Of a stretch of 54,011 bases of DNA, positions 1-54,011 are shown piece after piece. Source of the stretch: a virus; the IMG/VR virus record IMGVR_UViG_3300024264_002174, positions 1-54,011 of that record, one strand, 5' to 3'. How positions within the stretch are numbered: the first letter of the stretch is position 1; each line of letters opens with the position of its first letter. Position numbers and translations under genes: made by a program. The notes beneath the pieces are model-generated. The model made no database searches. It was not told the DNA's origin and saw nothing but the letters and a program-made list of their open reading frames with translations.

Positions 1-235
1 GTACAGGCGAGGCTAAGTTCAACCAACCTTTCCACATATAACGAAAGAACTTATTCGCTAAATCAGGTCGATCTAATCTGTGTGCTATTCTATTAGCTAC
101 TCTTCGGTAAGCTAACTTTGGAGTTTCTTCTGGCATTAAGTATCCTTTTGAGATAGTTGCAATAGAAACTTCATTCATCCATTCTGGGTAATCTTTGCCA
201 GCTTCCCAGCTACTGGTATCTACTATATGTGACAT
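1..235 (-). CDS. nrdA: Ribonucleotide reductase class I, large subunit (N-terminal fragment)
   Basis: This is the first 78 codons of the RNR alpha subunit, cut by the left edge of the window. The ATG is at 233-235 and the frame stays open to base 1. Visible residues include a segment reading ISKGYLMPEETPKLAYRRVA followed by WKGWLNLASPV, which matches the N-terminal substrate-domain region of class I RNR alpha subunits (the NLASP/N-L-x-S-P segment before the first active-site cysteine). It starts 10 bp downstream of the nrdB stop, so the two subunits form an operon in the order nrdB-nrdA. The enzyme would reduce ribonucleotides for phage DNA synthesis. The catalytic cysteines lie outside the window and cannot be checked. 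Confidence 0.85.
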   Translation of the reverse strand, partial: MSHIVDTSSWEAGKDYPEWMNEVSIATISKGYLMPEETPKLAYRRVANRIAHRLDRPDLANKFFRYMWKGWLNLASPV

Positions 236-245
236 AACCTTTATA

Positions 246-1223
246 TTAAAATGCGTTTGACCAATCTAAATGTCCTTTACTGTAGTTTGTAACTCTACTT
301 GCAAAGAAATCTGTTTGTTGTTTTCCAGCGATAACAGCATCAAACCATTTCATAGTTTTTAATGCACCTTTATCGATATCTTCAGCAGGAATAATAGGAC
401 TTAACCCTAAATCTGCCATTTTTGTATTTACTCTATGACGAATAAAGTTTTTTAATTCGTCTTTAGTTAAGTTTTCAAGATCTCCCATTTCAAATATCTT
501 ATCGATAAAATCAAACTCTAACTGTAATGCAGTTACTGCTGCTTCGTTAATATCAGCAATAAGTTCTGGGGTTTTAAACTCTGGATGTTCTGTCATTAGG
601 GTTCTAAATAACCAACATCCTGCTTCAGAGTGAAGACTTTCGTCTCTTACAGACCACTCTACTATCTGTCCTACACCTTTGAGTTTATTTCTCATTTTAA
701 ACGATAATAAAACTGCAAATGAGCTGAATAAATTTACACCTTCAGTAAATGCTGAGAATATAGCTAATGATTTAGCTCTATCATGCCAGTTAGGTTCACC
801 ATTATGACCATCTCTAACATTCATTAAAGATTCTATCTTTGCCATAGTAGCTTCATCTTCCATAAACTCAGCAAAGTTATCTAATCCTAACTGCTCGTTT
901 AATAAAGAATAAGCTTCAGCATGAATCGTTTCAGAAGAGCCTAAAGTAGTTCCCATCATAATAACTTCTGGTTTTCTAAACCACTTTGTTACTAGTGTTG
1001 ACCAATAATCGTTTACTACTGTTTCTGTTTGAGCAAAACCTTTTAAAATACCCCCTACTACATTTTTTTCATGAGGTTTCATATTGGATTTCCAATCAGT
1101 TACGTCTTGTGCCATTGGTACTTCAGTATGTAGCCAGTGTGCTTGTTGTTGCTTTAACCAGTAGTCGTATGCTTTAGGGTACTCGAAGGGCTTGTATACT
1201 ACTCTTTCATTTAATAGACTCAT
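246..1223 (-). CDS. nrdB: Ribonucleotide reductase class Ia, small (radical) subunit
   Basis: The product is a 325-aa di-iron RNR beta subunit, shorter than T4 NrdB (about 388 aa) but complete in its core. The ligand motif ExxHxxxY is present at E98-H101-Y105, so the tyrosyl-radical residue is retained and the enzyme should be class Ia rather than the Tyr-less Ic type. Further ligands are seen in FTEGVN (about residue 159) and DESLHSE (about residue 194). It works with the partial NrdA downstream to make dNTPs. The leader before the ATG is A/T-rich with no Shine-Dalgarno sequence. A 102-bp gap with a hairpin separates it from the helicase gene. Confidence 0.95.
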   Translation of the reverse strand: MSLLNERVVYKPFEYPKAYDYWLKQQQAHWLHTEVPMAQDVTDWKSNMKPHEKNVVGGILKGFAQTETVVNDYWSTLVTKWFRKPEVIMMGTTLGSSETIHAEAYSLLNEQLGLDNFAEFMEDEATMAKIESLMNVRDGHNGEPNWHDRAKSLAIFSAFTEGVNLFSSFAVLLSFKMRNKLKGVGQIVEWSVRDESLHSEAGCWLFRTLMTEHPEFKTPELIADINEAAVTALQLEFDFIDKIFEMGDLENLTKDELKNFIRHRVNTKMADLGLSPIIPAEDIDKGALKTMKWFDAVIAGKQQTDFFASRVTNYSKGHLDWSNAF

Positions 1224-1260
1224 ATATTTTTATATATTGTTGTTGATGTTAGACAAGAAT

Positions 1261-1284
1261 ACCCGTTGGAGAAATCCTTCGGGC
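1261..1284 (-). terminator. Possible hairpin between helicase and nrdB genes
   Basis: The sequence CCCG-TT-GGA-gaaa-TCC-TT-CGGG can fold into a stem with an internal AA/TT mismatch and a 4-nt loop. It lies in the intergenic gap between the helicase and nrdB genes. There is no clear U-tract after it on the minus strand, so it may be an attenuator or processing site rather than a true intrinsic terminator. Confidence 0.25.
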
Positions 1285-1325
1285 ATAGTAATAAATAGAA
1301 TATATATTCAATATTCTTGAAAAAA

Positions 1326-2699
1326 TTATGCATTAAATTCCTCTTGAGTTATTTGACGGGACATTTTAGCTGCATGCTGCTTCTTCTTTAGTTCAAACTG
1401 GATTTCTTCACTAGTTGTAGTAATTAAATCTGCAGCTTCAGCTTTGCCTTCGAAAGTAATGTGCCCATTATTAGTATCCATTTTAACATTATAAGTCATA
1501 CCGTCTTGTCCATAACGGTTTTTCATTACATGTACTCTTCCTGTACCTAAAACTTTATCTTCTTTTTGTCTTGATAGGGAAATACATATATCTGCTACCA
1601 TCATTTTATCATAACTGCCAGCTGCCTTATCTCCTTCTATTACATTATCTCTAGCTCCCATTCTATTAACCTGAGAAGGTGTTAATATTGGTATCTTTAA
1701 GTCTTTTGCTAATCCTTTAGTAGCTATAAATACATCATCTATTTCATCTTTTCTTTCAAACGATTTTCCTCTAGAAGGAGCTCTTAAATAATCTACATAA
1801 TCAATAATAACGAGATCCGGCTTATGATCCATATCCATACACTTCTGGATATGTGACTTAACTGTATTGACAGTAGCTCCTTTTGGAGGGTATTCTTTTA
1901 CTATAAGTTTACCTTTAAGATTATCTACGTATGTTTGGACTTCCTTACGGTGTTTATTAACTTCATCAATAGAGTACCCTGTAAAGTAGCAATCAAATCT
2001 TTTACCCACATAGTCCTCTCCGAGCTCGAGGGTATAGTAATTAACTTTATAACCAAGAGAGACAGCATGAGCAGCAATAGCAACCATACACCATGACTTA
2101 CCGCCACCAGGGTTACCAAAAACAATACCCAAATCGCCAGGTCCGAATCCACCTTGAATACCATCATTAAAAATAGGCCAAGGAGAAGGAATGGTAGGAC
2201 GGTAATCAGTTCTATACCTAGTTTCAACATCTTTATTATACTCATGTCCAATATTTTTATCCATACCTGCTTTCATAGCTTTTTCTACTTGATTTCTAAT
2301 ACCATCGAAGTCTCCTTCTTTAAGTAAATCAGCTGAGTTCAGTATAGCGTTTTTCATTTCTTGATTCTTACAGAAAGTTTGAAACTCTTCCTGTACATAT
2401 TCTAAATCGTCTTGTGTAGCTTCATATGAGTTTCTTAACTCTTCTTTGAGTGCTACTTGAAGTATTTCGTTTTCTAGCTTTTGAAGTTCTACTTTAAGAA
2501 CATCCATAGTTATGTTAGTATGATACTTATCAAAATACTCACATATCTGCTTAATTATCCATTTATGAGAATCAGCATCAAAATAGTGATCATGCAATAC
2601 ATCCCTAACGTTTAATAAAAACTTTTTATCAGTAAGTAGAGATCCTAAGACCTTTAACTGAAACCCTTTCCCGTACTGCTGTAAACTCTTTAATGTCAT
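1326..2699 (-). CDS. gp41: Replicative DNA helicase, DnaB/T4 gp41 type
   Basis: The 457-aa protein has the two-part layout of DnaB-family helicases, with a helical N-terminal region (residues 1-150) and a RecA-like motor domain. The Walker A motif is GNPGGGKS at residues 195-202, and the Walker B strand LVIIDYVDYL follows about 100 residues later. A later segment (SQVNRMGARDN, then a GSYDKMMVAD stretch) resembles DnaB motifs H3/H4. T4 gp41 is 475 aa, so the length fits. It should unwind the fork 5'-3' together with a primase, which is not in this window. The gene lies 23 bp downstream of the nucleotidyltransferase gene and upstream of nrdB. Confidence 0.9.
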   Translation of the reverse strand: MTLKSLQQYGKGFQLKVLGSLLTDKKFLLNVRDVLHDHYFDADSHKWIIKQICEYFDKYHTNITMDVLKVELQKLENEILQVALKEELRNSYEATQDDLEYVQEEFQTFCKNQEMKNAILNSADLLKEGDFDGIRNQVEKAMKAGMDKNIGHEYNKDVETRYRTDYRPTIPSPWPIFNDGIQGGFGPGDLGIVFGNPGGGKSWCMVAIAAHAVSLGYKVNYYTLELGEDYVGKRFDCYFTGYSIDEVNKHRKEVQTYVDNLKGKLIVKEYPPKGATVNTVKSHIQKCMDMDHKPDLVIIDYVDYLRAPSRGKSFERKDEIDDVFIATKGLAKDLKIPILTPSQVNRMGARDNVIEGDKAAGSYDKMMVADICISLSRQKEDKVLGTGRVHVMKNRYGQDGMTYNVKMDTNNGHITFEGKAEAADLITTTSEEIQFELKKKQHAAKMSRQITQEEFNA

Positions 2700-2722
2700 A
2701 TAAAACCTTTGTTATAATATAA

Positions 2723-3145
2723 TTACTTTTTATCTAACAACCAACTGCTTGATTGTATTTTATCTCCTAAGCCATCAATCAATTCTATGTCGAACTGTTT
2801 GCATATATCAGCTTCTGGTATAGTTCCGTTATTTTGATCGCCACCGTTAGCAAATGCGAGTTTTACCGAACCGTAGAATTTATCTACCATTACCTTTAAT
2901 GTAGCATTTTGAGTAGAATCTTTATCTATTGAAATCCAGGCCATATCGACTATAGATAAGGATCTAATAATACGTATTCTTTCATCTTCATCCTGAAAGA
3001 ATTTAGAACCTTTCATTTTCCTTTGATTATCGTTATTCACAATTACTATAAGTAAATCACCTATTTCTTTAGCCTTTTCAAATAAGTCTAAATGACCTTT
3101 ATGTAGAGGATTAAAGTATCCGCTAACTATTATTGCTTTTTTCAT
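2723..3145 (-). CDS. Nucleotidyltransferase, cytidylyltransferase-like (HxGH)
   Basis: The 140-aa protein has the nucleotidyltransferase alpha/beta fold signature: an N-terminal strand then GYFNPLHKGH, giving the HxGH motif at residues 15-18. A C-terminal IQSSSWLL takes the place of the ISTTxxR/SSSxxx motif of this superfamily (TagD, HldE C-terminal domain, NMNAT-like enzymes). It would transfer a nucleotidyl group from CTP or ATP to a phosphorylated small molecule, but the substrate cannot be inferred. The start overlaps the previous nucleotidyltransferase gene by 23 bp, so the two are translationally linked and may act as a pair. Confidence 0.75.
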   Translation of the reverse strand: MKKAIIVSGYFNPLHKGHLDLFEKAKEIGDLLIVIVNNDNQRKMKGSKFFQDEDERIRIIRSLSIVDMAWISIDKDSTQNATLKVMVDKFYGSVKLAFANGGDQNNGTIPEADICKQFDIELIDGLGDKIQSSSWLLDKK

Positions 3146-3539
3146 AACTTTCAGCTATTAATTTTTTAAATTTAGTTGTGCTCCATCCATGATCTCTGTT
3201 CAGATAGTGAATTGGTATTTTTAAATCGTCTCCAGTAAAAGGCTTATCTATATAATCATCTCCTAAAAACCTAATATCAAATTCTCCTACTTTAAGTAAA
3301 TCGTATAACTGTTCCTCATATGTATACCTTATAACATCATCAACATCTCCTAAAGCCATCAGTATATCTTTTCTGTCATCAGGTGAAAGTACAGGTTTAA
3401 GTTTATGTGGTCTTTCAATAGAAGGATCAGTATGTAATAGTACTACTAATACAACACAGTTTTTTTTCATCTCAGAAAACATCTTAATATATCCTGGATG
3501 CAGTACGTCAAAATTACCTGCTATAACTCCTTTAATCAT
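3123..3539 (-). CDS. Nucleotidyltransferase, TagD-like (HPGY variant)
   Basis: The 138-aa protein has the same superfamily core as its downstream neighbour: AGNFDVLHPGY places an HxGY variant of the HxGH motif at residues 14-17, and GWSTTKFKKLI near residues 118-130 matches the ISTTxxK/R motif of glycerol-3-phosphate cytidylyltransferase-like enzymes. The second His is replaced by Tyr, which may lower or change activity. It overlaps the membrane-protein gene upstream by 8 bp and the second nucleotidyltransferase downstream by 23 bp. It may be a paralogue with a different substrate or a partner subunit. Confidence 0.7.
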   Translation of the reverse strand: MIKGVIAGNFDVLHPGYIKMFSEMKKNCVVLVVLLHTDPSIERPHKLKPVLSPDDRKDILMALGDVDDVIRYTYEEQLYDLLKVGEFDIRFLGDDYIDKPFTGDDLKIPIHYLNRDHGWSTTKFKKLIAESYEKSNNS

Positions 3540-3888
3540 ATTTCCAAAAAACTTGAAGTAACACTATAACAAGTGCTAATATTAATATTATTCCAGTTTT
3601 CATATTTACTCCTTCTTTCATAAAGATGTATGTGAGTAAAGTAAAACTAAATATACCAGTTGCGAATCCTAATAATCTAGAAGGCCACAGTTTTCCATCG
3701 AATGCTTCTACTATATATGTAGTACCGTATATGTAACTCATACCGACCGGTATACCCATCAAAGCTGCAACCCAAAAAGGGTTCTCTTTAACCCAAGTAT
3801 TGAGAAACTGTCCATTAGTTTGAAACCAAGACAGAGCTTGAGCAATTAAAAATAAAAATACTCCTATGAGTAGTGTTTTGTAGTTCAT
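3532..3888 (-). CDS. Small multi-pass membrane protein, unknown function
   Basis: The 118-aa protein has about four hydrophobic segments (around residues 5-21, 38-55, 70-90 and 96-114) separated by short polar loops, and a short charged C-terminus. It is therefore probably an inner-membrane protein. I do not recognise the family. It overlaps the RNase H gene upstream by 4 bp and a nucleotidyltransferase downstream by 8 bp, so it is part of the replication/metabolism operon. A role linked to the nucleotidyltransferases is possible but unproven. Confidence 0.7.
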   Translation of the reverse strand: MNYKTLLIGVFLFLIAQALSWFQTNGQFLNTWVKENPFWVAALMGIPVGMSYIYGTTYIVEAFDGKLWPSRLLGFATGIFSFTLLTYIFMKEGVNMKTGIILILALVIVLLQVFWKYD

Positions 3889-4901
3889 GATACAGTAGTT
3901 AGTCTTCTAAAGTTTTCTAGCCATCCTTCAGTGTTTTTAGTAATTCCTTCTATTTTGTCTTGATCTAGTGAATGAAGGAAGGCACCAGTCTGTAAATCAG
4001 GTACTGGTGAATTAAGTACTTCGTTTACATATTCTTTTTCTTTATCATCTAAAGCTGTAATGTGTAGATCCATAAGTTCGAAGTTAGTTTCAACTTTTCT
4101 CCAATTATGAATAATTTTAGCGAAAATCTTTTTGCCGTCTAATTTTTCTTCTGCTACTTTATAAACATAGTCGAGATTAGTTTTTTCAGTAAGTAGTTTA
4201 GGAAATTCAGCTACAATAGTCTTAATACCTAATCCTTTAACTCCCTGAAGATTATCAGAGTTATCACCAGTTAATGCTTTTACTATATTGTAATTCTCTG
4301 GTAGTACCTTTAGTTCTTGAAATATGTTATCTTTTGTAAAGATTTTCTTTTTAACTGGTGCATATACCTCTATAGTATCGTCTACCAACTGTAAAAAATC
4401 TTTATCTGATGAAACTATAGTACACTTTTTTACGTTTGAGGTAGAAGCTTTTTTTGCAATCCAAGCCATTATATCATCAGCTTCTAACTTGTCCATGACT
4501 AACTGATGTACTGGAAGGCAGTCCAAATAGTCTTGAGTTCTGTATAGCTGCCCTATCAATGCTTCTGTTTCCTCCTCTTTAGTATCGTATAGACCCCAAT
4601 GAGTAATTCTACTAGTAGCACGTTGTGCTTTATAGTTAGGATCAATATTCTTTCTATTAGCAGATCCTCCTTTACCGTCCCATACTATTATTACTCTAGT
4701 TGGATCGAATATACGAGTAACATACCCTAAGGAACGAAGAAACCCGACCAGGCCTCCAACGTGGGCGCCTGATGGGTTCATCGCTTTGAGCAGCGAGAAC
4801 GACCTGATTAAGGTGTTCATCGCATCAACGACTAAAATATGGTCGTTTAATGCTCGGGGAGGGGTTTCTTTTAAGTTTTTTATTATATCGTTATATGACA
4901 T
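3885..4901 (-). CDS. rnh: RNase H / 5'-3' exonuclease, T4 Rnh-like (FEN family)
   Basis: The 338-aa protein is a FEN/5'-nuclease family member (T4 Rnh is 305 aa). Metal-binding acidic motifs are visible: VVDAMNTL (D26), EADDIMAW, SSDKDFLQL, and GDNSDNLQGVKGLGIKT, which is the helix-hairpin-helix region typical of the family. It would remove RNA primers from Okazaki fragments behind the fork, acting with gp32. It sits between the 2OG-oxygenase gene (adjacent, no gap) and a membrane-protein gene (4-bp overlap). Confidence 0.88.
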   Translation of the reverse strand: MSYNDIIKNLKETPPRALNDHILVVDAMNTLIRSFSLLKAMNPSGAHVGGLVGFLRSLGYVTRIFDPTRVIIVWDGKGGSANRKNIDPNYKAQRATSRITHWGLYDTKEEETEALIGQLYRTQDYLDCLPVHQLVMDKLEADDIMAWIAKKASTSNVKKCTIVSSDKDFLQLVDDTIEVYAPVKKKIFTKDNIFQELKVLPENYNIVKALTGDNSDNLQGVKGLGIKTIVAEFPKLLTEKTNLDYVYKVAEEKLDGKKIFAKIIHNWRKVETNFELMDLHITALDDKEKEYVNEVLNSPVPDLQTGAFLHSLDQDKIEGITKNTEGWLENFRRLTTVS

Positions 4902-5399
4902 CTATATGATAGAACGTTTTTGTTCTGTATTTTTATGTATCCAGCCAACTATTACAAACCTTATACCTTGTTCTACTGGTTTTACTCCATGGTATTCAGA
5001 GCTGTTAAAGATAAGAGCTCTACCTGTTTTTAATTCTACTACTTTATCTTCTAAGAAGAATTGACCTCCTTTATACTCACCCACATTGAGAGGTATAGAA
5101 AAAGAATATATTCGATTATTAAGATGATTTGAATCTTTGTGTTTATTATACTTTCCTCCTGGAGTGTATCTAAGTAAGACTAGTTCTTTCAGCAACCCTA
5201 ATTGAGTAGTATGTTTATTAATAGTATCAAAAATAAACTCATCATGAAGTATTGATACTTCTTCTACTATTCTATATTGAGTAACTTTTTTTTTACTTCG
5301 TCTACCTACAGCTCCAGGAGTCCATGCTGTATTAGTAGCATATCTTTCTAGTATAGCAGTACATTCTTCTTTAGAAAAAACTTGTACTTGATTAAACAC
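4902..5399 (-). CDS. 2OG-Fe(II) dioxygenase, prolyl-4-hydroxylase-like
   Basis: The 165-aa protein carries the double-stranded beta-helix iron site: HxD at H87/D89, the distal His at H137 (in EYHGVKPV) and the 2-oxoglutarate-binding Arg at R147. Family members hydroxylate protein side chains, nucleobases or small molecules, and the substrate here is unknown. It overlaps the uvsX stop by 1 bp and abuts the RNase H start, so it belongs to the DNA-metabolism operon rather than to the virion-modification cassette. A role in base modification or protein hydroxylation is possible. Confidence 0.8.
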   Translation of the reverse strand: MFNQVQVFSKEECTAILERYATNTAWTPGAVGRRSKKKVTQYRIVEEVSILHDEFIFDTINKHTTQLGLLKELVLLRYTPGGKYNKHKDSNHLNNRIYSFSIPLNVGEYKGGQFFLEDKVVELKTGRALIFNSSEYHGVKPVEQGIRFVIVGWIHKNTEQKRSII

Positions 5400-6469
5400 T
5401 AATCTAAAATATTAGGAGTAATAGGAGTTTCTTCTAAATCTCCTTCTTCAATTAAATCGAAGTCTACTGATCCTACTAATTTTAGCCAATGATCTTTATG
5501 GGCATCTTTGTATTTATCTATATCTCTCTTATCATCAGCTATAAAACCATGAGGTGTCATTACTATTCTACCTCTTGACTGTACTCCGCCGATATGATTC
5601 TTCTCTACTTGAACGTTAGTACGTTTAGCAAACTCTACCTGCATACCAGCTTTGATAGCTTTAATCTTAGACGTACCTGGATTAGTTATGTTACCAAAAG
5701 TAACCACTAAAGTAGCATCGTACCACATAGACATTCCACCTTTATTCTGAAGCTTAGGTTGACCCATAGGCGATTCTGGTTTCATAGTCCATACTTTATT
5801 AATAGCTACTAACGTATTAGTATATGGAGAGTTTTCTTTTCTAGATAATAGAATCTTCTGATTAAGATTATTACCAAACTGAGTAGACATAGCACCTGCA
5901 TTCCATTCGTTGTTGTTCTTATTAGAACGTACTGAAAGATCACAAGGTACTGAACCTATACTATCCCAAAAGAAACACATATCATAAGGTAAGTTACCTT
6001 TAGCTTGTTCGTCCATCAAGTCAGCAATATAAACCGCTACCTCTTCAATAGTATTAAGTATACCTCTATCTGCGTATAAGAAATGACCTTCGTAGTCAAC
6101 AACTGTACCATTAGCATCAGTTACTTCTTCAAACTCTAGACCCATCTCTTTAGCATGCTCCCAAGACCATTTCATCTCAGTTACAATAAAGACTGGTAAT
6201 ATACCTTGTTTTTGAGCATTCACCGCAGCTTCTATCAGAGCAGTAGTCTTTCCTGTATCACTATGTCCACGTAGTAGAGTGATATGTCCGGTAGGAATAC
6301 CAGGTAAGGAAGTAATATCTTGAAAAGCTTTAGAAAGCGGTATCCATCCTTGCTCCTTAAACTTTACAGAAGCATTAGCAAAACCTTTCTTTTTCTTAAA
6401 ATTACCTAAATTAAACGACTTACGTACAGCAGCGGTCGCTTTAGCTTGTGTATCTTCTTTTTTCGCCAT
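5399..6469 (-). CDS. uvsX: UvsX RecA-like recombinase
   Basis: The 356-aa protein matches T4 UvsX in size (about 390 aa) and layout. The Walker A motif is GHSDTGKTT at residues 68-76. The Walker B-like strand MCFFWDSIGSV and a loop with NNNEWNAGAMS (DNA-binding L1/L2 area) follow. It catalyses strand invasion for recombination-dependent replication, acting on gp32-coated ssDNA. It starts on the last base of the gp32 stop (1-bp overlap), so the two are translationally coupled. Confidence 0.93.
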   Translation of the reverse strand: MAKKEDTQAKATAAVRKSFNLGNFKKKKGFANASVKFKEQGWIPLSKAFQDITSLPGIPTGHITLLRGHSDTGKTTALIEAAVNAQKQGILPVFIVTEMKWSWEHAKEMGLEFEEVTDANGTVVDYEGHFLYADRGILNTIEEVAVYIADLMDEQAKGNLPYDMCFFWDSIGSVPCDLSVRSNKNNNEWNAGAMSTQFGNNLNQKILLSRKENSPYTNTLVAINKVWTMKPESPMGQPKLQNKGGMSMWYDATLVVTFGNITNPGTSKIKAIKAGMQVEFAKRTNVQVEKNHIGGVQSRGRIVMTPHGFIADDKRDIDKYKDAHKDHWLKLVGSVDFDLIEEGDLEETPITPNILD

Positions 6470-7254
6470 TATTCATTGAATAGATCATCAAACTTACTAA
6501 CTGTATCTTGGTTTCCTGCTGTTGCTGTTTCTAACGTAAAGTCAGTTTTAGGTGAAGCAACTTCAGCTCCTGCAGCTGGTAGATCTTCTTCCGTAGTAGC
6601 AGTAGGATCTAAATACTTTTGCAGTTGCTTTTTAACGAAATCATACTGCATAGGTTTGTGAACTTCCATAGGATCTGGTTGCTCTTTCAACCAAGACTCT
6701 ACTTGTGTAGTATTATCCGATAATTCAGTTTGTTTAGGTTTGATTCTAACACTAGTCTGAGGGTAAGGGTTTCCTTGTACCTGCTCCACGACTAGGTCCC
6801 ATCCGTTAATAACGTCTGTGATATCTCCGATATCTTCATCGGCGATTAAAGCAAGTAATGCTTTATATATAGTAATACCGAATCCCCATAGTCTAACTCC
6901 TTTATCTTCTTCTCCTCTAACTATTACAGGAGCAAAGATTCTAGTTTTAGGGTTAAGTTTACCAGCTAGAGACCAGTTGTCTTTATCTGATGTCTTTTTT
7001 AATTCGTTTACAAATTCTTCGATAGGGTCTTGTTTACCGAAGTTTGACAATGCAACCATTGGTCGATCTCCTACTCCATAGTGAAATTTGAGCTCTTTGA
7101 ATGGCATTGTCGGATCAAAAGCAGAAGGTACTAGTCGTACAGTTTGCTTACCTACTTCAGGTTTCCAAAATATTTTGGTGTAGTCAGTTTTTTCTCTCTC
7201 TTGACCATTAGAGTTTAAGGCATCTAGTTTAGCCTTGATTGCATTTAAGTCCAT
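6469..7254 (-). CDS. gp32: Single-stranded DNA-binding protein, T4 gp32-like
   Basis: The 261-aa protein has the gp32 plan: a short basic N-terminal cooperativity region (NAIKAKLDALN), an OB-fold core beginning with KIFWKPEVGKQTVRLVPS, and an acidic C-terminal tail ending in KFDDLFNE that in T4 recruits replication proteins. T4 gp32 is 301 aa. No cysteine is present anywhere, so the structural zinc site of T4 gp32 is absent. The gene is immediately upstream of uvsX. A TTATATTATTATA-type motif lies upstream at 7272-7291, but the promoter is uncertain. Confidence 0.88.
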   Translation of the reverse strand: MDLNAIKAKLDALNSNGQEREKTDYTKIFWKPEVGKQTVRLVPSAFDPTMPFKELKFHYGVGDRPMVALSNFGKQDPIEEFVNELKKTSDKDNWSLAGKLNPKTRIFAPVIVRGEEDKGVRLWGFGITIYKALLALIADEDIGDITDVINGWDLVVEQVQGNPYPQTSVRIKPKQTELSDNTTQVESWLKEQPDPMEVHKPMQYDFVKKQLQKYLDPTATTEEDLPAAGAEVASPKTDFTLETATAGNQDTVSKFDDLFNE

Positions 7255-7329
7255 ATAACTGTTTTTAATTTATAACTTTATAATAATATAAGAATAAAAA
7301 ACTTAACTGGCAACTAAAAATAAATTATT

Positions 7330-7785
7330 TTACTGAATTTCTACTATCTTAAATAACTTAGTATTGATTCTTTTAAGTTCAGAACCTTTAGTTAATAAGA
7401 CACAGTTTCTAAAGTCAGGCCAGTTAATTCTATAAGTAGTATCAAGTACTCCTCCATTTAACTCTTTAATAAGAGTATTAAGAGCGTTAATAGTATAGAG
7501 GGTATTGGATTCCTTTTTACGGTGAACCAATATTGTGTTAGGAAGAAAACTAGATACATTGCCGAAATCGACATTATATGTTAGTATATACTCGTCCTGG
7601 CTTTTAGAATAAAGTATAAATATTTTATTGTAAATAATATTGTATTTATCCTTAATAACCTCGAGTACAGTATCTAATTCATCTTCTGTTGCAAATGTAC
7701 AGAATAGTTTATTACTCATATCTTCAAATAGTCCTATAGGGTCAAAATCATAATCGAAACCTAATTTTTCTTGAATGGTATTCAT
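7330..7785 (-). CDS. Hypothetical protein between DNA polymerase and gp32
   Basis: The 151-aa protein is of unknown function. It is soluble, with mixed alpha/beta character and no catalytic motif I recognise. The C-terminal third (NCVLLTKGSELKRINTKLFKI) looks conserved in style, with alternating basic and hydrophobic residues that could bind nucleic acid or a replication partner. It sits 23 bp downstream of the polymerase and 75 bp upstream of gp32, so a role in replication is a reasonable guess from context only. The sequence ATATTTATAT lies 5 bp before the ATG. Confidence 0.6.
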   Translation of the reverse strand: MNTIQEKLGFDYDFDPIGLFEDMSNKLFCTFATEDELDTVLEVIKDKYNIIYNKIFILYSKSQDEYILTYNVDFGNVSSFLPNTILVHRKKESNTLYTINALNTLIKELNGGVLDTTYRINWPDFRNCVLLTKGSELKRINTKLFKIVEIQ

Positions 7786-7808
7786 TCTAATATAAATATG
7801 AAGTTAGT

Positions 7809-9134
7809 TTATAAAACTAAACTGTTAGAGTATTTAAATTTTATTGGATATTTACTACCAGTTTCCAATATCTCCTGTATATCTTCTAATGTTTCCTTAC
7901 CGTCTTCCTTACTGAAGTCAAATAAGATAGCATCGTATGTGTACAAAGCAACTTTAGTTTTTTTATTATCAAGATACCTTAGTACTTCTTTTAATATAAG
8001 AATATTTCTCGAAGTCTCTAACGATTGCATGATATAATTCATTAATTTTTGAGGATTCATTTCTTTTAACGTGCTTGTGAAAGGTTTTCCACTAATTGGT
8101 GCCAAAACCTCTCCGTCATCTTGGAATTGTTTCCATAACTCTTTTATATACTCATCAATCTTTGTAAAGATCTCAAGGTGAGCCCATTTTTCGGGTATCT
8201 TTCCATAAATTGCATGAAAGTTAATTTGTTTTGCTTTGTCATATTCATCTTCTGTGATTTCTTCTTTGTTAAAGTACTGTTTTGCTAATTGAGTATGAGC
8301 TGATTCGCTTGATAAAGTGTATCCAATCTGTTCACAAAGTAAACGCAGGTGATAACCATCAAAATCCAACTCAACAAAGTAATCATTAGTGGGACGGAAG
8401 CATTTTCTGTGTTGTTCGCTCTTAGGAATAGCAGCGAAATTAACGCTATTAAAAGCATTAGTAGGTCTAGATGTAACATTGTATAAATTGTATTGAGTTA
8501 AAACTTTATTATCTACTGTATTAAAAAGAGGATTCCTAGGAGTAAACATTTTATTAAATTCTTCGTAGAATATTCCTAATCCATGTTGCTCTAGTAAAAA
8601 AAAGACATTTGTAGCAATTTTATTATAAAAATCAAAGCCTGATGGTATACCTATCTTAATACTTTGTTTTACCTGAGAGTATATTTTCTCACAGCTCTCA
8701 TAAAGTTTACTAAGTGGAATTACCTTATTAATATCCTTTTGAGAATTAAATTTATTGTAAAAATAATTTAGAGTTACATTTTCTCTAGAGTATTCTAATT
8801 TATCGTAATTAGTCATAGAGTAAAGTAAGGATATATCTATAGCATCCTGTAAGTTAAAGTGATATAGCAAGTTTTTCTTGTTTAAAGTATATAGTTTACT
8901 TGCAGAAGAAAGAATGCGGTAGATACGGTCTTTTGAAACGTTGAGTCCTTCACTATGATCTATAGGTACTATATAACCGTGTTCTGAATCAATAAGTCTA
9001 ATGTAAACTGCTACAGTAGAAGTAAGCTTAGGATGATATAGATCGTTTGTTGATATAACATCAACATACAGACCTAGTCTAGCTAATCTTTCTAAGTTTT
9101 CTAACTTACTATCTTCTTCTACTATATAAAACAC
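7809..9134 (-). CDS. Divergent family A DNA polymerase (Pol I-like palm/fingers)
   Basis: The 441-aa protein shows the ordered motifs of family A polymerases. TSRPTNAFNSVNFAAIPK (about 221-238) matches the TGRxSSxxPNLQNIP region. LDFDGYHLRLL is motif A, with catalytic D257 (E. coli D705). AKQINFHAIYG is motif B, with K302, F306 and Y310 (K758, F762, Y766). NYIMQSLETS resembles the MQGTAAD helix, and LYTYDAILF is motif C, with D401 (D882). Changes are notable: the steric-gate Glu of motif A is His262, R754 is Tyr298, and motif C HDE reads YDA. The N-terminal 200 residues have no clear exonuclease motif. Translation starts at GTG, because a TAA lies immediately upstream in frame. T4 itself uses a family B polymerase. 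Confidence 0.75.
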   Translation of the reverse strand: MFYIVEEDSKLENLERLARLGLYVDVISTNDLYHPKLTSTVAVYIRLIDSEHGYIVPIDHSEGLNVSKDRIYRILSSASKLYTLNKKNLLYHFNLQDAIDISLLYSMTNYDKLEYSRENVTLNYFYNKFNSQKDINKVIPLSKLYESCEKIYSQVKQSIKIGIPSGFDFYNKIATNVFFLLEQHGLGIFYEEFNKMFTPRNPLFNTVDNKVLTQYNLYNVTSRPTNAFNSVNFAAIPKSEQHRKCFRPTNDYFVELDFDGYHLRLLCEQIGYTLSSESAHTQLAKQYFNKEEITEDEYDKAKQINFHAIYGKIPEKWAHLEIFTKIDEYIKELWKQFQDDGEVLAPISGKPFTSTLKEMNPQKLMNYIMQSLETSRNILILKEVLRYLDNKKTKVALYTYDAILFDFSKEDGKETLEDIQEILETGSKYPIKFKYSNSLVL

Positions 9135-9181
9135 TTATATAACCTTTTTAGTAATATAAGATAAAAAGTATTAATAGCAAA

Positions 9182-9868
9182 CTATTTCTTAATGTATTCT
9201 AATTTTTGGTGAAAATTACTAGTATGATTGTTACCCACCATAGGACCTAGTATAGGATGTATATGATAAGGACCGCTGTAAGGAGTGTTGGTACCGGCAT
9301 ATAAAAATATTCCAGGTTCAGCAGCTAAATTCTCTTGTATTATTCTACTCGATAATTTATTAAGGTTAGTAAACTGTTCAGTATTATTCTTTACTGTAAG
9401 GCTTAAACCAGGCATTTGTTTTTCTAGTTCCTTTAAAGTATTTTCATTTTTTACTTTAGAGTTTAAATTTGAATATCCTTTTATAGTATCCTGTTCCTCT
9501 TTTAATTCCCAATCCAGTTTAATAGTATTAACGTAAAGTTTATCTTTTTTATTTTCAGCTAAGTAACTATCTTTGGTTAATTCTATAATTTTACCGTTTC
9601 TATTATCCTTAGCAAAATATCTTTTCATCTTACCTTTTTCTATTTCCTTGTCAGTAGGATATATAGCTTGATTGATAAACTTAGCTTCTGGTTTTGCTGG
9701 AACATTGTATATTAAAGGAATAGAGTTCCTTGTAATTTTACTTCCTTTAAAGTAATTACCTTTATAGTCTCTTACATACGCACCGGTGTACCTTAATCCA
9801 GTATCTGGATCAGTTAACGTTCCTTCTATTTCTCCTCCGGCTTTTTGTTTAAATTTAGGTAAATACAT
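9182..9868 (-). CDS. Probable virion/baseplate protein, unknown
   Basis: The 228-aa protein starts 2 bp after the stop of the 721-aa baseplate protein and is the last gene of the tail block before the polymerase. The N-terminus has a Gly/Thr/Tyr-rich segment (GLRYTGAYVRDYKGNYFKG) and the C-terminus a Tyr/His/Gly segment (YSGPYHIHPILGPMVG), both typical in style of structural tail proteins of marine T4-like phages. I know of no assigned function. Gene order suggests a baseplate or tail-tip component. Confidence 0.55.
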   Translation of the reverse strand: MYLPKFKQKAGGEIEGTLTDPDTGLRYTGAYVRDYKGNYFKGSKITRNSIPLIYNVPAKPEAKFINQAIYPTDKEIEKGKMKRYFAKDNRNGKIIELTKDSYLAENKKDKLYVNTIKLDWELKEEQDTIKGYSNLNSKVKNENTLKELEKQMPGLSLTVKNNTEQFTNLNKLSSRIIQENLAAEPGIFLYAGTNTPYSGPYHIHPILGPMVGNNHTSNFHQKLEYIKK

Positions 9869-9870
9869 TA

Positions 9871-12036
9871 TTATACGCTATAAAATTGAGTTTTTAAGGT
9901 TGTGTACCATTTGTTGTCCGATCCTATTTCATTTTCCAACCCTGTAATAATATAACCATACTCATCATACTTTTTTGGTAGTATACCTTTAGGGATTTTA
10001 AAAGATAATCCAACTTTAAATCCTGTGATACCAAGCATTTTGATAGTCAATTCTACAGGAATTACTCCTGGTATTATAACTTTTCCTTTTTTTTCTTTGA
10101 GATTCTCTCTGTATAGACGTTTTATATATGCGGTTGCAGGTACCTTCATAGCTTGCCAAGTATCTGATAAATAGTCGGCATCCCATTCATTAAAATCCTC
10201 ATACACTTCTGTAAGGTCCTCTATGAAAGATTCAAATCTTTTCTCTTGTTCACTAGTATCTGTTTCATCTTTCTTAGGAGATTTAACTGGCATATGTCTA
10301 TCAACTGCTCCCATATTCCATTTAAGGATAGTAGATACATTATCAGTATAATTACCTGAACTACCTTGAGCAGCTATAGAAATTTGTGCTGCTATTTGAG
10401 ATGAAATTTTACTCGATAAATTTATATCTACTATAGTACTAGATAAACCTGTTAATTGAAAAGTTGGTATATTTTTAGGATCAGGGTTTTTCCTATCTAC
10501 AATCACATGAGTAGCTCCATCTTCTAAAGTACTAATATCCAACTCATTTACATCTCCAAATGCTGTATTTATACCCTGTAGTATACCCCTAATAACATCT
10601 AAAACTCCTATACCATCTTGGTCAGCTGAGTCAATAACAGAATCTAACTGTGCTCTAACAAAATGGGTAGAGACCATAATATTACCTATTTTGTCAGCTC
10701 CTCCTTGGCTACTAGCAAAACTAGCCATTTTAGAATGTAAATCTTTTTTTTCTATAAAAAATTTAGAAGTTTCTCCAGAAGGTATTTCAGGTTTAACAGC
10801 TACTAAAGGATCAAGTGAAAAATGTTCAGGAAATGTTAAGTATGTATTTTCATTAAAAATTAAAAATTTCGAAAATTCACCTTTGGTTTTCGGATCTTTT
10901 AATGCTACAAAAGTATTAAAAATATCTAAAACAGTATAGAGAGGTATATACCTTAAATCTATAGCATCTTCATTTAACCAGTAAGCATATTTTCCATCTG
11001 CTATGTCAAGAGTAAACCCGAAAGCTTTAAAATCTCTTTCTAACAAATCACCTAAGCCTCTTGGTTGCCAAAAATTCCATGCTTCTCTTCCTTCTATTTC
11101 AGGGCCATTTTTCTTTTCAAGAGCAGTAAAACCTGAATGCCAAATTGATTTTCTTTCTTTTTTAGTTTCTTCTATTTCTTCTTCTGTTTGTTCTATATGG
11201 TCTTCCTGGTTACCTGTCTTTATTGAATCTAAAACAGCTCCTCTAGATATAATACGGACTGAGCAATCATAACCTCCGTCAGATCTATAACTCCAGTTAA
11301 AGTTAGTAACAAAACCAAACATACCATCATAATTGAAACTAAGTTCTTTTCGTTTTGCTGCTATCAGCTCATCTATTTTTTTAGGTGTAGAACCATTGAA
11401 AAAAGGTTCGTCTTCAATTGTAAAATTAGTATTATCGGCAATATTACAAACACCTTTTCCGTCTATAAATACTGAATGTCCCCATTCAAGTAATGCGGTA
11501 TATCCGGGTCTGAAAAATAAAAGTTCTGCTCTTTCAAGATCATCTAATGTCCATACTACAAAGTCTACTTCAGCTTGTTGGAGAGTACCGTAGGTATTTT
11601 TCGATGCTACTTTAAAGTTGGTAATACCGGCCATAGGACGAAAACCTAATTTGTTAGCAGGTCCATGTTCACCTCTGTCCCAATTATATGCTTTAGTAGC
11701 ATTAAAATCAGTACCTAGTTCAACGCCTGATCTAATACCTGGGTTGCTCCCGCCTGCGAAAGCATTTTGAGTTCCTCCCATTAAAACAAACAGTTCGGCT
11801 TTTTCGGAGGTTCCAGGTGGAAGCCTCTTTAATCCTTCTTTATCCTGTACAACCTCATTAGCTTCAGCTTCTGAAATTTCATTTATACTAGATCTTAGTT
11901 TAACCCAAGCAGTATTTGAATTAATTAAACTATGTTCACGTGGTGTTTTAGGATTTTTGTGAAGTTTTTCTCTTTGCTCTATTACATCTACTACTTTTTG
12001 AGAAACTCCAGAACCAAATGTTTCATTGCTTTTCAT
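9871..12036 (-). CDS. Large baseplate/hub-like structural protein
   Basis: The 721-aa protein begins with a polar helical region (residues 1-90). A conserved-looking middle segment around residues 135-190 (AGITNFKVASK, then FVVWTLDDLERAELLFFRPG) is of a type found in tail proteins of marine myophages. The C-terminus contains a second beta-rich domain with IPGVIPVELTIKMLGI near 655-675, similar in style to baseplate hub or tail-tip domains. It overlaps the LysM-like gene by 1 bp. Position after the tape measure and LysM-like genes suggests a hub (gp27-like) role. The assignment rests on context more than on sequence identity. Confidence 0.5.
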   Translation of the reverse strand: MKSNETFGSGVSQKVVDVIEQREKLHKNPKTPREHSLINSNTAWVKLRSSINEISEAEANEVVQDKEGLKRLPPGTSEKAELFVLMGGTQNAFAGGSNPGIRSGVELGTDFNATKAYNWDRGEHGPANKLGFRPMAGITNFKVASKNTYGTLQQAEVDFVVWTLDDLERAELLFFRPGYTALLEWGHSVFIDGKGVCNIADNTNFTIEDEPFFNGSTPKKIDELIAAKRKELSFNYDGMFGFVTNFNWSYRSDGGYDCSVRIISRGAVLDSIKTGNQEDHIEQTEEEIEETKKERKSIWHSGFTALEKKNGPEIEGREAWNFWQPRGLGDLLERDFKAFGFTLDIADGKYAYWLNEDAIDLRYIPLYTVLDIFNTFVALKDPKTKGEFSKFLIFNENTYLTFPEHFSLDPLVAVKPEIPSGETSKFFIEKKDLHSKMASFASSQGGADKIGNIMVSTHFVRAQLDSVIDSADQDGIGVLDVIRGILQGINTAFGDVNELDISTLEDGATHVIVDRKNPDPKNIPTFQLTGLSSTIVDINLSSKISSQIAAQISIAAQGSSGNYTDNVSTILKWNMGAVDRHMPVKSPKKDETDTSEQEKRFESFIEDLTEVYEDFNEWDADYLSDTWQAMKVPATAYIKRLYRENLKEKKGKVIIPGVIPVELTIKMLGITGFKVGLSFKIPKGILPKKYDEYGYIITGLENEIGSDNKWYTTLKTQFYSV

Positions 12037-12341
12037 TATCTGTTCTTGTTAAGGTTCTCAAAAAGGCCGATAGCATTTGCAGCACTTACTGGAATTCTTA
12101 ACTGTACTCCTTGTTCTACTATAAGACCATCTTTTTTAGAATTATTAGCTGATGCTATAACCCACCATAAACTAGAATCACCATAGAATTGTCTTGCAAG
12201 AGTATCATACCTATCACCACCAGTAGTAATTATATAAGTATCATCTTCACTTTCAGGTACAGAAGGGTATATAGTATTAGTTCTATATCTTCTACCGTCG
12301 GCAGATTTTAATTCCTCTATTTCTTTATATCTCCTAGCCAT
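12036..12341 (-). CDS. LysM-like baseplate protein (gp53/gpX-type)
   Basis: This small 101-aa protein has a single LysM-like fold: TTGGDRYDTLARQFYGDSSLWWVIASAN (about 40-67), then GLIVEQGVQLRIP near the C-terminus. In phage tails such a domain is found in P2 gpX-type proteins and in T4 gp53, where it helps assemble the baseplate wedge or hub. It overlaps the 721-aa hub-like gene and lies 5 bp after the 787-aa baseplate gene, which supports a baseplate role. T4 gp53 is about twice this length, so the match is to the domain rather than to the full protein. Confidence 0.7.
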   Translation of the reverse strand: MARRYKEIEELKSADGRRYRTNTIYPSVPESEDDTYIITTGGDRYDTLARQFYGDSSLWWVIASANNSKKDGLIVEQGVQLRIPVSAANAIGLFENLNKNR

Positions 12342-12346
12342 TTAGT

Positions 12347-14710
12347 TTATAATTCTGAATCTACTCCGTCTACTCTGGTTATAATAGCTTGATTTCCATC
12401 AGCTTTATATGCAAATCCTCCATTGACATAGTTAGTAGGCTGTCCATTTACAGCAACAACTTTGTTTGTATTTTTATCTATAGTGTATGTACCTCCTGAT
12501 GAATAAAATTCATATGTCTCACCTGATGGTTTAGGTTGAGGTTCAGGTTGTTCTGGTTCTGGGAATGTTTTTCTACCTATGTAAACTTCTTCTTCCAAAT
12601 CTATATTTGTTTTTGCTTCGAAATCATGTATCGGTGTAAATGATACACTTACGTTTAATATATGAGGTAATTTTTGAGTTCCCAACCCTTCTTCATCAGT
12701 TTCCCAAGAATAATTTTTATCCCAACTTAACCCTACAGAAGATATAAACCCTGTAGTCTTGTCAAGGTAATCTCCTACCTTTAATTGAACTAAGGTACCT
12801 CTCATAAAAAACCCACCTTCGTTATATGTAGGTGCAGTACTACCGGCTAGTCTATTTAATTTTTTATATAGAGGAATCAACTCGTTTCTAGAGAATGCTG
12901 CAAGTTTAAAACTTAAAGATATTTCTCTTTTAAAACCTTGATAGGTATAAAATTCTTCAGCTCTACCAATGTACTGGGTACCAGACCAATTACCTGTAAA
13001 GTCATCTGAGAAGCTATCTAATAATGCTCTAAATTGTATAAATTTATTTTCAGGCAATTCATTTCCAGCTTGAGCTCCTAATATGTTAAAATAGAAAGGA
13101 ATTAAATCTTTTTTAAGAGTAGATTCGTCATCTTGTTCTGCAAGTGCATTTATTAAGTCAGGACCGCTATTTGTTCTACTTCCTTGGTCCCCCATTGAAT
13201 ACTTAGTCTGTATATATAATGGAGATTGATTATAAGTTTTACCGTCTCTAAGTTGGTACTTTAAAAATTCATTTTGAGTAAGTACAGAGAATTTAGTTTT
13301 CAATTTTCCTTCTCCGCCTTCTACTTGGAATTCTGTTAGTTTTTGATCTTGAGTTGCCAGGTTATCAAAAAATATTTTACTTTTTAGATTGCTATCTGGG
13401 TTATCTTCTTTAGCTCTTTGAACATTTTTTACAATAGATCTACCAAGTAAAGGATCACCATTACCGCTTTTTCTTAAATAAGTATCGTCTGGGTTAGATC
13501 CTTCAGTGCCTAAGTCTAATTCAGTACCTTCTAGCTTTTCAGTAGACTTATCCTCTACTTCTATAGGTTCGTCTTGATTTGTATTACCTTCCCCAGGTTT
13601 TAGGAATGTAGTTTCTGGTTCAGATTGATCAGTCCCTAAGTCTAATTCAGTACCTTCTAGTTTTTCTGTTGATTTATCTTCAACAGCTATTGGTTCGCCT
13701 TGGCTTGTATTACCTTCTCCAGGTTTAAGTAGCTTAGTTGAAGGTACTTCTCCTTCTGTACCTAAGTCTAATTCACTTCCTTCTAATTTTTCAGTAGATG
13801 TATCTTCTACGTCTATTGGTAGACCCTGATTAGTGTTTCCTTCTCCAGGTTTTAAAAATTTAGATTCTGGGGTAGACTCTGAATCTCCTAATGATAGAGT
13901 AGTTCCTTCTAATTTTTCTTTTGTAGTATCTTCTACATCTATAGGTTCCCCTTGACTAGTATTACCTTGTCCTTTTTTAAGAAAAGAAGGAACTTTTGGT
14001 ATTCCTCCTGGAATAGCTGATTCAGCAACTGATTTTAAATTATCTTTTAGAGACTTAGCATCAGGTATAGATAAGTCTTTATTACCTAAGAATGTAGAAC
14101 CTCTATCTTCTCCAGCTAAGGAAGATACATCCCAAGGACTATCAGGTTGTATAGTATTTGCATTTAAAGGACCAGATGTTGGACCTATCGGATCACCGTT
14201 TAGTGCAGACTTTGCACCATTAACTCCTCCTCCTACGCCCATTTCAGCTAAAAACCTACCTATTCCTGTTTCTCTAGGAGCGCCTGACTGTAAGTATCCT
14301 GAAGGTGTTAACCCTCTTATAAAATGTGTACCTGTTCCGTTTACTGGTATTTGTGCTAGAATTGATGCTGTGGATGATACGTTATTAACAGCAGTCTTTA
14401 AAGCTTTTTCACCTACTGCTTTTAGAAGTCCTTTAAAATTAAATCCTCCTCCAGGTTTTTTTGCTGCACTACTAAGTTCTTTTAAAGTATCTCCTTGTTG
14501 GAGTAGAGCTTGATTACCTTGAAATTTTAATCCTTGTTTACTAGTAAGAAGTTTAGCAAATCTTTCTACATCAGTTGATCTAGAATTAATTTGATTATAC
14601 TGAAATCCTTCTTTTTTGTCAATAAAAGAGTCATTAGTGTTAGAATCACTATTTTTCAATGAACGGTATTTGTCCATTGAGCCTAAATTATACTCTCTTA
14701 ATATACCCAT
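12347..14710 (-). CDS. Baseplate/tail protein with four 42-aa repeats
   Basis: The 787-aa protein has three parts. Residues 1-242 are a polar/Gly-rich N-terminal region. Residues 243-410 are four consecutive 42-residue repeats of the form FLKPGEGNTxQGxPIxVED...EKLEGxELDLG. Residues 411-787 form a globular C-terminal part with a beta-rich stretch (TGNWSGTQYIGRAEEFYTYQ; GYKREISLSFKL-like) and a Pro-rich segment near 715-730. The C-terminal portion resembles tail-tube initiator or baseplate proteins of large myophages in style, but I cannot name a T4 equivalent. It is flanked by a 72-aa gene and the LysM-like gene, inside the tail block. Confidence 0.55.
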   Translation of the reverse strand: MGILREYNLGSMDKYRSLKNSDSNTNDSFIDKKEGFQYNQINSRSTDVERFAKLLTSKQGLKFQGNQALLQQGDTLKELSSAAKKPGGGFNFKGLLKAVGEKALKTAVNNVSSTASILAQIPVNGTGTHFIRGLTPSGYLQSGAPRETGIGRFLAEMGVGGGVNGAKSALNGDPIGPTSGPLNANTIQPDSPWDVSSLAGEDRGSTFLGNKDLSIPDAKSLKDNLKSVAESAIPGGIPKVPSFLKKGQGNTSQGEPIDVEDTTKEKLEGTTLSLGDSESTPESKFLKPGEGNTNQGLPIDVEDTSTEKLEGSELDLGTEGEVPSTKLLKPGEGNTSQGEPIAVEDKSTEKLEGTELDLGTDQSEPETTFLKPGEGNTNQDEPIEVEDKSTEKLEGTELDLGTEGSNPDDTYLRKSGNGDPLLGRSIVKNVQRAKEDNPDSNLKSKIFFDNLATQDQKLTEFQVEGGEGKLKTKFSVLTQNEFLKYQLRDGKTYNQSPLYIQTKYSMGDQGSRTNSGPDLINALAEQDDESTLKKDLIPFYFNILGAQAGNELPENKFIQFRALLDSFSDDFTGNWSGTQYIGRAEEFYTYQGFKREISLSFKLAAFSRNELIPLYKKLNRLAGSTAPTYNEGGFFMRGTLVQLKVGDYLDKTTGFISSVGLSWDKNYSWETDEEGLGTQKLPHILNVSVSFTPIHDFEAKTNIDLEEEVYIGRKTFPEPEQPEPQPKPSGETYEFYSSGGTYTIDKNTNKVVAVNGQPTNYVNGGFAYKADGNQAIITRVDGVDSEL
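13481..13984 (-). repeat. Four tandem 126-bp in-frame repeats
   Basis: Four direct repeats of exactly 126 bp encode 42-aa units (residues 243-284, 285-326, 327-368 and 369-410 of the 787-aa baseplate protein). The units share the sequence (F/L)LKPGEGNT and end in LEGxELDLG. They differ at many synonymous and some non-synonymous positions, so they are not a very recent slippage product. A degenerate fifth start (YLRKSGNGDP) follows. Confidence 0.9.
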
Positions 14711-14715
14711 TTATT

Positions 14716-14934
14716 TTAGAAAGATGCTCCCTCGGGTGCGTTTTCTCTATAAGTTCCTGAAGCAGGTTTTTTACCGTCTAAGTCTAAACTAGATGGCTTT
14801 GCTTCAATATCTGGAGTGTCATTAATAGAAGATGCGAAATGTAGAGTTGAAGTTGGTAGTGCTGCACCTCTTTGATCCGGAGTTTCTCCTTTAAGTCCGT
14901 GTATTGAACTAATTTGTTTTTTTAAAATTCCCAT
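14716..14934 (-). CDS. Small hypothetical tail-region protein
   Basis: The 72-aa polar protein (GETPDQRGAALPTSTLHFA and a C-terminal ASGTYRENAPEGASF segment) has no recognised domain. It lies 5 bp upstream of the 787-aa baseplate gene and is preceded by an AGATATTTATAT motif at 14955-14966, so it is the first gene of a putative transcription unit after the tape measure gene. A structural or assembly role is inferred only from position. Confidence 0.55.
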   Translation of the reverse strand: MGILKKQISSIHGLKGETPDQRGAALPTSTLHFASSINDTPDIEAKPSSLDLDGKKPASGTYRENAPEGASF

Positions 14935-14954
14935 AATATTAAATTTATTGTTTG

Positions 14955-14966
14955 TATATAAATATC
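14955..14966 (-). promoter_or_regulatory. Putative late promoter motif GATATTTATATA
   Basis: On the minus strand the sequence is GATATTTATATA, 20 nt before the ATG of the 72-aa gene. It matches the motif found ahead of most virion transcription units in this window. Confidence 0.5.
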
Positions 14967-14973
14967 TAGTATT

Positions 14974-17900
14974 TTACCCTTGTCTAGGATTTTCTTGAGT
15001 CATTTGCATAGACATTTGATTACCGTTCATATATACTTTAGTAACTCTGTCTTGTTCTACTGCTGAGATTAATCTATCTACTCTAGCTAACAGTTCTTGG
15101 TTTTCTCCTTCTCCACTGTCCCCTGCTAGACTGGTTATCATTTCGCCTATAGCTCCTACTCCGCTTGCTGCTACTCCTGCTACTGCTGCTTTTACTGTAA
15201 AGTCTTGTAAATTATCTAATTTATCAATTTCTAATGTCTTTAAAGCTTCTGATAATTTTGCAACTCCAGCAGCCATTTTTTCCATACCGTTTCCTGCATT
15301 AAGTAATCCTGGTCCCATTAAAGCAATTGCACCTAACATTCCTATAGCAGGTAGTGCAGTAAATATAGATGCTGATAATACAGTTAAACCGCCTGCAAGT
15401 GATATAAAAGATAATCCCATTACTCCCATTGCAATTGCTTTTTCCAAAGTAATCTTATCTAACATCATTGATATTGCTCCACCTACAGCAGTTACTATAT
15501 TTGCAATTCCATCAAATGCAGCCTTGATTGCTAAACCAAATGCATAGATTGCTGGGGATGCCATTAATAGTGCTGCTCCAATAGCTAATATAATAGGTAT
15601 GGCAGGTGTTGCTGCTGCACCAAATGCTCCTAACCCTGCACCAAATGCTGCTAATCCTCCTCCTGCACTGGCTGCAGCAGGGCCTGTAGCGGCAGCTGTT
15701 GCATTAAAAATTCCGGTAGTTTTTATACCGAGTAATTTAATAGCTATATCAGCTCCAATCGCTGTTTTTTGAGCAGCCCATGCTGCAAGCTTAACTGCTT
15801 GTTGACCAAGCCAGGTATCACCTAGTAATAATTGTAATTTAGTAAGGGCTAGCCCAGCTTTTTTTACTACATTATTATAAGTATTAACTACAGAATCTTT
15901 TACAGTCATAGCAATATCAGCTGCTTTAGATGTTTTAAGTGCATTATAAGCTGCTACTGAGGCACCGATTACAAAATTACCTGCTGCTCTAACTTTATTA
16001 AGTGCAATATTAACAGGTATTAATATACCTCTTATTATTACCGCTCCTGCTGACATAGCTGCATTGAGCGCGTAATTTACAGGAATCATTATACCTTTAA
16101 TTAAATTGCCTCCTAGTTTCATTACATTATTAAGAGTAGCTTGTGCAGCTGTATGAGCTTTAAGAGCTGCAGTCTGAAGAAAAGTTAAATTCTTCATATC
16201 TCTTACAGCTTTCATTCTTTGGTCTAACATACCTGTACTTGCTGCTATTTTAGTTTCAGCAGTATATGCTTTTTGAATAGCAAGAAGTTGTTTCATAGAC
16301 TTACCCCCCATGAGAGAAATCATATTAAATTTACCCATAGCTGCTGCTGCGGCAAGTAATCCTATAGTTACTTTACCTATACCTAGTGGTAGAGCCATAA
16401 CAAAACCAACAGCGCTAGAGACCGCAGTAATAAAAGGTGTAACAGCCGTAGCAAGAGATCCTACAACATCTAATAAAGGAGCAAAGGCTTGAGTTAGTTT
16501 AGCTAAAGCTGTTGACATTTGTTCTTGAGCTGCCATTCTTTGATAATCAGCTCTTTCTAGATTAGTAGCAGCTTTTAACTGTTCCTCAGACATATTAGTA
16601 TCTAGACCTCTTTGATAAGCCATTTTAGCAAGCTGTTCTGTAGATACACCCATAGATTTTGCTAGAGCCTGTTGTTGTATACGGTTCAATTTACCATATT
16701 CAGCTACTTCTACTGAGTTTTTAAATATTTCATTACTTAAACCTGCTAAATCATTTGATAATGCAAACTCTCTAGCTTTAGCCATATTAATTTGCTTACC
16801 TGTAAGTAACTGAGCTTCTAATTCTGCTTCAATAGAAGATTCAAAGTCCATTAATGAATCTGCGATATTATTTACATCGTCTAGATTCATTCCTAATCTT
16901 TTTGCGGCAGTAGCAGCTTCAGCTATCCCATCAGGAAAGGCTAAAAACGATGCTTTAATATCAAAAGAAGCATCTCCTATATCTTTTAATACTGCATTAC
17001 CACTTATAGCGGTTTTATTAACTTTATTAAAAGCGTCTACCTGTTCAAATACGTTATCTGCTGTATCACCAACTGATCTTCCTGCTTCTTGAGCTATAAT
17101 TGCAAGTTCACCTGCTTGATCGGCAGATAATCCTAATAAGTTTTGAAGTTCAGCTGCCTCTCCTATTTGCTTAGAGGTAAATATAGTATCTACGTTTCTT
17201 CCTGTTTTATCAGCAAGATCACTCATAAGCTCCATCTGCTGTACACTAGTAGCTAAGGAATCATTTTGAGCTACAAACTCTGAGGTATTTACTCCTATTT
17301 TTTGCTGTAAGTCAGATGCTGCTTGATCTACGCTTAAAAATGCGTCTAGTATTGCAAGAGTAATAGTCAAAGGATCAAATAAAGCTTGTCTAAATCCTTC
17401 AGATAATTTTATAGCACCTTCTATAGCAATTTGAGTTTTAGTAAAGTTTTGCTCAGTTACTTTTACCTTTTTACCATATTCATTTGTAATTTCAACTAAA
17501 CGAGTAGACTTTTCAGCCATATCGTCCATAGTAGATTTAGCGGATTTCATAGCATCATCGAAGATACCAGATCTCATACCAAGACGTTGCATTATACCGC
17601 CTACACCTTCTACTATAGCACCTGTAACACCAAGTTTTTCGTTAATTCTTGCTTGAATTCCTTCTTCCTCTTGTAGTGCTGCTATCTTATCATCTTGAAC
17701 CCTAAGCATAGTTTTTACTGTACCTAGTCTGTCTATTTCTGCATCAGTAAGTGAACCGAGTAATGAGTTTTCCTTTTTTAATCTGGCTATTCTTCCCTCT
17801 ATCTTTGCAGACGAAGTATTTAAACCTTTTAAACGTTCATTTGCTTTTTTTAGAATCTTTTGAGCTTGTTCATTTTCTGAATCGCTATAATCAGCTATTT

Positions 17901-18357
17901 CTTTTTCAGTATCTAGAATTTGATCCTGAGTCTTTTTTTGTTCTAATAGTTGTATACTTAGATTTTCGGCAGCTTTTAATACTTTATCACTTCCTTTAGT
18001 AATCGAATTACTAGTCAGAGAAGCGATTTCAGTAAGTAGAGCAGATCTAGTTCTAGTCTGATTTATTATCTCTCTTTCTATCTTATTTGTGTTACCTAAT
18101 TCAACTGCGTTTTGTTGAACATTCCTAACAACTTCGTTACCTAAGTTTCTTATGGATTTATCTTGGTCAGATAGTTTCTGCTTTACACCTAATTGATCTC
18201 TAAGTTCAGCATTTAACTGTCTGGTAAAGTCTAGGTTTCTAGCATTATCTGCTGCTGCTTTATCAGAATATTGGTTACCTTTTGACTGAAGATTGTTGGT
18301 TTCTTTCTTCGCCTTATTAAGATCCTGTTGATTTTTAAGTTCGTCGTTTGTAGCCAC
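14974..18357 (-). CDS. Tape measure-like tail protein
   Basis: The 1127-aa protein has an N-terminal helical/coiled-coil third (residues 1-330, many Gln/Lys/Glu heptads), a central helical region, and long Ala/Gly-rich hydrophobic stretches near residues 620-680, 880-945 and 985-1030. This is the architecture of tail tape measure proteins, which fill the tail tube and set its length. It is about twice the length of T4 gp29 (590 aa), predicting a longer tail or a different architecture. It starts with GTG, because TAA is the codon just before. The order gp26-like, gp51-like, tape measure follows the T4 order 26-51-27-28-29 in part. Confidence 0.8.
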   Translation of the reverse strand: MATNDELKNQQDLNKAKKETNNLQSKGNQYSDKAAADNARNLDFTRQLNAELRDQLGVKQKLSDQDKSIRNLGNEVVRNVQQNAVELGNTNKIEREIINQTRTRSALLTEIASLTSNSITKGSDKVLKAAENLSIQLLEQKKTQDQILDTEKEIADYSDSENEQAQKILKKANERLKGLNTSSAKIEGRIARLKKENSLLGSLTDAEIDRLGTVKTMLRVQDDKIAALQEEEGIQARINEKLGVTGAIVEGVGGIMQRLGMRSGIFDDAMKSAKSTMDDMAEKSTRLVEITNEYGKKVKVTEQNFTKTQIAIEGAIKLSEGFRQALFDPLTITLAILDAFLSVDQAASDLQQKIGVNTSEFVAQNDSLATSVQQMELMSDLADKTGRNVDTIFTSKQIGEAAELQNLLGLSADQAGELAIIAQEAGRSVGDTADNVFEQVDAFNKVNKTAISGNAVLKDIGDASFDIKASFLAFPDGIAEAATAAKRLGMNLDDVNNIADSLMDFESSIEAELEAQLLTGKQINMAKAREFALSNDLAGLSNEIFKNSVEVAEYGKLNRIQQQALAKSMGVSTEQLAKMAYQRGLDTNMSEEQLKAATNLERADYQRMAAQEQMSTALAKLTQAFAPLLDVVGSLATAVTPFITAVSSAVGFVMALPLGIGKVTIGLLAAAAAMGKFNMISLMGGKSMKQLLAIQKAYTAETKIAASTGMLDQRMKAVRDMKNLTFLQTAALKAHTAAQATLNNVMKLGGNLIKGIMIPVNYALNAAMSAGAVIIRGILIPVNIALNKVRAAGNFVIGASVAAYNALKTSKAADIAMTVKDSVVNTYNNVVKKAGLALTKLQLLLGDTWLGQQAVKLAAWAAQKTAIGADIAIKLLGIKTTGIFNATAAATGPAAASAGGGLAAFGAGLGAFGAAATPAIPIILAIGAALLMASPAIYAFGLAIKAAFDGIANIVTAVGGAISMMLDKITLEKAIAMGVMGLSFISLAGGLTVLSASIFTALPAIGMLGAIALMGPGLLNAGNGMEKMAAGVAKLSEALKTLEIDKLDNLQDFTVKAAVAGVAASGVGAIGEMITSLAGDSGEGENQELLARVDRLISAVEQDRVTKVYMNGNQMSMQMTQENPRQG

Positions 18358-18370
18358 TTAGAATAGTTTA

Positions 18371-18380
18371 TTATAAATAG
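18371..18380 (-). promoter_or_regulatory. Putative late promoter motif CTATTTATAA
   Basis: The minus strand reads CTATTTATAATAAAC just after a hairpin and 13 nt before the GTG start of the tape measure gene. It is the same motif class as at the other tail genes. Confidence 0.45.
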
Positions 18381-18381
18381 G

Positions 18382-18405
18382 AAAGGCCCTTACTTCTGGG
18401 CCTTT
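18382..18405 (-). terminator. Hairpin overlapping the gp51-like stop codon
   Basis: A perfect 8-bp inverted repeat, AAAGGCCC / GGGCCTTT, encloses an 8-nt loop that contains the stop codon of the gp51-like frame. The U-tract after the stem is short (TTT-CC-TATTT), so termination may be partial. Promoter-like CTATTTATAA follows directly. Confidence 0.5.
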
Positions 18406-18677
18406 GCTGTATAGTCTGCACTTCTTATTGCAGGTCCTTTCGGAGCACTACCTTTTAAAGTAGATTTACCTGAAGCTTTTTTAGCTGCTTCTGCTTCTTT
18501 TTCGTAGAAATCGTTTATTTTTCTAAAAGTAAACTGCCTTAACCATACTGGCATGTTATAAATAGTATGGAAATCATAGCCTCCTTTACCGTGAAAGACT
18601 ATTTCATGTATTTGAGAAAATAAATTTACTTTATATTGCGAAGTCAGGCCAAAGAAAGGTAACTCCCAACGGGATGT
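18390..18677 (-). CDS. gp51-like/tail assembly frame without start codon (possible +1 frameshift product)
   Basis: This open frame of 95 codons lies between the gp26-like gene and the tape measure gene. It runs from just after a TAG (18678-18680) to TAA at 18390-18392. Translation gives a plausible protein: SQYKVNLFSQIHEIVFHGKG, then YDFHTIYNMPVWLRQFTF, then a Lys/Ala-rich tail. It has no in-frame ATG, GTG or TTG until an internal ATG that would leave only about 55 codons. The upstream gp26-like gene overlaps it in the 0 frame until 18631, and a TTT-CTT-TGG sequence (18649-18657) would allow tRNA-Phe to slip +1. The product may be a fusion extension, as in tail-assembly chaperones, or a gp51 remnant with a non-standard start. 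T4 gp51 is longer (249 aa). Confidence 0.5.
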   Translation of the reverse strand, partial: TSRWELPFFGLTSQYKVNLFSQIHEIVFHGKGGYDFHTIYNMPVWLRQFTFRKINDFYEKEAEAAKKASGKSTLKGSAPKGPAIRSADYTAKAQK

Positions 18678-19374
18678 CTACCCCCTCCTCTGGGCCATCT
18701 TCTGGATAGAATTTTAAATCCACATCTGGCTGTATACCGGATAAGTGTTTTCTAAATGCTCTTGAATCTCTAGCTAAGAATTGATCATCTACGAAATCTC
18801 TTATGAATTTAGTATCACCATTACCGTCTACGGCAATAATCATATGTTTTAATCTAGTAGAAAGCTCAGGTGAAGCATCTTTAGTAATTTTTTTTACTCC
18901 TTTTACTTCCTGTTCTACTTTAAGTTCATCCCCGTGAGAGAGAAGCTTATACGTTAGTTCGTTCTTTGTTGTAGGAAGAGTATATTTAAACTCATTTTTA
19001 CCTTTAGATACAAGTTTTTCATCAAAAGGCTTATTTTCTATTTGGGTTAAATCTACTTTGATCTTTTCGCCTTGATATGTGAATTCATAATCAGCTCCGT
19101 AACCTAGAATTCTTGCTGCTACTAAAATAGCATTTTTATCTCCTACTAATAATTCATTATAATTAATTTTTTTGTCAACTATTAATGATTTTAGTAGTTT
19201 ATCAATAACTATTCCTTTCTGAATATAGTTTTGATTAGTTAGAATATCTTCTTCTTTTGCTGTCATATACTTCATCTCTATAGTTCCAGAGGAGAGTATT
19301 GAATCTTCAGGGTAAAGAAGCCCTTTCGATGGTAAATCAACGATTTCTGTAGGGAATTTTTGTTCTGTGCTCAT
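18631..19374 (-). CDS. gp26: Baseplate hub/assembly protein, T4 gp26-like
   Basis: The 247-aa protein shows the T4_baseplate (gp26) type N-terminus: FPTEIVDLPSKGLLYPED, then IEMKYMTAKEEDILTNQNYI. Residues 60-110 hold a conserved-looking LLVGDKNAILVAARILGYG segment. The C-terminus reads VTFLWPDFAI. T4 gp26 is 208 aa. The family acts in hub or tape-measure assembly. Its place between tube gene 19 and the tape measure gene is where tail-assembly chaperones are usually found. The last 47 bp overlap an open +1 frame (see the gp51-like entry). Confidence 0.75.
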   Translation of the reverse strand: MSTEQKFPTEIVDLPSKGLLYPEDSILSSGTIEMKYMTAKEEDILTNQNYIQKGIVIDKLLKSLIVDKKINYNELLVGDKNAILVAARILGYGADYEFTYQGEKIKVDLTQIENKPFDEKLVSKGKNEFKYTLPTTKNELTYKLLSHGDELKVEQEVKGVKKITKDASPELSTRLKHMIIAVDGNGDTKFIRDFVDDQFLARDSRAFRKHLSGIQPDVDLKFYPEDGPEEGVDIPLGVTFLWPDFAI

Positions 19375-19399
19375 AAATTTTATTAGTTATAACTAGTCT

Positions 19400-19411
19400 T
19401 ATATAAATATA
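19400..19411 (-). promoter_or_regulatory. Putative late promoter motif TATATTTATATA
   Basis: The minus strand reads CTTATATTTATATAAG, 26 nt before the ATG of the gp26-like gene and after the terminator that ends the tube gene. Confidence 0.5.
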
Positions 19412-19445
19412 AGAATAAAAAAAACTTTTACCAACTATAATAAAA

Positions 19446-19473
19446 TAAAAAACCCGACATAAAGCCGGGTCTT
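19446..19473 (-). terminator. Rho-independent terminator after tail tube gene
   Basis: On the minus strand ACCCGGC-TTTAT-GTCGGGT is followed by TTTTTTATTTTA. One stem pair is G-U in minus-strand RNA but would be an A-C mismatch in plus-strand RNA, which indicates that the minus strand is the transcribed direction. Confidence 0.9.
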
Positions 19474-19491
19474 AAATATATTTGGCATGTA

Positions 19492-19977
19492 TTAGTAGTT
19501 AAGTACGCAGTAATCCATATCTACTGTTATGGATAATTCTGCTACTTCAGAGTTACTCCAATCGAAGTCTCCTTGGGACATTGATGTTATAAATGCTCCT
19601 TTAATTACCCATTCAGAAACGATGTCTCCTACTGGGCCTAGTACGTTTAATGTTAGATCTTTCTTATAGAAGTCTGAATAACCAGCTCTACCGGTTACTG
19701 ATTCGTATGATAGACGAGCCCAGTCCATTACTTTTTGAGCTCCAGAAGGTGTAATTGGATCATATAATGTCATATCCATTGTACCCCATTCTCTTTTTCC
19801 ACGAATCTTTCTATAAGTGTTAATATGATCGAGTTTTATTGATTCATCCTCGAACGAGGGAGCAGAAACTTGCTTAATCATGAAAGATGGTATTGCATCG
19901 ATATACATGATAAATCTATTCTGTACCTTTGGTTCAAAGGCCTGAAACATTACTTCAGAAGGTGATAATACTGCCAT
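19492..19977 (-). CDS. gp19: Tail tube protein, T4 gp19-like
   Basis: The 161-aa protein is almost exactly the length of T4 gp19 (163 aa). It shows the myophage tube signature: NRFIMYIDAIPSFMIKQVSAP near the N-terminus, then WGTMDMTLYDPITPSGAQKV and a C-terminal beta segment ending DMDYCVLNY. It polymerises to form the inner tail tube under the sheath. The next gene upstream is the sheath gene, and a strong terminator follows its stop. Confidence 0.92.
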   Translation of the reverse strand: MAVLSPSEVMFQAFEPKVQNRFIMYIDAIPSFMIKQVSAPSFEDESIKLDHINTYRKIRGKREWGTMDMTLYDPITPSGAQKVMDWARLSYESVTGRAGYSDFYKKDLTLNVLGPVGDIVSEWVIKGAFITSMSQGDFDWSNSEVAELSITVDMDYCVLNY

Positions 19978-19991
19978 GTTTGTTTTATTTT

Positions 19992-20003
19992 AATATAAAT
20001 ATC
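19992..20003 (-). promoter_or_regulatory. Putative late promoter motif GATATTTATATT
   Basis: The minus strand reads AGATATTTATATTAAAATAAAACA, ending about 15 nt before the ATG of the tube gene. It lies in the 37-bp gap after the sheath gene. Confidence 0.5.
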
Positions 20004-20014
20004 TACTTTTTAAA

Positions 20015-21769
20015 TTAAGCCGTAAATGTTGCTCCAGTAGGCTCGATTGTAAAGTCAAGAACTATGAATTCAACTGTCTTAGCTGGTTGAATAAATATCT
20101 GACCGATCAATTGATTTCTGTCGATTACGTCGGCTGTATTGTTTGACTCGTCCATTACAATTCTAAAAGCGTAAAGTCCTTGTCTTTGTACTACTGATTC
20201 TAGGAACGGATTAACTTGTGATAAGAAATTGTTTCTAGTATTAATAGTATTTTGTTCAAATACTAAAGTTCTTGATACATCGTTCACAAACTTCTTAAGT
20301 TCTATTAAGAGACGTCTTACATTTACTCTATCAAGTGCTGATTTCTTTTTCTGTAAGGTCTTCTGACCGAATACTGAAATACCAGCTCCTGGGAATGTAG
20401 CAATTGGGTTAACATTTGCATTATATAGAGTATCTCTTTGAGTTCTAGTTAATTTTCTTTCTGCTTGAATTACGTCTGAAATTCCTCCTCTAGTTAAACC
20501 TGCTGGTGCAAACCATGGTGCTGCTGCATTGTCTGTGAATGCATATACTCCTGGGATTACTACTGATGCAGGAATCCATACATTTTTACCTGTAGAAGAT
20601 TGAGTCTGCAACCAAGGCCAGTAGGTTGCTGTAAATGAACTATTTACTGTACTAGCTGCTGCTGTTACGTTAGATACTGTAGCTCCGTACTGCTCAAGAT
20701 CTATTACTGCTATAGTGTCTCCTCTAGTTTCTGCTAAAGAGATAATTGAATCTAATTGTGTTTTATGTGTACCGAAGTCATATATAAGACCTGGTGCTGA
20801 TATAATATTGAAAGCATACTCGTCTTTATTACCTAGTAGAGAAATACTATCTACGTAGTTAGCTCCTACTAATCCCTGAGTATCTGTATTTGTAATATCA
20901 CCAAAGTATTTATCTCCAGCATTTCCATTAGTTCCTGTTGCTCCGTGGAATGAACCAGACTGTGCAACTGGAAGAGATCCTGAATAAGATATGTTACTGT
21001 TGTCACTACCTACTGTTAAACCATCAGTTCCAACATAATTTAATGTTTGGTTATTAACTGCTGATATTCTTACGAAGTTAGACTGGTTAACAAATTCTCC
21101 AGTAGTTTGGATATAAACGTTTCCGTCTCCGTCTGTAGTCTTAGATTTAGTTTGGTTACCTACAACTCTTTCTATATAGTTTCCTGAGTTAGGATCTAAA
21201 GATAAGTCGTTGAAAGTTTCTAGTATTACTTTATTTTTAGCGCTATCATCTCCTCTTCGTACTGTTAGAGTAAAAGTTCCTGTACCATTTTGTATGTTGG
21301 AAACTTCATATCTTAAGTTATCAGCTGATCCAGATTTAAGTGATCCATCACTATTTTCTGATCCAGCATCGCTTGCTCCAGTAGAGTTATTAAAGATTGC
21401 TCCTTTACCGATTGTCTCTAAAGTAAATGGATTATTAAGCGAACCTGTTGCTGCTGTAATATCGGTACTAGAAGCTACTGAGTAAGATCCAGAAGCTACT
21501 CTAGTAACTAATACTGATCCTCCTCCTTGATTGAAGTAAGATTTTACTGCAAGAGACGTTAGGTACTCTTGTTTTGTCGAACCAGATTCGAAAGTAACTC
21601 CGAATATACGTTGATATTGCCCGTATGAGGTAACCAGTGTTGGATCCTCAACTGGTCCTTTTACAGTAGGACCTAGGATAGCTGCACCAGCTTCTACGGC
21701 TGCTGGAGCGATAAAGGAAATATCATTTTCTCTGGTTAATACACCTGGGGAGATTAATGTTTCTGCCAT
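20015..21769 (-). CDS. gp18: Contractile tail sheath protein, T4 gp18-like
   Basis: The 584-aa protein begins ETLISPGVLTRENDISFI and continues GAAILGPTVKGPVEDPTLVTSYG, the standard sheath N-terminus (T4 gp18 is 659 aa). The C-terminal third (DVSRTLVFEQNTINTRNNF, then VVQRQGLYAFRIVMDE and a final FIVLDFTIEPTGATF) is the conserved sheath core. The middle (residues 90-330) is a variable outer domain. It is followed by the tube gene 37 bp downstream. Confidence 0.95.
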   Translation of the reverse strand: MAETLISPGVLTRENDISFIAPAAVEAGAAILGPTVKGPVEDPTLVTSYGQYQRIFGVTFESGSTKQEYLTSLAVKSYFNQGGGSVLVTRVASGSYSVASSTDITAATGSLNNPFTLETIGKGAIFNNSTGASDAGSENSDGSLKSGSADNLRYEVSNIQNGTGTFTLTVRRGDDSAKNKVILETFNDLSLDPNSGNYIERVVGNQTKSKTTDGDGNVYIQTTGEFVNQSNFVRISAVNNQTLNYVGTDGLTVGSDNSNISYSGSLPVAQSGSFHGATGTNGNAGDKYFGDITNTDTQGLVGANYVDSISLLGNKDEYAFNIISAPGLIYDFGTHKTQLDSIISLAETRGDTIAVIDLEQYGATVSNVTAAASTVNSSFTATYWPWLQTQSSTGKNVWIPASVVIPGVYAFTDNAAAPWFAPAGLTRGGISDVIQAERKLTRTQRDTLYNANVNPIATFPGAGISVFGQKTLQKKKSALDRVNVRRLLIELKKFVNDVSRTLVFEQNTINTRNNFLSQVNPFLESVVQRQGLYAFRIVMDESNNTADVIDRNQLIGQIFIQPAKTVEFIVLDFTIEPTGATFTA

Positions 21770-21796
21770 GTTCTGTCAATTAGATTATTTTGTACA

Positions 21797-21808
21797 TTAA
21801 TAAATATC
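21797..21808 (-). promoter_or_regulatory. Putative late promoter motif GATATTTATTAA
   Basis: The minus strand reads AAGATATTTATTAATG about 27 nt before the ATG of the sheath gene. It is one of two copies in the gap between the modification cassette and the sheath gene. Confidence 0.5.
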
Positions 21809-21849
21809 TTGATATATACGAAACCTATAAAGGTGAGTGTACGTATTCC

Positions 21850-21860
21850 TATATAAATAG
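21850..21860 (-). promoter_or_regulatory. Second promoter-like motif upstream of sheath gene
   Basis: The sequence CCTATTTATATAGG on the minus strand is a short palindrome containing the TATTTATAT core, 80 nt before the sheath ATG. It may be a second promoter or an operator-like site. Confidence 0.35.
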
Positions 21861-21880
21861 GTAAAAGAACTGGAGAAGTG

Positions 21881-22132
21881 CTATATAGGTTTAAAAACTC
21901 CCGATACTATGTCTACTGTGCCTCTACCGTACTTTTTTTCTAGACCTTTTGCAACTTCTAATTCTCTTGTTTTAAGCTTAAAATAATAATCTTCTGCTCT
22001 TTCTTTTCTTCCTTCGAGCTCTAATTCACTAATGCTAATCTTACCAAGTTCTTCGGTAATCATTCTACTGCTTTTATCTATACCTTTAAGTATTCCTATT
22101 TCTTCTTCAGAAAGTTTTAGTTCTCTATCCAT
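21881..22132 (-). CDS. Small coiled-coil protein closing the modification cassette
   Basis: The 83-aa protein is mostly charged helix (residues 1-65, rich in Glu, Lys and Leu) followed by a short conserved-looking tail, YGRGTVDIVSGVFKPI. It directly abuts the stop of the last radical SAM gene, so it is probably translated from the same mRNA. Function is unknown. A helical leader plus a short Gly-rich tail could fit an accessory or substrate peptide of the radical SAM enzymes, but a structural or assembly role is at least as likely. Confidence 0.6.
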   Translation of the reverse strand: MDRELKLSEEEIGILKGIDKSSRMITEELGKISISELELEGRKERAEDYYFKLKTRELEVAKGLEKKYGRGTVDIVSGVFKPI

Positions 22133-23347
22133 TTATATAACGTTTTTATTAATATAAGGTTTAAAAATATTACTCAACTCAGGAAAAGTCTTTTGAAACT
22201 CTTCTTTTCTATTTACATCTAAAAAATCATTAACTTTGAAAAACTTATCAAAAGATTCAATAGGAGCTGAATTTTTATTCATAAATTCTACTGTTGTATA
22301 CACTTGATCTTTAACTTCTTGTAAATCTATTGACTCTGCATAGCTCATTAATTTTTCAGTTATCTTACCTTTAAAATTATTAGGTATACATTTAACTGAG
22401 TAGTAAAGCGGCCAGCTAACTTGATTAAAGAATAGTGGCATGTTAGGAAAAGTTAAAGTAAAAAAGTCACTTACCTCTCCTAAATCTAGTATATTAAGAA
22501 CTGATACTGTAACGCATATGTCTAACCTGTAGTTAAGTTTATCTTTAGTAGCATCATTCCACTTATTCATATTTTTGAGTACTTCTACCCAGTTACCATG
22601 GTATCTTATGTAATTAAACTTATCTTCTATTCCATCTATACTAAAGCTAATAGTAGTATGTTTAAACTGGTCTAATATTTTTACGTATTCTTCACTAAAG
22701 ATAGAACCGTTAGTATTAAAATGAAGTCTTATATTTTTACTATATCCTAGTTCAATTAGCTCTTTGAGAAACTCCCATTGTTTCTTTACTAAGAAAGGTT
22801 CACCACCGTACATATCTATGGTTTCCAATGTTGGAGCTACTTCATAAACTGATTCCCAGAATAGACTGTCATCTTCATAACTCTTGTACATTTTCTTAAC
22901 ATACGAATTATACTCTTTATCAGTTTTGTCGTTGAATCTAAGTTTTTTATCTTCTTTATACCATTTTATGCTTGCTTCTATTCCGCACATACGGCATGCA
23001 AAGTTACAAGTATTACCTAAATTAAGTTCTAAGAATCTTACAGTATTAATTAATTTTTTTTCTCCAAAATTTCTAGTATCTCTTATTCTTTTACTTTCAA
23101 TACCTGCATCTTCTTCTTTCCAACATCTTGTACATTCAACTGGTCTTTCTCCTTTATTAAACTGTTTTCTTAAATCAGATAAAGTTTTATTTTTAAATAC
23201 GTCCGGTAGTGTGGTAGAATTAACGTTTACTTTTTTACCTTCTTCGTCTTTGTAATCTATATTAGGATCAAAGTAACAGCAAGGTTGAGTAGTACCGTAG
23301 TTAGTTACTCTAAGACCACTTTCAATATGTACACATCTTATACTCAT
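22133..23347 (-). CDS. Radical SAM protein 6, N-terminal twitch domain (CC type)
   Basis: The 404-aa radical SAM enzyme has the cluster motif CNFACRMC at C114/C118/C121 and the SAM-binding GGEP motif (MYGGEPFLV). Before the radical SAM core is an N-terminal twitch-like cysteine set: C5, C23-C24, C72 and C75, enough for an auxiliary 4Fe-4S cluster. The C-terminus has the family tail NRKEEFQKTFPELSNIF. Such enzymes start chemistry with a 5'-deoxyadenosyl radical, often on peptides or sugars. It overlaps the upstream radical SAM gene by 4 bp and is the last enzyme of six in a row. Confidence 0.88.
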   Translation of the reverse strand: MSIRCVHIESGLRVTNYGTTQPCCYFDPNIDYKDEEGKKVNVNSTTLPDVFKNKTLSDLRKQFNKGERPVECTRCWKEEDAGIESKRIRDTRNFGEKKLINTVRFLELNLGNTCNFACRMCGIEASIKWYKEDKKLRFNDKTDKEYNSYVKKMYKSYEDDSLFWESVYEVAPTLETIDMYGGEPFLVKKQWEFLKELIELGYSKNIRLHFNTNGSIFSEEYVKILDQFKHTTISFSIDGIEDKFNYIRYHGNWVEVLKNMNKWNDATKDKLNYRLDICVTVSVLNILDLGEVSDFFTLTFPNMPLFFNQVSWPLYYSVKCIPNNFKGKITEKLMSYAESIDLQEVKDQVYTTVEFMNKNSAPIESFDKFFKVNDFLDVNRKEEFQKTFPELSNIFKPYINKNVI

Positions 23348-24603
23348 ATTAATTTACCTTTTAATGCATTAAATAACTCAGGAAAATGATCGTTCATTTT
23401 CTCTCTTCTTAATTTATCTACAGCATTAGTAACTTTGAAAAATTTAGATATTTCATTATTATAAGGAGAGTTATAGTACCTGCCGTAAAAATCATGATAT
23501 AGTTCACTACTTAATTTACCTTTAATACTATCTATTTTTTGCTGTCTTATATTCTGTGGTATAACAGTAGCATTCTGGTATGCAGGAGCATGTACGTGAT
23601 TAGGTATGATTCTTGGTATTTGACCAGTACCGTCTAATTTATATAGCCCTTCTTTTACTAAGTATTGAGATAATTCTTCGCAATATAGGAAATTGTAAGC
23701 ACTTATAGTCTGAGTAATAGTATAATTAAAGTCAAATCTCTGTATAAATTTTTTAATATTGTCTATAGTTAACTTAAAATTACTCAGTTTTCTAATATAT
23801 GCATTTCTTTCCCATATATCGTCTAAGCTAAAACTTATATATACGTTATGAAAATTTTCTAATTTCTCTAAAACAGGTATAAGTTTTTCGAAATTGTAAT
23901 TACCGTTAGTTATGTAAAAAATATCTATACCTTTAGCAAGGTCATCTTCTACTAATCTTTCTAATAAGTAAAAATGCTTCTGTACTAAGAAAGGTTCTCC
24001 TCCACTTATGTGTAATTGACGTATATTAGGACTATTAGATATTAACTTATCATAAAATTGTTGGTCTTCCACCCAATCGTAGTTAGACCACTTACTATTT
24101 TTCACCTTATCAAAATTACTAGGTAGAGGTACCTTATCTTTTAATTTATAGTAATCATCTATCCATGAAGTAGATGACTCTGCATTACAGGAACGGCATT
24201 TTAAATTACAAAAGTTACCTAATCTTAATTCTATATTAGATAAGTCTACATCTATACTACCATCTGGTTTTGTTATTTCATCAAAGTCTACATCGAATAC
24301 TGAATCTCTAACTCGTTTTGATCTACCTCCTGATTCTTCTACTTCCCAACAGGTCTTACATGCTAGAGGTTTTTTTCCTTCAAGCATCTCTTTTCTAATA
24401 GTCTTATAACTATCAGAATTAATTATATCTTCCAGAGGGTCCGTAGCTACATTATGTATTCTAAACTCAGCATCTACTCCAGTAGTAGCTTGTGATCCAA
24501 TATAGTTATGATCAGATACACAGCATATAGAGCAGTTACCGTGGGGGTGTACACTTAAATGCTTCCATGGTAAATCACATATAAATCTTTCTTCTTTCAG
24601 CAT
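23344..24603 (-). CDS. Radical SAM protein 5, N-terminal twitch domain (CC type)
   Basis: The 419-aa paralogue has cluster motif CNLKCRSC at C132/C136/C139, GGEP in HISGGEPFLVQ, and N-terminal cysteines C9, C24, C27-C28, C82 and C85. The N-terminus PWKHLSVHPHGNCSICC has the 'P-W-x-H...P-x-G...CC' form typical of twitch-domain radical SAM proteins. It has one extra Cys (C24) relative to its neighbours. The C-terminal RREKMNDHFPELFNAL tail is shared with the other five. Its ATG overlaps the previous stop as TAATG, so the genes are translationally coupled. Confidence 0.88.
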   Translation of the reverse strand: MLKEERFICDLPWKHLSVHPHGNCSICCVSDHNYIGSQATTGVDAEFRIHNVATDPLEDIINSDSYKTIRKEMLEGKKPLACKTCWEVEESGGRSKRVRDSVFDVDFDEITKPDGSIDVDLSNIELRLGNFCNLKCRSCNAESSTSWIDDYYKLKDKVPLPSNFDKVKNSKWSNYDWVEDQQFYDKLISNSPNIRQLHISGGEPFLVQKHFYLLERLVEDDLAKGIDIFYITNGNYNFEKLIPVLEKLENFHNVYISFSLDDIWERNAYIRKLSNFKLTIDNIKKFIQRFDFNYTITQTISAYNFLYCEELSQYLVKEGLYKLDGTGQIPRIIPNHVHAPAYQNATVIPQNIRQQKIDSIKGKLSSELYHDFYGRYYNSPYNNEISKFFKVTNAVDKLRREKMNDHFPELFNALKGKLI

Positions 24604-25880
24604 TAAAGTTTACTTTTTCCTATACTGTTATACCATTCAGTATAATAGGGATATATTTCTAAAAAATTCTCATTACGACCTTTATCTATTTTATCCGTCA
24701 TAGATTTTAATTGAGCATATATTTTGTTAACATTATCTTCTGGGCTTTCATCCATAAACTTAAATATACTGTCATATTTTATTTTTAATTCTTCTTGCTC
24801 TCTTCCTTCAAATTTTTCTAAATGTTTACTATATAGGTATTTTACTTTATCTTTTAATTCAGTAGGTAGTATATTAATATTGTAATATAAAGGATTAGTT
24901 AAAATATTATTTAATTGAATATGAAATACATCTAATCCTAATTCTACCATTCTGTCAATAAATGTAGGTATATGGAATACGTTCATTATACTGGTAGTAC
25001 AACTAACGTGAAAGTTTAAACCTTCATCTATACATTTCTTTATATTAGCCTCTACTACAGGCCACTTTGTACCTTTTCTTTTATATTCAGCTACTTCGTT
25101 TATACCATCTATTGAAGCAAATATTGCCACATTATCATTATTTACTTTTCTAAAAGGTTCCCATATTTTTAGATTATCCCATTTTTTAAATTTTAAGTAA
25201 CCTAAATTTGTATTATACCTTATTCTAACGTCAGTATGACCAATCTCGATAAGCTTTTCCATAATATAATAATGCTCATCCATTATAAGAGGTTCTCCTC
25301 CGGCAAAATAAATTTCCTCTACGTCTTCTATAAACTTGTTAAGGTAGTATTGAATATCTTTTTTACTGTAATCATTTACATTTATTATAGCTTTAGGTAA
25401 ATTAGAACCCCCAAATATCTTTATTTCGTCTTCAAACCATTTAGAACTTAAATAAGAACCGCACATCCTACATTTAAAGTTACAGAGGTTAGAAAATCTA
25501 AAGTCCCAATAAAGAAGTTCAAACTTTTCATTAGTTCCGTCTGGTTTGGTATGCTCTATTATATTAGGTATATGATGTTTGTAATGTCTATTAGTAGAAG
25601 TTCTAGTACTATCTAATCCGTTCCTTTCCTGCTGGTAGCATTTTCTACAATTGTCATGCTTCTTACCTAATAGCATATCTTTGCGGATGTCTTTCATTCT
25701 AGCAACATTCCATAGTTCTTCTAGAGTGTTATCCTTCATATTACCTAACTCTTCTCTATAGTCAGTTAAACAGCAAGGATATACATTACCGTTAGGCCAA
25801 GTATTAAGGTGAATCCAAGGAAGGATACAGAATGTAGGGCTAATTTGATCCCCTGGAGCTAGTAGTTTAGTTTCTGACAT
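24603..25880 (-). CDS. Radical SAM protein 4, N-terminal twitch domain (CC type)
   Basis: The 425-aa paralogue has cluster motif CNFKCRMC at C133/C137/C140, GGEP in YFAGGEPLIMDE, and N-terminal cysteines C18, C36-C37, C78 and C81. The N-terminus reads FCILPWIHLNTWPNGNVYPC, the clearest example here of the twitch consensus. Its C-terminal motif is the most diverged of the set (NFLEIYPYYTEWY in place of FPEL..FY). It starts 1 bp after the stop of radical SAM 3 and is coupled to radical SAM 5 by a TAATG overlap. Confidence 0.88.
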   Translation of the reverse strand: MSETKLLAPGDQISPTFCILPWIHLNTWPNGNVYPCCLTDYREELGNMKDNTLEELWNVARMKDIRKDMLLGKKHDNCRKCYQQERNGLDSTRTSTNRHYKHHIPNIIEHTKPDGTNEKFELLYWDFRFSNLCNFKCRMCGSYLSSKWFEDEIKIFGGSNLPKAIINVNDYSKKDIQYYLNKFIEDVEEIYFAGGEPLIMDEHYYIMEKLIEIGHTDVRIRYNTNLGYLKFKKWDNLKIWEPFRKVNNDNVAIFASIDGINEVAEYKRKGTKWPVVEANIKKCIDEGLNFHVSCTTSIMNVFHIPTFIDRMVELGLDVFHIQLNNILTNPLYYNINILPTELKDKVKYLYSKHLEKFEGREQEELKIKYDSIFKFMDESPEDNVNKIYAQLKSMTDKIDKGRNENFLEIYPYYTEWYNSIGKSKL

Positions 25881-25881
25881 A

Positions 25882-27219
25882 TTATATATTTTGGAACCAA
25901 TCGTTAAATTGAACTGGCATAAATTGTTTTATAGGTTTTTCTCTACGTCTAGCGTATTGAACTGTAAAGTTTTTAAAGTCGTTAGCTTTATTTTTATAAC
26001 TATCTTCGTCTTCATAAGCTTTATCTACATTTCTAAGGTATACTAATAACCTATTGTAATGATTGATTTCCCATTCGTGCATCCAATCTTTAGATGGAAT
26101 TAATACCTTTTCTATTTTATAGGCTAGATCATTTTTAATTTCCTTTGGTAATATATTCATACTTTGAAAAGAAGGAAATCTTAAAATATTAACTGACATA
26201 TAAAGCATTTCTTTAGTGCCTGCTTGTTTTCTCCAACTAATAATCTTTTCTAGAAATTTATCTGTAGTCCAGACACTTAGTGCACTTAGAGTCATCATGA
26301 TATGTACTGCTCTTATCTGAGGAGCTGCCAATAGTTTAGTAATATTTCTCTCCCATATATCCCAATCAAAACCATCTCTAACAAATTCTTGATTTCTGCC
26401 AAAAGATTCTGCACTAGTGTAAATATCGAATGCTTTGAATTTTTTTGCTGATTCTATTAATGTATCCAGCCTATCTTCTGGCATTATGAGATTACTATTG
26501 ACTGCAAAATCAAATGTATCATTATCACACATTTCTAATAGTTTCCAAAAAGAAGGTGATCTAGCAGGTTCTCCTCCTGATACTCTAAGTTCTTGTAATC
26601 CTCCTCTAATTGAAGGAAACCATTCAAAAAACTTCTTAATAAATTCGTTACCTTCGTTTTTATGTCCAAAAGGCATTGCATGAGAACCATTATTAGCAAA
26701 AGTATGACCTCCTTTAGTTTCCATTCCTTTATAAGGACCATTCTTATTGATATCTTGAGCCCAAGTAGAGCTAAACTCAGCATTACAGTAGCTACAAGCT
26801 AGGTTACAAAGGTTATCAAAAGCAAGTTCTACTGTCTTAGGAATAACATTATGATCCCAAGGTTTATCTTTTATCTTTACTATCTCATCAGTAGTGTACC
26901 TATGTGATTGATATACCCTATCACTGTAAACATCTTTTTTGCCTTTAGCTGCATCTTCTACTCTCCAACAGTACCCACATTCTTTAGGTCTATCACCTTC
27001 AAGCATTTCTTTACGAGCAGTTTTCTTAAACTCTGTATTGTGAAGGGCAGATGGATTGTTTTGCAGTTCCATTCTAGGTATATGGTGGGCTAGAGGATGA
27101 TGGCATGATGCTGTTCGCCCATTACCTAACCATATCGACACATTATACCACTTAGCAGCACAAAAGGAAGGTGAAATTGAATCTATTAGCTTTTTAGTTT
27201 CTTCTAAGCTTCTTGACAT
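25882..27219 (-). CDS. Radical SAM protein 3, N-terminal twitch domain (CHH type)
   Basis: The 445-aa paralogue has cluster motif CNLACSYC at C138/C142/C145 and GGEP in RVSGGEPARSPS. The N-terminal cysteines are C20, C39, C81 and C84, with C39 followed by two His (SCHHPLAHHIP) instead of a second Cys. This CHH form is shared with radical SAM 1 and 2. The C-terminus has RREKPIKQFMPVQFNDWF. It overlaps the radical SAM 2 gene upstream by 16 bp. Confidence 0.88.
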   Translation of the reverse strand: MSRSLEETKKLIDSISPSFCAAKWYNVSIWLGNGRTASCHHPLAHHIPRMELQNNPSALHNTEFKKTARKEMLEGDRPKECGYCWRVEDAAKGKKDVYSDRVYQSHRYTTDEIVKIKDKPWDHNVIPKTVELAFDNLCNLACSYCNAEFSSTWAQDINKNGPYKGMETKGGHTFANNGSHAMPFGHKNEGNEFIKKFFEWFPSIRGGLQELRVSGGEPARSPSFWKLLEMCDNDTFDFAVNSNLIMPEDRLDTLIESAKKFKAFDIYTSAESFGRNQEFVRDGFDWDIWERNITKLLAAPQIRAVHIMMTLSALSVWTTDKFLEKIISWRKQAGTKEMLYMSVNILRFPSFQSMNILPKEIKNDLAYKIEKVLIPSKDWMHEWEINHYNRLLVYLRNVDKAYEDEDSYKNKANDFKNFTVQYARRREKPIKQFMPVQFNDWFQNI

Positions 27220-28574
27220 AACTTGTAAAATTGTTTAAGATCAGGAAAAGCAGCATCAAATGATGTTCCTCTTCTCTTATCGTATTCTTGAGTAAAATTA
27301 AAAAAATCTTTACGGTTAATATTTAATTTACTATCTTCATCCGTATTATTATACATATGATCTACTAGCCTATTTAGCTGGTCGATTTGGGTTGCTGTTA
27401 GGCATTCATCTTTATCTAAACCTGAATCGTAATGACGTTCTTTAATTAATATGTCAACAGATTCTTTAAACCTATCTTTCGATTTTATATCTAAGTTAGT
27501 TATAGCTAAGAATTCAGGATAACGTAAGTAGTTTGTCATAAACTGTACCTTGTCAAAATTTACGGTTTTATTATGTACCTTCCTTAATGATAAAAGATAT
27601 CTTATAAAGTCACAGTACGTACCTACGCTAGTTAAATTAACTGTTGTCATATTGGCTACTAAAACGTTATTAGTCTCATTTAATATTCTTTCAAAATTCT
27701 TTTGCCATTTTTTATAGTTAGTACCAAATCGTATATATTCATTAGCTAGTCCTGTTGCTTCCCCGCTAGAAAAGACTTGTATTTCTTTTACCTTACCGTC
27801 TAGTTCGTTTAACTTGTAAATTAGCTTATCTATTAATGCATCTGGTACTAATAAATTAGTATTAACACAGAAGACTAGTTTAGGATTAGGATTTTCTATA
27901 ACTTTATCTATAACTTTCCAAACATCTTTAGAGAGTAAAGGTTCTCCTCCTGTAAGTCTCAAGGTATGTAACTTAGGAGCAAGTTCCGGCCACCATTTCC
28001 AGAAAGCTTCTACATAGGGATTATCTTCACTATATTTGTATGGCATTTTATCTTGAGACTTAAACCAATCTAAATTGTTAAAATTAGTAGAAGTAGGATA
28101 TCCACCATGCTGCTCTATCTCTTGCATCCAGGAAGTAGATATATCAGGTGAACAGTAAGCACATTTTAACTGACAAGCACTACTAAAGCTAATCTCAAGA
28201 TAGCTAGGCTCTATATCAGCTGATTTTCGTTGAACTATTTCTTCTAGTTTAACTGTAGACATTTCATGAGCTGATTTGTATACTCTATCGCTTATATAGT
28301 CCTTCCCTAAGTCCTCTATTTTCCAGCAGTACTCACATTCAGAAGGTCTTTCTCCTCTAAGCATTTTTCTCATTTGAGACTTCTTATGCTTTGTATTGTG
28401 AAGAGCTTTAGGGTTTTCTAGTACTTCTTCTAAAGGTATTTTATGAGGTGTAGGATGGTGACAAGAATGATTATAACCTGTATGTAAGTATAAAGTTAAC
28501 TGTGCCCATTTAGCTATACAGAAGCTAGGGCTTATTTCATTTAACTTTTCTCTTATAGAATAAAATTCTTGCAT
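27204..28574 (-). CDS. Radical SAM protein 2, N-terminal twitch domain (CHH type)
   Basis: The 456-aa paralogue has cluster motif CQLKCAYC at C134/C138/C141, GGEP in RLTGGEPLLSKD, and N-terminal cysteines C19, C38, C80 and C83 with SCHHPTPHKIP. It is most similar to radical SAM 1: both carry NPYVEAFWKWWPEL before GGEP, and both end RRGTxF...FP(D/E)L..FY. The pair probably arose by a recent duplication, with the LamG-like gene now between them. Its start overlaps the LamG gene stop by 1 bp. Confidence 0.88.
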   Translation of the reverse strand: MQEFYSIREKLNEISPSFCIAKWAQLTLYLHTGYNHSCHHPTPHKIPLEEVLENPKALHNTKHKKSQMRKMLRGERPSECEYCWKIEDLGKDYISDRVYKSAHEMSTVKLEEIVQRKSADIEPSYLEISFSSACQLKCAYCSPDISTSWMQEIEQHGGYPTSTNFNNLDWFKSQDKMPYKYSEDNPYVEAFWKWWPELAPKLHTLRLTGGEPLLSKDVWKVIDKVIENPNPKLVFCVNTNLLVPDALIDKLIYKLNELDGKVKEIQVFSSGEATGLANEYIRFGTNYKKWQKNFERILNETNNVLVANMTTVNLTSVGTYCDFIRYLLSLRKVHNKTVNFDKVQFMTNYLRYPEFLAITNLDIKSKDRFKESVDILIKERHYDSGLDKDECLTATQIDQLNRLVDHMYNNTDEDSKLNINRKDFFNFTQEYDKRRGTSFDAAFPDLKQFYKLCQEA

Positions 28575-29221
28575 TATAATATTTTTCCTATCAAATTATA
28601 ATTGTTTGTATAATCCCAAACTTGATAATCAGTTCTATTTACAAAATCATATACTCCAGTAGAATTATATTCAAGCAACTCTTCTGTTGTATATGGTTTG
28701 ATACTTAAAAATTCTTTAGTTACAAAAAACTGCTTAAGTTCTATTTCACTATAATTAAGATTAAACCCATTATGAGGAAAATTACCTGAGCCTAGTATAA
28801 TATGAGATTCATCTGATTTTAATAACTCTTCATTTTCATCAAATTGAACTTCAATTATTACTTTTCCGTCTATGCTTAAGTCTAAAAAGTTTTTTTGTTT
28901 ACTATACCTTATATAGAATCTATGAAAATCCTTATCTAAACTATAATCCGAAAATTCGTAGTATGCTTTTTCTTCTCCGTTATTAACTGTCTTTATTATA
29001 AATAAAACATTATTATTTTCTTTCTCTATATCTAGACCTAAATAATTAGGTAATCTTGAAAAAATAGTTCGTTTATCTGAGCCTTCTGATAGAAGTTTAA
29101 ATTCTATGCCTAGAGTAAAGTCGTTGTCTCCTTGAAGAGAATTATTTATATCTTCTTTACAGAGCCCGTGACTATATTTTTTAGGCCATACTATCCAAGG
29201 TTCACCTTTATTTATTATCAT
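28574..29221 (-). CDS. Stand-alone LamG/ConA-like protein
   Basis: The 215-aa protein has the alternating beta-strand pattern of a LamG/concanavalin-like jelly roll: NDFTLGIEFKLL, FHRFYIRYSKQKNFLDLSIDG (a common LamG strand pair) and HIILGSGNFPHNGF. It has no signal peptide. It lies inside the radical SAM array (overlaps: 14 bp with radical SAM 1 upstream, 1 bp with radical SAM 2 downstream). The same kind of domain is inserted in the two GT7-like proteins upstream, so it probably binds the same glycan or protein partner. The fold call is by eye. Confidence 0.6.
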   Translation of the reverse strand: MIINKGEPWIVWPKKYSHGLCKEDINNSLQGDNDFTLGIEFKLLSEGSDKRTIFSRLPNYLGLDIEKENNNVLFIIKTVNNGEEKAYYEFSDYSLDKDFHRFYIRYSKQKNFLDLSIDGKVIIEVQFDENEELLKSDESHIILGSGNFPHNGFNLNYSEIELKQFFVTKEFLSIKPYTTEELLEYNSTGVYDFVNRTDYQVWDYTNNYNLIGKIL

Positions 29222-30593
29222 AGTAAAATTCTGCTAGTTCAGGAAAAGTTTTTAAAAAATTAGTACCTCTTCTTTTATCATGTTCATCCACAAATTTAAC
29301 TAAATTGGATCTCTCTAATTTTAATTTATCTTCATCTATGTTAGATTTACTCCAATCGTAAATTCTTTTCATTTTATTAATTTCTATGGTAGTAAATCCT
29401 AACTGAGTGTGATTAAATACAGGTGAACTTTTAAAGTACATAAGCTCAGCATTTGATCTTATAAGTTCTTTATGGCTGTCAGTTAATAGTTGAACTGTTT
29501 GATGATGAGGGTACCTTAAGTAAGATGTATCTAAATGAATTGCATGCTTCCAATATCTCTTATCGTTAGCATATTCTTTTTTAAGTTTATATACTCCATC
29601 AATTAACTTATTATAAGTGAACGGAGAAAACATATTATACGTAGACATTAATACTACTGTAACGTTAGGAAGTTTATCAAGTAAAGTGTTGACATTATCC
29701 CAAAACTTATTAAAAACTAAACCATTTCTAATATATTCTGCTTGTTCTCCCCATCCGTCAACAGAAGTAAAAATAATAAACTCGTTAACTCTTTCTTCTT
29801 GAATTATTCTATCTACTTTTTCTACAAACTTATCAAATAGGTTATCAGGGATACCAAGATTAGTATTTACTGAAAGGTTTAGTTTACGGTTAGGTTCATT
29901 TGCTTCTAAAATAAAGTCTAATACTTTCCAGGTATCTTTAGAAAGTAGAGGTTCTCCTCCAGTTATTCTAAATGTATGTAAATCGTTGTACAATTCAGGC
30001 CACCACTTCCAAAATGCTTCAACATAAGGGTTATACTCTGACTTTAGATAAGGTATGTGTCCTTTTTCTTCTAAAGTATCTAACCTACCAAATTTATCAT
30101 CAGTTGGATAAGGACCTTTAGATCTTATTTCATCCATCCATTTAGAAGAGAACAAAGGACCGCAGTATGAACATTTAAAATTACAGGTATTAGAAAAAGA
30201 TACTTCTACATACTTAGGGTTATAGTCCGAATTCCATGGTTTAGAAACTATTTCATCAAAGTGGTCCATAGACCATGGTTCTGATGATTTAAGTACTCTA
30301 TCGGAAAATCTATCAGAATTATCTTCTACGTTCCAGCAGTAATCACACTCTTTAGGTCTCTTCCCTTTGAGCATACTCATCCTTTGACGCTTCTTATGTC
30401 TTGTATTATGAAGCGCAGTAGGGTTTATTTGTATTTCTTTAAGAGGTATTTTATGAGGAGCAGGGTGGTGACAAGAATGAGTAAGTCCATTATGTAAGTG
30501 CATAGTAACTTGACTCCACTTAGCTATACAAAAGCCGCAGCCTACATTGTCAAGCTTATCCTTGACATCATTAAAAGCTACAGGTAACTTCAT
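29208..30593 (-). CDS. Radical SAM protein 1, N-terminal twitch domain (CHH type)
   Basis: The 461-aa protein is the first radical SAM enzyme of the array. Its cluster motif is CNFKCSYC at C137/C141/C144, GGEP is in RITGGEPLLSKD, and the N-terminal cysteines are C19, C22, C41, C83 and C86 with SCHHPAPHKIP. The C-terminal tail is KRRGTNFLKTFPELAEFYYD. It overlaps the upstream GT7/LamG gene by 4 bp, which ties the radical SAM enzymes to the glycosyltransferases in one operon. Substrate unknown. Confidence 0.88.
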   Translation of the reverse strand: MKLPVAFNDVKDKLDNVGCGFCIAKWSQVTMHLHNGLTHSCHHPAPHKIPLKEIQINPTALHNTRHKKRQRMSMLKGKRPKECDYCWNVEDNSDRFSDRVLKSSEPWSMDHFDEIVSKPWNSDYNPKYVEVSFSNTCNFKCSYCGPLFSSKWMDEIRSKGPYPTDDKFGRLDTLEEKGHIPYLKSEYNPYVEAFWKWWPELYNDLHTFRITGGEPLLSKDTWKVLDFILEANEPNRKLNLSVNTNLGIPDNLFDKFVEKVDRIIQEERVNEFIIFTSVDGWGEQAEYIRNGLVFNKFWDNVNTLLDKLPNVTVVLMSTYNMFSPFTYNKLIDGVYKLKKEYANDKRYWKHAIHLDTSYLRYPHHQTVQLLTDSHKELIRSNAELMYFKSSPVFNHTQLGFTTIEINKMKRIYDWSKSNIDEDKLKLERSNLVKFVDEHDKRRGTNFLKTFPELAEFYYDNK

Positions 30594-32011
30594 AGTTCTA
30601 TATTGAGCATTTTAGCCCATGGAGTAAAAACTTCTTCGCTAATTAATTTATATTTTAATTGTTTTATACCGTCATCCTTGTAGTCTATTTCATCTTGCTG
30701 CATACCAAGTACATATCTTCTTTCATTAGCAGCTGTAGTTTCACCTTTGACAAACTTACCGTCTACTATTCCTTCGTCTTTATGAGGTAAACATCTCATT
30801 CTACCTTCTACTCTATGAGGAATAATAGAGTTAGGAATTTTTAATCTCTCTTCTTTAGTCTCTATATTGAAAATATCTAATTTAGATTTAGGATCATTAG
30901 CGTCATAATTTGTAATTAATCCTTTTTCTGGGAGTTTTATATGTAAGTTTTTAACTTCTATAGGTTTAAGTGCTCTATCCCAAGTGTAAACTCTAGCAAT
31001 ATCTCCTTTAAAAAACTTATGAGTACTTTCTGCAGGTTCAGATGGGGATGTTCCTAAATATATACTATTAGTTCCGTACTTTTTTAACTTACCCGCAAAT
31101 CTAAAAGGAGACGGGCTACCAAATCCTCCTTTAGAGTCTACTTCAGTACCGTTTAAGTAAAGGTGAGATAAATGATTTTCTTCATCTAATACTGCTGTTA
31201 ACCAGCTCCACTGATTATCGTATCTTTTAAGCCACATGTAATTATGTTTATTAAAAGAGTTCCAATAAGTTAAGGAAAGGGCCCTAGAGTTATTAAATGA
31301 AAATCCGTAATCATAACCAGGTATTCTTAGAATAGGATACTCAACATATGCTCTTTTTTTATCTCCTATAAGAAATATTTTATTCTTATCCAGTGTATGA
31401 TATGCTCTTACTAATACTGATATAGTGTGTGACTTAGCAGTAAGGTTCCTCATACTCATATCGAATGGAAACTTTGCGTATGAATCTATACCATTGAAGT
31501 TAAGGTACTTCTGGTTAACGTTATCTATATCTAGCCATGTATCGTTAGTAAGTCCTTCTTTATGACATCTCCAAAAGAGATCATCATCTTCCATACCCCA
31601 GTCCCAGTATCCGTTACTGTACCCATTTGTAGCTTCTACTTGTTCCTTAGTAAAGAGTACTGCTCCTCCAAAATATTCATGATATTTAAGTTGATAATCC
31701 ATTTGAGATATCTGAGTAGCTATATGTCGAGGTGCTTTTTCTGGGTATGAGTAGTCTGCTCCTCCTTCTTCCTCAGGTATCATATCTATATCATGCCAAA
31801 CTATATAATCACACCCATCTTCAAATGCATGTTTTGCTCCTATATTTTTTGTTGCACCTCTATTGAATAGTTTATCATCTACTTGATGAACAATGTATAT
31901 CTGGAAGTCGATACCTTGGTTTTTAAGGTACTTACCTATTTTCGGTATGAATTCATGCATATGTAGCTCTCGATTCCTATAGGGAACACATACACCTAAT
32001 TTGTGACTCAT
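30590..32011 (-). CDS. GT7-like galactosyltransferase with inserted LamG domain (copy 2)
   Basis: The 473-aa protein has N-terminal GT-A elements typical of beta-1,4-galactosyltransferases (GT7): VPYRNRELHM, FNRGATKNIGAK, the metal-binding HDIDMIP (73-79), EYFGGAVLF and WGMEDDDLFWRC (138-149). From about 165 to 390 it switches to a LamG/ConA-like beta domain. At 397-473 GT7-like C-terminal features return: LPH (408-410), NERRY and DGIKQLKYKLI, matching the 'IRH...NPxRF...DGLxSLxY' end of GT7. The catalytic domain therefore appears split by the insert. It overlaps copy 1 by 4 bp. Confidence 0.75.
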   Translation of the reverse strand: MSHKLGVCVPYRNRELHMHEFIPKIGKYLKNQGIDFQIYIVHQVDDKLFNRGATKNIGAKHAFEDGCDYIVWHDIDMIPEEEGGADYSYPEKAPRHIATQISQMDYQLKYHEYFGGAVLFTKEQVEATNGYSNGYWDWGMEDDDLFWRCHKEGLTNDTWLDIDNVNQKYLNFNGIDSYAKFPFDMSMRNLTAKSHTISVLVRAYHTLDKNKIFLIGDKKRAYVEYPILRIPGYDYGFSFNNSRALSLTYWNSFNKHNYMWLKRYDNQWSWLTAVLDEENHLSHLYLNGTEVDSKGGFGSPSPFRFAGKLKKYGTNSIYLGTSPSEPAESTHKFFKGDIARVYTWDRALKPIEVKNLHIKLPEKGLITNYDANDPKSKLDIFNIETKEERLKIPNSIIPHRVEGRMRCLPHKDEGIVDGKFVKGETTAANERRYVLGMQQDEIDYKDDGIKQLKYKLISEEVFTPWAKMLNIEL

Positions 32012-33411
32012 ATCTTAGCTATTATATGGTGATAATTCTTAACATTTATATAGTCTAACTCTCTATGTCTGCAATTAGTTAGTCCGTCTTTTTCATAGTT
32101 AGTTCTATTATTCTTAGCTTTTTCTAAGTATACTTCTTGATTTTCTCTACTTTTCCAAGATACCCAATATCCGTCTTTATATCCATTTTCATCGTGAGGT
32201 AAGACTTTAAATTTTCCTTTCTTTCTATGAGGAATAGGTAGCTTAGTATCGAAAGTTAATGAAGTAGTTGTAAACTCTGTATTTTTGGTATATCCATTGT
32301 TTTCGTTTCCTGATAAATCTAATACCATGTTCTGATTGGTAAATTTAAGATCATAGTATATTTTCATATCATTTCTATTAAAGAATTCAAATAAGCTCTT
32401 ATTAATATTCCCTGATAAGTCATATATTTCTTTCTTATCTAATACTTTGTCAAAGATACAAAAAGTATCAATAGATCCTTTAAACCAATTCGGCTTTTTT
32501 TCTCTTTCAGGATTACCGGCACCTAGAAACATATATTTACTCTTTTGTAACTTGTATAGATCATCGTACGTATTACTCCCTACTTTCTCACCATTTATGT
32601 AAAAGTTAATTTCTCTAGGTTCTACTGTATTACATATCGTAACGATAGCGTTATATGTACCTTTAGGTAAATTAAGAGAGGGTATAGATATAGAATCTAA
32701 ATTTTTCTTCCAAAATTGAAATGAAAAGTTACCAAAAGAGTTGTAAGTAACAGTAGTATCAAAGCCTGGTATCGACCATATGCTATACTCATCTATTATC
32801 TCTTCCATATTAGTAGGAGTATCATCTACTGTAAACGAAGTATAGATGGTAAAGTCTTTTAGTGAGTTTACTACATTAGGAACTACTATATAACTATCTT
32901 TTCCATTAAACTTAAGAGCTCTATCTACTCTTCCTCTTTGAGTTACTATTTTAGTGTCAAGGTTAATATGATTCTCTCTACATCTTAAGAGTAAGTCATC
33001 ATCTTCAAATCCCCATCCATCATACGTATTTGAATATCCGTTTACCTGTCTAAATATATTAGAAGGAAATAATGTTACTCCTCCGAAATATTCGTCAAAT
33101 AGAGTACGAGATACATCATCAGGTAAATCAAACTCTGTTATCAAATGAGTAGGTTTAGATTCATACGTATAGTCTGCTTCCACAGGTAGCATATCTATAT
33201 CGTGAAATACTACGTAATCACATCCTAATTCTTCAGCCTTTAAAAAACCTATATTTAATAACTTACCTCTATTGAAGTCATCTCGATCACTTTGCTCAAC
33301 TACTATGAGTTCGTAATCAATATTTAAATAATTAGTAATGTGTTCTCTAAAAGACTTAAGTTGATTAGGTCTGTCCCTATATGGAACTATTAAACCTAGT
33401 TTATGACTCAT
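32008..33411 (-). CDS. GT7-like galactosyltransferase with inserted LamG domain (copy 1)
   Basis: The 467-aa paralogue of the neighbouring GT7/LamG protein has the same plan: VPYRDRPNQ, FNRGKLLNIGF, HDIDMLP (70-76), EYFGGVTLF and WGFEDDDLLLRC (133-144), then a LamG-like region (about 165-385; includes EINFYINGEKVG, typical of a LamG strand pair), and a returning GT7 C-terminus with LPH (404-406) and DGLTNCRHREL. Sequence identity to copy 2 is mainly in the catalytic parts, while the LamG inserts differ strongly. That suggests different ligands. It overlaps a 64-aa gene by 11 bp. Confidence 0.75.
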   Translation of the reverse strand: MSHKLGLIVPYRDRPNQLKSFREHITNYLNIDYELIVVEQSDRDDFNRGKLLNIGFLKAEELGCDYVVFHDIDMLPVEADYTYESKPTHLITEFDLPDDVSRTLFDEYFGGVTLFPSNIFRQVNGYSNTYDGWGFEDDDLLLRCRENHINLDTKIVTQRGRVDRALKFNGKDSYIVVPNVVNSLKDFTIYTSFTVDDTPTNMEEIIDEYSIWSIPGFDTTVTYNSFGNFSFQFWKKNLDSISIPSLNLPKGTYNAIVTICNTVEPREINFYINGEKVGSNTYDDLYKLQKSKYMFLGAGNPEREKKPNWFKGSIDTFCIFDKVLDKKEIYDLSGNINKSLFEFFNRNDMKIYYDLKFTNQNMVLDLSGNENNGYTKNTEFTTTSLTFDTKLPIPHRKKGKFKVLPHDENGYKDGYWVSWKSRENQEVYLEKAKNNRTNYEKDGLTNCRHRELDYINVKNYHHIIAKI

Positions 33412-33595
33412 TTTCTTTTTCGGGTTCTCCCTTTTCTAAAAATTCTGATAAGTAATACTGGATTCTTTCTCCCCATTCTTCTTTATCTATTTCTTCAAAC
33501 CATAGCACAAGAATAGCTAAGCTTTTAGATATTTTTTCTAGAGCTTGAACCTTACGTTCTTCGAGTAAAGCTTCTTCTACTTTATTTTGACTCAT
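33401..33595 (-). CDS. Small coiled-coil protein in the modification cassette
   Basis: The 64-aa, highly charged, mostly helical protein (VEEALLEERKVQALEKISKS) includes one aromatic/hydrophobic stretch (LAILVLWFEEI) and an acidic C-terminus. It overlaps the glycosyltransferase genes on both sides (11 bp and 4 bp), so it is clearly part of the operon. Function is unknown. It could be an adaptor, a carrier or a modification substrate. Confidence 0.6.
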   Translation of the reverse strand: MSQNKVEEALLEERKVQALEKISKSLAILVLWFEEIDKEEWGERIQYYLSEFLEKGEPEKENES

Positions 33596-34431
33596 ATTGT
33601 AACTATTTTATTTTTTAGTGTATCCCAATGAGGATAGTCTTTATACTCAATATACGAAAGTTCTTTCATATTTTCAACTAAAAACTTAAGATTATTAGTA
33701 TCTATTTTAAAATTATTTTTCTTTATAGCATCAAACATAATCTTATATTCTTCTGAGTAGGAATAATCTTTTTTATTATCTGCTACTTTTTTTATTCTCT
33801 TTACACAGGTTGAATCCCATTTAAAATGATGTACCTGAGTAAATACTTCTTCTATCGGCATACGTCTTCTATGTTCAGTACCCCAGCTATTAGATCCATC
33901 GTTGAATGATGCGTAATGCTGACCTGAGGTAATATTTTGATAACCTTTCATTAATGTAACTTTATTAGGACAAGCTTTAGACATTGGGTATCTAAAAAAT
34001 CCTGCAAGAGGAAATGCTCTGTGTATATCTGTCTCTCTCGTAACTTCAGGAAAAGTACCATCTATACCTATTCGATCTAAGAACCCCCCTGTAACAAACT
34101 CATAACCGTATCTCTCACAATTTTCAATGATGTCTTCGATAGGTTCTGGGTATACTTGTAGTTCGTCATCATCAGATACTATCCACCAGTCGTGAGGTTT
34201 AGTTTGTTTTATAGTATTGTATATTTCTGTTACTCTATTCCAATTGTACTTAGGTTCGGTAAACACCATAAATGGTTCTATACCTAACTCTTCTATTTCT
34301 TCTAATATACCATCATCATCACTTTGACGATATACTGCTACATATGCTTTGTCTATAACATTTTCATAATGTTTTAACATATGAGGTAATATATGAGTAT
34401 TTTCTCCTACTACTGTAACTAAATTAGGCAT
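33592..34431 (-). CDS. Glycosyltransferase family 2-like protein
   Basis: The 279-aa protein has a GT-A-like start (NLVTVVGENTHILPHMLKHY) and an acidic DxD-type motif in WWIVSDDDELQVYP near residue 105. This pattern is typical of Glyco_tranf_2_4-type enzymes that act on cell-surface or protein glycans. A basic C-terminal part includes the HHFKWDSTCVKRIKK segment seen in such transferases. It overlaps the methyltransferase gene by 8 bp. Donor and acceptor sugars cannot be predicted. Confidence 0.7.
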   Translation of the reverse strand: MPNLVTVVGENTHILPHMLKHYENVIDKAYVAVYRQSDDDGILEEIEELGIEPFMVFTEPKYNWNRVTEIYNTIKQTKPHDWWIVSDDDELQVYPEPIEDIIENCERYGYEFVTGGFLDRIGIDGTFPEVTRETDIHRAFPLAGFFRYPMSKACPNKVTLMKGYQNITSGQHYASFNDGSNSWGTEHRRRMPIEEVFTQVHHFKWDSTCVKRIKKVADNKKDYSYSEEYKIMFDAIKKNNFKIDTNNLKFLVENMKELSYIEYKDYPHWDTLKNKIVTI

Positions 34432-35191
34432 GTCTGTATAATGTTAATCCTGTTGAACTAGGTTTACCTTGAAGATTACCTTCATTAAAAAGGTTAAGTT
34501 TTTGCCACCCTCTTATACTCTCTTTATTAAATTTAGAGGGACCTTCCGTAAAAGATTGATATTGATTTTGTTCCTGTAAGTCTTTAGAAACTATATAATT
34601 GTTTTCATATCTACTGTCAGTATCGTGAATTGATATTAATCCGTTATCTGAAAGAAGGTTAGAGTACAGTTCAAAGTCCTGTTTTACATCTTCGTATGAA
34701 TGACCAGCGTCTATATGTAAATAATCTATTTTTATATCTTCTTTTGTAAAAAAATTAAAATATGCATTTTTAGTTGTATCATTAATAAATCTAGGAAAAA
34801 ATCTTGATCTAAAAAAAGAATCCTCATCTAAATAATTTATTTTTCCTCCAACTCCATTTGCAGCATCAACTAAAAAAGTTGACCCTATATCCCCCCAATT
34901 AAATTCTTTTTTACCTTCAAATATACCTGAATCATACAAATCTAATCTTGCTTGAGTCATAATACGAGGTATAAATCCTCCTCCTGATCCTAAACACACA
35001 CAGATTTTAGCTCTAAGAAACTGTATGAGTGAGTATATCACTAAACCATCACCTAAGTGATTGTCTGTAGCACCATGAGTCCATCTATAAGGAACAGGTA
35101 TAAGTTTTTTATAGACTTGTTCATCGTCTCCTATTACTTCAATATAATCATTAGTTATATTTTCTTTTATGTAGTTAAGGTCTAAGATCAT
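34424..35191 (-). CDS. Class I SAM-dependent methyltransferase
   Basis: The 255-aa protein carries the glycine-rich SAM loop (CVCLGSGGGFIPR) and the later strand-helix signature IDYLHIDAGHSYEDVKQD followed by LLSDNGLISIHDTD, the Methyltransf_24 / cephalosporin-hydroxylase-like pattern of enzymes that often methylate sugars in surface polysaccharides. The N-terminal region before the SAM loop has a His/Gly segment (YRWTHGATDNHLGDG). It overlaps both neighbouring glycosyltransferase genes (17 bp and 8 bp). O-methylation of a phage or host glycan is the simplest reading. Confidence 0.75.
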   Translation of the reverse strand: MILDLNYIKENITNDYIEVIGDDEQVYKKLIPVPYRWTHGATDNHLGDGLVIYSLIQFLRAKICVCLGSGGGFIPRIMTQARLDLYDSGIFEGKKEFNWGDIGSTFLVDAANGVGGKINYLDEDSFFRSRFFPRFINDTTKNAYFNFFTKEDIKIDYLHIDAGHSYEDVKQDFELYSNLLSDNGLISIHDTDSRYENNYIVSKDLQEQNQYQSFTEGPSKFNKESIRGWQKLNLFNEGNLQGKPSSTGLTLYRHA

Positions 35192-36023
35192 TTAATTTTT
35201 CTAACTTTATACCTTTGTTATTACCTACGATTTTTTTAAGATTGATATACTCAATACAATTTTCGTCTTTTCTAATCCTAGGTTTATCCATCCAGTAATG
35301 TTTAAAATACTTATATGTTTCTTCTTTCGGTATAAGTCCTTTATCACAAGATACGAACTTTCTTTCATTCGCCAAAAAAACTTCTTTCATTAATGTATCG
35401 TATTCTACTTTATGATAATCTAATAAATGCTTCAGAGCCAGCTGTTCAGCAAAAATTAAAAATTTAGAATTTGGAACTTTTAATTTAGTAAACCTGTACA
35501 TTAATTCTAAAGAAAATTCAGCATACTTATTTGCAAATCTATAATCTGGAAAAAAAGAGAAGCAGCAATTTACTGCATAGGGTTTAGGTCTAGGAAGTAA
35601 ATCTGATACTTGTTGTATAAATGGATCATTTGCAGTTGGATAATATCGTACTCCATCTTCTTCATGAGCAAATAAATGTTTATCAGAAAATAAATTAGAA
35701 ATATTTCTGTATACTAAAAAATCGTGATCCATTATTAGAACTGGTTCTTTAATATTTCTTAAAACTTCTAATTTACTAGATGCCCAGAATACGCTCTTGT
35801 CTATACTTTTATTTGTAGAAAGTATAATAACCTGATTCCATGTGTCTAATGCATTAAGATCTTCTAGAAATGTCTTAGTTAATTTATCACAATATAAGGT
35901 AGTAGAGTACTGTGGATGATGTTTTTTCCACTGTACACCTGAACTGATAAGTAGTAGTGTATCTAACTTGGTATAAAAAGAGTTGTCACCCTTTATATTT
36001 TCATAAACCCATATAACCTTCAA
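35175..36023 (-). CDS. Putative glycosyltransferase, first gene of the cassette
   Basis: The 282-aa protein starts at TTG (36021-36023), because the first Met is internal. The motif LIMDHDFLVYRN, near residue 99, is a GT-A-type DxD metal site, and the surrounding WASSKLEVLRNI helix is typical of GT32/GT8-like transferases. The C-terminus is basic. It starts only 18 bp after the stop of a virion gene, and I saw no terminator or promoter motif in that gap. The cassette is therefore probably read through from the fibre operon. Fold assignment is moderate. Confidence 0.6.
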   Translation of the reverse strand: MKVIWVYENIKGDNSFYTKLDTLLLISSGVQWKKHHPQYSTTLYCDKLTKTFLEDLNALDTWNQVIILSTNKSIDKSVFWASSKLEVLRNIKEPVLIMDHDFLVYRNISNLFSDKHLFAHEEDGVRYYPTANDPFIQQVSDLLPRPKPYAVNCCFSFFPDYRFANKYAEFSLELMYRFTKLKVPNSKFLIFAEQLALKHLLDYHKVEYDTLMKEVFLANERKFVSCDKGLIPKEETYKYFKHYWMDKPRIRKDENCIEYINLKKIVGNNKGIKLEKLNDLRP

Positions 36024-36041
36024 TAACCTTTTGTTTTTCTA

Positions 36042-36488
36042 TTATGTAAATTCAGCGTAGAATACTGTAGTAGATGTTTGATCTGAAGTACCTAATGTTA
36101 ATGTTGTACCAGTCTGTATTTGAGCTCCTCCTGAACCTCCTGCTCTCCATCTTACAAATGTTCTAGGATAAGCAGCAGTTTCGTCTGCTGTTAATGTAAC
36201 ACTATTTAAATCTAAGTCAACATTTTTTAAAGTAGTCGTACTATTCACATCATTTAACGAGTAGCTACCTGCTGAAACATCTACAAATCCTCCTGTGGAT
36301 ACTTGTACTGATCCGTAAAACCAGTTACCATTATATATTTCGCTAGCTGATGTCGGGTTAGAATTAGAAGGAGAAGCATCTGCTAATGCATTATTCATAG
36401 TTACATTAGAATCAGATGATATATTATTGGCCCATGTATCAAAAGAGCTAAATGAAATATTAGTTGTTCCGTAAGTATGTACTGCCAT
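36042..36488 (-). CDS. Probable virion structural or decoration protein
   Basis: The 148-aa, Ser/Thr/Asn/Gly-rich, beta-type protein (for example YGTTNISFSSFDTW and TSTTVFYAEFT) has no Cys and few charges. It lies immediately downstream of the fibre genes and upstream of the glycosylation cassette. Composition suggests a secreted or surface beta-sandwich, such as a decoration or fibre-tip protein. I do not recognise the family. Confidence 0.55.
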   Translation of the reverse strand: MAVHTYGTTNISFSSFDTWANNISSDSNVTMNNALADASPSNSNPTSASEIYNGNWFYGSVQVSTGGFVDVSAGSYSLNDVNSTTTLKNVDLDLNSVTLTADETAAYPRTFVRWRAGGSGGAQIQTGTTLTLGTSDQTSTTVFYAEFT

Positions 36489-36490
36489 CG

Positions 36491-37039
36491 TTATGTTTTT
36501 ATAATTTTATTAGAAGGAAAAAATTTCTTTAATTCTTCTTTCAATACTTTATAACTATTACCTGTTAAGTCATCTAAAACTGATATGTCTATTACTTTTT
36601 TAGTTTCTTTAACTGTTTTTACTTTTACTTTTTTCTCTTCTTCTACTGTTCTATATAATGTTATTTCGTCCCCCTGTTCATCAAAACTTATATAGGGAAC
36701 TTCTACTTGAACTGTCTTTGTTTTATAAACTGGTATTTCTACCTCTTGTTCCTTAATCATTTCAAAGGTATATAAATTTTCTATATTTACCTTTTCACCT
36801 TTACTTAGTTCATCTTCGTAGTAAATTACATTAGAACCTACTAAGCCTACTGCATTTTTACTTTTATCATCAGCGTACTTTCTATTAAAGTTGGTAGCTT
36901 GCTCTTTATTGAGCCAAGCAGTAGTTGTAAAAGTAACTAAATTAGAAGATCTATTGATTTTCCAATTTTCTATTCTTATATAAAACTCTGAGGTAGGACC
37001 TGATGTTGTCTCTAATTCTACATTTAATTTAAAACCCAT
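36491..37039 (-). CDS. Hypothetical protein of the fibre region
   Basis: The 182-aa, charged, Val/Lys/Glu-rich protein has a beta-strand-rich first half (ETTSGPTSEFYIRIENWKIN) and a repetitive Val-Lys-Glu second half (VEIPVYKTKTVQVEVPYI, KVKVKTVKETKKV) that looks like an extended beta or coiled segment. It is 2 bp from its downstream neighbour and 3 bp from the S74 fibre gene, so it is in the fibre operon. It could be a fibre adaptor or attachment protein. Confidence 0.55.
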   Translation of the reverse strand: MGFKLNVELETTSGPTSEFYIRIENWKINRSSNLVTFTTTAWLNKEQATNFNRKYADDKSKNAVGLVGSNVIYYEDELSKGEKVNIENLYTFEMIKEQEVEIPVYKTKTVQVEVPYISFDEQGDEITLYRTVEEEKKVKVKTVKETKKVIDISVLDDLTGNSYKVLKEELKKFFPSNKIIKT

Positions 37040-37042
37040 TTT

Positions 37043-38701
37043 TTATTTGCTTAATTCTTCTACTTTTGCTGCTAATTCTTTTACTGCCTCAATTAATACA
37101 GCACTTAATTTAATATAATCTACTGCTAGATATCCATTTTCTCTTTCGTGAACTAGATCAGGATATTGTGCTTGTATCTCTTGTGCTTTAACTCCAATAT
37201 CATGTCCTGTTTTACTAGTAGCATCTTCGATACCTTCTTTCCAATCAAATTCGTATCCTCCGATTGCTTTTACTTTATCTAAAGCACCTGCTAGTGGTGC
37301 AAAGTTCTCTTTTAATCTTTCGTCAGAAGAATAGTATGCTGTAATGTCTCCTGATGCTCTTATTTCACCGGGAGAAGTTGATGGAGCTGTTCCTATACCT
37401 AAACAGTGAGCCTGTAAGTGACTACTAAACTGAGATGTACCAGTTCCGGTTACAGTTACTAATCCGTCACTATCTACATTATTAAACGTTACATCGTCTG
37501 TCGTTTTAACATCTTGGTTCATTGCATATAGCTCATTTGCTCCTTGACCTGTGTTAAGTGTTGCTCCTGCTATAGCTCCTGTAGTAGTAATAGTATTAGC
37601 TCCCATATCAAGAGCTTTATTCATATTCCATTTAGTACCGGAATGAGTATAAGTAAATGTAGCTGATGCTCCATCGACTGTAAGTCCTGCACCATCTGCT
37701 GCTGCTGAATCTGCTGATCCAGATGCTACTGTGATATTTTTATCCTCTACATTAAGATTTGTAACTTGTAGTTCTGTAGTCGTTCCTGTAACTGTAAGAT
37801 CTCCTGTCAAGGTAAGATTAGTAAAAGTTGGGCTGTCTCCTGCTCCTACACCGATTGATGTTCTGAGGGTTGCGCCGCTTTCAGCAACTGGGTCTCCTGT
37901 TCCGTCTCCTACAATCATTTCACCATTACCCAAAACACCCATTGCCGTAATAGCTCCTGTTCCAGATCCTAATAAGACTCCTCCATCAGTTAAAGTAGAA
38001 ACACCTGTTCCTCCATCGGTAACTGGTACATCTGTACCACCAGCACGGTATATTATATTACCTTCTATATTAACATTACCAGATGAAGCTCTAGTAAGTG
38101 TAGTATCTGATGCATGACCTAATTCAATTCCTGTTAGTTGAGGACTATCACCAGTTCCAACACCAATTGATGTACGTAATGTCGCACCGCTTTCAGCAAC
38201 TGGGTCTCCTGTTCCGTCTCCTACAATCATTTGACCGTCAGTTAAAACAGCCATTGCTGTGATAGCTCCTGTACCGGAACCAAGTAGTACTCCTCCATCG
38301 GTTAATGTAGAGGCTCCGGTTCCACCGTCAGTAACTGGTACGTCAGTACCGCCTGCTCTGTATATTATATTACCTTCTATATTTACATCCCCAGAACTAG
38401 CTCTTGCTAAAGTAGTATCAGATGCATGACCTAATTCTATAGAAGCGAATTGAGGAGTATCATCAGTGCCTAATGCATTTGAGTTTACGTTTACTCCATT
38501 AAATTTTATTTGACCTTGTGCATCACCTTCTGCTGAAGCTGAGATAAAGGTTGGTTTGCTTGTTATATTAGCGTACCCAACAGTAAGGCCAGTACCATCA
38601 CCATTAAAAGAACCAGTAAAGGAACCAGTAAAGCTAGAGTCAGCTACTGCTGCTCCAGGTTGGAATGTTAAATTAGAGACGCTAGGGCTATCTATTCTCA
38701 T
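37043..38701 (-). CDS. Tail fibre with S74 self-cleaving chaperone domain
   Basis: The 552-aa fibre has a beta-rich shaft containing two 104-aa repeats (residues 88-191 and 192-295). It has a TGDLTVTGTTTELQVTNLNV module shared with other fibre genes. A C-terminal peptidase S74 (intramolecular chaperone) domain spans residues 456-552. The Ser-Lys pair is S459 and K464 in SSDERLK, and the GHDIGVKAQEIQ and VDYIKLSAVLIEAVKEL segments of the family follow. S74 domains trimerise fibres and then cleave themselves off. It is likely a receptor-binding or tip fibre. Confidence 0.9.
   Translation of the reverse strand: MRIDSPSVSNLTFQPGAAVADSSFTGSFTGSFNGDGTGLTVGYANITSKPTFISASAEGDAQGQIKFNGVNVNSNALGTDDTPQFASIELGHASDTTLARASSGDVNIEGNIIYRAGGTDVPVTDGGTGASTLTDGGVLLGSGTGAITAMAVLTDGQMIVGDGTGDPVAESGATLRTSIGVGTGDSPQLTGIELGHASDTTLTRASSGNVNIEGNIIYRAGGTDVPVTDGGTGVSTLTDGGVLLGSGTGAITAMGVLGNGEMIVGDGTGDPVAESGATLRTSIGVGAGDSPTFTNLTLTGDLTVTGTTTELQVTNLNVEDKNITVASGSADSAAADGAGLTVDGASATFTYTHSGTKWNMNKALDMGANTITTTGAIAGATLNTGQGANELYAMNQDVKTTDDVTFNNVDSDGLVTVTGTGTSQFSSHLQAHCLGIGTAPSTSPGEIRASGDITAYYSSDERLKENFAPLAGALDKVKAIGGYEFDWKEGIEDATSKTGHDIGVKAQEIQAQYPDLVHERENGYLAVDYIKLSAVLIEAVKELAAKVEELSK
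37817..38440 (-). repeat. Two tandem 312-bp direct repeats in S74 fibre gene
   Basis: The 104-aa units at residues 88-191 and 192-295 (from IELGHASDTTL to the end of the following unit) are nearly the same, including RAGGTDVPVTDGGTG and GDGTGDPVAESGATLRTSIG. A stretch of roughly 45 bp (around 37870-37918 and 38182-38230) is identical at DNA level, although flanking parts differ at synonymous sites. Confidence 0.85.
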
Positions 38702-38732
38702 GAGTTATTTTGTTTTCGTATGAATTAGTCTT

Positions 38733-38743
38733 TTATAAATATC
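38733..38743 (-). promoter_or_regulatory. Putative late promoter motif GATATTTATAA
   Basis: The minus strand reads GATATTTATAAAAGAC, about 31 nt before the ATG of the S74 fibre gene. It is the last promoter-type motif I noticed upstream of the modification cassette. Confidence 0.5.
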
Positions 38744-39302
38744 ACTTTTTTACTACAACAGTACCGTTGAACGTGGATGTAAAAGTAATATCTAATGCAT
38801 TTGCTGATGTCGTTGTTATTTCTGATGGTATAACTTGTGCTCTACTACTACTATATACTTGAACTATAGGATAATCTTCTGATAAGCTATGTGTGACAGC
38901 ATAAGAGGATGCACCTGTAATACTTTGTCTGTATGTTTGTGTTGAACCGGAAACTATATGACCAGCTTTTCCTACTACTACCCTACCTGTAGTGGATGAA
39001 AAGAATGTTGTAGTTACAGTATTAGTATCAGTAGTTACTATGCTACCAGGAATAATCATAGCATCGTTGTCATCGTAAACAGTTACCTGAACGTTTTTAG
39101 TTCCGAAATTATGTGATGTAGCTACTGATGTTTGATTTGAGAAAGAATCAGCAATAGTAGCTGTTTCTGAAATATCTGATGTTATTCCTGTTAACGCTGA
39201 TCCATCACCTTTGAAGTATGATGCAGTTACAGCATTGGTAACACTAAGATTGGTTAAATTAGCAGAAGACCCGCTAACTATTAGTTTTTTCCAGTTTGGC
39301 AT
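38742..39302 (-). CDS. Short tail fibre paralogue with WKK N-terminal tag
   Basis: The 186-aa protein has an N-terminus (PNWKKLIVSGSSANLTNLSV, then ASYFKGDGSALTGI) shared with the two following fibre genes. It continues with a module (FSNQTSVATSHNFGTKNVQV, then GRVVVGKAGHIVSGS) also found in the 359-aa fibre. It therefore looks like a mosaic fibre made of an anchoring tag plus one module. The fibre role is inferred from composition, the shared tag and context. Confidence 0.65.
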   Translation of the reverse strand: MPNWKKLIVSGSSANLTNLSVTNAVTASYFKGDGSALTGITSDISETATIADSFSNQTSVATSHNFGTKNVQVTVYDDNDAMIIPGSIVTTDTNTVTTTFFSSTTGRVVVGKAGHIVSGSTQTYRQSITGASSYAVTHSLSEDYPIVQVYSSSRAQVIPSEITTTSANALDITFTSTFNGTVVVKK

Positions 39303-39367
39303 TTTACTTTATATTATGGTTGGTAACTCAAACGAGTCCACTTCCTTTTAAGGCCGATAATAGCTTT

Positions 39368-39379
39368 TATATAAATATA
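39368..39379 (-). promoter_or_regulatory. Putative late promoter motif TATATTTATATA
   Basis: The minus strand reads CTATATTTATATAAAAGC, 66 nt before the ATG of the 186-aa fibre gene and after the terminator of the previous gene. Confidence 0.5.
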
Positions 39380-39406
39380 GTAAAAATTTACTAATTATCC
39401 TACTTA

Positions 39407-39430
39407 AATAAAAAAAGGCCCTGAGGCCTT
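39407..39430 (-). terminator. Rho-independent terminator in the fibre region
   Basis: On the minus strand AAGGCC-TCAG-GGCCTT is followed by TTTTTATTTAAG. It lies just after the stop codon of the 64-aa gene. Confidence 0.85.
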
Positions 39431-39433
39431 AAT

Positions 39434-39628
39434 TTATTTTTTCATATCTGTCAACTTTTTAAACACAGTATAGAACATTTCAAATTCTACTCCTTTGTAG
39501 TTAGCTTGTCGTAATTTAGTTAAAACAAAATCTATTTCAGTAGAACTTAATTTAGAATTATTTGGTTTGTTTAAATTTTCAAAAGCTTCTTTACCTGTTT
39601 TAAAGTCTCCATTAGTAATTAACGCCAT
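39434..39628 (-). CDS. Small hypothetical protein between fibre genes
   Basis: The 64-aa, polar, helical protein (ETG-less, with FENLNKPNNSKLSSTEIDFV) has no known domain. It begins 5 bp after the stop of the 359-aa fibre gene and ends 3 bp before a terminator, so it is the last gene of a fibre transcription unit. It could be a fibre assembly factor, but nothing in the sequence says so. Confidence 0.55.
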   Translation of the reverse strand: MALITNGDFKTGKEAFENLNKPNNSKLSSTEIDFVLTKLRQANYKGVEFEMFYTVFKKLTDMKK

Positions 39629-39633
39629 AATCT

Positions 39634-40713
39634 CTATGCATATATCCAGACAGTACCATCGTCAGTTTTAATATTTCCATTTTTTTGATATTCTGGAATA
39701 TCAGTATGACCTGCATCTATGTCTACCACAGCAGATACAAAAGCATCTGGAGCTACAGAAGTAGCACTGTGTGATAAAGAGCTAGTAAAACCAAATCTAG
39801 TTTCGTTGCTATCATAAACATAAGCATGTCCTTTAGCTCCTCCTTCATCAATTAAAATACCTCCTTCATCAGGGTTTGCAGATCCTGAGTTAAGTACTAT
39901 AAATTTATCCTCTACAAGTAAATTAGTAGTTTGAATAGAAGTAGTAGTACCTTGAACTGTTAAATCTCCTGTTAGTGTTAAACTAGCAAAAGTGGGACTA
40001 TCGTTTGATTGAAGAGTAGTAACATCTACATTTACTCCGTTTACCTTTATTTGACCCTGAGCATCACCTGCAATAGATGATGATACTAATGTAGGTTTAC
40101 TAATTAAGTTAGCAAAAGGAATAGATCCTGATACAACATGACCTCCTTTACCAACGATTATCCTACCAGAAGTGCTAGTATCAAACGTTACTGTAACTAC
40201 ATTAGTATTAGTAGTAGTTACTGTGCCAGGAATTATCTGTTCATCACTACTGTTATATACGGTAGCTAGTACATTTTTAGACCCGAAGTTGTGAGTTACT
40301 GCTACACTTGTTTGATTAGTAAATTCTTCAATTACAGTAGCATTTTGATCTACTGTTATATTAGTTAAAAGAGAACCGTCTCCTTTAAATATAGAAGCAG
40401 TTATTGCTCCTGTACCTAAATTTACTTGCTGGTTAACTAGACTTGCTACTACTTGTTCTGACCCACTTAATAAAGTTAATTCTAATTCAGTTTCGGCCGT
40501 TGATAGTCTGCTAGCTAACGAGGAACTAGTAGAGGTAAATGATCCTGATATATCAGAGGCAATTTGTGCAGAAGATGAAATAGTACCGGGTGCAGTAACA
40601 TTAGTAAGAGCAGAACCGTCTCCTTTGAAAAAGGAGGCAGTCACTGCATTACTTACATTTATGTTTGAAAGTTCGGCTGAAGAGCCGCTAAGTATTATTT
40701 TTTTCCAACTCAT
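39634..40713 (-). CDS. Tail fibre paralogue with WKK tag and two SFKGDGS modules
   Basis: The 359-aa protein starts SWKKIILSGSSAELSNI. It has two FKGDGS(A/L)LTN(V/I) modules, the same GSKNVLATVYNSSDEQIIPG module as the 186-aa fibre, and a TGDLTVQGTTTSIQTTNLL module shared with the 465-aa and S74 fibres. It ends GNIKTDDGTVWIYA, similar to the last residues of the 465-aa fibre (GNIKVDATNAYIYV). It is clearly a mosaic of exchangeable fibre segments. The exact position on the virion is unknown. Confidence 0.65.
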   Translation of the reverse strand: MSWKKIILSGSSAELSNINVSNAVTASFFKGDGSALTNVTAPGTISSSAQIASDISGSFTSTSSSLASRLSTAETELELTLLSGSEQVVASLVNQQVNLGTGAITASIFKGDGSLLTNITVDQNATVIEEFTNQTSVAVTHNFGSKNVLATVYNSSDEQIIPGTVTTTNTNVVTVTFDTSTSGRIIVGKGGHVVSGSIPFANLISKPTLVSSSIAGDAQGQIKVNGVNVDVTTLQSNDSPTFASLTLTGDLTVQGTTTSIQTTNLLVEDKFIVLNSGSANPDEGGILIDEGGAKGHAYVYDSNETRFGFTSSLSHSATSVAPDAFVSAVVDIDAGHTDIPEYQKNGNIKTDDGTVWIYA

Positions 40714-40750
40714 TGTTCTATTTTATAAGGACTAGGTGATTAACTAACTT

Positions 40751-42148
40751 CTATACGTAAATGTAAGCGTTAGTTGCATCTACTTTAATATTTCCTCTCT
40801 TAGCTACTTTAGTATCAGTACCATCTTGGGAGTCTTCAGTGTCAACTACTAATGCAACGTATGCACTAGGAGTAGCAGCAGTAGTATCCCATGATATAGA
40901 ACCTGTAGCGTATGATAATCTATCTTTTGCTACATCGTAAAAGAAAGCTGCTCCAGTGTCTCCACTTGAACCTGATGAAAATACTAAACCTTGATCTCCT
41001 GTTCCAGAACCGGAATGTAATAAAATAAATTGATCTTCGACGTTTAGGTTAGTTGTCTGTAAAGACGTTGTTGTACCTTGTACTATTAAGTCACCTGTTA
41101 CTGTTGCATTACCACTTACCGTAACTCCTGCAAATTCAGGTGAATCGGAAGCTTGTAATCCTGTATTGGCATTAGTTGTAGCTCCGTTAGATACTACTCT
41201 AACAACACCCTGTGAAGGTGAGCTTAGGACTGAAGCAGAAACGATACCGTCAGTAGCACTAATCGTAATAGTATTACCTGATACGCTTGTACTAATTGTG
41301 TTATCTCCTGCAAGAGTAAATGTGTCTCCTCCGTCAATAGCGTTAGATGTTCCTGAATCAGCTGCAATATCAAATGATGTAGAGATTGCTACCGTAGAAG
41401 CTGAAGTAAGACGTCCTTGTGCATCAACTACAAATCTTGGTATAGCTGTAGTAGTACCGTAAGTACCTGCAGTTACTGCTGTATTAGCTAATTTAGCTGC
41501 TGTTACTTGATCGTCAGCAATGTGCTGTGTATCAATAGCTCCGTCAACTAAATGTTCGCTATCGATAGAATCGTCTGCGATTTTAGCACCATTGACTGAA
41601 TCATTACCTAAATGAGAATTTAGTACTCCTCCTGCTGCTATCCCAACTCCGTTAGAATCTAAATTAAGAGAAGATCCTGATCTATCTAAAGAAAGAGCAG
41701 ATCCACCTCCTCCAGTTAATCCGTTACCAGCAGCAGCGGTTGCTATTCTTACTGTTCCTGAGCTAGCTTCTAAACCAGTTCCTGCTAAAGGAGTAGCTAG
41801 TTGAGAAATATTAGCTCTTCCTTCAGTACCGTCATCTGATACTATAAATTTATCTCCTGTTTCTAAAGTTGCAGCAGTAAGATCTGAGCCGAAAGCATCA
41901 ATATCTAATGTAGTTGCTGTGATTCCAGTTAGTGCTCCACCGTCTCCTACGAATGTTCCGTTAAAACTACCTGTGTGTTTTAAACCGGTTGCTCCGGTTG
42001 TTGCTGCAATATTTCCTGTTCCGTTTATAGCAGTGGTGGTAAGGTTACCTGAAGCACCGGTTACTACACCGGATGATAGAGCGTCAACCTGAACGTTTGC
42101 TAGATTTGCTGTGGAGCCGGATACTATTACCTTTTTCCATTGTGCCAT
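40751..42148 (-). CDS. Tail fibre paralogue with WKK tag, adhesin-like
   Basis: The 465-aa, Ser/Thr/Gly-rich, beta-type protein starts AQWKKVIVSGSTANLANVQV. The middle is a long low-complexity shaft (for example DDSIDSEHLVDGAIDTQHI, with an AKLANTAVTAGTY type repeat). The C-terminal half has the shared TGDLIVQGTTTSLQTTNL module and ends GNIKVDATNAYIYV. It is preceded by its own promoter-type motif. Likely a tail or side fibre. Confidence 0.65.
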   Translation of the reverse strand: MAQWKKVIVSGSTANLANVQVDALSSGVVTGASGNLTTTAINGTGNIAATTGATGLKHTGSFNGTFVGDGGALTGITATTLDIDAFGSDLTAATLETGDKFIVSDDGTEGRANISQLATPLAGTGLEASSGTVRIATAAAGNGLTGGGGSALSLDRSGSSLNLDSNGVGIAAGGVLNSHLGNDSVNGAKIADDSIDSEHLVDGAIDTQHIADDQVTAAKLANTAVTAGTYGTTTAIPRFVVDAQGRLTSASTVAISTSFDIAADSGTSNAIDGGDTFTLAGDNTISTSVSGNTITISATDGIVSASVLSSPSQGVVRVVSNGATTNANTGLQASDSPEFAGVTVSGNATVTGDLIVQGTTTSLQTTNLNVEDQFILLHSGSGTGDQGLVFSSGSSGDTGAAFFYDVAKDRLSYATGSISWDTTAATPSAYVALVVDTEDSQDGTDTKVAKRGNIKVDATNAYIYV

Positions 42149-42179
42149 AATACTTAGTATGTTTTAGTTAATTGTTATG

Positions 42180-42191
42180 TTAATAAATATT
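42180..42191 (-). promoter_or_regulatory. Putative late promoter motif AATATTTATTAA
   Basis: The minus strand reads AATATTTATTAACATAAC, 31 nt before the ATG of the 465-aa fibre gene. Confidence 0.45.
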
Positions 42192-42201
42192 GAGTAAATA
42201 C

Positions 42202-42894
42202 TTAATCCACTGAGCCGAAATAAAAACTTCCAGATGTGTCGGCATATATACCGCCAACCGTAGCACTAGGAGCTGAAGACTGTGTAGTAAATATCACTAT
42301 ACCTTCGTTATCTATCTTAAATAATTCTCTTGATCCTGAGAATAGAGTAAATGTTTTACTATCTGAAATTTCTATACTTAATGAACCAGTTATAGCAAGA
42401 TCATTTGTTGTTGAGTAACTAGAACCAGTTTGTTGGAATATTGCTAAATCTACTACTCCATTAGTAAAGTGAGTAGAGCCTGTATTTATATTTACTCCTC
42501 CCTGTACTCCAATTCCTAATCCTGCATCTACTTCTAAAGTAGCATTTCCGCTTGAAGCACCTCCAGTCAAACCGTCTCCTGCAAATACTGCTGTGATATC
42601 ACCACTTCCTCCTCCTCCTCCTCCTGAGCTTGGAAAGTTAAATTCCGCAAATGATGCTGAATTACTAAAACCGCTATACCCAGGAGTTGAAAAAGCTATG
42701 AACTTAGAGGCTATATAAGTTTTAGTTTCAGACCTTACGTATATAACTTGACCGTCTTTAAGACGAGATTCGTCTAAAGCTCTCATAGTAGATCCTGAAT
42801 CGACTGTAGTCCATCCTCCTTGGACGTATTCAACAGCAGTAAATGCTCCTGTATCCCCTGATCTTACGTAAATGTCACCTGCTGTAGTTGGCAT
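42202..42894 (-). CDS. Fibre-region protein with Gly-rich middle
   Basis: The 230-aa protein begins TTAGDIYVRSGDTGAFTAVE, a repeated beta-hairpin style, has a run of Gly/Ser (residues about 93-98), and continues LTGGASSGNATLEVDAGLGI before a C-terminal beta part (SGSLSIEI-like, then GGIYADTSGSFYFGSVD). It lies 12 bp downstream of the 1269-aa adhesin-like gene and shares style with the neighbouring fibres. Probably a fibre or fibre-associated protein. Confidence 0.55.
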   Translation of the reverse strand: MPTTAGDIYVRSGDTGAFTAVEYVQGGWTTVDSGSTMRALDESRLKDGQVIYVRSETKTYIASKFIAFSTPGYSGFSNSASFAEFNFPSSGGGGGGSGDITAVFAGDGLTGGASSGNATLEVDAGLGIGVQGGVNINTGSTHFTNGVVDLAIFQQTGSSYSTTNDLAITGSLSIEISDSKTFTLFSGSRELFKIDNEGIVIFTTQSSAPSATVGGIYADTSGSFYFGSVD

Positions 42895-42906
42895 ATATAA
42901 TTAGTT

Positions 42907-45900
42907 TTATGGTGCTGACGCTGAGTCTGGCATCAAGAAATATCTTGAGTTGTTAGTATTTTTTCCTTCTGCAAAAATCATTCCCCAGTTATCTGATCCT
43001 TCTGTGGTATCCTTTACAGGAAAGTAGTATATACCCGAACCAACTGTTCCCGGTATAGAAGCATCTTTAGCATATAAATAGAATTCTTTAGCAGTTCCTG
43101 TACCATCTGGTGGTACTCCGTCATACATAGTTTTAGGTTTACCAAACTGATTACTTGCGCTTGGAAATACAATTACTACGTGTTGTGATCCTCCTGAGCT
43201 AAAATTAAAATATCCAAGAGTTGAAGTTCCTCCTGCTCCTGTATCGGATAATGTACTCAATGATGAAGAAGCAAGTAAGGTTACCTTAGCAGATGCTCCA
43301 TATGAAGATGTAAAGGAGCTTCCTATTGAACCACTTATTAAATGAGATATTAAAGAGCCTGATTCAACTGCTACTCCATCTCCTCCAGTGTCTCCTGCTG
43401 ATCCAAAAAATTGAGCTTCTGATGCTGGGTTAGCTGCCCAGTTTACTCCGTACCCGTATACTAATCCTTTTTGTGATACTATAGTTAAGTCCCTATTATA
43501 GCTTCTACTCTTGTTAAAGTTATCTACTATTGATGCACTATAATTATAAGTACCAGCTGTTAATGTACTTGCAGCTTGGATTTCATATGATGATGAATTT
43601 GCATTTTGAGGTACTGCTTTAAAAGAAGAAGCGTTCGTTCCTCCTAACGACATTGAAAAGGGAGTATCGCTTTCATCATCAGTTATAGATACAGATACTA
43701 AGTTAGTATTAATAGATACAGAAGCTGTAAAATCAGCTGTTTGGTTAGTAAATGATGCTGCTGGTGAGCTATTAGCAGTAATATTTACTGTAATGCTACC
43801 TGAACCAATATTATCATATTGATCTCTAAAAGTTATATTAGATGTATAACTATCTCCTGAACCAGATGATGAGCCGCTTACATTTTGACCTATAGTCAGA
43901 TTACCGCTATTGTTTACTACAATTGCAGCATTAGAAGAAGTAAAAGATTGTACTGCGGCAGAGTTATATTGAGGTGAATAAGTAACTCCTAAGTCACCTT
44001 GAGTTCCAGTTCTACCGTTAGAGTTAGTTACTATATTAGAGCCACTCAATGCAGATTCTATTATATAAAAAGTTCCATTAGTAGTTAAACTACCTATTGG
44101 TGCTTGATTTACAGTAAAGCTTACTGGTCCAGTACTGGTATCAAAACTACCTGTGTCAGATATAGAAGAAGTAAATTGAAAATCTCCTGCAGCTAAATTA
44201 GCACTAGCGGTAATTAAAAATGTAGTTCCTGATCTATTTGATCCTAAATTAGAGGATCCTGTAAATGTATATGAACTAAAATCTATTGCATCTCCATCAG
44301 GGTCCGAAAAAGATATAGTATATAATGTATTGCTTGTCCTTGCTCCGTTAGTATTTAAGTTAGCTGTAGTAGGAGTAGAAGTTATATTAGGTGCTGAGTT
44401 ATCAGTTACTGTAATTGTAAAAGTATCTACAGCGGTGGTTCCAAATGAATTAGATGCTGTTACTGATGCATTAAGGGTTTCCCCTCCTAAGTGAGAACCT
44501 GATATATTTGCTGATAAAGTTATATAGCCTGAGCTGTTTATAGCAAATTTTGATGTAGGATTTACATTCCAAGTAACTGATTGTCCGTTAGTCACACTAT
44601 ACCTTGCTGCGGTACCTGCTATTCCGGAAGTTGCTGTAGTAACACTTGCTCCGTTTAGTGCAGATTCTATAATATAGAAAGAACCGTTAGAAGTTATACT
44701 TGGTCCTACGTCATCTGCTATAGTTAATGTTATAGCTGCTGAAGCTGAGGTTGAATTGTATGAATCTGTTACTGAAGCGCTATAGATGTATGTATCTATA
44801 ATGTCAGAATTAATATTTTGAGATGATTTTCTAGTTATTACCCCATTTGAAGCCATCGAAAAAGGATCTTCATGCGGGTCAGACTGGCTTGTTCCTGAAT
44901 AAGTTCCTGTATTTACAATACTACTACCGTTTTTAAGTCCAGCTAAAGTAAAGTTTTTAAATACTATACTATCACCTTCAGGATCAGTAGCAGATATCTG
45001 TTTAGAACTATCTCCATCGTTTTCATCTTCACTAAACCCAGTTAATGTCTGATTATTTATTGTTGGTATTGTATTATCTACTACAGTTACTGTAATAGGT
45101 AAGGTATTTACTGAATCAGTATCTTGTCCAGCTTGAAAATGTTCATCTGAAGCAGTTATACTGAAAGAATATGAAGAAGTAGTCTCATAATCTAAAGAAC
45201 TCGTAGCTTGTGCTACTGATACGTAAGTTGCATACTTAGTTATACTAAAATGATTGCCAGGTATTGAGCTAGATTGAATAGTTATAGTGTCTGATTCAGC
45301 GTCAGTGAAGTATATCTTGGTTAACTCACCTGAAGATGCATTTTCATTTCTAGTTGTACTAAAAGAAGATATTATTGAACCGCCTGTCGAGGTTTCCCTA
45401 AATACTGGGGCAGCATTAGGTGTAACTCGTATATAAATTGTTTTATTTGTTGTTGCATTAAAAGTATCTGTTGCAGATACTATTATAGGGTGAGCAAGTA
45501 CGTCATCTCCTCTATTATCTGTATTAAATGATGCAGAAGCTAAGGAATTAAGAGTAATCAATCCACTCCCCGAAACTCTAAAGAGATCTGCAGTGTAAGC
45601 ACTACTTGTACTAAATGTTAATGACTGTCCCTCTGCATCTGACCCGGCTATAGTAACCACTGATGAACCAGAAGCTTGATATTCTTCAATTACCTGATTT
45701 CCAGTGCTTATAGAAGGGCTTGTATTAGGAAAAAACACAGCATTTAAGAAATCTACTACACTTCCACTAGTTCCTGGGTTAAAAGAAGCACTAAATAGCC
45801 CTCTAAGGTTTTCATTTGATACTATTCTATTACCATTAAAATCAACTTGATCTGATCCTGATAGTATGCCTGCTCCCAAATCAGCTATCTTAGCGTTAGT

Positions 45901-46716
45901 AAGGGTAAAGGAAGATCCTCCTCCTGATCCAAAACCAGCTGATGCTGCTGATGCTGATGTAAGATATCCTAAAGTAGTTATTTGAGCTGATGACGATACT
46001 GTCCCTGTAGGAATAGATGTTATATAGGAAGAAGTAGCAGCTTGAAGTGAATCTAATCTACTAGAAGCTGAGCTAGTAAAGGTGTTTAACTCACCTATAT
46101 CTCCAGAAGATGTAATGAATCCTAAATTCTCTATTTGAGCTGAACTACTAATGGTTCCAGCAGGTACTGAAGTGAGATATGAGGAAGTTGCAGCATTTAA
46201 AGCTGTAATACTTGTATTGGCTGAAGAGGTAAAGATATTTAACTGTGTAACATCACCTGAACTAGTAGCGAATCCAAGAGCTTCTATTTGAGTAGAACTA
46301 CTAACTATACCAGAAGGTTTATTACTTAAGTCTGAATAGCTTGAGACACCAGAAGAGGTTATAAACCCAAGCGTTTCTATCTGAGCTGATGACGATACTG
46401 TCCCAGAAGGAGCAGAAGTGAGGTAAGAAGATGTAGCTGCCTGTAATGAACTTAATCTAGTTAAAGTAGAGCCAGTAAATGTGTTGGTTGAACCACTAAA
46501 TTGATTTAATGGTAGTAATGAAACACCTACTGATCCCGCTTCTAACGTGGATATCCTAGTATCTATACTAGAACCATTTAATATTATATCTGATCCAGAT
46601 ACTTTTAGTGATCCTGTTAACTGTAATCCTAAATTACTAGGTCTAAACACAGCAGTAGTAATAGAACTACTTCTAAATATTAACGATCCCGATAATTCTG
46701 TGCTAAAATTTGTCAT
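42907..46716 (-). CDS. Giant adhesin-like fibre with cadherin/Ig-like repeats
   Basis: The 1269-aa protein is the largest in the window. The first 280 residues contain repeated helical/Ser-rich units (SSSAQIETLGFITSSG-like, about four copies) that look like a trimeric coiled stalk. The central part (about 300-1080) has tandem cadherin/Ig-like domains: repeats of SxxFYIIESALxG, NxxPVFRETS-type edges and acidic calcium-like loops such as FTDAESDTITIQSSS and ISATDPEGDSIVFKNF. The C-terminal 190 residues form a separate globular part. The protein is likely a receptor-binding adhesin. A promoter-type motif lies 34 nt upstream. Confidence 0.75.
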   Translation of the reverse strand: MTNFSTELSGSLIFRSSSITTAVFRPSNLGLQLTGSLKVSGSDIILNGSSIDTRISTLEAGSVGVSLLPLNQFSGSTNTFTGSTLTRLSSLQAATSSYLTSAPSGTVSSSAQIETLGFITSSGVSSYSDLSNKPSGIVSSSTQIEALGFATSSGDVTQLNIFTSSANTSITALNAATSSYLTSVPAGTISSSAQIENLGFITSSGDIGELNTFTSSASSRLDSLQAATSSYITSIPTGTVSSSAQITTLGYLTSASAASAGFGSGGGSSFTLTNAKIADLGAGILSGSDQVDFNGNRIVSNENLRGLFSASFNPGTSGSVVDFLNAVFFPNTSPSISTGNQVIEEYQASGSSVVTIAGSDAEGQSLTFSTSSAYTADLFRVSGSGLITLNSLASASFNTDNRGDDVLAHPIIVSATDTFNATTNKTIYIRVTPNAAPVFRETSTGGSIISSFSTTRNENASSGELTKIYFTDAESDTITIQSSSIPGNHFSITKYATYVSVAQATSSLDYETTSSYSFSITASDEHFQAGQDTDSVNTLPITVTVVDNTIPTINNQTLTGFSEDENDGDSSKQISATDPEGDSIVFKNFTLAGLKNGSSIVNTGTYSGTSQSDPHEDPFSMASNGVITRKSSQNINSDIIDTYIYSASVTDSYNSTSASAAITLTIADDVGPSITSNGSFYIIESALNGASVTTATSGIAGTAARYSVTNGQSVTWNVNPTSKFAINSSGYITLSANISGSHLGGETLNASVTASNSFGTTAVDTFTITVTDNSAPNITSTPTTANLNTNGARTSNTLYTISFSDPDGDAIDFSSYTFTGSSNLGSNRSGTTFLITASANLAAGDFQFTSSISDTGSFDTSTGPVSFTVNQAPIGSLTTNGTFYIIESALSGSNIVTNSNGRTGTQGDLGVTYSPQYNSAAVQSFTSSNAAIVVNNSGNLTIGQNVSGSSSGSGDSYTSNITFRDQYDNIGSGSITVNITANSSPAASFTNQTADFTASVSINTNLVSVSITDDESDTPFSMSLGGTNASSFKAVPQNANSSSYEIQAASTLTAGTYNYSASIVDNFNKSRSYNRDLTIVSQKGLVYGYGVNWAANPASEAQFFGSAGDTGGDGVAVESGSLISHLISGSIGSSFTSSYGASAKVTLLASSSLSTLSDTGAGGTSTLGYFNFSSGGSQHVVIVFPSASNQFGKPKTMYDGVPPDGTGTAKEFYLYAKDASIPGTVGSGIYYFPVKDTTEGSDNWGMIFAEGKNTNNSRYFLMPDSASAP

Positions 46717-46749
46717 TATCTGCTTTTTTCACAAGATTTTTGAGTCTTG

Positions 46750-46760
46750 TTATAAATATC
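46750..46760 (-). promoter_or_regulatory. Putative late promoter motif GATATTTATAA
   Basis: The minus strand reads GATATTTATAACAAG, 34 nt before the ATG of the 1269-aa gene. It overlaps one arm of a short inverted repeat, ACAAGA/TCTTGT (46731-46750). Confidence 0.45.
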
Positions 46761-46764
46761 TCTT

Positions 46765-47622
46765 TTAAAAACTATCTTCAGTTTCAGCTCCGAATTTAAT
46801 AGCAGATTTAGAATAAAATTTCTTTGAATTATAAGCTTGTGCATTAATCGTATCTGTTATAATATGTCCTAAGAGGTTAATATTGAATTCTGTTTTATTA
46901 ATTCTTTCATTTCCTTGTACAACCTCGGTAACAGTAGTATAACTATCTATCATTGCTCTGAATCTAAACTTAGATGGGTTACCCCAGTAGGAATCAGAAG
47001 CAAAATTAATACCTTCTATTATTTTATTATTTTGTTCTAAGTAGTCTGTAAATATAATACAAGAGTATACTATGTTTACATAGTCAGGTATTACAACAGC
47101 ATAGTATTCCTTTTCAGGAACTCTGTTATTTAGTACAGAAAACTTATCATATACGTTTTGTTTAGAAAAAGTCTTAGTAAAGATCCCAAAATTATGAGGA
47201 TTATTAGCATCTAACTTGTTTCCTAACTGTCTATTCTTTTCTAATGAGTCTCTCCTAAACATTATTATAGGAGCTTGCATTTTTCCGTTCTTATCTCTGT
47301 AATATCCATCTTTTTGAACTGCTGACCAGCGTTCAGGTGAACCGTACACAAGAGGCACGTTAAGTTTTTTACCATTTTGAGTAACTTGAGGTCTTAATAC
47401 ATCATTAAAATAGTAAAAGATAGCTTCATCTATATCTTTTATACCTACTTTGAAGTTTTGAACCTCATCATTATCTCTTCTTATCTGGTTTTCTCTGTTT
47501 TTATCAGTATTAAGTGAGGCTTTAGAGTTTATTTCAGCACCAGATTCAGGATTTTTATACGTAGATATTGAATCCTGTGATAGTTGTTCTTGTGACTTAG
47601 GTATATTAGGTTTCTGTGCCAT
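46765..47622 (-). CDS. gp15: Tail sheath stabiliser/completion protein, gp15-like
   Basis: The 285-aa protein contains VPLVYGSPERWSAVQKDGYY near residue 90 and FGIFTKTFSKQNVYDKF further on, a pattern resembling T4 gp15 (272 aa), which ends the tail after sheath assembly. It follows directly the gp14-like gene (1-bp gap) and precedes the fibre operon. N-terminal 60 residues are polar and disordered. Assignment rests on the ordered neck block 13-14-15 and on the VP(I/L)xYxSxER-type motif. Confidence is moderate. Confidence 0.6.
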   Translation of the reverse strand: MAQKPNIPKSQEQLSQDSISTYKNPESGAEINSKASLNTDKNRENQIRRDNDEVQNFKVGIKDIDEAIFYYFNDVLRPQVTQNGKKLNVPLVYGSPERWSAVQKDGYYRDKNGKMQAPIIMFRRDSLEKNRQLGNKLDANNPHNFGIFTKTFSKQNVYDKFSVLNNRVPEKEYYAVVIPDYVNIVYSCIIFTDYLEQNNKIIEGINFASDSYWGNPSKFRFRAMIDSYTTVTEVVQGNERINKTEFNINLLGHIITDTINAQAYNSKKFYSKSAIKFGAETEDSF

Positions 47623-47623
47623 A

Positions 47624-48109
47624 TTATCTTACTTCTGCTATGCCAACTCTGTCGGCTCTTGTTAAATGACAGTCTACTATTATAGATATAGAAGAACCAA
47701 ATCCAGATGTGCTTGAATTAAGGTTATAACTACTGTCTCTGCCTAAGAATAACTGGTTCTCTCTTACTGTATCAACTTCATAGTAGTCTTCATGCCAAGA
47801 TATGATATCTCCTACCTCTGGTACTACATTTACGTCTGATAGGTCAGGTCTTAAGAATGCAAATGATGCTTCTCTACCTAAATCAGGTCCGAACTCTTGT
47901 ATATCTATAACTTGATCACCTCTAGTTATTAAACAATTGAGCTTTACAGCTGTATTATATGTTTTTTCTAGTGATTCACCGTAGATATTTACATTTATTT
48001 CATCTAATGCTATCTTATAGTACAATATCTCTTGTTCTACTATATCTTTTAGTAGTTCTCTATTAATACTTACCAGTAAATCAAAGTCTCTGTTGGATCC
48101 AAATAGCAT
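47624..48109 (-). CDS. gp14: Neck protein, gp14-like
   Basis: The 161-aa protein starts FGSNRDFDLLVSINREL, then has an ISWHEDYYEVDTVRENQLF segment near residue 105, the beta-hairpin region found in neck and head-completion proteins. T4 gp14 is 256 aa, so this is short. It lies between the 106-aa gene (1-bp gap) and the gp15-like gene. With gp13 it would close the portal vertex and provide the attachment site for the tail. Assignment is from order and local motif. Confidence 0.55.
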   Translation of the reverse strand: MLFGSNRDFDLLVSINRELLKDIVEQEILYYKIALDEINVNIYGESLEKTYNTAVKLNCLITRGDQVIDIQEFGPDLGREASFAFLRPDLSDVNVVPEVGDIISWHEDYYEVDTVRENQLFLGRDSSYNLNSSTSGFGSSISIIVDCHLTRADRVGIAEVR

Positions 48110-48110
48110 A

Positions 48111-48431
48111 TTAGTATTCTCCTGGTGTTTTCATTCGTTCTACTGATTTACCAGCTACTTTAAACGAACTTACCTCTTGATACCTACTCATCGCATTTTG
48201 TTTTAATGATTCAAATGCTTCAGATGGTGGTTTCTGAGTGATTATTTTTACTTTAAATATGTATCTATTGCTTGAATCATCTGAATTAGCAATAGTACAT
48301 GTGGTTACACCGGGTAACGCTCTAATTAGGTCAGCTAGTACTGATGGACTAGTATCATTACTAATTACCTGCACCATTGCTCTAAAAGGCGTATAAGTTG
48401 CCTCTCCTAGTATAATCTTATGTAACTTCAT
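48111..48431 (-). CDS. Small neck-region protein, unknown
   Basis: The 106-aa protein has a ferredoxin-like alpha/beta rhythm (AMVQVISNDTSPSVLADLIR, then IFKVKIITQKPPSEAFESL) and a basic C-terminus. It starts on the last base of the gp13-like stop (1-bp overlap) and is followed by the gp14-like gene. It is conserved enough in style to be a real gene, but I cannot name it. An assembly factor or head-tail connector subunit is likely. Confidence 0.55.
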   Translation of the reverse strand: MKLHKIILGEATYTPFRAMVQVISNDTSPSVLADLIRALPGVTTCTIANSDDSSNRYIFKVKIITQKPPSEAFESLKQNAMSRYQEVSSFKVAGKSVERMKTPGEY

Positions 48432-49573
48432 TATCCTATATATATTGTATAAGGAACATCACTTAATGTTTTCCTTAAATTTTCACCTTCACTAGCTTTT
48501 CTCTCTAATTGAGCTTGTCTAGACGTCTGTTCCAACATTTCTTTTAGTTCTGTTAATAAAGATTCTTTTTCTGCTCTAGAATCGGTAAGTAAATCAGCTT
48601 GATTCAGTGTTGCTTCACTTCCAGGCACTGGAACTGTTTGGTATTTACCTCTAATATATGCTAGTAGTTCTTTTGCTAGTGCTAATGTATATCTAAAGAT
48701 CCACTGTCTACCAACACTATTGATTTGAGAATAAACTGGGTTATTATACGGTACTTCTCCTACGTTAGTTATAAGATTGGTATCGGTTGTATGTGTTGCA
48801 GAGCGTTTATCGTTAATTTTGTAGTATTCGAACCTTACTTTAGTAGCTCTTTTAGGCACTGGGAATAATTTCAGTCTATTATTAACTAATTCAAAGGAAT
48901 AAGCAGATCTTCTTATTTGATCATTAAATTCAATTGCCTGTACCTTTAGTATGTCATAAGAAGCAGGCATTAATAAGAAATTTACACCAGGACTATATGA
49001 TCCAAAGTCAAAAGCGTCCATTAAAGACTGTACTCCTGTACCTGTACCTGCATAAGGGTCAAAATACCTTAATATTGCTGGTGGTGCTTCGTAAAATATC
49101 TTTCTTACCTCTATACTACCGGTAATACCTTCATCTAAAGCCCATTGGTCCATATCGTACTCTTGAACATTCTTCGTAGTATTAAGTGAACCAGTATATC
49201 TTGTAGTATATCCTCCTACTTCAGCTTCTGTACCATAGTTCTTACTAATTTCAACTACTCTCTGTAAAGAAGAGTCTATTAATTTATTATTAAAGCTACT
49301 TCCTGTACTAATACCTTCTACACTTAAGTAGTTTTCACGTATTTTGTATTGAAAGACTTCGTTTCCGTAAGTAGTAACAGCTTCTTCGAAACATGCAAAG
49401 AAAGATCCGTCTTGTAACTCTACATCCATTAAAGGAAATCCTAGGCGAGTACCACAAAATTTAGCTACCTTTTCAGCATCTGCTTGGAAAGAAGTATCCG
49501 TATCATAAAATCCGAAAGGTGTAGAGCCAGTTGTAAAAGTTGCACTACCGTCCCATATAGTAACATTAGCCAT
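48431..49573 (-). CDS. gp13: Neck protein, gp13-like
   Basis: The 380-aa protein matches the T4-type neck protein in length (gp13 is 309 aa) and in context. It contains FFACFEEAVTTYGNEVFQYK (residues about 60-80), AILRYFDPYAGTGTGVQS and the LLMPASYDILKVQAIEFNDQ segment found in gp13-like proteins of marine myophages. It would finish the head by sealing the portal. It precedes a terminator-separated capsid gene upstream and has its own promoter-type motif. Confidence 0.7.
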   Translation of the reverse strand: MANVTIWDGSATFTTGSTPFGFYDTDTSFQADAEKVAKFCGTRLGFPLMDVELQDGSFFACFEEAVTTYGNEVFQYKIRENYLSVEGISTGSSFNNKLIDSSLQRVVEISKNYGTEAEVGGYTTRYTGSLNTTKNVQEYDMDQWALDEGITGSIEVRKIFYEAPPAILRYFDPYAGTGTGVQSLMDAFDFGSYSPGVNFLLMPASYDILKVQAIEFNDQIRRSAYSFELVNNRLKLFPVPKRATKVRFEYYKINDKRSATHTTDTNLITNVGEVPYNNPVYSQINSVGRQWIFRYTLALAKELLAYIRGKYQTVPVPGSEATLNQADLLTDSRAEKESLLTELKEMLEQTSRQAQLERKASEGENLRKTLSDVPYTIYIG

Positions 49574-49585
49574 TTATAAGAGTTT

Positions 49586-49595
49586 TATATAAATA
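49586..49595 (-). promoter_or_regulatory. Putative late promoter motif TATTTATATA
   Basis: The minus strand reads GGCTATTTATATAAAACTC, 12 nt before the ATG of the gp13-like gene. It follows the capsid terminator directly. Confidence 0.5.
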
Positions 49596-49598
49596 GCC

Positions 49599-49624
49599 AA
49601 AAAAAAAGAGGCCCGAAGGCCTCT
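49599..49624 (-). terminator. Rho-independent terminator after major capsid gene
   Basis: On the minus strand AGAGGCC-TTCG-GGCCTCT is followed by nine T. The UUCG tetraloop and long U-tract make it a strong terminator, as expected after a highly expressed capsid gene. Confidence 0.92.
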
Positions 49625-49647
49625 CTTTATACATATTCTAAGTAATC

Positions 49648-51237
49648 TTAGATCTGAGATAAGTCTGAGATAAAGATTTTTCCGTAGAATTCTGGTCTGA
49701 TCATCTTCTTAGCGTAACGAGTCATTAAACCTTTACGTGGAGTGAAGGTTTCTGGATCGTATACTAGAGGAGTCATCATTAATGGTACGTAAGGTGCATA
49801 TACAGCTCCTGTTTCTAGGAATTGTGAACCTCTAAATCCTAACAAGATTGTATTTTCAGTCATATAAGGATTCTTATATACTTTAAATCTGTTAGCTAGA
49901 GATCCTACTCTCTGTACGCCCATGTTGAATTCAGCCTGATCTCCGTCAGTAGCAGCTGCATATCCTGGAATAGATTCTAAGATTGTAGCAACAGTTGGAG
50001 AACATACTAGGAAGTTAGCTCCACCTCTTAACGTTTTCTGGTGAATTTTGTTAGATACTTTTTGGATTTTAGTACCAAGAGTTTGGAACCATTGTCCTTG
50101 AGTATTGTAGAAATCAGATGTGTCAGTTGACCAAGCACTTCCGTTCCATACTTTGTTGTTTTCAGCAGACCATCTTTCAGTAGTTCTTGCATCCAAGATC
50201 AACATATCAAGAATCTCTAGATCGATTTCCATTGAAATGTATTCACTTAGTAGTGAAGTCAATTCAGCTTCTGCATCGATTGAGTGATATGCGTTAAGGT
50301 CTTGAGCAAATTCTGGAGTCCATTGTGCTTTTAACTTACGTGTTTTAGCAACAATTGCTTCAGAAGCAAGATTTACGTCAATTTCAGGAATTCTGATTGA
50401 TGTATCTACAGCTCTATCAGAGTTAGCTTCAAAGTCTCCTCTGTCGTTATCTACTGGTTGAGTTTGGTATAATACAGTCGCATTTACTGAAGATACAGTA
50501 AGGTTTGAAGCAGTAACAACGAATGTTACAGCATTTCCGCTTACAGTAGTTAATTCAGGGTGAGATGTAACGTCAACAGAAGCAGATAATACTCTAAATG
50601 CTCTTGCAGCTAGATAATCAGCGTTATCAGATCCTGCGAAAGTAGTTGTTAAAGTTTTGAACTGTCCAGTAGCTAGATCAGCATTGTAGCCGATAGAAGC
50701 TGAAGTAGCTGCACCTGCAGATGTTCCAGCAAAAGCTTTAGACGAAGAATTGATAGTATATCCGAATTGTCCAGCGCCATAAAGACCACCAGATACGTCT
50801 ACATCAACTCCCATTTTAGTTCCAGCTTCAGTTACATTACCGTATAAGTTTCCACCGTCAGCACGTCCTCCTACTCCGTCTCCATATTTGAAGTCTAGGT
50901 AGAATACTAGCCCTGAAGGCAAATTCATTGGTTGTACTGATACAAAGTCTTGCGCTACGATTTGAGCGAATACTTTACGTACTAATGGTAGAGCAACACC
51001 TGCCCACTGCTCGCCATCGCCAGCTGTGAAGGTTCCAGTTGAAGTACCAACGTTGTTGGCTTCAGCTACAATTTGTTTAGCTTGGTTTTCAAGGATCATA
51101 GCCATGTTACTAGCTACTCTCTTATCCTCGATACCTTCTAACAAACCAGAAGCTTGCCACTTTTCTGCTAATCTAGCAGAGTCAGCCTGTAGGCTTTTGT
51201 AAGTGTTTGAGCTCTCAAGTAAATTTTTAATTTCCAT
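49648..51237 (-). CDS. gp23: Major capsid protein, T4 gp23-like
   Basis: The 529-aa protein is close to T4 gp23 in length (521 aa). It has the propeptide region (residues 1-59), a prohead-protease-type site at VAE59|A60, and the gp23 core signature FVSVQPMNLPSGLVFYLDF. Later segments (DLNAYHSIDAEAELTSLLSEYIS and the C-terminal GKIFISDLSQI) also fit gp23. It forms the hexameric capsid shell. The gene is followed by a strong terminator. Confidence 0.95.
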   Translation of the reverse strand: MEIKNLLESSNTYKSLQADSARLAEKWQASGLLEGIEDKRVASNMAMILENQAKQIVAEANNVGTSTGTFTAGDGEQWAGVALPLVRKVFAQIVAQDFVSVQPMNLPSGLVFYLDFKYGDGVGGRADGGNLYGNVTEAGTKMGVDVDVSGGLYGAGQFGYTINSSSKAFAGTSAGAATSASIGYNADLATGQFKTLTTTFAGSDNADYLAARAFRVLSASVDVTSHPELTTVSGNAVTFVVTASNLTVSSVNATVLYQTQPVDNDRGDFEANSDRAVDTSIRIPEIDVNLASEAIVAKTRKLKAQWTPEFAQDLNAYHSIDAEAELTSLLSEYISMEIDLEILDMLILDARTTERWSAENNKVWNGSAWSTDTSDFYNTQGQWFQTLGTKIQKVSNKIHQKTLRGGANFLVCSPTVATILESIPGYAAATDGDQAEFNMGVQRVGSLANRFKVYKNPYMTENTILLGFRGSQFLETGAVYAPYVPLMMTPLVYDPETFTPRKGLMTRYAKKMIRPEFYGKIFISDLSQI

Positions 51238-51256
51238 GATAAAATTTAAGTTTAAA

Positions 51257-52369
51257 TTATTTAATTATTCCTGCTAATTTTTGCATTCTACGAACAGCAT
51301 CAGATACTTCACTAATTACTTCAGGTTTTCTAGCTGTAGTTCCTGTAGCTTTAGATGCCATACCTTTATGCTCTTTAATAGTAGTCTCTTTCTTTGTTAC
51401 CATATTTTCACTTACGGTTTCAAATACTAATTTCACTTCTTTTACTGTTTCAGCTTTATCGAAAGCAGCAATAACGTTAACTTTTTGAGACTCATTTAAA
51501 TTATTAGCTTTAAATATTTTGTTAACGTATAAAAGTTTAGAGTTAAGAAGATTAGTTTCATGAAGATCTACTTTAAGCTGCTCGATAGTTTCAAGAGCTT
51601 GCTCTAGTTCTTTATTAGTTACTTCTTTAACTGTTCTGTTGACATTTTTATGTTTGTCTTCTTTTGATTCAGCATCTGCTGGGACTTGAACTGAAGTATC
51701 TTCTTCAATACTTTCGTCTTTCTCGTCTTTATGAGCTTCGTCCACGTCATCGTGATCATCAGCTTCACTAACAGATTCTAATTCTCTTAGAAGTTCATCT
51801 AAGTCAATTTCTTCCTCGTCAGCAGGTTCGTCAACAGGAACTTCAAGTTCTGCTTCGTCTCCCATACCTTCGATATCACCGCCGTCCATATCGTCTGCCG
51901 GTAATTCATCGTCTGCTCCTGCTCCCATTTCGGTAGCAATTACATCTCTGATAAGATCTTTAAACTGATCAACAGTTAAGTCCCCTATTTCGTCGTCACC
52001 TTCTGCTCCTTCAGAGCCTTCAGCGTCTTCGATGTCAGCTTCAGCTTCGTCATCTGATTCTTCAGAGTCATCCTCTACTTCGTCTTCTTCAGCTTCGTCT
52101 TCTGCTTCTCCAATACCTGTAAAGTCTTCCTCTACTGCTTCGTCTTTGTCGTCGTGTCCTTTTGCTTCTTCAACTTCATCTTCATCGACTTCGTTTACTA
52201 CTTCTTCATCTGTGGATTTATCTTCCATCTCTTGAAGTTTAGCAGCTAACATGTCTTTTAGATGAGGAGTTAAAGTCTCTTCTAGGGCTTCTTTAGCGTT
52301 AGCAATAGCGGCTTCTCTTACAGATTTAGCTTCAGCAATAGCTTGCTTGAATAAATCTTTGTTTGCCAT
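51257..52369 (-). CDS. gp22: Prohead core scaffolding protein, gp22-like
   Basis: The 370-aa protein is longer than T4 gp22 (269 aa) because of a very acidic stretch (about residues 55-240, mainly Glu and Asp). The N-terminus is helical with a protease-type site IAE13|A14, and the C-terminus is helical and basic. Scaffold cores are cleaved to peptides during head maturation. It lies between the 217-aa head protein (156-bp gap with terminator) and gp23 (19-bp gap), as in T4 (21-22-23). Confidence 0.85.
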   Translation of the reverse strand: MANKDLFKQAIAEAKSVREAAIANAKEALEETLTPHLKDMLAAKLQEMEDKSTDEEVVNEVDEDEVEEAKGHDDKDEAVEEDFTGIGEAEDEAEEDEVEDDSEESDDEAEADIEDAEGSEGAEGDDEIGDLTVDQFKDLIRDVIATEMGAGADDELPADDMDGGDIEGMGDEAELEVPVDEPADEEEIDLDELLRELESVSEADDHDDVDEAHKDEKDESIEEDTSVQVPADAESKEDKHKNVNRTVKEVTNKELEQALETIEQLKVDLHETNLLNSKLLYVNKIFKANNLNESQKVNVIAAFDKAETVKEVKLVFETVSENMVTKKETTIKEHKGMASKATGTTARKPEVISEVSDAVRRMQKLAGIIK

Positions 52370-52456
52370 TATAAAAAATTTGTGTGGTTTCTGTAGTTAT
52401 TAAGAACTACAATAGAAAATTATATTTTTTGATACAGTATAGTGACTGTATATTCT

Positions 52457-52468
52457 TATATAAATATA
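52457..52468 (-). promoter_or_regulatory. Putative late promoter motif TATATTTATATA
   Basis: The minus strand reads TATATATTTATATAAGAATA, downstream of the terminator and about 88 nt before the ATG of the gp22-like gene, which gives that gene an unusually long leader. Confidence 0.5.
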
Positions 52469-52473
52469 TACTA

Positions 52474-52503
52474 AAATAAAAAACCCGACAAAAAGTCGGG
52501 TCT
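52474..52503 (-). terminator. Rho-independent terminator after the 217-aa head gene
   Basis: On the minus strand ACCCGAC-TTTTT-GTCGGGT is followed by TTTTTATTTTA. It is nearly the same in sequence as the terminator at 19446-19473. Confidence 0.9.
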
Positions 52504-52525
52504 TAAGTGTAGCGGTGTGAGATTC

Positions 52526-53179
52526 TTATGAATCTAATATATCTTTTATTTCGTTTTTAAAAGCTGCTTCTTTAGTTAGCTTAGTTTCTTCTACTCCTTC
52601 TTCGTAGCCTCTTCCTTTTTCTCTAGAATTTCTTTTAACTGAAGTAAAGTCTTTGTCAAATCTTTTCCACATCTTACAAAGTTTGTTATCAGGCTTAGCG
52701 TCACAGTAGTCCATTGCTGACATTCCTCCTTTGACTGCTGCAAATAGACCTGCTCCATATGTAGCTGCAATCATTAGAGCTTCAGGGTTTTGTAATAGGT
52801 CTAGAAGATCAGTAGCAGGTGCTTCATTAAGGTCTGCTTCGTCCATGTCTTCTTCCCCTTCACTGTATTCGTTTTTCTTTCTCTTACCGTGAACATGTTC
52901 TTCAATACTCTTAACATCGAGCTCGTTGATAGGAATATTTTTTTGTATTCCACTTTCTTTAAAGTAGACATCGTAATGAGTTACTTCATGCTTTCCTTCG
53001 GCATTTTCTACTAAAGTATGTTGACCTGCGATACATACTCCATATCCGTATGTTTCATGTACTACGTGTGCTGCACAGTCATGTGCAAAGCCTGGTCCGG
53101 CTTCGTCTACGTTTTCTTTTTTAGCTTTTTTACCTTCAGCTATGAAATTTCTTAAATTAAAGTTGCTATATTCGCTCAT
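52526..53179 (-). CDS. Probable prohead internal/core protein
   Basis: The 217-aa protein of unknown family lies between the protease (21) and scaffold (22) genes. Two sites match the T4 prohead-protease consensus (I/L)xE|(A/G): IAE15|G16 and LNE119|A120. A hydrophobic segment (residues about 125-150) is followed by a basic C-terminal region. It contains several Cys/His (C35, C49, H33, H38). The cleavage motifs and position suggest a processed internal head protein. Confidence 0.55.
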   Translation of the reverse strand: MSEYSNFNLRNFIAEGKKAKKENVDEAGPGFAHDCAAHVVHETYGYGVCIAGQHTLVENAEGKHEVTHYDVYFKESGIQKNIPINELDVKSIEEHVHGKRKKNEYSEGEEDMDEADLNEAPATDLLDLLQNPEALMIAATYGAGLFAAVKGGMSAMDYCDAKPDNKLCKMWKRFDKDFTSVKRNSREKGRGYEEGVEETKLTKEAAFKNEIKDILDS

Positions 53180-53197
53180 GTTAAATTCTTTAATGTT

Positions 53198-53210
53198 TAT
53201 ATATAAATAT
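53198..53210 (-). promoter_or_regulatory. Putative late promoter motif ATATTTATATATA
   Basis: The minus strand reads CACATATTTATATATAAAC, 18 nt before the ATG of the 217-aa gene. Confidence 0.5.
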
Positions 53211-53228
53211 GTGTTTTTTTATAAAACG

Positions 53229-53807
53229 TTATGCTCTTAGTATGTCGTTAATAATTAAATCTAAATTTTTATATCTAGATACTTTTTCTGTACCTTCTTG
53301 TAATGATATAGGATTCATATATGCTCCATGTGTTGAAGGATTAGAAACAAAATCCCAACAGACTAATTCAAAATCTGGCTGTACTTCTAATTGTCCTTCG
53401 TTTGTCTGATTTACTGAGCCTGTACCTCTAGATGAAATACCTATTGTGTGGCCTGCTTTAATGATTTCTTTTACAATATTACCTGCTGGGGTGTTTAGTA
53501 GTTCAACCTTACCCATTAGGTCGTTTCCGTCCCACCATAGCTCTTTAACTATATGAGAAGCGTTCTTAAGAGAGACAACAGGAGACTCAGGGTGATCAAG
53601 TTCTCCGAATGCATTACCGTTCTTAACAAATTCATCAGTATACTTCTTTGCTTCTCTCTGTAATATATCTTTTGAGTATACTCTTCCATTTTGATTTTCG
53701 GCTACTGCTCTTTGCATAATACCCTCTACCTCAAATACTCCTGGTCTACTTTTGGATTCTTTGATAGTTGGTCTGAACGGCGTAACGTCTACTAATAATT
53801 GTGCCAT
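53229..53807 (-). CDS. gp21: Prohead maturation protease, T4 gp21-like
   Basis: The 192-aa serine protease of the herpesvirus-protease-like (U9/S78-related) class is a little shorter than T4 gp21 (212 aa). The catalytic His is H72 in FGELDHPES and the nucleophile is one of S125/S126 in IGISSRGTGS. It cleaves scaffold and capsid proteins in the prohead. It lies 3 bp after the unidentified fragment on the right. Confidence 0.92.
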   Translation of the reverse strand: MAQLLVDVTPFRPTIKESKSRPGVFEVEGIMQRAVAENQNGRVYSKDILQREAKKYTDEFVKNGNAFGELDHPESPVVSLKNASHIVKELWWDGNDLMGKVELLNTPAGNIVKEIIKAGHTIGISSRGTGSVNQTNEGQLEVQPDFELVCWDFVSNPSTHGAYMNPISLQEGTEKVSRYKNLDLIINDILRA

Positions 53808-53810
53808 ATA

Positions 53811-54011
53811 TTAAATGTTAGGTGTAAATACTGTATGTTTAGCATCTCCTATTTCTTCTATGTCGCCTTGCGCTCTTGCTTGTGCTACTAAATTAGGATC
53901 TAACCTTTTAGCTTTAGGTAACTGTAGATCTTGTGTAAAGCCTTTTTTAGTTACAGGACGTAGATCTAGAAGGAAAGCCGATTCTATAGAAGGGCCAATA
54001 AATTGTCCTAT
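53811..54011 (-). CDS. C-terminal fragment of an upstream head-region gene
   Basis: The frame is open from the right edge to TAA (53811-53813) and gives the last 66 residues of a protein ending HTVFTPNI. The segment is basic/polar (ESAFLLDLRPVTKKGFTQDL). I do not recognise it. In T4 the genes upstream of 21 are the portal (20) and small core genes 67/68, so a head-assembly function is likely from position only. Confidence 0.5.
   Translation of the reverse strand: MGQFIGPSIESAFLLDLRPVTKKGFTQDLQLPKAKRLDPNLVAQARAQGDIEEIGDAKHTVFTPNI

Follow-up and report, generated by a model that had tools for sequence, protein, structure and literature searches.

The window, a 54-kb fragment (54,011 nucleotides) of an uncultured, T4-like marine phage related to Flavobacterium phage immuto, carries a cassette of enzyme genes between its tail-fibre and tail-sheath genes. 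As the initial annotation had described, every open reading frame (ORF) from 21881 to 36023 overlaps or abuts its neighbour (≤ ~20 nt); all lie on the minus strand. HMM searches (Pfam, NCBIfam) of the cassette proteins bore out the families it had named, with six N_Twi_rSAM radical SAM enzymes, two GT7/LamG proteins and a Methyltransf_24 protein. The features of the region are as follows.

38734-38741, minus strand: putative late promoter motif TATTTATA before the fibre gene (13 intergenic copies against 0.85 expected)
37043-38701, minus strand: trimeric fibre-like protein with a C-terminal S74 (endosialidase-type) chaperone, neighbour and candidate acceptor (Pfam Peptidase_S74, E 2.5e-14)
36491-37039, minus strand: p182, a 182-aa protein co-conserved with the fibre (80 loci)
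36042-36488, minus strand: p148, a 148-aa Ser/Thr/Asn-rich beta protein (76 loci; only a weak Pfam Ig_7 match, E 0.048)
35175-36023, minus strand: glycosyltransferase-like DUF6734 protein (PF20508, 24.4 bits, below the cut-off of 27)
34424-35191, minus strand: core class I methyltransferase (Methyltransf_24), candidate sugar O-methyltransferase (PF13578, E 2.6e-10)
33592-34431, minus strand: core GT2-type glycosyltransferase (PF13704, GT2_4, 27.2 bits, just missing the cut-off of 27.5)
33401-33595, minus strand: p64, a core 64-aa helical protein (144 loci, nearly always between GT2 and GT7b)
32008-33411, minus strand: GT7b, core GT7 glycosyltransferase with an inserted LamG domain (GT7N, GT7C and Laminin_G_3 all above cut-off)
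30590-32011, minus strand: GT7a, core GT7 glycosyltransferase with an inserted LamG domain (GT7N, GT7C and Laminin_G_3 all above cut-off)
29208-30593, minus strand: rS6, core twitch radical SAM (NF033640, 338 bits; slow-evolving clade, in nearly all loci)
28574-29221, minus strand: core stand-alone LamG-like protein (a relative matches Laminin_G_3)
27204-28574, minus strand: rS5, cargo radical SAM, sister of rS6 (NF033640, 320 bits)
25882-27219, minus strand: rS4, cargo radical SAM (NF033640, 293 bits; own clade)
24603-25880, minus strand: rS3, cargo radical SAM (NF033640, 391 bits; own clade)
23344-24603, minus strand: rS2, cargo radical SAM (NF033640, 314 bits; own clade)
22133-23347, minus strand: rS1, cargo radical SAM (NF033640, 305 bits; own clade)
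21881-22132, minus strand: p83, small coiled-coil protein on the sheath side (homologue of immuto gp042, E 1.3e-15)

In this lineage the co-conserved unit runs on past 36023 and takes in the 148-aa, 182-aa and S74 fibre genes (36042-38701). At the other end, p83 is present as reported but was rejected as a cassette member: its immuto homologue lies at the same place, immediately before the sheath, in a phage without the cassette, and it is a gene of the structural backbone. The LamG protein that had been placed inside the radical SAM array is indeed there, but it marks the end of a conserved core, and the five radical SAMs beyond it form a variable part. After the copy before the fibre gene, the next intergenic TATTTATA stands before the sheath (21852-21859), and the motif shows no enrichment inside the cassette. 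The window sheath is closest to that of Flavobacterium phage immuto (64%), which makes a flavobacterium a more likely host than SAR11.

A gene-order search, a check suggested with the initial annotation, found the core in about 150 marine viral loci in the order methyltransferase, GT2, 64-aa protein, GT7/LamG, GT7/LamG, one radical SAM, LamG, usually with an S74-chaperoned fibre alongside; hundreds of stretches in IMG/VR match the module. Because this order recurs in so many loci, the layout is far beyond chance. A LamG-type gene follows rS6 in 116/144 loci, and upstream of the core the genes run S74-p182-p148-DUF6734. The adjacency that makes the fibre a candidate acceptor is circumstantial support: an S74-type ORF lies upstream of the core in 63/91 loci, and no S74-type fibre was seen there in the other 28/91.

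Both core GT7 enzymes have their catalytic domain split between residues ~165 and ~390 by a LamG insert of about 230 residues; the uninterrupted form is usual but not strictly defining, and we count the two proteins as family variants. The AlphaFold2 model of GT7a (pLDDT 93) predicts a GT7 fold matching B4GalT7 and B4GalT1 at 1.2-2.7 Å over ~155 residues, with an inserted LamG domain that matches pentraxin. Residues D74/D76 (DxD metal site), W138-G139-E141-D142 (WGxEDD) and H410 (metal-ligand His) are invariant. Catalytic residues are unchanged across 44 diverged proteins, including R400/H410 beyond the LamG insert, indicating that the split enzyme is under selection. Catalytic fold and residues are thus like those of B4GalT1 and B4GalT7, whereas the phage-encoded enzymes carry the ~230-residue LamG within the catalytic domain. 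The core methyltransferase and GT2 are likewise conserved: among 22 phages the methyltransferase has a mean column identity of 66%, its H/D positions being invariant, and D87, D89, H172 and QVHHxKWD are invariant in GT2. A relative of the DUF6734 protein in locus L013 scores 77 bits to PF20508. Profile searches of the PDB with the methyltransferase and with GT2 gave no usable match.

In a search of 84,980 species genomes, the full-length LamG-split GT7 occurred outside phages on only five short MAG contigs; most of these follow the phage core order and are best read as misbinned phage. The architecture was not found in bacterial surface-polysaccharide loci among these genomes and is essentially confined to phages, which makes it a virus-specific enzyme resource. 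Near-DNA and tblastn searches of INPHARED with GT7b and rS6 gave no match.

All six radical SAMs are full-length members of NCBIfam NF033640 (N_Twi_rSAM; 293-391 bits, cut-off 170), in each of which the CxxxCxxC and GGEP motifs and the N-terminal twitch (auxiliary-cluster) cysteines are intact; the first twitch site reads CHHP in place of CC in three window copies. CxxxCxxC is kept in 432/432 full-length relatives, and we predict from the sequences that all six are intact radical SAM enzymes. They belong to six separate old clades, most with orthologues in diverged phages, so recent tandem duplication was rejected as their origin. The nearest solved structures are weak and mixed matches (viperin, AprD4, BlsE, MoaA, SuiB, DesII), and the top hit of rS6, viperin, is itself weak and names no reaction. 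The family is common among marine viruses and rare in bacteria, and the two cellular genes found both lie beside glycosyltransferases; the cassette gives it a concrete, testable context.

Downstream of the core, the loci carry exchangeable cargo, either as many as seven more radical SAMs or genes for nucleotide sugars, and almost never both. Nucleotide-sugar genes occur in 2/42 array loci versus 76/94 other loci, in 0/21 versus 51/64 when loci are made non-redundant, and in 0/19 versus 20/22 when only loci read through to the sheath are counted. None lies in the window cassette, although sister loci have them. On the GT7a tree the cargo label changes 8 times, ≥ 5 of them forced, i.e., there were at least five independent switches. 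The cargo families are glycan-related (epimerase, dTDP-sugar isomerase, UDP-sugar dehydrogenase, cytidylyltransferase, sulfotransferase, carbamoyltransferase, SGNH hydrolase). This is a common phage module in which sugar-making and radical SAM genes replace each other, and since related phages usually keep sugar-making genes in the same slot, the exchange suggests that the radical SAMs chemically rework sugars; alternatively, the two cargo types could have different purposes.

We propose, with a probability of about 0.5, that the cassette encodes an enzyme module, expressed late together with the fibre, which builds glycans in the cytosol and puts them on a virion protein, and that its radical SAMs act as sugar editors where other phages have a nucleotide-sugar pathway. 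With nucleotide sugars as donors, four enzymes (GT2, both LamG-split GT7s and the DUF6734 protein) would attach sugars and lengthen the chain. The inserted LamG, adjoining the acceptor-binding place of beta-4-galactosyltransferases, may hold a protein or glycan acceptor, and O-methylation of a sugar is the probable role of the methyltransferase. Radical chemistry by the radical SAMs would change sugars of the attached glycan or of its precursor, through epimerisation, dehydration, oxidation or deoxygenation. With rS6 as the core member, the extra five would stand in for nucleotide-sugar pathways, which occupy that slot in related phages, and exchange of the cargo behind a constant core would thus let the phage vary its glycan. 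The most likely acceptor is the neighbouring fibre with its S74 chaperone, or else its partners p148 and p182, and we infer that the benefit lies in receptor choice or particle shielding. More tentatively, and short of even odds, the radical editing may follow glycosylation of the virion glycoprotein, with a fixed module, swapped cargo and the lectin-split GT7s as acceptor-holding transferases.

The initial annotation had suggested a multi-enzyme system modifying a virion surface protein or its glycans. A multi-enzyme glycan-modification system is well supported by the catalytic residues conserved across diverged phages, the sugar-gene cargo and the position beside the fibre; a virion surface protein as its target is plausible only, from the lack of membrane proteins, the lack of internal late-motif enrichment and the location in a late fibre unit, where the glycosyltransferase genes are encoded beside structural genes. 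TM-like segments were found in 21/2770 phage ORFs versus 73/349 ORFs in bacterial control loci, and three or more in 0/2770 versus 18/349. As no phage ORF has three such segments, the loci hold no flippase, polymerase or ligase; a lipid-linked priming enzyme was likewise not found in about 150 loci. This near absence of membrane proteins and the conserved, phage-restricted architecture led us to reject a host polysaccharide locus acquired by chance, the case that had been named as one that would overturn the initial interpretation.

The main rival is modification of the host envelope, in which host machinery exports the cassette sugars onto LPS or capsule, excluding rival phages or sparing progeny. 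Such a role has already been proposed for pelagimyophage glycosyltransferases (PMC7029224). In the cultured Vibrio phage K566, N-twitch radical SAMs are interspersed with GT8 genes, and pagP and lpxC follow downstream, which points to the cell envelope. The cargo genes, too, are of the kinds typically found for O-antigen sugars. The absence of export and priming enzymes counts against it but is not decisive, because cytosolic enzymes supplied by a phage could work with the O-antigen export of the host itself. The location and the putative promoter link the cassette to late fibre genes, late for altering the host surface, and the LamG-split GT7 is missing from the bacterial surface-polysaccharide loci searched. 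We therefore consider envelope modification unlikely, though a serious contender.

Twitch/SPASM radical SAMs often act on peptides, and SuiB is among the weak fold matches; the six enzymes could modify amino-acid side chains in the fibre, in p148 or in the conserved small core protein p64 (RiPP-like cross-links, epimers, methylation), with the glycosyltransferases working in parallel. However, radical SAM arrays exchange with sugar pathways, and the cellular relatives adjoin glycosyltransferases. The window p64 lacks cysteines and a leader/core pattern, p64 is conserved without a variable core, and no peptidase or RRE match was seen. A RiPP precursor encoded by a small ORF was rejected, none with leader and core being convincing among ORFs ≥ 60 aa. 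Peptide modification is accordingly improbable. We know of no DNA role for GT7/LamG enzymes or for sulfo- or carbamoyl-transferases. Modification of DNA bases or small nucleotides, with radical SAMs like QueE, MoaA or viperin and glycosyltransferases acting on DNA, is very improbable: DNA hypermodification by viral glycosyltransferases is known (Pyle 2024, as cited in PMC12619734) and viperin tops the weak fold matches of rS6, but the cassette sits with late structural, not replication, genes, its cargo is of surface-glycan type and no base-modification genes adjoin it.

If decoration of a virion protein is correct, glycosylated virions would be widespread in the ocean, with relevance to receptor choice and phage competition, and glycan diversity would arise by a new route, through editing attached sugars rather than making new nucleotide sugars. 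In Chlorovirus PBCV-1, virus-encoded cytosolic glycosyltransferases and a methyltransferase build unusual capsid glycans; this is a eukaryotic virus with other enzyme families and no known radical SAMs. Mycobacteriophage systems are not known to us to include radical SAMs, a methyltransferase or LamG-split enzymes. They are alike in that phage-encoded glycosyltransferases decorate capsid and tail tube (Freeman 2023, as cited in PMC12619734), a likeness drawn from the published description. The Vibrio phage K566/KVP40-type region also interleaves N-twitch radical SAMs with glycosyltransferases, but these are GT8 rather than GT7/LamG, there is no core order, lipid A genes are nearby and identity is about 22%.

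The layout had been called unfamiliar, which holds for the layout itself but not for radical SAM arrays in T4-like marine phages (PMC5332604, PMC7029224). The conserved core, the LamG-split GT7 and the cargo swap are new here, and a literature search of incomplete coverage found no paper in which phage glycans are tied to LamG-split GT7 or to twitch radical SAMs. The pelagimyophage host-recognition cluster is a hypervariable island that T4-like marine phages carry among their tail genes; it holds glycosyltransferases, and in MAGV3/MAGV16 it has radical SAM cassettes as well; a fixed core, LamG-split GT7 and cargo exclusion are not described in the accessible part of that report (PMC7029224). 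The T4-like marine genome TARA_ERS488813_N000010 likewise has many radical SAM genes (12), reported as Fe-S metabolism and with no link drawn to glycosyltransferases (PMC5332604). An Fe-S carrier gene (PF01521), considered as a possible companion of the radical SAMs, was found in 3/16 records, all with 4-6 radical SAM matches, but is missing from the record richest in them (7).

All 13 ORFs of the layout described in the initial annotation were recovered, and its six radical SAM enzymes (rS1-rS6) proved to be full-length N_Twi_rSAM members with intact motifs. IMG/VR protein searches returned 535 matching stretches for rS6 and 248 for the glycosyltransferase GT7a, of which the best 80 per search were retrieved, on contigs of up to 310 kb. 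These loci share a near-constant order: methyltransferase (MT), GT2, the 64-residue protein p64, GT7b, GT7a, rS6 and LamG. As loci were picked for carrying rS6 or GT7a, the presence of those two follows from selection; that of MT (131 loci), GT2 (143) and p64 (144) is independent of it. A LamG-type gene comes next after the GT7-rS6 junction in 116 of the 144 loci with the junction and enough sequence beyond. DUF6734 precedes MT in the S74/p182/p148 lineage, and elsewhere a different protein of ~330 residues is often found. Overlap between loci on shared contigs is frequent, and non-redundant counts are supplied where relevant. Because the contigs reach 310 kb, several phage groups probably share this core.

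GT7a and GT7b each contain GT7N, GT7C and LamG Pfam domains, and the β-4-galactosyltransferase C terminus resumes after LamG, as indicated by a weak second match and conserved R400, H410 and DG. The predicted GT7a model (44 sequences, pLDDT 93) superposes on B4GalT7 and B4GalT1 at 1.2-2.7 Å across ~155 residues, and its LamG insert matches pentraxins. D74, D76, W138, E141 and D142, as well as R400 and H410, flank the insert on both sides and are invariant in 44/44 sequences. Among 84,980 species genomes, full-length GT7/LamG matches occur only in five short MAG contigs, the other 29 matches covering the GT7 part alone; the four longer contigs, with phage core genes arranged as in the viral loci, are most plausibly phage.

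Downstream of the core lie either extra radical SAM genes or nucleotide-sugar genes. The latter occur in 2/42 loci with at least three extra radical SAMs versus 76/94 other loci (0/21 versus 51/64 when dereplicated on GT7a), counts in which lineages are non-independent and the 10-kb view limits sequence space, a restriction mostly answered by loci readable as far as the sheath gene (0/19 versus 20/22). On the GT7a tree, cargo state changes eight times, with at least five changes forced by well-supported branches. This exchange behind the core is our strongest, though correlational, argument that radical SAMs and sugar supply share one purpose. A 441-residue cargo protein family lacking a Pfam match (L164, 15043-16368) is present in 56/59 loci without extra radical SAMs.

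T4-like phages with multiple radical SAMs have been published (PMC5332604), as have radical SAM cassettes within a tail island rich in glycosyltransferases (PMC7029224); virion glycosylation by phages is known (cited in PMC12619734). New relative to the literature searched, which included few subscription papers, are the conserved core, the LamG-split GT7 and the exchange of sugar-pathway genes and radical SAM arrays, for which no report was found.

In a tree of 147 rows, rS1-rS6 form six separate clades; rS6 is near-universal and slowly evolving, followed by rS4, whereas orthologues of rS1-rS3 occur in diverged phages and those of rS5 in close relatives only. The cluster motif is kept in 432/432 full-length relatives. 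N_Twi_rSAM exceeds the cut-off in 2/395 Bacteroidota genomes, and both copies adjoin glycosyltransferases (GT10; an MptE-like/GT1 fusion plus methyltransferase). The Fe-S carrier gene PF01521 is absent from every record with one radical SAM match and present in three records (G013, G020, G021, those of L107, L064 and L048), each with 4-6 such matches.

We favour virion glycosylation with radical editing, at a probability of about 0.5; more speculatively, p64 may act as a scaffold and the stand-alone LamG protein may bind the acceptor. Among 2770 phage ORFs of at least 100 residues in these loci, 21 contain a strongly hydrophobic segment and none contains three; in bacterial control loci, 73/349 ORFs contain at least one and 18 contain three or more. 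The phage loci thus encode no export machinery, a picture that fits decoration of a phage protein in the cytosol and is compatible with use of host export. Modification of the host envelope is the main rival, albeit a doubtful one. In the cultured Vibrio phage K566 (L169, 10455-23241), N_Twi_rSAM-type proteins alternate with two GT8 genes and one GT4-like gene, with pagP and lpxC after them; this region may be an envelope-modifying equivalent. Weak fold and profile matches to BtrN, viperin, AprD4, BlsE, MoaA, SuiB and DesII do not fix the radical SAM reaction. A peptide target is rather improbable, and a nucleic-acid target very improbable.

Coding-strand TATTTATA lies upstream of mainly structural genes (13 intergenic sites versus 0.85 expected), for example in the window at:

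19994-20001, minus strand, TATTTATA site
21852-21859, minus strand, TATTTATA site
38734-38741, minus strand, TATTTATA site
49588-49595, minus strand, TATTTATA site

The motif also precedes the corresponding genes in the cultured Flavobacterium phage immuto, where T4's TATAAATA is absent, and the sheath gene in 28/30 loci. TATTTATA, the reverse complement of the T4 motif, is a putative late promoter. Since it precedes structural genes and its density within cassettes (0.117 per kb) is taken as background, the cassette is probably part of the fibre's late transcription unit.

The window, a 54,011-base fragment constituting one IMG/VR viral record, encodes T4-type gp23 capsid, prohead protease, sheath, tube and gp32, together with UvsX-like, RNR small-chain, DnaB-type helicase and PolA-like proteins. 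Its sheath is 64% identical to that of immuto over the entire length, cyanophage sheaths being much more distant, and synteny with immuto extends on either flank of the cassette region. No homologue of anything in 22133-39302 was found in the immuto stretch compared, so, compared with immuto, the cassette and its fibre have either been inserted or taken the place of other sequence. The 83-residue protein at 21881 has an immuto homologue directly before the sheath and thus belongs to the backbone. Amid structural genes, 42907-46716 encodes a 1269-residue protein with a weak cadherin-like match, for which no immuto homologue was found. Two neighbouring cytidylyltransferase-like genes (2723-3539) are flanked by the DnaB-type helicase and exonuclease genes.
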